Source of the DNA: Thiotrichaceae bacterium
GTDB lineage: Bacteria; Pseudomonadota; Gammaproteobacteria; Thiotrichales; Thiotrichaceae
Direction: 5' to 3'
Length of the DNA stretch: 37,549 nt
Assembly: GCA_026991755.1 (NCBI GenBank)
Contig: JALXAX010000182.1
Location: 490 to 38,038 of the forward strand
Shown here: piece by piece, positions 1 to 37,549 of the stretch
Layout of the letters: each line of letters opens with the position of its first letter
Position numbering within the stretch: the stretch's first letter is position 1
Position numbers and translations under genes: made by a program
The notes under the pieces: generated by a model
Databases searched by the model: none
Seen by the model: only the letters and a program-made list of their open reading frames with translations
Told to the model about the DNA's origin: nothing

Positions 1-58
1 GTCATCGCCGATGATAGTGTGGGGTCTCCCCATGTGAAAGTAGGTCATTACCAGGATT
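1..58 (+). rRNA. rrf: 5S ribosomal RNA, 3' part (cut by window start)
   Basis: The first ~58 bases match the 3' half of gammaproteobacterial 5S rRNA: a GATGATAGTGTGGGGTCTCC block followed by CCATGTGAAAGTAGG and ending near ACCAGGATT, which corresponds to the E. coli ...GCCAGGCAT end. The 5' part lies outside the window. A rho-independent terminator follows directly, so this is the end of an rRNA operon. The exact 3' end is uncertain by a few bases. Confidence 0.93.
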
Positions 59-65
59 TATTCTA

Positions 66-99
66 AAGCCCTGATACTATACGTTTCAGGGCTTTTTTT
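66..99 (+). terminator. Rho-independent terminator of the rRNA operon
   Basis: AGCCCTGA (67-74) pairs with TCAGGGCT (86-93) around an 11-nt loop, followed by a run of T (93-99). It sits about 8 nt after the 5S end, as expected for an rrn terminator. Confidence 0.9.
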
Positions 100-155
100 A
101 TGCCCGTTATTTAATATGAGATCTATTATTTTTAACAACTTATATTCATTAGTTT

Positions 156-320
156 AACCTGAATCCGTGACTTCAATGCGGATAATAGGGGATAAGAGAT
201 TGGTTTAGCACGGGATTTTAAAAAATCTTAGCTTCACCCTTCGTTAAGTGGGTATTTTTTAAACCCGTGATGAATCAATATCTTATTCCCTATGCCGTAG
301 TGAAGTCACGGATTCAGGTT
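156..320. mobile_element. MITE-like palindromic element, family A, copy 1
   Basis: A perfect 20-bp terminal inverted repeat, AACCTGAATCCGTGACTTCA (156-175), has its reverse complement at 301-320. A TTTAA direct repeat flanks the inner core (153-157 and 319-323), consistent with a target-site duplication. The interior is A/T-rich and itself largely palindromic (CACGGGATTTTAAAAAATC / ATTTTTTAAACCCGTG). There is no coding capacity. A second copy, in inverse orientation, lies at 27481-27642. It fills most of the gap between the rrn terminator and oppB and ends about 34 nt before the oppB start, so it may carry or disturb that operon's promoter. Confidence 0.85.
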
Positions 321-353
321 TAAATAACAAGAGAAACATAATATCCTTTCGCT

Positions 354-1274
354 ATGTTTTCCTTTCTGCTAAAACGACTAGCATCTACCATCCCTACTTT
401 ATTTATTATAGTCACCATTGCTTTCTTTATGATAAGAATGGCTCCAGGTGGTCCTTTTGATGCTGAACGCCCTGTTTCTGCTGAGATAGCAGAAAACCTA
501 AACAGTGTTTATCACCTTGATGACTCCTTACCTCGACAATATGCTAGTTACTTAGCGCGATTATTAAAAGGAGATTTTGGTCCCTCCTTCAAGTATCAAG
601 ATTACACAGTTACAGAATTAATAGTGAAAGGCTTTCCAGTATCACTTAAGTTGGGTTTAGGCGCTATTTTACTGGCTTTAATATTTGGTATAATCATGGG
701 CTCTGTCTCTGCAATCAGGCAAAACTCGGCAATAGATTACAGCGTGATGTTAGTCTCTATGACGGGAATTACTATCCCAAACTTTGTAGTAGCTCCTCTT
801 TTGGCATTGTTTTTCGGGGTTATATTAGGCTGGTTACCAGTAGCAGGGTGGGGAAGTTGGAAACAGATGATTTTGCCCATCATAGGGCTTAGTCTTCCGC
901 AAATCGCAGCTGTAGCAAGAATGACAAGAGCTAGTCTCATTGAAACACTAAACTCACCTTATATAAGAACAGCAAAGGCAAAGGGCTTACCCACATCACT
1001 AATTTTATTACGACATGCATCGCGGGCTACTTTGCTGCCGATTTTATCTTGGCTTGGGCCTGCTATAGCGGCTATTGTGACTGGCTCGGTGGTGATTGAA
1101 CAGATATTTGGTTTGCCAGGTATTGGAAGGTATTTCGTCAACGGAGCGTTAAACCGTGATTACACGTTGGTGATGGGAGTAGTAGTTTTCTACGGTGTGC
1201 TTATTGTCTTGATGAATCTAGTAGTGGATCTTCTCTACCGCTGGTTAGATCCAAGGATAAGTTTTGAAAGCTAG
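354..1274 (+). CDS. oppB: Oligopeptide ABC transporter permease OppB
   Basis: 306-aa inner-membrane permease of the OppB/DppB family, the same length as E. coli OppB. It has an N-terminal membrane anchor (residues ~9-28, after MFSFLLKRLAS), then the long external segment typical of the family, then five more membrane segments. The EAA-type cytoplasmic loop that contacts the ATPases is visible as ARMTRASLIETLNSPYIRTA followed by KAKGLP. With OppC it forms the channel for peptide import. It is first of four overlapping genes. The ATG at 354 is preceded by a poor ribosome-binding site. No oppA (periplasmic binding protein) is present in the window. Confidence 0.93.
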   Translation: MFSFLLKRLASTIPTLFIIVTIAFFMIRMAPGGPFDAERPVSAEIAENLNSVYHLDDSLPRQYASYLARLLKGDFGPSFKYQDYTVTELIVKGFPVSLKLGLGAILLALIFGIIMGSVSAIRQNSAIDYSVMLVSMTGITIPNFVVAPLLALFFGVILGWLPVAGWGSWKQMILPIIGLSLPQIAAVARMTRASLIETLNSPYIRTAKAKGLPTSLILLRHASRATLLPILSWLGPAIAAIVTGSVVIEQIFGLPGIGRYFVNGALNRDYTLVMGVVVFYGVLIVLMNLVVDLLYRWLDPRISFES

Positions 1275-2139
1275 CTCCAACATGGCGTATAAGCCACTAA
1301 GCCCATTTCAGCAGTCTATGATTCGGTTGTATCAAAATAAAGCTACGATGGTTAGTTTTTTGATGTTAACAGCCATAACGGTGCTTTGCATTTTTGGGCC
1401 ATATTTCATCCAATGGAGTTACGACGATGTCGACTGGAACAACATGGGCACAGCACCAAGCATTGAAACAGCGCATCTATTAGGCACTGATGCAAACGGT
1501 CGTGACCTATTCGCGAGAATAATGCAAGGTGGTCGAATTTCATTAATGGTAGGGCTTATTGCAACGGCCGTGAGCCTGATCATAGGAGTCACTTACGGTG
1601 CTATATCTGGATTCGTTGGAGGTAAAGTGGACAGCCTAATGATGAGGTTTGTCGATATCTTGTATGCGTTGCCCTTTATGTTCTTTGTAATCTTATTAAC
1701 CGTGTATTTTGGCCGAAGCTTGTGGCTAATTTTCATAGCAATCGGAGCAGTAGAGTGGCTAACAATGGCTCGAATAGTCAGAGGGCAAACCATGTCTATA
1801 AAGCAAAGATCCTTTATAGAAGCTGCGCAGCTAAATGGAGCAAATATCCTAGATATCGTAGTTAGGCACATCATCCCAAATACTTTAGGTCCTGTAATTA
1901 TTTATGCCACATTGATGGTTCCACAAGTGATCTTGTTTGAATCCTTTCTCAGCTTCCTTGGCCTTGGTGTACAAGAGCCAATGACGAGCTGGGGCGTACT
2001 CATCGCCGAAGGAGCAAAAGAAATGGAATCATCACCTTGGATGTTGATCTACCCCGCGCTATTTCTATCCATTACACTTTTTTGCTTAAACTTCATAGGT
2101 GATGGTTTTCGTGATGCTTTGGACCCAAAAGATAGATGA
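1264..2139 (+). CDS. oppC: Oligopeptide ABC transporter permease OppC
   Basis: Second permease of the peptide importer. It closely follows E. coli OppC: YDDVDWNNMGTAPS, a GTDANGRDL segment, the EAA loop ARIVRGQTMSIKQRSFIEAA, and the C-terminal [15 protein letters not shown]. The start is ambiguous. TTG at 1264 has AGGA (1254-1257) 6 nt upstream and overlaps oppB by 11 bp, giving 291 aa; ATG at 1282 has only a weak GAAAG upstream and gives 285 aa. The TTG is favoured by the ribosome-binding site, the ATG by codon preference. It overlaps oppD by 4 bp (ATGA), so translation is probably coupled. Confidence 0.92.
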   Translation: MKASSNMAYKPLSPFQQSMIRLYQNKATMVSFLMLTAITVLCIFGPYFIQWSYDDVDWNNMGTAPSIETAHLLGTDANGRDLFARIMQGGRISLMVGLIATAVSLIIGVTYGAISGFVGGKVDSLMMRFVDILYALPFMFFVILLTVYFGRSLWLIFIAIGAVEWLTMARIVRGQTMSIKQRSFIEAAQLNGANILDIVVRHIIPNTLGPVIIYATLMVPQVILFESFLSFLGLGVQEPMTSWGVLIAEGAKEMESSPWMLIYPALFLSITLFCLNFIGDGFRDALDPKDR

Positions 2140-3113
2140 ATCGATTGCTAGAAATTAATGATTTATCTGTCACCTTCTCAATGGAGCAAGCCGAAATACA
2201 GGCTGTAAAAGACGTAAGCCTTACCATTGAAGTTGGCGAGACTGTAGCCATTGTGGGTGAGTCAGGAGCAGGTAAAAGCCAACTTTTCCATGCTGTACTG
2301 GGCTTGCAAGCAAAAAATGCTAACCTAACAGGCAGTGCGAGATTCCAAGGAAGAGAGTTGCTTAATGTCTCTAATAAGGTGCTTAATACTGTCAGGGGGA
2401 CAGCCATTAATATCATCTTCCAAGACCCGATGACAGCCCTCAATCCATACCTGAAAATTGGTAAACAACTATCAGAAGTATTGCAGGTACATGAAAGGCT
2501 GAATCAACAAGAAGCTAGAAAGAGAAGTATAAACGCTTTAGCTGAAGTAAAAATTCCAAAACCAGAAAAATGTTATAACCAATATCCACATGAGTTATCG
2601 GGAGGAATGAGGCAACGGGTCATGATAGCAATGGCGTTACTTACAAATCCTAAATTGATAATAGCTGATGAACCAACAACGGCACTGGATGTAGGAGTAC
2701 AAACAGAGATCATCACCCTACTTAAGAAAGCACATAATCAAAACAATACCAGTATTGTTTTGATAACGCATGATGTGCCGTTAGTAGCAGGACTGTGTGA
2801 TCGTCTAGTGGTCATGTATGCAGGTAAGATCGTAGAAACAGGCAAGCTAGATGAAATCCATAATCATGCGCTACACCCGTATACACGAGCTTTAATCAAT
2901 GCTACTCCAAATTATTCTCTGCAAATAAATTCAACAGGAAAGCTAGATACTATTGCAGGAAACCCGCCAAGCCCCAATGAAGTCATAAAGGGTTGTGCAT
3001 TTGCACCACGATGTGAACTGGCTGATAAGCGTTGTGAGAATGAAAGTCCAGAGCTAGAAAGTATCAATAAAACCCAGTCAGTGGCATGCTTCCATATGAG
3101 TGAAAGCCAATGA
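2136..3113 (+). CDS. oppD: Oligopeptide ABC transporter ATPase OppD
   Basis: 325-aa ATPase subunit. Walker A GESGAGKS is at residues 41-48, the ABC signature LSGGMRQR near 150-160, Walker [13 protein letters not shown] just after, and the switch histidine in LITHD. The C-terminal oligopeptide-transporter extension carries the conserved cysteines ([15 protein letters not shown] ... VACF) that in OppD/DppD relatives bind an iron-sulfur cluster. It couples ATP hydrolysis to peptide import through OppBC. Four-bp overlaps with oppC and oppF indicate one transcript. Confidence 0.94.
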
Positions 3114-3928
3114 GCTTACTAGAAGTAAAAGATTTAGGTGTGACCTTTAATGGTGATGTTAAAGCACTTGATAACGTATCCTTTACGCTAAATAAAAATG
3201 AGATATTAGGTGTGGTTGGTGAGTCAGGCTCAGGTAAATCTACGCTAGCTCGATGCATTATTAAACTGCAGAATAAAAGTCAGGGCAATATTTACTGGAA
3301 AGAAAGTGATATTCACACCTTCTCAAAAGCTGAAAACAAAAACTATAAAAAACAACTACAAATGATCTTTCAAGATCCACTTGATGCACTGAACCCGCGA
3401 ATGACTGTAGCCCAAATCATTGCAGAACCGTTACGTTATTTAAAGGCAGGTTTGACTAAACAAGCAGTGGCTCAGTTAACACATGACATGTTTTTAGCAA
3501 TGGGCTTATCTCTAGAACAGCTGAACCGCTACCCGCATGAATTCTCCGGTGGTCAATGTCAAAGAATCGGCATAGCCAGAGCAATGATTATAGAGCCAGA
3601 ACTGTTAATCTGCGACGAGCCAGTCAGTGCTCTAGATGTATCCATACAAGCGCAAATTATCAATTTGCTCAAAGACTTGAAAACTGAAAGCAACTTGAGC
3701 ATGATCTTCATTTCTCACGATTTAAGTATTGTCAGACATATATGTGATCGAGTGCTAGTGCTGTACAAAGGGAAAATACAAGAGATCGGTGAAACAGAAA
3801 CTATCTATCAATCACCTAAGAGTGACTATACAAAGCAACTATTGGCTTCTATCCCACTGCACGATCCTGAAGAAGAAAGACAAAGAATCAATGCTTTGGT
3901 CGCCTCTTCCAATTCTCAAGAACATTAA
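3110..3928 (+). CDS. oppF: Oligopeptide ABC transporter ATPase OppF (short C-terminus)
   Basis: Second ATPase of the importer. Walker A GESGSGKST is at residues 37-45; a signature FSGGQCQRIGIARAM has Cys where SGGQRQR is usual; Walker B LLICDEPVSALD and FISHD follow. At 272 aa it is about 60 residues shorter than E. coli OppF. It ends after LLASIPLHDPEEERQR plus a short tail, so the cysteine-bearing oligopeptide C-terminal domain is missing. That domain is retained in OppD here. The last 41 bp overlap the 3' end of the opposing ankyrin gene. Confidence 0.92.
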   Translation: MSLLEVKDLGVTFNGDVKALDNVSFTLNKNEILGVVGESGSGKSTLARCIIKLQNKSQGNIYWKESDIHTFSKAENKNYKKQLQMIFQDPLDALNPRMTVAQIIAEPLRYLKAGLTKQAVAQLTHDMFLAMGLSLEQLNRYPHEFSGGQCQRIGIARAMIIEPELLICDEPVSALDVSIQAQIINLLKDLKTESNLSMIFISHDLSIVRHICDRVLVLYKGKIQEIGETETIYQSPKSDYTKQLLASIPLHDPEEERQRINALVASSNSQEH

Positions 3929-4361
3929 GCATTGCCTCATTCTTGGTAGCTTTAGCCAAATCAAAAACATTCTGACCTGATTGTGTTCTTATATACATCG
4001 GAGTACCTGTAGCAATCAAATAATTGACGACATCAATATGTCCAAACCGAGTGGCATGATGTAGAGGAATCCAGCCTGTAACCGTACGGGGATTGGCTTT
4101 AGCACCTTTTTGTCTCAAGAACTTAATAACATCAAGCTTTCCTGTAGAGGCCGCAGCGTGTAGGGCTGTCTCTTTAGAAGCCGTGGATGAGTTTACATCA
4201 GCCCCCATCTCAACAAGCTGTTTTACAGTGGCGATATAACCGCCCTTAGAAGCATGAAATAGTTTTATATTCAGCTCTTCCTGAGAATACTCGACCGCAA
4301 AGCCTGAGCTAAAAAGCGTATAGAAGACAATAGCTAGAAAGTATTGAGTAGTCTTTTTCAT
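3888..4361 (-). CDS. Exported ankyrin-repeat protein
   Basis: 157 aa. An upstream in-frame GTG exists at 4370, but the ATG at 4361 is preferred: it begins a signal peptide (MKKTTQYFLAIVFYTLFSSG, cleavage likely after GFA) and has a GGGTGA ribosome-binding site at a normal distance. The mature part holds three to four ankyrin repeats: KGGYIATVKQLVEMGADVNS, KETALHAAASTGKLDVIKFL, GWIPLHHATRFGHIDVVNYL and a degenerate last unit. A periplasmic protein-protein interaction role is inferred; no partner is evident. The gene is convergent with oppF and their 3' ends overlap, an unusually tight arrangement with no room for a conventional terminator between them. Confidence 0.85.
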   Translation of the reverse strand: MKKTTQYFLAIVFYTLFSSGFAVEYSQEELNIKLFHASKGGYIATVKQLVEMGADVNSSTASKETALHAAASTGKLDVIKFLRQKGAKANPRTVTGWIPLHHATRFGHIDVVNYLIATGTPMYIRTQSGQNVFDLAKATKNEAMLNVLENWKRRPKH

Positions 4362-4545
4362 ATAAATCACCCGTTATTTTTATTAGAGTACTTATAAAGC
4401 ATAGGACGAACTAACTTAAAACGCTCTAGAGGTAGTTTCATCAGGATAATCGAAGACAACATATTTACTTAAGCCTTAAACATCTGGACATTTATTTGCC
4501 TTGATAGTCTAATAGTTTGCTTTAAATAGCTAACAAAAATCCGTC

Positions 4546-6213
4546 ATGAGTGAAGCCGAGAAGCCATTAAATTTCATCCAGAAAATTATTAGTGAAGATC
4601 TAAAAGAAGGACGAGTCAAAGCACTAAAAACTCGCTTTCCGCCAGAGCCGAATGGCTACCTTCACATTGGACATGCAAAATCTATTTGCCTCAACTTTGG
4701 CGTGGCAAATCAATATGGCGGTACGTGCAATTTACGCTTTGACGATACTAACCCAGAAAAAGAAGAGGTTGAATATGTGGAGTCCATTAAAGCCGATGTA
4801 AAATGGTTAGGCTTTGTATGGGATGGTGATATTCGCTTCACCTCTGATTACTTTGATCAATTACATGAATGGGCGATCTATCTCATCAAAGAAGGTAAAG
4901 CTTACGTCTGTGATTTGAGCCAGGAAGAATCACGTACCTATCGTGGCAACCTCACCGAAGCAGGTAAAGACAGTCCTTATAAAAGCCGATCTGTTGAGGA
5001 AAACCTAGTGCTATTCGAAAAAATGCGCCTGGGTGAATTTGAAGAAGGGGTCTGTTCGCTGCGCGTTAAAATCGACATGGCTCACCCCAATATGCAAATG
5101 CGTGATCCTGTTATCTATCGTATCAAAAAGGTCGCTCATCACCAAACAGGTGATAAATGGTGTATCTATCCTTCCTATGATTTTGCACATGGGCAAAGTG
5201 ATGCCATAGAAGAAATTAGTCATTCCATATGTACGTTAGAATTTGAAGAACATCGCCCACTATATGACTGGTTTATAGCAAATCTACCTGTGCCAGCAAC
5301 CCCACATCAATATGAATTTTCACGCTTAAACGTCAACTACACGGTAACCAGCAAGCGCAAGCTTAAGCTATTAGTAGACGAAGGCCACGTAGATGGCTGG
5401 GACGACCCAAGAATGCCAACCATCTCAGGTATGCGTCGCCGAGGTTTTACCCCCGCAGCGATAAGAGAATTTTGCGATATGGCAGGCGTGACACGAGTAG
5501 ATGGAGTCGTTGATGTCAGTATGTTGGAATTTGCCATTCGTGAAGACCTTAATAAAAATGCAGCGCGCGCAATGTGCGTATTGCATCCTCTAAAAGTCAC
5601 ACTAACCAACTACCCAGAAGATAAAAAAGAAACCATGACAGCGCCAGGACATCCGCAACGTGATGACTTAGGCACAAGAAGCTTGCCCTTTGGTAGAGAA
5701 ATTTACATAGACCAAGATGACTTCCGAGAAGCAGCCAATAAAAAATACAAACGCCTAGTGATTGGCAAACGCGTACGCCTACGCAATAGCTATATCATTG
5801 AAGCGGATGAATCGATAAAAGATGAAAACGGTGAAATCATAGGCGTAAACGCTCGTATTATCGAAAACACGGTAGGTAAGAACCCCGAAGATGGCATTAA
5901 AGCAAAAGGCGTTATTCATTGGGTATCAGCCGATGACAATATAGATTGCGAAGTACGCTTATATGATCGCCTGTTTACCGAAGAAGCCCCCGATGCGGGT
6001 GGCAAAGATATGCTGGATAGTATCAACCCTGATAGTCTGCAAGTGCTAACGGGTTGTAAAGCCGAAGTGAGTTTAGCTAATGCAACAGCAGAAGACCACT
6101 ATCAGTTTGAAAGAGAGGGCTATTTTATACTGGATTCTAAAGATTCATCGACGGATAAGAAGATATTTAACAGAACGATTAGTTTGCGGGATACCTGGAA
6201 TAAAAAGTCTTAG
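4546..6213 (+). CDS. glnS: Glutaminyl-tRNA synthetase
   Basis: 555 aa (E. coli 554). Class I synthetase charging tRNA-Gln with glutamine in the cytoplasm. The HIGH motif is at residues 40-43 ([14 protein letters not shown]). The KMSKS-type loop reads TSKRK at 268-272, where E. coli has MSKRK. The anticodon-binding C-terminal half is intact, with [34 protein letters not shown] and the end [11 protein letters not shown]. The ATG at 4546 gives the family-typical length, although a clear ribosome-binding site is not visible. It is divergent from the ankyrin gene across a 184-bp gap that should hold both promoters, and stands alone. Confidence 0.97.
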
Positions 6214-6231
6214 AACATAAAATATCTTAGT

Positions 6232-6391
6232 GAGATCTTTGCACGAAAGATATGACGGATAAAAATGGCTTGAACTTCCTCTATTTCTGCTAAAAATCCG
6301 GCCAATAGCTCGGCTATTACCCTCTTTTTTAGCAAAAAATAGAGAAAATTACGCTCATTTTTCTCTCGCCATCCTTTCGTGCAAAGGTCTC
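6232..6391. mobile_element. MITE-like palindromic element, family B, copy 1
   Basis: 160-bp element with terminal inverted repeats GAGATCTTTGCACGAAAG (left) and CTTTCGTGCAAAGGTCTC (right, reverse complement). It is flanked by a perfect 5-bp direct repeat TTAGT (6227-6231 and 6392-6396). Internal arms CTCTATTTCTGCTAAAAA / TTTTTAGCAAAAAATAGAG and AATAGC-TCG-GCTATT would fold the single strand into one long hairpin. It has no coding capacity. A near-identical copy is at 35877-36035. It separates glnS from the vapBC pair. Confidence 0.88.
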
Positions 6392-6426
6392 TTAGTATTA
6401 TCGGTTCATATACTCACAATACACCA

Positions 6427-6461
6427 TCACACGTATTATGTGCTACACTTAATACGTGTGA
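6427..6461 (+). promoter_or_regulatory. Inverted-repeat operator/promoter of the vapBC-like pair
   Basis: A perfect 12-bp inverted repeat, TCACACGTATTA (6427-6438) and TAATACGTGTGA (6450-6461), with an 11-bp spacer, ends 16 nt before the antitoxin ATG. Position and symmetry fit autoregulation by a toxin-antitoxin complex. The right arm includes TAATAC, a possible -10 hexamer. Confidence 0.7.
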
Positions 6462-6477
6462 TGATTCGAGGGTAAAT

Positions 6478-6708
6478 ATGACAAATGTAACCTTATCTAT
6501 AGAGGCCGAAGAGCTGAAACAAGCGCGTCTATTAGCATTGCAACAAGGCTCTTCTTTGAATGCTGTTATTCGTGAGTTTATAAAAGGCTATATTGGGCAG
6601 AATAAGCGCTATCAGCAAGTCACTGATCGTATCTTGCAAAAAGCAGAATCCAGTGAATACAAAAGTGGTGGCAGAAGCTGGACAAGAGACGAGCTGTATG
6701 AGCGATAA
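6478..6708 (+). CDS. vapB: VapB-like antitoxin
   Basis: 76 aa from the ATG at 6478, preceded by GAGGG; the reading frame is open further upstream, but that part lies in the operator and family-B element. The N-terminal MTNVTLSIEAEELKQARLLA with LNAVIREFIKGYI looks like a short ribbon-helix-helix DNA-binding domain. The C-terminal KSGGRSWTRDELYER is the kind of tail that wraps around a PIN toxin. Its stop codon overlaps the toxin start by 11 bp. Expected to neutralise the PIN toxin and repress the operon through the inverted repeat just upstream. Confidence 0.8.
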   Translation: MTNVTLSIEAEELKQARLLALQQGSSLNAVIREFIKGYIGQNKRYQQVTDRILQKAESSEYKSGGRSWTRDELYER

Positions 6709-7117
6709 AAGCTTCTTTGATACGAATATTCTAGTCTATGCGTTTGATGACAGTGAGCCAGAGAAATCTAAAATAGCGAAACAGCTTATCGGTGACTTTG
6801 GTAGCAAAGGAAACCTAATAGTAAGTACACAAGTGCTACAAGAATTTTATGTCACAGTCACTCGTGTAGGGAATGAGCTCCTCAGCAAACAAGCAGCCGA
6901 AGGTATTGTAAATGACTTTGCAGAATTCCCTCTCATACAAATAGATAAAACCATTATTTCCAAAGCAATGAAGCGGCATCAAGGCAAAGCTTTTTCGTTT
7001 TGGGATAGTTTGATAGTAGAAGCCGCATTACAAGCAGGTTGTACACAATTATTGTCAGAAGACATGCAAGATGGCTTGGTTATTAGTACTATGATAATAC
7101 GAAACCCTTTTTCCTAA
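6698..7117 (+). CDS. vapC: PIN-domain toxin (VapC-like ribonuclease)
   Basis: 139 aa from the ATG at 6698, inside the antitoxin's last codons. PIN-domain signature FFDTNILVYAFD gives Asp8; the further acidic residues expected at the metal site are Glu49 (VLQEF), Asp103 (FWDSLI) and Asp122 (SEDMQDG). VapC-family PIN proteins cleave RNA, often tRNA or rRNA, when freed from the antitoxin; the target here cannot be read from sequence. The pair sits just upstream of the drm-like defence operon, which is common for toxin-antitoxin loci in defence islands. Confidence 0.85.
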   Translation: MSDKSFFDTNILVYAFDDSEPEKSKIAKQLIGDFGSKGNLIVSTQVLQEFYVTVTRVGNELLSKQAAEGIVNDFAEFPLIQIDKTIISKAMKRHQGKAFSFWDSLIVEAALQAGCTQLLSEDMQDGLVISTMIIRNPFS

Positions 7118-7326
7118 AGGTAGGCTTGTTACCAAAATCATGGGGCGCGCTTACTAGGCAAATCTAGCCTTTTTATAGCTAATTTAAAGTCAGAAGAGAT
7201 TGAGTTCCTTAGGTCAAGAGATATGTTTATTATTAAGGAAATGCCAAATAATTGATCATGATAAATTATTCAGATATTCTTGCTAGTTAGCGCAGTATTT
7301 CGCTACACCAAAGATAAAAGGGTTAC
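7118..7326 (+). promoter_or_regulatory. Leader of the drm-like operon, with an inverted repeat
   Basis: 209-bp gap between vapC and the drmA-like gene. It contains the inverted repeat AATAATT (7247-7253) / AATTATT (7264-7270) around TGATCATG, a possible operator or part of an A/T-rich promoter. An AAGGG lies just before the ATG at 7327. A short hairpin AGGC-AAATCTA-GCCT followed by TTTT (about 7157-7176) could be a weak terminator for vapBC. No open reading frame of note. Confidence 0.4.
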
Positions 7327-10300
7327 ATGGTATTAGTTGATAAACGACAACAGTTTGTTCGGCACATTCATGAAGAGCTAACGGGTAAGAATAATGATCT
7401 GCCAGATGATAAACTCAGAGGAGAAAACCCTCTAGATCGGTTCGTTACAGGCTTTCTATTTCCAGTGTTTGAAGCAGAGGAAGGAATTGATGATGAACAA
7501 GAAGAACTTGACGATACCTCAGTAAATGAGGATGAGCAAGCTCAAGCTACTACCGTAACAAAGCGCAAACGCTATATTCCTCCCTCCTCAGCTGGCTTCT
7601 CTTTCTTTATCTCTGGTGATTCCATCACACTGCGTGTTTTTTATAATGCGATTATTTATACGAAGATAGAAAAGGATGAAAGAAGTAAGTACACAAATAC
7701 TTGGCAAAGAGTCGAGCTAACAGACGACAAAGGCAAGGAGGTTGTTTTTACTCCTACGGGTCAAAAGCAGTATGAGATCTTTAAGAACGACGGCCAAGCA
7801 AAAGCCAGAGTTGATATCCTATGGCGACCTTACGCAGATGGCTATATTGTTACTGTAACGTTATTAAATACACAGCAAATTCAAGATGTTGATGACCCTA
7901 AGCGCTTTGTCGCAGATCAAAATAAAAAAGCATTATTCAATGTAGAACTTTCCTGCATTATTGAATCTGGAAAGCTAAATACCTATCCCTCTACAGACAG
8001 AGCTTTACTATCGGATGAAGAAAAAGAGATTGAGCTTCGTTACAAAGATCAACATGTATACGCTGTAGGTCACGGAGCTGCTGCAAACTGGAAGACAAAC
8101 AGTGAGAATAAAAGAGAGATTTTTGCTGATTTTATGCCAACGGTAGAAGTGCCTCAGGTAACAGCAAATATCGCAGGGAAAAACAACGAAGCACTTAGTT
8201 TTTACTTTTTATGTAATGAATCCAATGAAATAGTCGTCAATAAACTCGACGAGTTTATTGACGACTATGCACAATGGATAGATAAGCAGATAAAAAAAGC
8301 AAGCACTGAAGAAGATGATGAGCAAGAAACGGCTAACAGTATTGTCAGTAAGCAAAAAATAGCACTTCAGCGAATGCAACAAGGTATCCGATTACTAGAA
8401 AAAGATAATCATATCTGGCAGGCATTCACTAGCATGAATCAAGCCATGCTACTGCAATGGAAAGCAGGTAAACCTGATGCCCCGAATGAAGACTTTGCTT
8501 GGCGACCTTTTCAGCTAGCTTTTATTCTGATGACACTGGAATCAAGCATAAACGGTGATAGTGAATATCGAGATACGGTTGATCTCATTTGGTTTCCTAC
8601 AGGCGGAGGAAAGACAGAAGCTTATTTAGGATTAATGGCCTTTTTATTCCTCTACAGAAGGTTGAAATATCCAGCAAGCTCAGGCGGCACGGTTGCCATA
8701 ATGCGGTACACGCTCAGGTTACTAACAACACAGCAGTTTTTACGGGCAAACAAGGTAATTTTCGCTCTGGAGTTACTTCGAAGAGAAAAATCAGATCTAT
8801 ATGGGAGCGAAGTTTTTACATCAGGACTTTGGGTAGGTGGAGCAAGCTCTCCTAATACATTTTTACAAGCTAAAGATGCCCTTGAAAAGGAACAATATAG
8901 CAAACTGGTTTTAACACATTGCCCGTGGTGTAACAGTAAATTCCAACATGATAACTACCATCTCACAGAAGATTCTTTCCATTTAACCTGTACCCATAAT
9001 AAATGTGATTTTGGCAAACCAGGTAACAATATTTTACCTTGTAATATGATTGACGAGTCTCTCTACCAATCCCCACCAACCTTGTTACTAGCAACGGTTG
9101 ATAAGTTTGCCAGACTCGCATGGGAAGAACGAGCAGGTGTATTTTTTGGAGAGAAAGGAAATAGACCACCCGAACTAATTATTCAAGATGAGTTGCATCT
9201 GATTTCAAGCGCATTAGGTTCGATAGTGGGGCTTTATGAGGTAGGCATAGACACCGCATTAATTGCCAAGGGTATGAGAAGTAAATACATTGCCTCAACA
9301 GCAACGATCAAACATGCCAGTAAACAAGTTAAATCTCTTTTTGCAAGAGAAATGCAGGTATTCCCACCATCTGGGCTGCGTTATGAAGACTCCTATTTCG
9401 CTAAGACTGTACCTCTAGAGCAAAAGCCAGGAAGACTCTATATTGGCTACCTTGCACCGTTACAGTCCAGACAAAACTGCATGGCTCCACTTGCAGCATC
9501 GTTACTCGCAGCACCTATTGCTTTATTCACGAATGAAGAAACATACATTGATAAATGGTGGACTCAGATTGTTTATCACGGCAGTTTAAAGGGCGTGAAT
9601 AACAGCAGGACACTTTATCAAAACCAAATAGAAACCCGTTTAAATAAACAGATTCTACGTTTTTTAAAGCAGCAGATCGAAGACCTCAAGCCTAATTTTA
9701 CTCAAGATAGAACATTAGAAAAAATATCCGATTTTTATAAAATTCTTGATCCTGAGATAAAGAGTATAGTTGATCAATATCTTCCTATACGAGATATTGA
9801 TGTTAAAGCATTAACCAGTAATCAAACAGCAGAAGAAAATGCAGAGATATTCACAAACCTAGCTAAAGAAAAATATGAGAATCACGCGATTGATGTAGCG
9901 CTCGCAACCAATATGATCTCAGTAGGGTTGGATGTTTCAAGGCTTGCATTAATGATTATTAATGGACAACCATTGACCACCGCAGAATACATTCAAGCGA
10001 GTAGCCGCGTTGGACGAGGAGACACACCTGGCATTGTTTATGTCAATTTCTATAAAACGCAAGCTAGAAGTTTATCTCACTATGAAAATTTTCGTTCTTA
10101 CCATGATGCTTTTTATCGTTATGTAGAGCCTTCCAGTCTGACACCGTTTACCTACCAGGCACGTCAACGTGCATTACATGCTGCACTGGTTATTGCTATC
10201 CGTCATTCAGGTATAGGGATGTTGAATAATGAATGTGCAGAAAAGTTCGACAAACAAAGTGACGATATAAAAAAGGTTATTCGTGACTTAAAAATGCGCT

Positions 10301-10572
10301 GTAAAAGTGCTATTGAAAACTTACAAGAGAAAAAAACAACCATTCAGAATATCGACACATTGGTTGAAGAGTGGCAACAGAATATTAAGTACTGTAATAA
10401 GCAAAGAATTAATCTCGTCTATAACTCAAAGGATCGAGGAGAAGCTAATTTATTGTGCCATTTTGATGATAGCTTTGATAATAAGAATGGACTCTGGAAA
10501 ACCTTAAACTCAATGAGAAATGTGGAAAAGACCGCATTAATGAAGCTATTGCAGGGGGTAAAAGCTCAATGA
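7327..10572 (+). CDS. drmA: DrmA-like SF2 helicase (DISARM-type)
   Basis: 1081 aa. SF2 helicase core: Walker A WFPTGGGKTEAY (Gly-rich loop at residues 425-430), motif II QDELHL at 620-625 (followed by ISSALGSIVGLYE, characteristic of DrmA), motif III-like ASTATIKHA near 655, and motif VI QASSRVGRGD at 890-899. Between motifs I and II lies a zinc-ribbon-like insert with Cys532, Cys535, Cys555 and Cys560. The N-terminal ~400 residues resemble the DrmA N-terminal region and include an acidic, low-complexity stretch near residues 50-75. In DISARM, DrmA acts with DrmB on invading DNA. It starts a five-gene operon and overlaps drmB by 4 bp. No methyltransferase gene is adjacent, unlike classical DISARM. 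Confidence 0.85.
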   Translation: MVLVDKRQQFVRHIHEELTGKNNDLPDDKLRGENPLDRFVTGFLFPVFEAEEGIDDEQEELDDTSVNEDEQAQATTVTKRKRYIPPSSAGFSFFISGDSITLRVFYNAIIYTKIEKDERSKYTNTWQRVELTDDKGKEVVFTPTGQKQYEIFKNDGQAKARVDILWRPYADGYIVTVTLLNTQQIQDVDDPKRFVADQNKKALFNVELSCIIESGKLNTYPSTDRALLSDEEKEIELRYKDQHVYAVGHGAAANWKTNSENKREIFADFMPTVEVPQVTANIAGKNNEALSFYFLCNESNEIVVNKLDEFIDDYAQWIDKQIKKASTEEDDEQETANSIVSKQKIALQRMQQGIRLLEKDNHIWQAFTSMNQAMLLQWKAGKPDAPNEDFAWRPFQLAFILMTLESSINGDSEYRDTVDLIWFPTGGGKTEAYLGLMAFLFLYRRLKYPASSGGTVAIMRYTLRLLTTQQFLRANKVIFALELLRREKSDLYGSEVFTSGLWVGGASSPNTFLQAKDALEKEQYSKLVLTHCPWCNSKFQHDNYHLTEDSFHLTCTHNKCDFGKPGNNILPCNMIDESLYQSPPTLLLATVDKFARLAWEERAGVFFGEKGNRPPELIIQDELHLISSALGSIVGLYEVGIDTALIAKGMRSKYIASTATIKHASKQVKSLFAREMQVFPPSGLRYEDSYFAKTVPLEQKPGRLYIGYLAPLQSRQNCMAPLAASLLAAPIALFTNEETYIDKWWTQIVYHGSLKGVNNSRTLYQNQIETRLNKQILRFLKQQIEDLKPNFTQDRTLEKISDFYKILDPEIKSIVDQYLPIRDIDVKALTSNQTAEENAEIFTNLAKEKYENHAIDVALATNMISVGLDVSRLALMIINGQPLTTAEYIQASSRVGRGDTPGIVYVNFYKTQARSLSHYENFRSYHDAFYRYVEPSSLTPFTYQARQRALHAALVIAIRHSGIGMLNNECAEKFDKQSDDIKKVIRDLKMRCKSAIENLQEKKTTIQNIDTLVEEWQQNIKYCNKQRINLVYNSKDRGEANLLCHFDDSFDNKNGLWKTLNSMRNVEKTALMKLLQGVKAQ

Positions 10573-12404
10573 AACAAAGGAACACCCAATATACCCCTGT
10601 ACGTTTTTCTCATCTTACTTCTTATGCGGGTATAGGAGCCATTGTACGTGGTACTGAAGACCGCCTAATGGTGCTAGTAGATACTCGTTATTGGCAAAAC
10701 AAATCTGGCAAACCCTCCACAGAGAAAATCAATTATGTCACTCGTGTTCAGATTGCTCTGGAAATAGAAAAAGAGCTACACATGCCACCAACAGCAAAAG
10801 AAAATGATCATGGCTTATCCGGTTCTTATTTGCCTGCTGTTTTATTTCCTCGTTATGCTGTATGTAAAAAATGTGGGCTTTTACATAACCAACCTTGGAG
10901 TAAACAACAGCAAAATTTAGACGAGAATGTATATTGCGAATCCAAGAGCTGTGAGAATAGCGCCTTAGAGCAAGTAACATGGTGTGCTGTAAGTAGTAAA
11001 GGTCACTTGGCAGAAGTACCTTGGCACACTATTTGTCACTTAACGTCATCTATTAAATGTGAGCCTGATTACTCCTCTGATTATCTCGAACTAACCAGCA
11101 ATCAGAATGGTAAACGAATCATTAGGTGCAGAAAATGTCATACCCATCATTTTTTTGAGAAGCTAAAAACATTAAATCATATCAACCAGCACCAACCATG
11201 GATTTTTGAGGGTTCACCAGAATTAGACGAAGCTGATAAAATAGAGATTCTAGAAGTCAATAATCCTGGAGTCTATTTGCCTGAACGTGTGAATGCACTT
11301 GTTATTCCGCCAGAATCAAGAATAAGCCAATCAACGGCAGTAGACAGGTTGTTTAGAAATTCTAAGCTTTGCAGTGAAATAGATGCGATAAAAATACCGT
11401 TACGACGTAGAGGAAAAATAAAAGAAGTTGCACGACTATTAAGAACATCACCATTAGAAATTAAACAAGCACTTCAGGAGATTAAAGAGGGTTATCCTTG
11501 GCTTGATGACTTTCCAGTCGGAGATCTTTATGAGGATGAATACAAAGCATTCCTTGAACCTATAGAAGACCAAAGGGAAGATGAGGATTTTGTAACTGAT
11601 CACCTAACTAGTAAATGGAAAGCATTGTCCTCACCAGAAGTACCAAAAGATCTGGCTACAATTATTGATGCAGTTGATCAGCTTGTTTGTGCAAGGAGAC
11701 TTAGAGAGATACAAGTTTTTAAAGGGTTTTATCGCATAAAAGAAAAAACCAAGCTTGTTCCCCCTGATTTGATCGGAAAGAGTGAATGGCTACCTGCCAT
11801 TGAGCTTTTTGGCGAAGGAGTTTTCTTTACTCTAAATGAAAGCCTATTGCAAGAATGGGAAATTAAAACTGAAATTGTTAATAGAGCTGATGAAACTAAG
11901 AAACGCTACGAGAAGGCAACAAATGTTCATCTATTTCGAGAACCTGAAGTAAACTCAAGGTTTTTACTGCTTCATACTTTATCTCATCTGCTAATACGAG
12001 AACTGGAAGCAACAGCAGGCTACCCTGCTGCTTCTCTAAAAGAAAGAATCTACAGCTCTAGAGCAAAAAAAATGGCAGGTATTTTAATATATACCACGGT
12101 ACCCGACATCGCTGGTTCTCTAGGAGGGATTATTAATAGTGCAGAACCCACTACTTTTTTAACCATTTTAGACAATGTATTTAAAAAAGCACGATGGTGT
12201 TCACTGGATCCAGTTTGTACAGAGCATGAAGGTCAAGGTCCAGGTTGGTTAAATAGAGCAGCTTGCCATGCTTGCTCGTTAATACCGGAGCCGTCGTGTG
12301 AATACAGCAATGTATTTTTGGACAGGGTTTTTATCAAAGGTAACGAAGAAAGTGAGATTCCAGCATTCTTGGACTTTGAATTACAAACCAAAGAGGGAGA
12401 ATAA
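10569..12404 (+). CDS. drmB: DrmB-like DUF1998 protein
   Basis: 611 aa. The N-terminus FSHLTSYAGIGAIVRG matches the start of DrmB proteins. A zinc-ribbon-like pair is visible at Cys99/Cys102 and Cys123/Cys128. The C-terminal DUF1998 region (about 455-590) has LLLHTLSHLLIRELEATAGY, then GSLGGI, then a cysteine cluster at 544, 550, 566, 569 and 577 followed by NVFLDR. DUF1998 proteins partner DrmA helicases; in DISARM the DrmAB complex senses and loads onto DNA. It overlaps drmA by ATGA and the next gene by TAATG, so the proteins are likely made in a fixed ratio. Confidence 0.85.
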   Translation: MKQRNTQYTPVRFSHLTSYAGIGAIVRGTEDRLMVLVDTRYWQNKSGKPSTEKINYVTRVQIALEIEKELHMPPTAKENDHGLSGSYLPAVLFPRYAVCKKCGLLHNQPWSKQQQNLDENVYCESKSCENSALEQVTWCAVSSKGHLAEVPWHTICHLTSSIKCEPDYSSDYLELTSNQNGKRIIRCRKCHTHHFFEKLKTLNHINQHQPWIFEGSPELDEADKIEILEVNNPGVYLPERVNALVIPPESRISQSTAVDRLFRNSKLCSEIDAIKIPLRRRGKIKEVARLLRTSPLEIKQALQEIKEGYPWLDDFPVGDLYEDEYKAFLEPIEDQREDEDFVTDHLTSKWKALSSPEVPKDLATIIDAVDQLVCARRLREIQVFKGFYRIKEKTKLVPPDLIGKSEWLPAIELFGEGVFFTLNESLLQEWEIKTEIVNRADETKKRYEKATNVHLFREPEVNSRFLLLHTLSHLLIRELEATAGYPAASLKERIYSSRAKKMAGILIYTTVPDIAGSLGGIINSAEPTTFLTILDNVFKKARWCSLDPVCTEHEGQGPGWLNRAACHACSLIPEPSCEYSNVFLDRVFIKGNEESEIPAFLDFELQTKEGE

Positions 12405-13594
12405 TGGGCATACGAAACTTTCAACTACCAGGAGAAGAAGACTTAAACAAAGATCAGGACAGAGTGCTTGCTCTCCCTGAAGAGGGTCAATATTTGATAG
12501 TAGGTGGGCCTGGATCAGGGAAATCAGTGGTTGCTATCCTAAGAGCATTAAAGTTTCAGGACAACAACGACTATGTGTTTCTTGTTTTTAATCATGTATT
12601 AGAACGATCTACTTGTATGTTAGTTGATACTCGGCTTCGTGGAACAACCCTATCTAAATTTATCTACAAGCTGCATTGGCACTTATTTAAAGAGTTCATG
12701 CCTGAAGTTGAAAAATATAAACCTGACTATGACTTTTTAATCCAAAAGATTGAGAAATTAGAATACAAAGCACGAACAATGCACCTGATTATTGACGAGG
12801 GACAGGATATGCCTCCTAAATACTATCAAGCATTACAATATGCGGGTTATGAGAACTTTTTTATCGTTGCTGATCAGAACCAACAAATCACTGATGACCA
12901 TTCAAGCCGTCAAGAGCTTACCGATGTATTAGCACTAGAACCTGAGGACATCATAGAGTTAAAAATAAACTATCGAAATTCTCACCCGATTGCACTTTTT
13001 GCAAACCACTTCTATACAGACAAAGCCAGTCCACCTCCTGAATTACCAGATAGAGCATCATTGGAAACTCCAACTCTCTATCGTGAGATAGATAATAAGG
13101 CTAGCTTTGAAATGATACTTAGAGAGGCAGATAAAGATAACAGAAAGTTAATTGGTGTAGTCGTTGCCAATGATGGAATTATGAATAGTTATATTAATGG
13201 CATTAGAACATTGGAAATTTCATTAGACAACTTGCCACCGGTAGTTTCTAGCTACTCAAGTAAGGATAAAAAAACAGTCAATATTGATTTCTCGCAAGGT
13301 GGAATTGTTGTATTGAATGACAAATCTATCAAAGGTCTTGAATTTGATATTGTCTACATTATTTTAGATGGGTTTAGAACTTACAATAATGATAAAACCA
13401 GCATGAAAAAACGTTTATATGTAATGAGTTCTAGGGCTATTGATAAGTTAATCCTTATCAGCACCCAAAGTGAATCACCCTTGATATCCCTATTGCCAGA
13501 AGATAAGACCATTATGAAAACGGTTCGTAATCTTGAGAAACCAGCAGAACTAGCAATTGCCACGGATGATTTCGAAGATGATATTCCATTTTAA
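12404..13594 (+). CDS. UvrD/Rep-like SF1 helicase, compact
   Basis: 396 aa. Q-motif-like LNKDQDRVLALP, Walker A GGPGSGKS (34-41), motif II DEGQD (131-135), motif III VADQNQQI (155-162), motif IV INYRNSHPI (arginine at 191), motif V SIKGLEFDIV (308-317) and motif VI YVMSSRAIDKLILI (339-352). All helicase motifs are present, but at under 400 residues it lacks the 1B/2B insertions of UvrD or Rep. The C-terminus is acidic (DDFEDDIPF). It begins inside the drmB stop (TAATG) and its own stop overlaps the next ATG the same way. Likely an ssDNA-dependent ATPase/translocase of the operon's complex; a DISARM role for such a helicase is inference. Confidence 0.85.
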   Translation: MGIRNFQLPGEEDLNKDQDRVLALPEEGQYLIVGGPGSGKSVVAILRALKFQDNNDYVFLVFNHVLERSTCMLVDTRLRGTTLSKFIYKLHWHLFKEFMPEVEKYKPDYDFLIQKIEKLEYKARTMHLIIDEGQDMPPKYYQALQYAGYENFFIVADQNQQITDDHSSRQELTDVLALEPEDIIELKINYRNSHPIALFANHFYTDKASPPPELPDRASLETPTLYREIDNKASFEMILREADKDNRKLIGVVVANDGIMNSYINGIRTLEISLDNLPPVVSSYSSKDKKTVNIDFSQGGIVVLNDKSIKGLEFDIVYIILDGFRTYNNDKTSMKKRLYVMSSRAIDKLILISTQSESPLISLLPEDKTIMKTVRNLEKPAELAIATDDFEDDIPF

Positions 13595-15120
13595 TGAGAA
13601 CAAAAATTATGGTTGCAAAAAGGAAAATGGTACGCTGGTTATTCCCCACCAACACTAATAATCTTCGTATGATACTGGCTCAAGGATTATTAACTTCACC
13701 AGAGGGTTTTAGTAAATATTATAAAGATAGCCTGAGTGACTTTGATGGATACTTACCACTATTTAACCTCCAAATACCAGTAGAAGCATTAAATAAAGCA
13801 ACTAGTGAAGCGGGTCATTTGACCCCTTGCATACTGGAGTTTGACCTTAAGGGAGTATCAGGTCAGGTAAAAATACGGGAGAAAGAGTCTTATACCGACA
13901 TTAAACTTGAATCTGTTTCTGCCGATTCAATAGCAGAAGGAGAACAACTTAATTTTCCTTTACCGATGCCTCTTGGTTGCATATCTAAAGTGATTTTTAG
14001 GTCTAAAAAAGACTTGGAGGCATTCAAAAAAGATGTCAGCACACGATCCAATGTTGTCTTAAATAATCTAAAACTTCATCACACTATAAAAGATTCCAAG
14101 CTATTTGAAAAACAGCTCAAAGATACACAGTCAGAGCTAAAAGAGTTACTAAAAATAAATGCTAGTGATTCAATATTAAAACCCGAAGTTACAGAGTGCG
14201 GAGTGGTCTCTTCGACACAAGTTGTCAAACCAAACTACCCAGTAATTTATGCTTATGGAGGTTTGCTATCACTCCTTTTTTATCACGCAAAAAATGGAAA
14301 AATTAGCCATGATTTCTTAACTTGTTTCTCAAAGGGAAAAACAAGTGAAACAGATGACTCAACCGATCAGTTTATCCATAAGTTTATCTATGATTTTTTT
14401 TATGGAGATATTGATGACTCTCAATCTAGAAATAAAATACTAAAAGGCATTATTTCTTCTTGTATTGACTCGAAAGATTTTAAAAATATAATTATTGATT
14501 TCCTCAGAACAAGTGATTGGAATGATAAAAAAGCTGAGAAAAGATCAATAGAATTAGCAGGAAAGTTGCATGATTATGCTTCCAACAGCTCACTATCAAC
14601 ATCAGAGTGGTTTGATAGTGCCAAACCTGGTATTGAAAAAATATTATTAATGCTGTTTACCAGGGAAGACTCAGAATCTTTTATTGAGTATCAAAACCCT
14701 AACATTACGTTTTCCGAGCATGAGCAGTTGTTATTCTCTATGTTTTTTGGAATCAGGGATAGCTTTATTAAATCCCCATCCTTCTTAAAAAAATATAATG
14801 GCTTGCAAAGCTTTGTTTCATACATGATGGCGAACTATACCCATACAAAAATGAATAGTGGTATTTCATTTAAGGAGATAAAAGCACCGAAAACTGTTTG
14901 GCAGTTTGTTGATGGAAAGCTATCAAAACCTATTGTTAAATCTTTCAACCTTGAATCATGTGTCAATACTATTATGCCAAAAAAAGATTTTCAGCAAATA
15001 AAAGGGAAAAGTATCTATAGTGGCTACTATGAGCCAACTTATGAAGTAGTTGGTAAAAAATACTACGAAATAATGTCAAGCAAGAAAATCACAGACACCG
15101 ATTATAACAAGCTGAAGTAA
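13594..15120 (+). CDS. Unrecognised 508-aa protein of the drm-like operon
   Basis: I do not recognise the family. No signal peptide, transmembrane segment or enzymatic motif stands out. The N-terminus MVRWLFPTNTNNLRMILAQG begins a region rich in conserved-looking aromatic residues (YYKDSLSDFDGYLPLF); a lysine/glutamate-rich helical stretch, probably coiled coil, spans about residues 160-190 (SKLFEKQLKDTQSELKELLK). The C-terminal half is helical and lysine-rich. The coding sequence is visibly A/T-rich. It starts within the stop codon of the SF1 helicase (TAATG), so it is co-translated and probably part of the same complex; an adaptor, sensor or effector role is possible but unproven. Confidence 0.75.
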   Translation: MRTKIMVAKRKMVRWLFPTNTNNLRMILAQGLLTSPEGFSKYYKDSLSDFDGYLPLFNLQIPVEALNKATSEAGHLTPCILEFDLKGVSGQVKIREKESYTDIKLESVSADSIAEGEQLNFPLPMPLGCISKVIFRSKKDLEAFKKDVSTRSNVVLNNLKLHHTIKDSKLFEKQLKDTQSELKELLKINASDSILKPEVTECGVVSSTQVVKPNYPVIYAYGGLLSLLFYHAKNGKISHDFLTCFSKGKTSETDDSTDQFIHKFIYDFFYGDIDDSQSRNKILKGIISSCIDSKDFKNIIIDFLRTSDWNDKKAEKRSIELAGKLHDYASNSSLSTSEWFDSAKPGIEKILLMLFTREDSESFIEYQNPNITFSEHEQLLFSMFFGIRDSFIKSPSFLKKYNGLQSFVSYMMANYTHTKMNSGISFKEIKAPKTVWQFVDGKLSKPIVKSFNLESCVNTIMPKKDFQQIKGKSIYSGYYEPTYEVVGKKYYEIMSSKKITDTDYNKLK

Positions 15121-15121
15121 T

Positions 15122-15137
15122 CCCCCCCAAAAAAAAA
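15122..15137. repeat. Homopolymer tracts C7 then A9 before the NERD-helicase gene
   Basis: Seven C followed by nine A lie in the 22-bp gap, the only non-overlapping junction in the operon. No ribosome-binding site is visible between the preceding stop (15120) and the ATG at 15143, apart from the purine run itself. Such tracts are prone to slippage and to sequencing error. Confidence 0.8.
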
Positions 15138-15142
15138 TATTT

Positions 15143-16723
15143 ATGAACGTTATCCCCAGCCACCCTTATAAGACAGATAGTAATGCAGAGTATCGTCTTT
15201 TTAAGAAGCTACAAGAGGCTTTCCATCCTGATAATTCCTATATAGCCCTCCACTCATTAAATCTAACCCATCACAAAACCAAACGATTTGGTGAAGCTGA
15301 TTTTGTTATTTTGTGCCAGTACGGTTTATTTGTTCTTGAAGTCAAAGGTGGTGGCATATCATATAGAGATGGAAACTGGTATACCGTCAATAGGAGTCAG
15401 CAAGAATTTAAAATTCAAGACCCTTTTAGACAAGCCGAAGGTGCATTGCATGCTCTGAAAGATAAGATCAAAGACCACTTTTCATCTTGGTCAATTCCTA
15501 TTGGCTATGGTGTTATTTTCCCTGATGTTTCATGGAAAGTTACCAGCTCTGAATGGGCTTCTCAGACGATATGTGACTCTTATAAATTCCGAAATATTGA
15601 ATCATGGTTAAGAAATTTTTTTCGTTACTGGCAACAAAAACCATACAATCAGGCAAAACTCACAACCGAGCAAATTAAACAACTAAAAGCCTTTATTCGC
15701 CCAGACTTTGAGCTTGTTGAGCCTCTGCATAGCCGTATTGATAGATTAAGTGAACAAGCCGTCAAGCTAACAAAAGATCAGTATAAATACCTTGATATTG
15801 CTACTGCAAACAAGCGTGTACTTTGTTCGGGCGGTGCAGGAACGGGAAAGACTTTTTTGGCTCTTGAACTGGCCAGGCGATTAGCTAAAGAGGATAGGAG
15901 CGTTGTGCTGGTTTTCAAATCAAGCTGGCTTAGGTATTACTTACAAAGTTTAATATCCAATGAATATGTAACCATCTCAACCATTGAGAGTATTGCAATA
16001 GATCAAAAGCGAGCAGGCATTGATTTATATGATGTTTTGATAGTAGACGAAGGACAGGATTTGTTTGATTTTGATTCCATTACTTTACTTGAAAGTAGTT
16101 TAAAGGGTGGTTTAAAAAAGGGGGAATGGTATATCTTCCATGATGTAAATAATCAGGCAGGCTTGTTTATAGAAACAAAAGCCGAGGTGCTGGAATTACT
16201 CGAAAGCTACAAGCCCATTAATATCCCATTAACCACTAATTGTCGAAATACTAAGCCTATTATTGAAACTATAAAAGATAAGCTATCTCTTGACATGGGA
16301 AATAAAGGTACAGGATTTGGTCCAGAAGTGGATTTTTTTCTTGAAGATTTTACCGATGCGCCTGCGACCAAACTTGCGGCTAAGCTGACTGAGATTATTA
16401 AAAGTGGTGTACATTCTAGCTCTATAACTATTCTTTCACCGTTACCGTATAAGCAGTCAAATCTACGTAATTTATCAGATAAATTAAAAGGCCAGATTGT
16501 TGAACTAGACGATTACTCAATTCGTAATTTCCCTATATCCAATATAAGCTTTTCAGAAATAAAAAATTTTAAGGGACTGGAAAATGAAGTAATTTTGCTA
16601 ATAGACTTCCCAAAACAAGAGAATGCAACACCTATGGAAAGCAAGGTGTTGCACTATGTTGCAATGACAAGGGCTAGATCATTATTATGTGTTTTTTGGT
16701 CTGTACCGAAAATTGAAAAATGA
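15143..16723 (+). CDS. NERD nuclease-SF1 helicase fusion
   Basis: 526 aa. The N-terminal NERD domain (residues ~14-125) has the PD-(D/E)xK-like residues Glu17 (NAEYRLF), Asp53 (GEADFVI), Glu66 and Lys68 (LEVKGG), and Gln98 in FRQAEGAL. The SF1 helicase follows: TKDQYKYL (210-217), Walker A GGAGTGKT (230-237), motif II DEGQD (302-306), FHDVNNQAG, motif IV TNCRNTKPI (arginine at 368), motif V NFKGLENEVI (475-484) and motif VI YVAMTRARSLL (505-515). Catalytic residues of both domains look intact, so this is the most likely DNA-cutting component of the operon. It is the last gene and follows the 508-aa gene by 22 bp. Confidence 0.88.
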   Translation: MNVIPSHPYKTDSNAEYRLFKKLQEAFHPDNSYIALHSLNLTHHKTKRFGEADFVILCQYGLFVLEVKGGGISYRDGNWYTVNRSQQEFKIQDPFRQAEGALHALKDKIKDHFSSWSIPIGYGVIFPDVSWKVTSSEWASQTICDSYKFRNIESWLRNFFRYWQQKPYNQAKLTTEQIKQLKAFIRPDFELVEPLHSRIDRLSEQAVKLTKDQYKYLDIATANKRVLCSGGAGTGKTFLALELARRLAKEDRSVVLVFKSSWLRYYLQSLISNEYVTISTIESIAIDQKRAGIDLYDVLIVDEGQDLFDFDSITLLESSLKGGLKKGEWYIFHDVNNQAGLFIETKAEVLELLESYKPINIPLTTNCRNTKPIIETIKDKLSLDMGNKGTGFGPEVDFFLEDFTDAPATKLAAKLTEIIKSGVHSSSITILSPLPYKQSNLRNLSDKLKGQIVELDDYSIRNFPISNISFSEIKNFKGLENEVILLIDFPKQENATPMESKVLHYVAMTRARSLLCVFWSVPKIEK

Positions 16724-16869
16724 GACCTAGATCACTCCCAAGGTGGCTTTTTAAGGTTTAACGTATGGGTGACGAGACTACCGAGGCTGTTTTTATTTCT
16801 TACAAGCACACGGTTGAGTGGGAGTGTACAAGGCTGGGTAGTTAGCTTTAGATATCGGCTACATAAGGT

Positions 16870-16896
16870 GATAGCACTACAGTCAGCAGTGCCATC
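16870..16896 (-). terminator. Possible hairpin at the 3' end of the pnt operon
   Basis: On the minus strand GATGGCACTGC pairs with GTAGTGCTATC around TGACT, with two G-U wobble pairs that would be mismatches on the plus strand. It lies about 9 nt after the pntB stop. No strong U tract follows, so termination efficiency is doubtful. The rest of the 16724-16904 gap shows nothing I can identify. Confidence 0.35.
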
Positions 16897-16904
16897 CAGT
16901 ATTA

Positions 16905-18281
16905 TTAAATCTCTTTAATATCACTCACCAAATCACCCGCCACTTGCTGAGCATCTCCGTAAAGCATACGAGTGTTATCACCAAAGAACAGGTGATTTTC
17001 GATACCTGAGAAGCCTTTTCCTTTACCACGTTTTACGACGATTACGTTCTTAGATGCATCTGCATTTAAGATAGGCATTCCGTAAATTGGGCTGTTAGGA
17101 TCAGTACGAGCGGCTGGGTTCACTACGTCGTTTGCACCCACAACCATGGTGACATCGGTGGTAGCAAACTCTTCGTTAATCTCATCTAAATCATAGATAA
17201 TATCGTAAGGCACACCCGCTTCAGCAAGTAGTACATTCATATGGCCTGGCATACGTCCTGCTACAGGGTGTATCGCAAACTTAACGGTTACGTCGCGCTC
17301 TTGTAGCTGTTTAACCAACTCCCACATTTTGTGTTGAGCTTGGGCAACTGCCATTCCATAGCCTGGTACGATAATAACTTTTTCTGCAAAGGCCATCATG
17401 ACGGCAACGTCTGAAGATTCGATTTCTTTCATCGTGCCTGAAACTTCTTGTGCTTCTCCTGAGGCTTCACCAAAGTTACTAAACAACACATTGCTGATAG
17501 GGCGGTTCATGGCTTTTGCCATCAACTGAGTCAGTAAAAAACCTGCTGATCCTACTACGATACCCGCGATCATCATCGCAGGGTTCTCTAGCACGTAGCC
17601 TTCAAAACCAACGGCTAGACCTGTGAGTGCATTGAACAGTGAGATAACCACTGGCATGTCCGCACCACCGATAGGCACGGTCATCATCACACCAAAGGCC
17701 AATGCCAGTAGGAAGAAAATGGTGAGCGTGCCCATGCTGTATTCAGCGCCACCAAAAGCAATCATTAAGCCGAGAATGACGGTAATGATAAAGGTAGAAG
17801 CGTTGACTAGCTGTTGCATGGGGAAACGAATAGTTTTTCGCATAATGCCTTGTAGCTTGGCATAAGCAATTAGCGAACCTGAAAACGCCATTGTGCCGAT
17901 TAATGCGCCAATCACAGCTAGTATTTGCACGGTTTGGCTCATGCCATCTTGACGAATCAACATAACGGCAGCAATCGCCGCCGCTGCACCACCGCCCATG
18001 CCGTTATATAGGGCTACCATTTGGGGCATGTCAGTCATTTCGACTTTCTTGCCTGATGTCCATGCTAAGTAACCCCCTAATCCCATGGCTATAGCAATAA
18101 CAATCACTTTATCCAAGCCATGTATAGCGGGGTGAAAGAAGGTGACTAGTGTCGCGATAACCATGCCGACACCGGCCCAAACGATGCCTTTACGCGCATC
18201 GGCGGGTGAGCTCATCTTTTTCAGTCCATAAATAAACAGCACGGCTGCTGCAAAGTAGGACGCTTGTATAATGAAATCCAT
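16905..18281 (-). CDS. pntB: NAD(P) transhydrogenase subunit beta
   Basis: 458 aa. Membrane domain II part with about nine transmembrane helices (residues 1-260, including the Gly-rich LYNGMGGGAAAAIA and VPIGGADMPVVISLFNALTG), then the soluble NADP(H)-binding domain III (about 290-458) with PGYGMAVAQAQ at 306-316, FAIHPVAGRMPGHMNVLLAEA and NDVVNPAARTDPNSPIYGMP. Together with the alpha subunits it uses the proton gradient to drive hydride transfer from NADH to NADP+, supplying NADPH. Last gene of the three-gene operon; its start overlaps the pntAB stop by 1 bp. Confidence 0.96.
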   Translation of the reverse strand: MDFIIQASYFAAAVLFIYGLKKMSSPADARKGIVWAGVGMVIATLVTFFHPAIHGLDKVIVIAIAMGLGGYLAWTSGKKVEMTDMPQMVALYNGMGGGAAAAIAAVMLIRQDGMSQTVQILAVIGALIGTMAFSGSLIAYAKLQGIMRKTIRFPMQQLVNASTFIITVILGLMIAFGGAEYSMGTLTIFFLLALAFGVMMTVPIGGADMPVVISLFNALTGLAVGFEGYVLENPAMMIAGIVVGSAGFLLTQLMAKAMNRPISNVLFSNFGEASGEAQEVSGTMKEIESSDVAVMMAFAEKVIIVPGYGMAVAQAQHKMWELVKQLQERDVTVKFAIHPVAGRMPGHMNVLLAEAGVPYDIIYDLDEINEEFATTDVTMVVGANDVVNPAARTDPNSPIYGMPILNADASKNVIVVKRGKGKGFSGIENHLFFGDNTRMLYGDAQQVAGDLVSDIKEI

Positions 18282-18583
18282 TAGTGTCCTCCCTTCTTAG
18301 CGGGCTTTTTATCGGATTTAAACATCTCAAGCATACGCTCGGTTACCACATAACCACCTGCTGCATTACCTGCTGCAAGAAGTACCGCGAAGAAGCCAAT
18401 GATCATTTCAATACGGGATTCTGCATGGCCTACCGCCACCATTGCGCCAACCAGTACGATACCGTGAACAAAGTTAGAACCTGACATCAAAGGTGTATGC
18501 AAAATGACAGGCACTTTAGAAATGATTTCGTAGCCTGTAAATGCAGCTAACATGAATATATATAATGCAACGAAGCCTTCCAT
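18281..18583 (-). CDS. pntAB: NAD(P) transhydrogenase subunit alpha-2 (membrane part)
   Basis: 100 aa, three to four transmembrane segments, with family-typical PVILHTPLMSGSNFVHGIVLVG. In E. coli this stretch is the C-terminal part of PntA; here alpha is split in two proteins, as in Rhodospirillum and many other bacteria. Lysine-rich C-terminus. One-bp overlaps with both neighbours suggest strict translational coupling. Confidence 0.95.
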   Translation of the reverse strand: MEGFVALYIFMLAAFTGYEIISKVPVILHTPLMSGSNFVHGIVLVGAMVAVGHAESRIEMIIGFFAVLLAAGNAAGGYVVTERMLEMFKSDKKPAKKGGH

Positions 18584-19725
18584 TAGCTTTCTCCTTTTTG
18601 CTGTTCTTGTAGTTGGTCAAGGGTAGGTTGATGGCGTACTTCGCCTTCATGAGTCAATAATGCACCACTAATCACTTCATCTTCAAAATCAGGCTTATAT
18701 TCACCCTCTTCAATCATCGGTGATAAGAAGTTAAACAAGTTTTTAGCGTACATTTCACTAGCATGTACTGGCACTTGGCTAGCTACATTTAAAGGTGCGT
18801 GGATAATAACATCGTTATGGACAATGGTTTCGCCTGGTTGAGTTAGCGTACAGTTACCGCCACTTTCAGCGGCAAGGTCAATAATCACAGCGCCAGGTTT
18901 CATACCTTCAACCGTAGACTCAGGAATGATTTTAGGTGCAGGGCGACCAGGCACAGCAGCCGTAGTAATCAATACATTAGCCGCTGCAATATAGCTAGCT
19001 AGCTCTTCCTGCTGTTGCTGTTTCTCATCGTCGGTTAGCTCACGCGCATAACCGCCTTCACCTGTCGCAGAAATACTAAGCTCAATCGCTTTAGCACCTA
19101 ATGACTGAATTTGCTCTTTGGTTTCAGGACGTACATCGTAAGCCTCAACCATTGCACCTAAACGCTTAGCTGTAGCTATCGCCTGTAAACCTGCGACACC
19201 AACACCGATGATAATAACTTTAGAGGGGCGAATCGTCCCCGCCGCTGTGGTCAACATAGGGAAAAAACTAGAGGAAAGATCAGCCCCCATAATCGCTGCT
19301 TTATAACCACCGATAGCCGCCTGTGAAGACAACACATCCATGGACTGCGCACGAGAAATACGTGGTACTAACTCCATCGCAAAGCTGGTGATATTCTTCT
19401 CGTTTAGCTTAGCAACCACATCAGGATATTTGTGTGCCAACAAAGTGCCGATCAATACACTGCCATCATTCATAGCTTCCACTTCAGCAGCTGTAGGTGT
19501 TTGCACCTTCAAGATCACATCAGCTTGCTTGAATAATTCAGCCGCCGTATCAACAACCGTTGCGTCAGCAAATACATCATCAGGAAAAAAAGCAGATTTG
19601 CCTGCATCTTTCTCAATTAAAATTTCAACACCTAGTTTTTTAAACTTGGCGACAACCGTTGGCTCAATGGCGACGCGACGTTCACCTTCGGCAGTTTCGC
19701 GTGGTATTCCCACTTTTAAAGTCAT
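18583..19725 (-). CDS. pntAA: NAD(P) transhydrogenase subunit alpha-1 (NAD-binding part)
   Basis: 380-aa soluble domain I, related to alanine dehydrogenase. N-terminal VGIPRETAEGERRVAIEP, RISRAQSMDVLSSQA, and the Rossmann motif IIIGVGVAGLQAIATAKRLGA followed by the NAD-ribose acidic residue in EAYDVRPE. It binds NAD(H) on the cytoplasmic side of the PntAB/PntB membrane part. ATG at 19725 has AGGAG about 9 nt upstream, giving a clear start. First gene of the operon, with a promoter expected in 19726-19912. Confidence 0.96.
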   Translation of the reverse strand: MTLKVGIPRETAEGERRVAIEPTVVAKFKKLGVEILIEKDAGKSAFFPDDVFADATVVDTAAELFKQADVILKVQTPTAAEVEAMNDGSVLIGTLLAHKYPDVVAKLNEKNITSFAMELVPRISRAQSMDVLSSQAAIGGYKAAIMGADLSSSFFPMLTTAAGTIRPSKVIIIGVGVAGLQAIATAKRLGAMVEAYDVRPETKEQIQSLGAKAIELSISATGEGGYARELTDDEKQQQQEELASYIAAANVLITTAAVPGRPAPKIIPESTVEGMKPGAVIIDLAAESGGNCTLTQPGETIVHNDVIIHAPLNVASQVPVHASEMYAKNLFNFLSPMIEEGEYKPDFEDEVISGALLTHEGEVRHQPTLDQLQEQQKGES

Positions 19726-19912
19726 AAAGAGAAACTCCTGCGATGTGAAGAGAAATCCACACCTTGTTAAATCAGCAAGTCAATCAAGCGATGAAGCCGC
19801 AAGATTAATAAATTAACGCGCATTCTAACGGAAATACACGCAAAAATGCACCCCAAAACGCAGAGGATTTAATTAAGGTGATTTTATATTCTTAGTGAAA
19901 CTTAATAATTGT

Positions 19913-19993
19913 GTAGGTTGGGCTGAGGAACGAAGCCCAACATAGTTGATTAGGTTTATGTTTGTTGGGCTTTCTGGCGTCAGCCCAACCTAC
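19913..19993. repeat. REP doublet unit, copy A
   Basis: 81-bp unit bounded by GTAGGTTGGGCT at one end and its inverse at the other. It holds two hairpins: GTTGGGCT/AGCCCAAC in each half, with loops GAGGAACGA and TTCTGGCGTC. GTAG lies just outside each hairpin, the tetranucleotide recognised 5' of REP hairpins by E. coli RAYT. The RAYT stop codon (TAG, 19990-19992) lies in its last bases. Confidence 0.9.
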
Positions 19994-20523
19994 CTTTCGC
20001 CAAAAGACTGCATTGGTGATAATTTGCTTTCATCGCCCCAATCAGCCGTTAGAAGACCTTTGTCAATAAACGAGTGTATGGTTGAAAGCTCCCAATCAAT
20101 AGCACGTTCAACATAATCATGCTTTACTGGATTATAGTGAATGTAATCAACATGCCTTGCAAAATCATTTTCATCACGAATTAAATGCTCCCAGTAACGT
20201 CTTTGCCAGATACCTCGCTCACGTTTTGATTCTCTACTTGATTTGATTTTTTCAGTCTTGGGTATCTGACGAGAAAACCCAGATTTTATTAACATCAAGC
20301 GGGTAGCAAAATCATTATCACCCTCTGGTAAAGTGACCATCAAATGTAAATGATCAGGCAATACCACTAGCGCATCAAGTATAAAGGGATGATGGTGTTT
20401 GACCTTATTCATACTGGCACGCAGTTTATCAAACTCATCCACCAACAACGTACTTTGGCGGTCTGCTAAGTTGATAGTGAAAAAATAGCTTCCACCTTTA
20501 ATGTCTGCACGTCTGTATTTCAT
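19990..20523 (-). CDS. rayT: REP-associated tyrosine transposase (RAYT)
   Basis: 177 aa, Y1-transposase fold of the IS200/IS605-related HUH nucleases. The HUH motif is PDHLHLMV (His58, His60). The catalytic tyrosine is probably Tyr127 in DYIHYNPVKH, and WQRRYWEHLIRDENDF is family-typical. RAYTs nick and rejoin single-stranded REP DNA and are held responsible for spreading REP sequences. The gene is flanked at 3 and 17 bp by REP units A and B, the standard REPtron layout; it appears intact, with no frameshift. Confidence 0.93.
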   Translation of the reverse strand: MKYRRADIKGGSYFFTINLADRQSTLLVDEFDKLRASMNKVKHHHPFILDALVVLPDHLHLMVTLPEGDNDFATRLMLIKSGFSRQIPKTEKIKSSRESKRERGIWQRRYWEHLIRDENDFARHVDYIHYNPVKHDYVERAIDWELSTIHSFIDKGLLTADWGDESKLSPMQSFGER

Positions 20524-20540
20524 AGGTTTGTAATATTACC

Positions 20541-20621
20541 GTAGGTTGGGCTGAGGAACGAAGCCCAACATAATTGATTGAGTTTATGTTTGTTGGGCTT
20601 CCTAGCGTCAGCCCAACCTAC
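20541..20621. repeat. REP doublet unit, copy B
   Basis: 81-bp unit, same orientation as copy A and differing by only a few bases. GTAG ends on both sides and two GTTGGGCT hairpins. It lies 17 bp upstream of the RAYT start codon. Confidence 0.9.
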
Positions 20622-20652
20622 CTCGCGTATTTTACAGGTTTATTAATCCACC

Positions 20653-20733
20653 GTAGGTTGGGCAGAGGAACGAAGCCCAACATAGTTGATTGAGTTTATG
20701 TTTGTTGAGCTTCCTAGCGTCAGCCCAACCTAC
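20653..20733. repeat. REP doublet unit, copy C (forms the 5' end of a gene)
   Basis: 81-bp unit in the same orientation, separated from copy B by 31 bp. It differs at two stem positions (GGGCAGAGG and TTGAGCTT), so both hairpins carry a mismatch. The ATG at 20698 of the following membrane-protein gene lies inside it, and that gene's first 12 codons are REP sequence. Confidence 0.9.
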
Positions 20734-21603
20734 TTCGCTGGTTTCCGTTCCTTGCTATGGTTTGCTTTCGCTTTCGCTTTCGCTGGCGCTTTCGCTTTCG
20801 AATACTTTCGTGACAGGCTTAACACTTCATCACGCCTTGCACTCTTTTGGTTTTTGGGCTGGATTTTCTTGTTACTTTATTTGGGCGCTGCCAGCTTTGT
20901 TATTGTGAACTGGGGGAATCCCGAAAAAATTAAAGAAGGGTTTTCACTCTTATTATTCATGGGTGTTTTGCCGTTGTTTAATGCACCACTGGATTGGTTG
21001 TCTTTTGGATTTACAAGAGGGTTGCTACACTCCATCGCCACACAAAAGCACGGCTGGGCGCGCATACTGATCACTAGCATGGTTGATATTGTTATCGCTC
21101 TGGTTTTTTTGTTATTAGTGGCAGCCAGTAGTTTGTTAGCTTTAATCTCGGTGAACGGGGTGGTATCTATGGCAGGAGTTGAGCCTGTGATTGATTTGCC
21201 GAGCCTTTGGAAGCAATTGCATGAGGGCAATTGGCAACAAAATCTATGGATTTGGTTGATGTTAGGCTCAACCCTTATTCCTACAGCGGTTCATTTTTTG
21301 GTTGCATTGTTTGCTTTGGCGGTAGTTCTTCCGCATGTCCCCGCTAAAGCCGCAGCGATTCAGTTGAGAAAGGCTAGAGAAGATTTTTTAAAACGAGATA
21401 AAAAGAACAGTGGCTATACTTCAACCGCTATTCAGATTGGAGAGGATGAGCGACGTATTGCTTTTATCTATGTAGTGATGCGCCAAGGGGTGGTCGTTAT
21501 ATTCTGGAGTGGCTTAATGTGGTTATCGTGGTTTTTGGTTTTCTCTAATTTACCGAGTTGGCTAGACGCTTCTATTGCTCTTTTTGGACAGTTTATGAAA
21601 TAG
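20698..21603 (+). CDS. Multi-pass membrane protein with a REP-derived N-terminus
   Basis: 301 aa from the ATG at 20698; an in-frame TTG at 20686 is the only earlier option, and the next ATG is about 85 codons on. About six transmembrane segments, including LALFWFLGWIFLLLYLGAAS, IVIALVFLLLVAASSLLALI and a final one in VVVIFWSGLMWLSWFLVF. I do not recognise the family. Codons 1-12 (MFVELPSVSPTY) are read from REP copy C; genuine-looking sequence begins around FAGFRSLLWF. The original start was therefore probably replaced when the REP unit inserted. An alanine-phenylalanine stretch follows, encoded by a hexamer repeat. No proper ribosome-binding site, so expression is uncertain. Confidence 0.65.
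   Translation: MFVELPSVSPTYFAGFRSLLWFAFAFAFAGAFAFEYFRDRLNTSSRLALFWFLGWIFLLLYLGAASFVIVNWGNPEKIKEGFSLLLFMGVLPLFNAPLDWLSFGFTRGLLHSIATQKHGWARILITSMVDIVIALVFLLLVAASSLLALISVNGVVSMAGVEPVIDLPSLWKQLHEGNWQQNLWIWLMLGSTLIPTAVHFLVALFALAVVLPHVPAKAAAIQLRKAREDFLKRDKKNSGYTSTAIQIGEDERRIAFIYVVMRQGVVVIFWSGLMWLSWFLVFSNLPSWLDASIALFGQFMK
20764..20799. repeat. Hexanucleotide repeat GCTTTC x6 (one variant)
   Basis: Six tandem units GCTTTC, with the fourth changed to GCTGGC, encode Ala-Phe repeats in the first transmembrane segment of the membrane protein. Length change would alter the helix by two residues without a frameshift. Confidence 0.85.
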
Positions 21604-21641
21604 GTTGTCAATACTTATTGATACACCCTTCGACTCAGTGA

Positions 21642-21711
21642 GTAGGTTGGGCTGAGGTACGAAGCCCAACATAATTGATTGGGTTAATGTTTGTTGGGCT
21701 TCCTAACCTAC
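21642..21711. repeat. REP doublet unit, copy D (internally deleted)
   Basis: 70-bp copy in the same orientation, lacking 11 bp (AGCGTCAGCCC) that form the 3' arm of the second hairpin. The first hairpin is intact. It lies between the convergent membrane-protein and RIO kinase genes. Confidence 0.85.
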
Positions 21712-21732
21712 TTCACTGTATTGGATAAAGTG

Positions 21733-22581
21733 CTACAAACTTTCACGCAAGCGTTCTAATCGTTCCTGCTCCTCTGCATACGCCGCTTGAATTTGTACCA
21801 TGACCGCATCCACATCGGCTGCTTTGCTGCTTTCCTCATAGTGCCCCGTTAACTCACTATCAGGATGTAGCTTGCCATCTTCATACAACGCCCAAATTTC
21901 TTTAGCGAAATGAGTGTTCAGTAAGATAGGTGCAAACCGGCCAAAATAGCGTTTCATATTATCCACATCACGCATCAACATGACTTCAGCATTGTTATTT
22001 GCAGCAGCATTGACCGCTTGCGGGAGGTCTATAATAACTGGCCCATACTCATCAACTAACACATTGAATTCTGATAAGTCGCCATGCACAAGCCCAGCAC
22101 AGAGCATACGCACTACGTCCATGATCACCATGCCATGATAGTCAATGGCTAATTCAGGTGTGAGCGTGACATCTCCCAAACGTGGTGCTACGTGGCCGTC
22201 AGCATCCGTCATCAACTCCATTAGCAGAACCCCGTCAATACAGGTTGAGGGCTTAGGAACTCTTACTCCCGCATCAGCCAGTTTATATAAAGCATCCACT
22301 TCCGCATTTTGCCAAATATCTTCTTGCTCTTTACGGCCAAATTTAGAACCTTTCTGCATAGCACGTTCACGGCGGCTATTGCGTACTTTACGTCCCTCTG
22401 TGTATTGAGCCGCTTTCTTAAAGCTACGTTTCAGTGCCTCTTTATAAACTTTCGCACACAACACCTCGGAGCCACTGCGTACCACATAAACATCGGCTTC
22501 TTTACCACTCATTAAGCGGCTGATGACCTCGTCAACTAAGTCATAGTCGACAAGTGGCTGAAGTCGTTTTGGGATTTTCAT
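21733..22581 (-). CDS. RIO-type serine/threonine kinase
   Basis: 282 aa from the ATG at 22581, which has AAGG 5 nt upstream. The frame stays open to 22674, but the extra residues are encoded over a family-B-like repeat end, so the longer start is unlikely. RIO kinase features: flexible P-loop SGKEADVYVV, Lys44 (AKVYK), catalytic LVHGDLSEFNVLV (Asp168, Asn173) and metal-binding IIDLPQAV (Asp185). Eukaryotic and archaeal RIO kinases act in ribosome maturation; the role of bacterial members is poorly known. The C-terminus is a glutamate/arginine-rich helix. Monocistronic. Confidence 0.9.
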   Translation of the reverse strand: MKIPKRLQPLVDYDLVDEVISRLMSGKEADVYVVRSGSEVLCAKVYKEALKRSFKKAAQYTEGRKVRNSRRERAMQKGSKFGRKEQEDIWQNAEVDALYKLADAGVRVPKPSTCIDGVLLMELMTDADGHVAPRLGDVTLTPELAIDYHGMVIMDVVRMLCAGLVHGDLSEFNVLVDEYGPVIIDLPQAVNAAANNNAEVMLMRDVDNMKRYFGRFAPILLNTHFAKEIWALYEDGKLHPDSELTGHYEESSKAADVDAVMVQIQAAYAEEQERLERLRESL

Positions 22582-22905
22582 GATGCCCTTATTTAATAGT
22601 GAGACTTTTGCACGAAAGCTCTCATGGTTAATTTTTAATGAGTGCATTCTACCTTTGCAATCGATAACTTCCAAATCCAGATAGGCATTTATATAAAAGC
22701 TTTGGTTTGCTGGTTTTTTTGATATTTCTCTTTCCTGATTTATCCAGCCTTCTTAGTCGAAGCGTTCTTGCAGGTGGAGGCTATATGAGTAAATCCTTTT
22801 TTTGATCGGCTGATCGTGGTTATACTACGCGGAATAGCCTATCCTCAAAATATAGGACACCTGAATTCACAATAACAAATAGTAAATCAAGACGGCATCA
22901 AGACT
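22582..22905. other. Intergenic region with a decayed family-B terminus
   Basis: 324-bp divergent gap. Bases 22601-22618, GAGACTTTTGCACGAAAG, match the family-B terminal repeat with one change, and similarity continues weakly to about 22630. No opposite end is found, so this is a solo or decayed end. The remainder should hold the promoters for the RIO kinase and the P-loop gene; I see no further structure. Confidence 0.55.
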
Positions 22906-23748
22906 ATGAAACTTAGCGCAGAAGAATTTCTCAATTGGGAGCATAAATCCATTACCTTATTGGGCATGTCAGGGGTGGGGAAAACTTTTCTCTCAACCTT
23001 ATTACGCAATCATGACTGGTTTCATTATTCGGGTGACTATCGCATCGGTACGCGGTATTTGAATGAAGTGATTCTCGATAATATTAAATTACAGGCTATG
23101 CAGGTGCCATTTCTACGTGACTTATTACGCTCGGATTCTATCTTTATCGAGAACAATATTACCGTTGACCACCTAAAGCCCGTGTCTACCTTTATGGGTA
23201 AGCTAGGCAATGTTGAAGCAGGTGGGTTGTCGCTTAAAGAATATAAACGACGACAAACTCTACATCGTGAAGCCGAAATTCAGGCGATGAAAGATGTGCC
23301 AGAGTTTATGAACAAGGCACAATGTATCTATGGCTTTAATCATTTCATTAATGATGCAGGCGGTAGCATGTGCGAGTTAGATGAGCCTGGCTTGCTGGAT
23401 ATGTTGGCTGAAAATTCACTCATTCTCTACATCAAAGCCTCAGAAGAAAACGAGCAAATGTTGATTGATAGAGCTAAGTCAGCGCCAAAGCCGATGTATT
23501 ATCGTGCAGAGTTTTTGGATGAGCTACTGGATGAATACATGCAGGAAAAAGAGGTTTCTTATACCTCCATGATTGACCCTGATGATTTTGTACGCTGGTC
23601 GTTTCCAAAACTCTTCTATTCGCGCATACCCCGATATGATGCCATTGCCGAAGAGTACGGATATACCATTACCACTCAAGAATTGTTCCAAGTAAAAACA
23701 GAACAGGACTTTGTGGAGCTGGTCGCCAAAGCGATACAAAGAAAATAA
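22906..23748 (+). CDS. P-loop kinase/ATPase of unknown function
   Basis: 280 aa. N-terminal P-loop ITLLGMSGVGKT (Walker A at residues 20-27), followed by DWFHYSGDYRIGTRYL, a layout like small nucleoside or shikimate-type kinases, though I cannot assign a substrate. The middle part (GLSLKEYKRRQTLHREAEIQ) is charged and helical. ILYIKASEENEQMLIDRA precedes the C-terminal helices. It is 98 bp upstream of metA on the same strand, which suggests cotranscription and perhaps a role tied to methionine or sulfur metabolism; that link is inference only. Confidence 0.75.
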   Translation: MKLSAEEFLNWEHKSITLLGMSGVGKTFLSTLLRNHDWFHYSGDYRIGTRYLNEVILDNIKLQAMQVPFLRDLLRSDSIFIENNITVDHLKPVSTFMGKLGNVEAGGLSLKEYKRRQTLHREAEIQAMKDVPEFMNKAQCIYGFNHFINDAGGSMCELDEPGLLDMLAENSLILYIKASEENEQMLIDRAKSAPKPMYYRAEFLDELLDEYMQEKEVSYTSMIDPDDFVRWSFPKLFYSRIPRYDAIAEEYGYTITTQELFQVKTEQDFVELVAKAIQRK

Positions 23749-23846
23749 TAAGGAAACGATAACTAGCCTGTATGTAGCAGAAACAGCGCTCCCTAATATG
23801 AGTAAAGTTTCTGAATAATGTAGCCAAGTGATAACAAGGAAGCCAC

Positions 23847-24914
23847 ATGCCATTAGTAGCCCATAACAAGTTACCCACATTTAGCCGTTTAGATAAAGAA
23901 GGCCAAGCCATCTTGCAACCCGAGCGCGCATCTCAGCAAGATATCCGCGAACAGCATATTGGTTTACTTAATATGATGCCCGATGCTGCTTTGGAGGCGA
24001 CAGAGAGACAATTCTATCGTCTGATTGGTGAAAGCAACCCGATTATACAAATCTATATTCACCCCTTCACCTTGCCTGTTTTAGAGCGTGGAGAAAAAGC
24101 ACAGAAGCATATCGACACTTATTATGAGACTTTCGAGAACCTGAAAAAAGAAGGCTTAGATGCTTTGATTATTACAGGAGCAAATGTAACTCAGCCTAAC
24201 TTATCCGATGAATCCTTTTGGGAGCCATTAACGGAGGTGGTCGATTGGGCAGTTAATAATGTGACATCTACTCTTTGTTCTTGCTTGGCGACCCATGCGG
24301 TAATGGAGTTCCGTTATGGTCAGAAACGTAGGCATCTGGGCACAAAGCGTTGGGGTGTTTTTCCTCATAGTGTTACTCGTGCACATCCTTTAGTCAGAGG
24401 GGTGAATACTAAGTTTGATGTGCCCCACTCTCGTTTTAATCAAATTGATCGTGAACAGTTCGAACAGGCAGGTGCAATGATCTTAGCTGAAAGTGAAGAG
24501 GCGGGGGTGCAGCTGGCGGTCAGTAAAGATGGCTTGCGCCTAGTCTATTTTCAGGGTCATCCAGAATACGATGCGATTAGTTTATTAAAAGAATACAAGC
24601 GAGAGGTTATTCGTTTCTATCAAAGGGCCATTAAAAACTATCCCCCTTATCCCGCTAATTATTTTGATAGCTATACCCAGTCTATTTTTAATGAGTATCA
24701 AGAACGATTGATAAAAGCGATGGATAACAATGAAAGTTTCCCTGAGTTTCCTGAGCAATTAGTGATCAATCGTGTCCATAATACATGGCATGACACGGGT
24801 GAGGCGATCGTTGGAAAATGGCTCGGGCTAGTTTATCAGTATACAAATCCCGACAGGCGGTTGCATCTCATGGAAGGTGTTGACGCCGATAATCCATTAG
24901 GATTAACCAGTTAG
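23847..24914 (+). CDS. metA: Homoserine O-acyltransferase, MetA family
   Basis: 355 aa; transfers an acyl group from acyl-CoA to homoserine, the first committed step to methionine. The catalytic cysteine is Cys146 (LCSCLATH), with His238 and Glu240 in YFQGHPEYD; the E. coli equivalents are Cys142, His235 and Glu237. LNMMPDAALEATERQFYRL and HSRFNQID are family motifs. The position that separates succinyl (Gly111 in E. coli) from acetyl (Glu) users aligns with Thr115 (TGANVT), so the acyl donor cannot be called from that residue. C-terminus extended about 45 residues beyond E. coli MetA. ATG at 23847 preceded by AAGGAA. Confidence 0.92.
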   Translation: MPLVAHNKLPTFSRLDKEGQAILQPERASQQDIREQHIGLLNMMPDAALEATERQFYRLIGESNPIIQIYIHPFTLPVLERGEKAQKHIDTYYETFENLKKEGLDALIITGANVTQPNLSDESFWEPLTEVVDWAVNNVTSTLCSCLATHAVMEFRYGQKRRHLGTKRWGVFPHSVTRAHPLVRGVNTKFDVPHSRFNQIDREQFEQAGAMILAESEEAGVQLAVSKDGLRLVYFQGHPEYDAISLLKEYKREVIRFYQRAIKNYPPYPANYFDSYTQSIFNEYQERLIKAMDNNESFPEFPEQLVINRVHNTWHDTGEAIVGKWLGLVYQYTNPDRRLHLMEGVDADNPLGLTS

Positions 24915-24956
24915 GGGTTAATTTCTTGTTTAGTGAATAAAATATTAAAAATTATA

Positions 24957-24984
24957 TTGACAAGTTATTATATTCGAATATACT
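24957..24984 (+). promoter_or_regulatory. Near-consensus sigma-70 promoter with an overlapping palindrome
   Basis: TTGACA (24957-24962), 16-bp spacer, TATACT (24979-24984). The 14-bp perfect palindrome TATATTCGAATATA (24969-24982) overlaps the spacer and -10 and could be an operator. Followed by a leader of roughly 65-70 nt and an AGGAG site before the ATG at 25059. Confidence 0.7.
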
Positions 24985-25058
24985 TATATACGAATTAAGA
25001 AACACTCTGTTAGTCATAATTAAAAAATATTTAACAAATTTCGTTAGGAGAAATTATC

Positions 25059-25553
25059 ATGAAAATTCAAACAATCGCATTCGCAGCATTAGTAGCACTT
25101 TCTGGAACAGCTTCTGCAGACTGGTTCGACGGCATGAACAACGGCGCAGGAAATGGTCAAGCAACAGGTAACGGTCAAGCTTGGACTACTGGAAACACTA
25201 AAGGTGACGGAAACGGCGCTGGAAAAGTAAACGGATGGGGAGCTGGTAAAGGCGACGCAGACGGTGAAGTAGACTTCTCTATCACTTTCAAAGGTAAGGG
25301 TCGTACTAACATGGATACTAAAATGGCTGCTGACGGTCAAGGCAATGTAACTGGAAACGGTCTTGCTGATTGGACTGGCGCTGGTAACGGAGCGGGTAAC
25401 ACAGCTGCAAACGCTACAGGTTCTAACACAACTAACGGTGCTGGAACATTCCCAGGAAACAACAACAACGCTCCTGTATACATGCCTGCTCCTCAGATGC
25501 AGCGTCCAGCAGCAGTTGCTCCTACAGCAGCAGTTAAAGCTGAAACTAAGTAA
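25059..25553 (+). CDS. Gly/Asn-rich exported protein, sulfur-globule-protein-like
   Basis: 164 aa. Signal peptide MKIQTIAFAALVALSGTASA, cleavage likely before DWFDG. The mature protein is dominated by Gly, Asn, Ala and Thr in short GN/GA-containing repeats (NGAGNGQATGNGQ, KGDGNGAGKVNGWGAGKGDA, GAGNGAGNT). A segment DGEVDFSITFKGKGR is the kind found in sulfur-globule envelope proteins of sulfur bacteria, and the Pro/Ala-rich tail is PVYMPAPQMQRP. No cysteines. Codon use is strongly restricted (GGT, AAC, GCT, GTA), which together with the promoter, the AGGAG site and the terminator points to high expression. The sulfur-globule role is a composition-based guess; a cell-surface or matrix protein is the alternative. 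Confidence 0.7.
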   Translation: MKIQTIAFAALVALSGTASADWFDGMNNGAGNGQATGNGQAWTTGNTKGDGNGAGKVNGWGAGKGDADGEVDFSITFKGKGRTNMDTKMAADGQGNVTGNGLADWTGAGNGAGNTAANATGSNTTNGAGTFPGNNNNAPVYMPAPQMQRPAAVAPTAAVKAETK

Positions 25554-25572
25554 GATTTATCTTATTAGTTAA

Positions 25573-25638
25573 CTACCTCTTATAACAATAAAAATAGAGA
25601 GGTAGCATCAAAAAGGCCAGCATTATGCTGGCCTTTTT
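25573..25638 (+). terminator. Two consecutive hairpins, the second a strong rho-independent terminator
   Basis: First hairpin CTACCTCT (25573-25580) / AGAGGTAG (25598-25605). Second AAAGGCCAGCA (25612-25622) / TGCTGGCCTTT (25626-25636) with a 3-nt loop and a T run. It ends the Gly/Asn-rich gene; the first hairpin may protect the mRNA 3' end. Confidence 0.88.
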
Positions 25639-26100
25639 GTGTTTAAAATAAGTTGATATAAATAATCTGTGGGTAGTTTAGTCGGCTATTGCCTGACGAA
25701 TGAAGTATATAATGAGCGGTGAGAGTAAACCTAAATTCCTCAGTTAACCGCTTATGATTCTTATTAAGATGTTGATATTAATTAGCATTATAGTATTTTC
25801 GGTCTTCACTTTAAGAGTGAAGGCGCTACAATATGTAGAGCAACCCTATTTAACCTGATTAGCTATATGAAAAAACTCATTAAGGATCAACCATTAATTC
25901 CTTTTTTCATTACGCTACTCAGGCTAAAAGAATCACTCTACATATCGTCTAACTGAGGATTTTAGAGTAAAGCGATTTAACCTCCTCTTTGAAAAGGTGG
26001 TTTTAACCAGCTAAAAGGGTATCTCTATTAATTCTGGTCGGAGTTGCTGTGACTTAGCTGAGCTTTAGTAAAGCTTAGAAGCTACAGCAGATAGAATTTG
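25639..26100. other. Intergenic region, 462 bp, no supported gene
   Basis: Contains a 7-bp hairpin CTTCACT/AGTGAAG (25804-25810/25816-25822), a 10-bp inverted repeat ATATGTAGAG (25831-25840) / CTCTACATAT (25936-25945), and AGCTTT-AGT-AAAGCT near 26060-26074 just beyond the glycosyltransferase stop. Two tiny frames (25754-25858, 34 aa; 25867-25956, 29 aa) lack ribosome-binding sites. It could be an RNA gene or a decayed repeat; I cannot decide. Confidence 0.4.
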
Positions 26101-27150
26101 TTAAATTAAAGCTAACCACTCTTTAGCTATAGCCTGTGGACTTAAATGTTCAACAGAGCTGCGGGCATTCTGCTTGAAGGTTGTATGTAATTCTTTATCA
26201 GCATGTAATCGGTCAATAGCTTCGGTAAGAGCAGGCACGTTTTCAGCTTCAACCAATAAACCGTTTTCTTCATGGTTTATAATCTCGTTAGGCCCTGTTT
26301 CGCAATCATAAGAAACACACGGACATTCGCATGCCAATGCTTCAATCAAAATATTCGGAAAGCCTTCGTGTCTGCTGGATAAAACAAAGAACTCTGCTTT
26401 AGCATAATAAGCAAAGGGATTATCAACATTGCCTTTTAGAATGACTTTGTCTGTTAAGCCATGTTGATCAATTAAAGCCTGAAGTTCAGTACGATCATCA
26501 CCCTCACCACAGATTAACAAATCAACTTCATTTTTTGCTTGGCTGGCGGCAAAGGCTTTAATAAGAAAATCAAAACCTTTTTGTGGTGCAAGTCGTCCAA
26601 CAGATAGCAAAAAAGGTCGGGTTTCTTCAATAGGGTCGCTTGATTTACTAATGGCATTGCTAGCATCAACCGAGTTATAGATCGTAGTGGTGTTGGTAAA
26701 GCCAAATTGCTCAATTAGTTTTTGCTCAATTGCTTTTGCACAAGCCACGATTTTCTTGGCTTTTGGATATATTAAAGGGTAAAAAGGCCGATAGATTTGG
26801 GGCAAAGATTTGGGGTTGTCATGTACCGAAACGATGGTTTCTCTATTAGCTAAAACGCTAGGAAAACCAGGTCCTTCCATAAAGGTAAAAATGCCATCAA
26901 ACTGATGTTCTTTATAGAGTTTTCTTAGCTTGAATGCACGTTCCAGAATAATGAATACTTTTCCTAATTTAGAAGGTCTAGGAAGAACATTTAAGTTAAT
27001 TAAATTGCCGCCGTGGGGGTAACCTACATCAGCACCATCAAAGACGATAACGGAAACATCATGCTCATCTTGCATGGCAAGTGACAAGTTTGAAACAGCA
27101 CGTTCTGCACCACCACTTTTCATGTGGCCTATAAGAAAAGCAATTTTCAT
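26101..27150 (-). CDS. Glycosyltransferase family 4
   Basis: 349 aa, GT-B fold. N-terminal acceptor domain starts with IAFLIGHMKSGGAERAVSNL, typical of GT4. The donor domain has LLSVGRLAPQKGFDFLIKAF (Arg186, Lys191) and the EX7E motif HEGFPNILIEAL (Glu262, Glu270), with GNVDNPFAYYAKAEFFVLSS before it. Expected to add a sugar from a nucleotide donor to a polysaccharide or lipid-linked glycan at the inner face of the membrane; the substrate is unknown. It stands alone, without other glycan genes nearby, and has no obvious ribosome-binding site at the ATG. Confidence 0.92.
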   Translation of the reverse strand: MKIAFLIGHMKSGGAERAVSNLSLAMQDEHDVSVIVFDGADVGYPHGGNLINLNVLPRPSKLGKVFIILERAFKLRKLYKEHQFDGIFTFMEGPGFPSVLANRETIVSVHDNPKSLPQIYRPFYPLIYPKAKKIVACAKAIEQKLIEQFGFTNTTTIYNSVDASNAISKSSDPIEETRPFLLSVGRLAPQKGFDFLIKAFAASQAKNEVDLLICGEGDDRTELQALIDQHGLTDKVILKGNVDNPFAYYAKAEFFVLSSRHEGFPNILIEALACECPCVSYDCETGPNEIINHEENGLLVEAENVPALTEAIDRLHADKELHTTFKQNARSSVEHLSPQAIAKEWLALI

Positions 27151-27480
27151 AAAGTTTTTATCAAAAATAGAAAAGGGGGATTTACTTATTTATAACCCCA
27201 AAAGTCAAACCTCAATATTTAAACGGTATTCTTTAGAGGGATAGGGTCGAAAATATAGCAGATTGTTAGTTATGTAGTAAGAGGTGGTTAAAGAAAACTA
27301 CTGATAGCGTAATTTACCAATAATAGAATCGTCACTCATTCTCTTTAGCTATAAGTTCAGGCGAAGTCTCATAGTAAATGATCAGAAAGGTTAAAAAAGG
27401 GTTAAAAGTTTACATCACCCCTTGAAAAGAAATTTGTTACCACTAAGCTCCTATCACAATAGAAAAATAACACGCATAAA
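27151..27480. other. Divergent intergenic region upstream of the MoxR operon
   Basis: 330 bp, A/T-rich, between the divergent glycosyltransferase and MoxR genes. It should contain both promoters. I see no RNA gene, terminator or convincing operator; the family-A element follows immediately. Confidence 0.4.
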
Positions 27481-27642
27481 CCTGAATCCGTCACTTCACT
27501 ACGGTATAGGGCATAAGAATATTGATTTATAACGGGTTTAAAAATTCCCCGCTTATCGAAGGGTGAAGCTAAGGTTTTTTATAAATCAATGCTAAACCAA
27601 TCTCTTAACCCTATTATTCGTATTGAACGTAACGGATTCAGG
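27481..27642. mobile_element. MITE-like palindromic element, family A, copy 2
   Basis: 162-bp element whose sequence is the reverse complement of copy 1 at 156-320, with scattered differences. Ends CCTGAATCCGTCACTTCA (left) and the inverse of CCTGAATCCGTTACGTTCA (right). TAAA flanks both sides (27477-27480, 27643-27646), consistent with a short A/T target duplication. Shared inner segments include GAAGGGTGAAGCTAAG and GCTAAACCAATCTCTTA. It ends 25 bp before the MoxR start codon. Confidence 0.85.
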
Positions 27643-27667
27643 TAAAACAAATAACAAGGTAGATGAC

Positions 27668-28666
27668 ATGGCAGACATTGAGAACACTTCAAATGATAAA
27701 AGTAACCATCAGGCTTTCCTAGCCATTCGAGAGCATCTTCAGCAGCGCATTATTGGCCAGCAAGTATTGGTTGACCGTTTGTTGATAGCGCTATTAGCCG
27801 ATGGACATTTGCTAGTAGAAGGTGCACCAGGATTGGCGAAAACGACGGCTATTAAAGAATTGGCAGCGGTGTTAGAAGGTGATTTCCATCGTCTACAGTT
27901 TACTCCCGATTTATTACCAGGTGATTTGACGGGAACCGATGTATATCGCCCAGAAACAGGTGACTTTGTATTCCAGCAGGGGCCATTATTTCATAACCTT
28001 ATTCTGGCAGATGAGATTAACCGTGCGCCAGCTAAAGTCCAATCTGCTTTATTAGAAGCGATGGGCGAACATCAAATTACCGTTGGTAAAACGACTTACT
28101 CACTACCTCGACCGTTTTTAGTCATGGCGACTCAAAACCCCATTGAGCAAGAAGGCACGTATCCGTTACCTGAAGCGCAATTAGATCGTTTCTTAATGCA
28201 TGTGATGATCGACTACCCATCCGCTGAAAACGAAAACGCTATTTTAGAATTGGCACGCCAGCAAGCTAGTGAACAATATAAGCCGGTTGATAGCACTCAG
28301 GCACAGTTGAGTAATGAGCAAGTCAAACAAGCCCAACAAGAAATATTAGCGATTCACATGGCAGCTCCTGTTCAAGAATATTTAGTACAACTGGTACTAG
28401 CTAGCCGTGATCCATCCCCCTATAGCCAACAGCTCGCTCGTTGGATTAGCTATGGCGGTAGCCCTCGTGCGACGATTGCGTTAGACCGTTGTTCTCGTGC
28501 ACATGCATGGTTGAATGGTCGTGATTATGTATCGCCTGAAGATGTTCAAGCCGTTGCGCATGAAGTGTTACGTCATCGAGTTTTGCTGTCTTATGAAGCC
28601 GAAGCAGATGGCGTAACGACTGATCATATTATTGATGAGCTTATTAAGAACATACCTGTAGGTTAG
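27668..28666 (+). CDS. moxR: MoxR-family AAA+ ATPase
   Basis: 332 aa from the ATG at 27668, preceded by AAGGT. An upstream in-frame TTG at 27623 is rejected because its first codons are the end of the family-A element. Walker A EGAPGLAKTT (51-60), Walker B LILADEINRA (111-120), sensor-1 MATQNPIEQEGTYPLPEAQLDRF, and lid-domain YGGSPRA. MoxR ATPases act as chaperone-like partners of VWA proteins. First gene of the operon, with DUF58, DUF4381, two VWA genes and batD downstream. Confidence 0.95.
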   Translation: MADIENTSNDKSNHQAFLAIREHLQQRIIGQQVLVDRLLIALLADGHLLVEGAPGLAKTTAIKELAAVLEGDFHRLQFTPDLLPGDLTGTDVYRPETGDFVFQQGPLFHNLILADEINRAPAKVQSALLEAMGEHQITVGKTTYSLPRPFLVMATQNPIEQEGTYPLPEAQLDRFLMHVMIDYPSAENENAILELARQQASEQYKPVDSTQAQLSNEQVKQAQQEILAIHMAAPVQEYLVQLVLASRDPSPYSQQLARWISYGGSPRATIALDRCSRAHAWLNGRDYVSPEDVQAVAHEVLRHRVLLSYEAEADGVTTDHIIDELIKNIPVG

Positions 28667-28689
28667 GGTAGTTAGGGTAGAAGGGAAGA

Positions 28690-29793
28690 GTGAGCAGAAT
28701 GTTTAGCAGTCTCAAACAACAATTTGGACGAATAATAAAGACGACTGATTCCGAATCATCTTCGTTGTCTCATACGGTGCGTCCAACACAAAAGCAAAGC
28801 TATGCCGATGCTCAAGTCCAAGCTCAAACCAGCAACGGCACATCCGTAAGTGTGGATGATCTGATTGCCATGCAGCGCTATGTACGCAAAATAGACTTAT
28901 CAAAACGCTCACCTGCTTTGGCGTCAACGACAGGTAATCACTTCTCGCGCTTTCGCGGTAGGGGCATGGATTATCAAGAGTCACGAGTTTACCAAGCGGG
29001 TGATGATATTCGTAGTATGGACTGGCGAGTGACTGCACGTGCAGGAAAACCCCATACCAAGCTCTATCAAGAAGAACGAGAACGACCTGTTGTGTTGCTG
29101 GTCGACTTTAGCCCGAGTATGTTTTTTGGTTCAGTTAAGTCACTTAAGTCTGTGGTGGCTGCACAAGTCTCGGCCTTGCTAGGTTGGGCTACTGCAAAAA
29201 AAGGGGATCGTGTGGGGGCATTGCTTATCAATGGTGATCATAAAGAAATAGCTCCTAAAATGGGTAAACGTGGCGTGCTTAATCTGATTCGAGAGTTGGT
29301 TAAATTTTCTGATCCAAAAACAGGTTTAAGCACCCTCAAAAAAAGCAGTCACCTTAATGACGAACTACAACGCTTAAGAAGAATTGCTAGACCAGGCTCG
29401 TTAGTGTTTTTAATCAGTGATTTCTACACCATCAATGAAGAGACACAACGTCACTTATTACGCTTGCGTCAACATAATGATGTAGTAGCCATCCAAGTAG
29501 TTGACCCATTAGAACAATCAGCCCCACCTGCGGGGCGTTATAGCGTCACCAATGGAGATGAAGAAGGAGTGCTAGATATGCGGTCTCATAAAGACCAGCA
29601 GCACTACAATGCATTTTTTAGTCAGCACCATCGCAAGCTCAAAGAAGCGATGCGTAAAAACAAAATCCCATTATTAACGATCTCGACAGCAGATGGTGTT
29701 GCGCTACGTTTACAAGGTTATTTTGGTGGAGTGAAGAGACAATCGGTTACGGCTAGTAAACGTCAAACCAGTAAAAATGAGGAGGCTGCATAA
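28690..29793 (+). CDS. DUF58 protein (VWA-like)
   Basis: 367 aa from GTG 28690, or 364 aa from ATG 28699; AAGGG lies 4 nt before the GTG, so the choice is open. DUF58 core: SRFRGRGMDYQESRVYQAGDDIRSMDWRVTARAGKPHTKLYQEE followed by the VWA-like strand VVLLVDFSPSMFFG (a degenerate MIDAS, DFSPS) and LVFLISDFYTI. No signal peptide or membrane segment. DUF58 genes almost always accompany moxR. The C-terminus is basic and Gln/Lys-rich. Confidence 0.92.
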   Translation: MSRMFSSLKQQFGRIIKTTDSESSSLSHTVRPTQKQSYADAQVQAQTSNGTSVSVDDLIAMQRYVRKIDLSKRSPALASTTGNHFSRFRGRGMDYQESRVYQAGDDIRSMDWRVTARAGKPHTKLYQEERERPVVLLVDFSPSMFFGSVKSLKSVVAAQVSALLGWATAKKGDRVGALLINGDHKEIAPKMGKRGVLNLIRELVKFSDPKTGLSTLKKSSHLNDELQRLRRIARPGSLVFLISDFYTINEETQRHLLRLRQHNDVVAIQVVDPLEQSAPPAGRYSVTNGDEEGVLDMRSHKDQQHYNAFFSQHHRKLKEAMRKNKIPLLTISTADGVALRLQGYFGGVKRQSVTASKRQTSKNEEAA

Positions 29794-30380
29794 TGGCAAA
29801 CCCTCAAGTGCAAACACCTCAGCACCCGCAAGAAATACAGCTAGCGGATATTCACATTCCTGCAAAACCTTCTGCTTGGCCGCCTGCTTATGGGTGGTGG
29901 ATTTTATTGGCGCTGCTTTTAGCGTTAATTACAGTGATAAGCTTAAAAATAATTCGATACAAAAAATTAAAGAAACAGCAGAAACTAACCTTACAAATGT
30001 TGCATGTGCTGGAGAAAAAACTACAACAAAATGCAGCAACAGAAGTGTTAGCGGAGATTAATATTCTACTCAGACGATTAGCGTTAATGCACTACCCACG
30101 TAAAAAAATAGCCAGTTTAACGGGTAAAGAATGGCTTAATTTTCTGGATAAAAGCCTCGATAGCAGTGGCAAAGCGAAAGACTTTAGTCAGGGTGCTGGT
30201 CGTATTCTAGGGGATGCTCCTTATCTAGCAAAACTGCCTGATAATGCAGATATTAAAGGTTTAAGCAAAGTCATAAAAAAATGGGTAAAGAACATTTCAG
30301 TAAAAGAGTTAGCGCATCATTCGGTTAACTATTCAAGTAAGCGCTCAGTTAAACCTTCAAGCAAGAGGGCTAAAGCATGA
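29793..30380 (+). CDS. DUF4381 membrane protein
   Basis: 195 aa. N-terminal IHIPAKPSAWPPAYGWWILLALLLALITVISL: the conserved Pro/Trp-rich lead-in and one transmembrane helix typical of DUF4381. Then a basic cytoplasmic helix and a domain with LRRLALMHYPRKKIASLTGKEWLNFLDKS. Found between DUF58 and VWA genes in such operons; probably a membrane anchor or adaptor. Overlaps the DUF58 gene by 1 bp and the next gene by 4 bp. Confidence 0.9.
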   Translation: MANPQVQTPQHPQEIQLADIHIPAKPSAWPPAYGWWILLALLLALITVISLKIIRYKKLKKQQKLTLQMLHVLEKKLQQNAATEVLAEINILLRRLALMHYPRKKIASLTGKEWLNFLDKSLDSSGKAKDFSQGAGRILGDAPYLAKLPDNADIKGLSKVIKKWVKNISVKELAHHSVNYSSKRSVKPSSKRAKA

Positions 30381-31411
30381 ATATAGAATTTGCTTTGCCT
30401 TGGGTTTTTTGGCTATTACCGTTGCCTATGCTAGCGGCACTCTTGCTCCCTCGCGCAGTGGTTTCATCTTCAGGTGCGTTAAGAATTCCTTTTTTTGAAG
30501 CCATGAAAGCCAGTATGGCTAAACAACAAAGCCATCGCTCTCTTTTCTGGTTAATACTGGCAGTTATCGCGTGGCTAGCATTAGTCACCTCTGCGGCAAG
30601 ACCACAGCTAATTGGCGATACGATTCGAATGCCAGTGAGTGGACGAAGCTTAATGATGGCGGTGGATATTTCAGGCTCCATGCAAGAGCAGGATATGTTT
30701 ATAAAAGGTCGTCCTGTCTCACGTCTTACGGCGGTTAAGCAAGTGGCGGGTGACTTTATAGAACATCGAGAAGGTGATTTGATGGGCTTAATTTTGTTTG
30801 GAACCAATGCCTATCTACAAGTGCCTTTAACGCAAGACCGAAAGACGGTAAAGCTGTTATTGGATGATGCCATATTGAGAATAGCAGGGCCAAAAACGGC
30901 TATTGGCGATGCGATTGGTTTAGCGGTAAAGCGTTTAAGAGAGCAACCCGAAAAAAACCGTGTGCTAGTTTTATTAACCGATGGCGCTAATACAGCGGGA
31001 ACCATCAAGCCACTTAAAGCAGCCGATTTAGCGGCACAAGAAGGAATTCGTATTTATATTATTGGTGTGGGTACTGATGGAGGGGTTATTAGAACACCTT
31101 TTGGTATGCAGCGCGTACGCGGTGGTGATTTAGATGAGCCATTGTTAAAAGACATTGCCAGTAAAACTTCGGGTGAGTATTTTCGAGCCAGAGATGTACA
31201 GAGCTTACAAAAAATCTATGCGCTATTAGACGAAATCGAACCTGCGTCTAAGGATGACATAACCTATCGCCCTGTGGATGAGCTATACCATTGGCCTTTA
31301 GCGCTTGCTCTGTTGTTAAGTGTTTGGATTGTCTTTGGAATAAATGGAGTGAGTGGGATTAGTCGCAGTACCCGCAACGGCCGCAAAAAGGGAGGGCAAA
31401 ACCATGTTTGA
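30377..31411 (+). CDS. batA: BatA-like von Willebrand factor A protein
   Basis: 344 aa. Two N-terminal transmembrane segments (about 8-27 and 54-72), a VWA domain with intact MIDAS (AVDISGSMQ, Asp97-Ser101; later LLTDGANTAG), and a C-terminal membrane helix near 305-325. The VWA domain lies between the membrane segments and probably faces the periplasm. A metal-dependent adhesion fold is expected to bind a partner protein remodelled or assembled with MoxR. Overlaps batB by 8 bp. Confidence 0.93.
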   Translation: MNIEFALPWVFWLLPLPMLAALLLPRAVVSSSGALRIPFFEAMKASMAKQQSHRSLFWLILAVIAWLALVTSAARPQLIGDTIRMPVSGRSLMMAVDISGSMQEQDMFIKGRPVSRLTAVKQVAGDFIEHREGDLMGLILFGTNAYLQVPLTQDRKTVKLLLDDAILRIAGPKTAIGDAIGLAVKRLREQPEKNRVLVLLTDGANTAGTIKPLKAADLAAQEGIRIYIIGVGTDGGVIRTPFGMQRVRGGDLDEPLLKDIASKTSGEYFRARDVQSLQKIYALLDEIEPASKDDITYRPVDELYHWPLALALLLSVWIVFGINGVSGISRSTRNGRKKGGQNHV

Positions 31412-33539
31412 ACAACTAGGTTCTGCGTTATCACAGTTTCATTTTTTACAGCCTGCTTGGTTGTTGGCTCTCATCCCTTTAGCTTTAATTTATTGGTTAG
31501 TAGTTCACAAAAAAACGGCACATAGCGACTGGGATAAAGTCATTGATGCACATTTATTACAGGTACTATTAGCCAAAAGTGAAACAAAAAAGGCAAAGTC
31601 ATTCTCTGCTTTGTTGATGTTAGCGTGGCTGATAGCTGTGTTGGCGCTAGCCAACCCCGTATGGGAGAAAAAGGCGATCCCTGTCTTTCAGACGAACACC
31701 GCTAGAGTTATCGTATTGGATTTATCACGCTCAATGAATATCGCCGATATAAAACCTTCTCGATTGGAACGTGCTAAGTTCAAAATTAAAGATATTTTGG
31801 CTAGACAGGAAGAAGGTCAAACAGGGCTTGTGGTGTTTGCAGGAGATGCTTTTATCGTCACGCCGCTGACACGAGATGCAGATACCATTAACTCGTTGTT
31901 AGCTGCACTAAAAACAGAGATTATGCCAGTACAAGGTAGTCGAGTTGATTTAGGATTACTCAAAGCTAAAGAGTTATTACAGCAAGCAGGTGTTGCAAAG
32001 GGTCAAGTTTTATTAATAGCGGATGGCGCACGTAAAGCAACGTCATTATTGGCTGTAGAAGCATTACGTGATAAGGGTCACAGGGTTTCTGTTTTGGGTG
32101 TTGGTACCCAACAGGGTGGGCCGATTCCTAATGTACGAGGGCGTGATTCGAAGCCCATTATTGTGCCTTTACAGAAGAAACTATTACAGCAAATTGCTGA
32201 GCAGGGTGGTGGTCAATATCGTGATTTGAGTACAAGTAGTGCGGATATTGATCACTTGCTTGCCTCCCTCTCAACAGCTTCTTCGCAGGGAGCTAATAAG
32301 GTAGAAAGTATTGATAATTCGAGTAATGACTGGCAAGCACAAGGACCATTATTGGTTTTGTTGTTATTACCCTTAGCGGCAATAGCTTTTAGAAAAGGCT
32401 GGTTATTAACGGTGGGCTTGATAGTGATAACGCTTGGTCAACCTCAACCTGTAATGGCTTCAGCGTGGGATAGTTTGTGGAAACGGCAAGATCAATTAGC
32501 CGACCAAGCATTACAAGCAGGAGATTATGAACAGGCCGAAGTTTTGGCAGAAGACCCGTTAAGACGAGGCAGTGCTGCCTTTAAAAAAGGTGACTATGAA
32601 AAAGCGCTGAGTGATTTTAGTGAAGCGCAAGGCGTTGATGCGGCTTATAACAAGGGTAATGCATTGGCTAAATTGAAAAAATATGAGGATGCGATCAAAG
32701 CTTATGATGAAGCGTTGAAACAGCAACCTGATATGCAAGATGCGACTAACAATAGAGCAATGATTCAGGCACTTTTAGATAAGAAAAAAGAGCAAGAAAA
32801 GCAGCAACAGCAGTCAAAGCCTGAAGATAAGAATAAAAATAAAGAGCAGGATAAGAAAAAAGATCAAAATAAGGACCAGCAACAAGATCAAAACCAGCAG
32901 GACGCGAAAGAAAACTCACAGCAAGGTGGTGATAAAAAGGATCAGGAGCAACAAGAGCAAGGAAAGCAAGGTCAAGAAAAACAAGACCAGAAAAATAAAG
33001 AAGGTAATAATAAAGAAGGCGAAGAAGGAAAAAAAGATTCTGAGCAATCATCGGAAGAAAACCAGTTTGCGAAAGCTAACGAAGAGAAGGATAAAGAGCG
33101 AGCAAAGAAAGGAGAGGAAAAGGAAGCAGAAAAAGCTAAACAACTAGAAGAGTTGGCAAAACAAGCGGATGAAAATCAGAATAAAAAGGCAGAAGAAGAT
33201 GGGGGTAAGGATAAGACAGCAAGCGCTGAGCAAGTAGGAAAAAAAGAAGGAGAGCAGAGTAAAGATAAAGATAATGATAAAGAGGCGAAAGAGGACGAAG
33301 CCAAAGTAATAGCTGAACAACAGCAAGGTGATAAAAAAGATGCTGAAGCGAGTCAGGAGCAAGAAAAAGCAGAACATCAAGCAATGGCTGAAGCACTAAG
33401 TAAAGAAGAAAAAATTGCCGCAGAGCAATGGCTACGTCGTATTGAAGATGACCCCGGTGAATTATTGAAACGTAAGTTTAGATACCAATATAAGCGCCGT
33501 AGGCAGTCAGCGGGTTCAGGAGATTCTCAACCATGGTAA
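31404..33539 (+). CDS. batB: BatB/BatC-like VWA-TPR protein with long K/E/Q-rich tail
   Basis: 711 aa from the ATG at 31404, which has GGGAGGG upstream; the longer open frame is rejected. Two transmembrane segments, VWA domain with MIDAS DLSRS (106-110), further membrane segments near 315-350, then TPR repeats (SAAFKKGDYEKALSDFSEAQ, AYNKGNALAKLKKYEDAIKAYDEALKQQPDM). Residues ~460-665 are almost only Lys, Glu, Gln, Asp and Asn, predicted as a charged coil or disordered linker. A short ordered C-terminus (AAEQWLRRIEDDPGELLKRKFRYQYKRR) is typical of these proteins. The fusion combines Bacteroides-type BatB and BatC. Confidence 0.92.
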   Translation: MFEQLGSALSQFHFLQPAWLLALIPLALIYWLVVHKKTAHSDWDKVIDAHLLQVLLAKSETKKAKSFSALLMLAWLIAVLALANPVWEKKAIPVFQTNTARVIVLDLSRSMNIADIKPSRLERAKFKIKDILARQEEGQTGLVVFAGDAFIVTPLTRDADTINSLLAALKTEIMPVQGSRVDLGLLKAKELLQQAGVAKGQVLLIADGARKATSLLAVEALRDKGHRVSVLGVGTQQGGPIPNVRGRDSKPIIVPLQKKLLQQIAEQGGGQYRDLSTSSADIDHLLASLSTASSQGANKVESIDNSSNDWQAQGPLLVLLLLPLAAIAFRKGWLLTVGLIVITLGQPQPVMASAWDSLWKRQDQLADQALQAGDYEQAEVLAEDPLRRGSAAFKKGDYEKALSDFSEAQGVDAAYNKGNALAKLKKYEDAIKAYDEALKQQPDMQDATNNRAMIQALLDKKKEQEKQQQQSKPEDKNKNKEQDKKKDQNKDQQQDQNQQDAKENSQQGGDKKDQEQQEQGKQGQEKQDQKNKEGNNKEGEEGKKDSEQSSEENQFAKANEEKDKERAKKGEEKEAEKAKQLEELAKQADENQNKKAEEDGGKDKTASAEQVGKKEGEQSKDKDNDKEAKEDEAKVIAEQQQGDKKDAEASQEQEKAEHQAMAEALSKEEKIAAEQWLRRIEDDPGELLKRKFRYQYKRRRQSAGSGDSQPW

Positions 33540-35374
33540 ATCTATTTAAAAAGCTAACATTGAGTGTGTTCTTGGTGCTAATGGCGAGTAACACGTGGGC
33601 AGGTGTGAGAGCGTATCTTGATCAAACCACGGTTAATGTGGGTGATCCTGTAACGCTGACGATTGAAAGCGACAACCGCGCAACGCAAGCACCAGACCTC
33701 AATCCGTTAAACCAAGACTTTGATATTGTACATACTACTCAGAGTTCTCAATCAAAATGGGTAAACGGAGCATCATCGTTCACTAAGTCCTGGATGGTTA
33801 GGCTATTACCTAAGCGTCAAGGCGAGATAACAATCCCTGCCTTTTTATTAGGTCAGGAAAGTACCGCACCTTTAAAGCTAATCGTTGCCGAAATTCCAGC
33901 GGATCAAGTTAAAAAAAATAGCCAGTTTATGACGCTGGAAGCAAGTGTTGATATAGGAAAATCCTTGCCTTATGTTCAACAACAAATTCCCTATGTGCTT
34001 AAGCTATTTACCGATGATTCTATTGAGTCAGGCGAGGTTTATCCTCCCAATATCGAAAATGCAATTATAGAAAAGCTCTCAAGAGATAAGCAATATAGTG
34101 TTGTGCGTAATGGTCAAAAGCTCAATGTGTTGGAAAGGCATTACGTTATTTCAGCTGAGAAAAGTGGCAAACTTATAATCCCACCCGCAATATTTAAGGG
34201 TGAGCAAACACTACCAAGCGATCAACAGTCACGTGGTCTTGGTAGGGGCGGGTTTCCCGATAGTATTTTTAACGACCCTTTCAACGACCCTTTCTTTAAT
34301 TCGGGTTCTTTTGGAAGTTTGTTTCGAGAGCCAGGCAAGCCTGTAACAACACGTAGTGATTCTATAGAAATAGATATTCAGCCCTTGCCTACCGATTACA
34401 AAGGGAATAGTTGGATACCCGCAGAAGACTTAGTCATTAAGGATAGTTGGCAGAATAGCAACCCCGTTTTTAAAGTTGGTGAGCCTATAAATCGTACCTT
34501 AACCCTACAAACAAAAGGGCTGACTGGTTCGCAGATTCCTGATGTAGTTGTCGATGAGCCATCTAACATCAGGGTGTACTCTGATAATGCGGATACGCAA
34601 ACACAAACCGATGGCAATACCGTTTATGGCATCCGTAGACAACAATTGAACTATATACCCAATACTGCGGGGAAGACGACAATCCCAGCAGTAAACATTG
34701 ATTGGTGGAATGTAATCACTAAGCAACAAGAAACCTTTACGTTACCTGCGCGAGAAGTAGAGATATTGCCAGGGAAGGATGGTGCATCAGTAACTTCTAA
34801 GGCGAGTCAGTCTGAGCTTGGGGCAGGTGACAGTAGCAAAAACTCTGCTCAGGAAGATCCCGTTCAAGCTACTGAAGACTCAATAAAGAAGCCGCGATCA
34901 TGGGGAGTAATAATAGCGATGGGCTTGGGAAGTATCCTGGGGATTGGGTTGTTAATCTTTCTTTGGAAATGGAGTCATCGAAAAAGTACAACGGTAGAGA
35001 AGAAGATTATAGCTACCAAGAAAGCCGTAATGAGTGCTGATAAATTGCTGAATCAGCTACAACAGGCGTGTAGCCAGAATGATAATAAACAAGCGGCTAG
35101 TGTTTTATTACAACTCGCAGAAGCTAAATGGAACGATAACCCGCCTAAGAATTTGGGAGCTTTAGCTGATCGTTTACAGAAAGGATTACAGGGTGGGAAT
35201 ACTGCTGAAATGATAAGGGGCTTGGATAAAAGCCTTTATGCAGAAGCATCTGAAGCCACTAAATGGCAGGGTCAATTATTATGGAATGCCATGAAGCAGG
35301 GCTTATCCACATACGATGTTAAAAATACAGAGTCTACTGAAGTAGTAGATAACCTATATCCTCACCGAGATTAA
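33533..35374 (+). CDS. batD: BatD-like oxygen-tolerance protein
   Basis: 613 aa. Signal peptide MVNLFKKLTLSVFLVLMASN, cleavage near TWA|GVRAYLD. Periplasmic beta-sandwich domains start with AYLDQTTVNVGDPVTLTIES; a Gly/Phe/Asn-rich spacer is GRGGFPDSIFNDPFNDPFFN near 240-260. One transmembrane helix (VIIAMGLGSILGIGLLIFLWK, about 460-480) precedes a cytoplasmic helical C-terminus. Last gene of the moxR operon, overlapping batB by 7 bp. BatD proteins are periplasmic partners of the VWA proteins; the aerotolerance name comes from Bacteroides and need not describe the role here. Confidence 0.93.
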   Translation: MVNLFKKLTLSVFLVLMASNTWAGVRAYLDQTTVNVGDPVTLTIESDNRATQAPDLNPLNQDFDIVHTTQSSQSKWVNGASSFTKSWMVRLLPKRQGEITIPAFLLGQESTAPLKLIVAEIPADQVKKNSQFMTLEASVDIGKSLPYVQQQIPYVLKLFTDDSIESGEVYPPNIENAIIEKLSRDKQYSVVRNGQKLNVLERHYVISAEKSGKLIIPPAIFKGEQTLPSDQQSRGLGRGGFPDSIFNDPFNDPFFNSGSFGSLFREPGKPVTTRSDSIEIDIQPLPTDYKGNSWIPAEDLVIKDSWQNSNPVFKVGEPINRTLTLQTKGLTGSQIPDVVVDEPSNIRVYSDNADTQTQTDGNTVYGIRRQQLNYIPNTAGKTTIPAVNIDWWNVITKQQETFTLPAREVEILPGKDGASVTSKASQSELGAGDSSKNSAQEDPVQATEDSIKKPRSWGVIIAMGLGSILGIGLLIFLWKWSHRKSTTVEKKIIATKKAVMSADKLLNQLQQACSQNDNKQAASVLLQLAEAKWNDNPPKNLGALADRLQKGLQGGNTAEMIRGLDKSLYAEASEATKWQGQLLWNAMKQGLSTYDVKNTESTEVVDNLYPHRD

Positions 35375-35412
35375 GTGCTTTGAAAATGGGCTAACAACGT
35401 TTAATAGCTTGT

Positions 35413-35844
35413 TTATTTACTAGCAAAAGCTGAATGAGTAGCATAAACCACTGTTCCCGCAGCAGAGCTACACTCAGTATGCGTGGGTTCAGTACCAAAC
35501 GTTCGAGAGGAAGGTTGATAGCTATATACCTTGTAACAGAAACGAGTGGAAGCTCTGTCGACGCTATCTAGGGTGGCAATATCAACTGTTCCATTATGAT
35601 CCACATCACCAATCTTATAGAGCTGGTTAGCGTACCTGGTTAGATATTCAGCTCGAATATTCTTTAATGCCGTCGCGTTAGTGCCTGAAGACTGAACAAT
35701 TACTTTGGAATGCTCAATATAGATGTTGGCAGAAATACCATCTATAGGCTGGAATACACTGAATTCATTCAGTTGATCAGCATAGGATAAAGGCGACGCT
35801 AATAGTGTGGTGCATGTTAGTAATGCAGTTATGTGTGTTTTCAT
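35413..35844 (-). CDS. Small exported protein with an EF-hand-like loop
   Basis: 143 aa from the second of two tandem ATGs (35844), which sits 6 nt after GGAGG in a full AAGGAGGT site; the first ATG (35847) is only 3 nt away. Signal peptide MKTHITALLTCTTLLASPLS, cleavage likely at YA|DQ. GDVDHNGTVDIATLD (from residue 79) resembles a dockerin or EF-hand calcium loop, with Asp80, Asp82, Asn84, Thr86 and Asp88, but position 12 is Thr91 rather than an acid. The mature part keeps two cysteines (in RFCYKV and TECSS) that could form a disulfide. Family not recognised. Convergent with batD; a family-B element lies just upstream. Confidence 0.75.
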   Translation of the reverse strand: MKTHITALLTCTTLLASPLSYADQLNEFSVFQPIDGISANIYIEHSKVIVQSSGTNATALKNIRAEYLTRYANQLYKIGDVDHNGTVDIATLDSVDRASTRFCYKVYSYQPSSRTFGTEPTHTECSSAAGTVVYATHSAFASK

Positions 35845-35876
35845 CATATACCTCCTTGTATACGATATTTGTTAAT

Positions 35877-36035
35877 GAGACCTTTGCACGAAAGATATGA
35901 CGGATAAAAATGGCTTGAATTTCCTCTATTCCTACTAAAAATTCGGCCAATAGCTCGGCTATTACCCTCATTTTTAGCAAAAATAGAGAAAATTACGCTC
36001 ATTTTTCTCTCGCCATCCTTTCGTGCAAAGGTCTC
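35877..36035. mobile_element. MITE-like palindromic element, family B, copy 2
   Basis: 159-bp copy nearly identical to 6232-6391, same orientation. Ends GAGACCTTTGCACGAAAG and inverse; flanking perfect 5-bp duplication TTAAT (35872-35876 and 36036-36040). Same inner arms (TAGCAAAAATAGAG, AATAGCTCGGCTATT). It lies between the divergent small exported protein gene and pepA, 33 bp from the former's start, so it may supply or displace promoter sequence. Confidence 0.9.
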
Positions 36036-36158
36036 TTAATATTTTATCAAAAAGTGCACGGAGTATAGTCAAAAAACTTAATAAGTGGGGCTGTGCTGGC
36101 ACTTATTTCTGTTAATATCCCTGAATTCTCACGATTGACGGTTAGATAAGCTAAAAAT

Positions 36159-37549
36159 ATGAATTATTCAATAATAAACAATGAAACTCCCGCTAACTAT
36201 CAAACGGATTGTGTCGTGGTAGCCGTTTTTAAAAACAATAAGAAAGAAGCTGAGCTATCAGCAGTAGCAAAAATGATTGATGAGCAAACAGAAAATGCGC
36301 TATCAAGCTTGATAAAAATGGGTGATTTCACGGGTAGTGAAGGCTCTATCGAAATGCTTTACAACCTCTCTGGTATTGAAGCGAAACGCGTGATGTTAGT
36401 AGGTTGTGGTGATAGCAGTAAGTTTGATTTAGCAGCGCTACATGAGACGATGGCTAAAGTAGGTAAGCGCTTAAAGGCTATGAAAATCAAGCAAGCTGCA
36501 ATCTGGCTTGCAGAGTCTGCTGACGATCAACAGCAAGCGATACAGCAAGTGATTACGACCTTGTCATCCTGTTTTTACTCGTTGGATGATTACAAGTCGG
36601 ATAAAGAAGAAAGCGACCAACCGACTTTAAGTGACATCGCTATTGCCAGCAGCAATGCTGAGCAAACAGCAGTGGAAGGCATAGGAATAGCTAAAGGCGT
36701 AGAGTTAGCTAAAAACATGGCGAATCAGCCAGGAAATGTGTGTACACCTACTTATTTAGCGGAACATGCCATCAAGCTAGGTCATCAACATGACAACATG
36801 GCAGTAGAGATTCTAGAAGAATCTGATATGCAAGCACTAGGCATGGGAGCATTTTTATCCGTTAGCGCAGGTAGTCGTGAGGATGGAAAGTTTATCATTA
36901 TGAACTACAAGGGAGGCGCTGAGGGCGACAACCCCGTTGTTCTGGTTGGTAAAGGAATCACCTTTGATACAGGTGGCATATCGTACAAGCCTAGCGCAAA
37001 AATGGATGAAATGAAGTTTGATATGGGCGGTGCCGCCTCCGTACTTGGAACCATGCAAGCGATAGCGACTATGCAGCTTCCTATGAATGTTATCGGTGTA
37101 ATTGCCTCTGCAGAAAATATGCCCAGTGGTCATGCTACCAAGCCTGGCGATATCGTGACTTCCATGGCGGGTAAGACCATCGAAGTGCTTAATACCGATG
37201 CAGAAGGTCGATTGGTTTTATGCGATGCACTGACGTATGTAAAGAAATTTGATCCTGCTATCATCATTGATATTGCCACATTAACAGGGGCGTGTATCGT
37301 CGCTTTAGGCCATCATATTTGTGGCTTGATTAGTAATAATGATGAGCTATCAGAAGACTTGATGAAAGCGGGTGAAGATTCACTAGACCCCGCGTGGCGC
37401 TTGCCTTACAACGATAAATATACCAAACAATTAAAGAGCGAATTTGCAGATTTGGGGAATATCGGTGGCCCTGCAGCAGGCACGATAACGGCAGGTTGTT
37501 TCTTGGCCGAGTTTGTGGATGATGATTGTGCATGGGCGCATTTAGATGT
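36159..37549 (+). CDS. pepA: Leucyl aminopeptidase (cut by window end)
   Basis: First 463 codons of a PepA/M17 metallopeptidase; the frame is open to the last base. The two-metal site is visible: VGKGITFDTGGISYKP (Lys and Asp ligands), DMGGAASVLGTM, and NTDAEGRLVLCDALTY with the catalytic Arg. The N-terminal macro-like domain precedes it (about 1-170). It removes N-terminal residues from peptides in the cytoplasm; E. coli PepA also binds DNA, which cannot be judged here. ATG at 36159 lacks a strong ribosome-binding site. About 35-40 residues of a normal ~500-aa protein are missing beyond the edge. Confidence 0.95.
   Translation, partial: MNYSIINNETPANYQTDCVVVAVFKNNKKEAELSAVAKMIDEQTENALSSLIKMGDFTGSEGSIEMLYNLSGIEAKRVMLVGCGDSSKFDLAALHETMAKVGKRLKAMKIKQAAIWLAESADDQQQAIQQVITTLSSCFYSLDDYKSDKEESDQPTLSDIAIASSNAEQTAVEGIGIAKGVELAKNMANQPGNVCTPTYLAEHAIKLGHQHDNMAVEILEESDMQALGMGAFLSVSAGSREDGKFIIMNYKGGAEGDNPVVLVGKGITFDTGGISYKPSAKMDEMKFDMGGAASVLGTMQAIATMQLPMNVIGVIASAENMPSGHATKPGDIVTSMAGKTIEVLNTDAEGRLVLCDALTYVKKFDPAIIIDIATLTGACIVALGHHICGLISNNDELSEDLMKAGEDSLDPAWRLPYNDKYTKQLKSEFADLGNIGGPAAGTITAGCFLAEFVDDDCAWAHLD

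Follow-up and report, generated by a model that had tools for sequence, protein, structure and literature searches.

A predicted Gly/Asn-rich secreted protein of a Thiotrichaceae bacterium, very probably a sulfur globule coat protein, and a palindromic promoter box common to its family and to sulfide-oxidation genes

In the genome of a Thiotrichaceae bacterium (assembly GCA_026991755.1; 3.66 Mb, 207 contigs) we found a single-gene unit whose predicted product is very probably one of the proteins that coat intracellular sulfur droplets. The gene belongs to a family that is linked by profile to the sulfur globule proteins of PF17228, co-occurs with the dsr genes of sulfur oxidation, and has in its promoters a palindromic box that is also found at genes for sulfide oxidation. 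The reading that we strongly favor is that of a Gly/Asn-rich, cysteine-free secreted coat protein of the globule type, predicted to be exported through the Sec route and presumably co-expressed with sulfide-oxidation genes by means of the box and a putative repressor. Sulfur globule coats have been the subject of few studies beyond the purple sulfur bacteria. The protein is of a kind already known, and the box is the more interesting of the two; it offers a direct handle on how the cell times coat production with sulfur production.

Organization of the gene and its expression signals

The window (the whole stretch of DNA analyzed, 37,549 nucleotides of contig JALXAX010000182.1) carries the gene as a compact unit between positions 24957 and 25639, comprising a promoter, an AGGAG site, the open reading frame and two 3' hairpins. 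Its features are as follows.

24957-24984, + strand: sigma-70-type promoter TTGACA-16-TATACT, 11 of 12 positions matching the consensus
24969-24982, + strand: palindrome TATATTCGAATATA, exact, one copy in the window, partially overlapping the conserved box
24972-24987, + strand: conserved promoter box ATTCGAATATACTTAT (consensus ATTAGAATATTCTAAT), top matrix match in the window, overlapping the -10
25046-25050, + strand: ribosome binding site AGGAG, read from the sequence, 8 nt upstream of the ATG at 25059
25059-25553, + strand: sulfur-globule-protein-like gene (164 aa, predicted export), from the open reading frame, paralogues, and family and profile matches
25059-25118, + strand: signal peptide MKIQTIAFAALVALSGTASA, by sequence inspection, with a start conserved in the paralogues and an inferred cleavage site
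25233-25322, + strand: conserved core GWGAGKGDADGEVDFSITFKGKGRTNMDTK, near-invariant across five paralogues
25573-25605, + strand: first 3' hairpin, by folding
25609-25639, + strand: second 3' hairpin, intrinsic-terminator-like (-22.3 kcal/mol, z -6.4)

A sequence-only reading of this DNA had listed the promoter, the palindrome over its -10, the AGGAG site, restricted codon use and a double hairpin as signs of an abundant product, and each of these signals was found in place. The -35 (TTGACA, 24957-24962) and the -10 (TATACT, 24979-24984) are separated by 16 nt, and the palindrome TATATTCGAATATA extends four bases into the -10. The effective number of codons is about 31.9, compared to 46-55 in nine other genes of the window, a figure that is rough because the gene is short and its composition skewed. 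The two hairpins together fold with -33.8 kcal/mol (z -8.8). A terminator pattern scan reported none at this 3' end, our guess being that it missed the terminator because the T run base-pairs with A's.

A low-complexity, predicted secreted protein with a conserved core

The mature chain (144 aa) is rich in Gly (20.8%), Ala (16.0%), Asn (13.2%) and Thr (11.1%) and contains no Cys, as the sequence-only reading had stated; cysteine is likewise absent from all 47 aligned members of the family (alignment A2, which leaves out L075 and also L012, whose protein is identical to that of L093). The description of the chain as repetitive holds in the sense of low complexity and fails in that of strict repeats, with TRF detecting a single array (12 bases, 1.9 copies) in the open reading frame. 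Five paralogues, four of them besides the window copy, are encoded in the genome, and their alignment reveals a signal peptide, a near-invariant core GWGAGKGDADGE[VI]DF..FKGKG that includes the previously singled-out DFSITFKGKGR, and variable Pro/Asn/Tyr-rich tails. The N-terminal pattern MK..ALSGTASA is common to the paralogues by inspection and corresponds to a putative Sec-type signal peptide. At the scale of the 47 members the invariant residues are G65, D68, G69, F73, F77 and K78.

Among solved structures no sequence match to the window protein was detected at E <= 1, and in NCBIfam just one "serine-rich protein" model was hit, far under its cut-off. An AlphaFold2 model built from the 47-member alignment was uninformative (pLDDT 43.8, pTM 0.17).

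Relation to known sulfur globule proteins

A search against profiles of sulfur globule families, proposed in the sequence-only reading, tied the family to PF17228. The window protein alone scores 14.6 bits, under the gathering cut-off of 26.7, and is therefore not filed under PF17228 itself. On the other hand, relatives exceed this cut-off (L071, 32.2 bits; L072, 32.0; and, in genome G050, L077 and L078 with 60.4 and 49.8), and PF17228 is matched at E <= 0.01 by 11 of the 47 aligned members. In the reverse direction, matches of the window-family profile within the class score with PF17228 at 56.8 (L152), 62.2 (L153) and 25.7 (L140) bits. A profile-profile comparison of the family with PF17228 gave 97.7% (E 1.6e-12), spanning signal peptide and core, compared to 18.3% for a reversed control, so that a relationship to established globule proteins is found at the level of the family through both the profile-profile and the reciprocal matches. 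Eighteen of the 47 members also hit TrAA12 through its Gly-rich stretch, and those examined singly fall short of that model's cut-off; we take these weak matches as a warning on composition-driven false matches.

The SgpA/SgpB-type proteins of PF17228, such as SgpA (Alvin_1905) and SgpB (Alvin_0358) of Allochromatium vinosum (loci as given in the available part of PMC10386293), are small, secreted, Gly-rich, encoded in multiple copies and found in sulfur-oxidizing hosts, and the window family, in its case with predicted secretion, is alike in these respects. Common to both is a core GWGxGxGDxxGxxDFxxxxxG after the signal peptide, although the window family is Asn/Thr/Ala-rich with an FKGKG core and the SgpA/SgpB type is Gly/Tyr/Pro-rich, a comparison made via profiles and not through identities to the A. 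vinosum proteins. Through this common core, the extended profile joins the SgpA/B type with a large clade of Asn/Gly-rich proteins. The same part of PMC10386293 counts six predicted sgp genes in Thiothrix caldifontis and one in Thiolinea disciformis; like the window genes, and judging from these counts, the predicted sgp genes of Thiotrichaceae are multi-copy, predicted to be periplasmic and found in the same bacterial family. They are probably the same genes as the window family, as far as a passage confined to counts can indicate, and because such genes are already in print the window protein belongs to a known kind. By its description, the window protein can also be likened to ALG67575.1 of Beggiatoa leptomitoformis, a 15-kDa globule envelope protein linked to globule formation: in the part of PMC7356093 available, it is induced about tenfold by thiosulfate, and disruption of its gene coincides with the loss of both globules and lithotrophic growth.

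Family distribution and co-occurrence with dsr

Two findings had been named in the sequence-only reading that would speak against a coat, namely a genome lacking sulfur oxidation genes and homologues confined to non-sulfur bacteria. A search of the genome revealed aprA, a gene similar to sulfide:quinone oxidoreductase (SQR) and two separate dsrA loci, each with dsrB (G000:C112:14384-15595 and G000:C180:302-1513), so that the dsr pathway of globule-forming sulfur oxidation is encoded in the host. With regard to homologues, family matches were found in 30 of 57 genomes, our own included, 29 of them among the 36 from the same bacterial family and one among the 21 from outside, and all 14 named matches belong to Thiotrichaceae, Thiothrix or Cocleimonas. 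The single annotated match found for the family, a homologue of the window protein named "hypothetical protein", is carried by a plasmid of Thiothrix fructosivorans (NZ_CP072750.1:140330-140617).

Within the 36 same-family genomes, the protein and dsr occur together in 26, the protein alone in 3, dsr alone in 2 and neither in 5 (p-value: 0.0026), a dsrB below the cut-off or a partial dsrA being scored as presence and weaker matches of sulfite-reductase type being ignored. The protein is found without dsr in G002 (69% complete), G021 (83%) and G035 (92%), and dsrA without the window family in G022 and G025; in genus g7 the protein is absent from 5 of 5 genomes, yet G022 has dsrA. Across 369 genomes of the class, 31 have a family match, and dsrA is present in 27 of these carriers compared to 90 of 338 non-carriers (p-value: 3e-11). 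Leaving out the own family, 24 of 28 carriers have dsrA (p-value: 7e-10), both class p-values being overstated because the genomes are not independent. The carriers in which dsrA was not found are G253, G272 (55% complete), G331 and G333. Outside the own family, 48 places were matched in the class, 41 of which were fetched and 7 left out; the 40 distant members inspected by eye all begin with a signal-like segment and contain a form of the core. The homologues are thus not limited to non-sulfur bacteria, and both results, together with the profile link to PF17228, support the interpretation of the product as a putative globule coat protein.

A second globule-like family

The neighborhoods of the window-family genes contain no recurrent sulfur gene, except for a second family of predicted secreted proteins, with the motif GEWKMGP...EWTPMYWM, beside one paralogue. 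On contig C204 a gene of this family lies 417 bases downstream of the paralogue on the same strand, a pairing repeated in G005. The second-family genes adjoining a window-family gene are the following.

L103:2158-2640, - strand: second-family gene with the motif
L094, from base 4833, + strand: second-family gene with the motif

The second family (32 places) occurs in 29 of the 57 genomes, exactly the 29 same-family carriers of the window family, and was absent from all 7 same-family genomes without the window family and from 21 of 21 others. We suspect it to be of the CV3/SgpC type.

A conserved box in the promoters of the family

The upstream regions of the family genes have in common a palindromic box, ATTAGAATATTCTAAT, with the layout ATTAG-N6-CTAAT. 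At up to 3 mismatches, 34 of 47 family upstreams contain it, compared to 0.66 expected from dinucleotide shuffles. Among 272 control upstreams drawn from these loci none has it (5 of 294 until the 22 in overlap with family genes or their promoters were removed); these counts leave out L012, the duplicate of L093, and L110, with 5 bases of upstream sequence. Since the consensus was taken from the family upstreams, sets outside its construction are fairer tests, and the box was found in 7 of the 12 second-family upstreams examined and in 10 of the 40 distant class members. Four of the five paralogues in the genome have it at up to 3 mismatches, the one at L103 being without it.

The window copy has 3 mismatches and would be weak if judged by mismatches alone; scored with a matrix of 33 sites from which the window was excluded, 24972-24987 ranks first in the window with 15.0 vs 9.0 for the next place. 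The palindrome TATATTCGAATATA noticed in the sequence-only reading is not significant by itself (26 of 100 shuffles contain a match at up to 2 mismatches) and was dropped as the operator in favor of this neighboring box. Thirty-three of 34 promoters have the box overlapping their best -35/-10 pair, partly by construction because pairs were looked for in its vicinity, and this overlap favors a repressor. MerR promoters have longer spacers than 16-18, and activation of MerR type was dropped, good promoter pairs having been found at spacers of 16-18, the sole range searched.

Targets of the box and a candidate regulon

At up to 1 mismatch, the box was found at 41 places in the 57 genomes, compared to 2 for the reversed pattern. 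Thirty-one of these are in the same bacterial family, and none in its seven genomes without the window-family protein. Of these 31 places, 11 precede window-family genes and 2 second-family genes, while 8 precede sulfur-type or other genes, which encode SQR-like oxidoreductases (in our genome and in G003), a rhodanese, a TusA-like protein, YgaP-like membrane proteins (two genomes), an FadL-type outer-membrane protein and a cytochrome c. Another 2 lie at contig ends with flanks resembling family promoters, and 8 have no clear target. The SQR-like gene matches the SQR type III model with E 1.4e-36, below the cut-off. The contig-end boxes of G004 (L197:3054 and L198:3053) are exact copies, which suggests that further family copies were lost in assembly. 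Boxes directly upstream of orthologous small secreted proteins were seen at L201:2818 (G006) and L210:3018 (G024).

Among repressors of the SqrR/BigR type, ArsR proteins released by sulfane sulfur, SqrR of Rhodobacter capsulatus controls sqr and a rhodanese gene according to the accessible text of PMC9995734, the same kinds of genes as those preceded by the box, and for this reason we propose a repressor released by sulfane sulfur. The box differs in form from the SqrR operator, ATTC-N8-GAAT as deduced in the portion of PMC9774250 available. An ArsR motif scan of the fetched loci near box targets detected a single ArsR gene, in G001 beside a family gene (HTH_5) and by eye without a C-terminal cysteine, and a cognate regulator was not found among these loci. 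Our literature search returned no paper containing the box core, and a limited search for sgp with a regulator and for SqrR with sulfur globules, covering parts of the texts, returned no description of such a regulon.

In the mechanism that we envisage, the Sec route would export the structural protein to the periplasm, where the window protein, its four paralogues and the second globule-like family may build a coat around stored elemental sulfur. A repressor would occupy the box over the -35/-10 region of globule-type and sulfide-oxidation genes when sulfide or sulfane sulfur is absent and depart in its presence, and this release would lead to the production of coat and sulfide-oxidizing enzymes together. 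We interpret the box as the target of a repressor in a sulfur-storage regulon, one that probably responds to sulfane sulfur. For the more specific proposal, that ATTAG-N6-CTAAT is an undescribed operator through which one sulfane-sulfur-released repressor controls the two coat families and the genes of SQR, rhodanese, TusA and YgaP type in Thiotrichaceae and some other dsr-bearing Gammaproteobacteria, we consider the chances evenly balanced.

Alternative explanations

The points that we count against the favored reading are the PF17228 score below the cut-off, the low complexity of the chain, the dsr exceptions, the paralogue at L103 without a box, the three mismatches of the window box, the negative outcome of the regulator scan in the fetched loci and the uninformative structure model. 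Were the likeness to globule proteins a matter of low-complexity composition only, the sub-cut-off score of the window protein and the weak matches to TrAA12 and to the serine-rich model would be expected; however, a control profile from reversed mature chains, identical in composition, matched our own genome only, through signal peptides, and lost the profile-profile match past the signal peptide, whereas the true matches align along one ordered core. This control largely refutes the composition explanation, which we hold to be very improbable. A composition of this kind is also compatible with a secreted matrix protein, and filamentous, rosette-forming members are described for Thiothrix, Thiolinea and Thiofilum (in the part of PMC10532065 at hand), so that the protein could belong to the extracellular matrix, sheath or holdfast, possibly amyloid-like, without a role in sulfur storage. 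The remote homologues in many other dsrA-bearing families of the class, the PF17228 link and the presence of the box at sulfur-oxidation promoters all argue against this, and we regard it as improbable.

A more serious alternative, still an unlikely one, accepts the family and the box and assigns the box to another regulator, for example of Crp/Fnr type, sensing oxygen, nitrate or redox state instead of sulfane sulfur. Crp sites have a 5-6-5 layout, which is that of ATTAG-N6-CTAAT, and a Crp/Fnr-like neighbor cluster was recognized by eye in 4 of 54 loci (L092, L097, L103 and L104). The dissimilarity of the box to the deduced SqrR site (PMC9774250, in part) fits this alternative as well. Against it stand the position of the box over the promoter pair, with the reservation on its construction given above, and the SQR-like and rhodanese targets, whose counterparts are under SqrR in R. 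capsulatus in the text available of PMC9995734.

Other features of the window

Elsewhere in the window, positions 7327-16723 contain a DISARM-like defense island with DrmA (E 1.7e-202), DrmB (E 1.3e-61), a UvrD-like helicase, a protein without PADLOC match and a NERD-helicase. By eye, the - strand at 19990-20523 appears to encode a REP-associated (RAYT-type) transposase, and 27623-35374 resembles a MoxR-DUF58-von Willebrand (Bat-type) operon.
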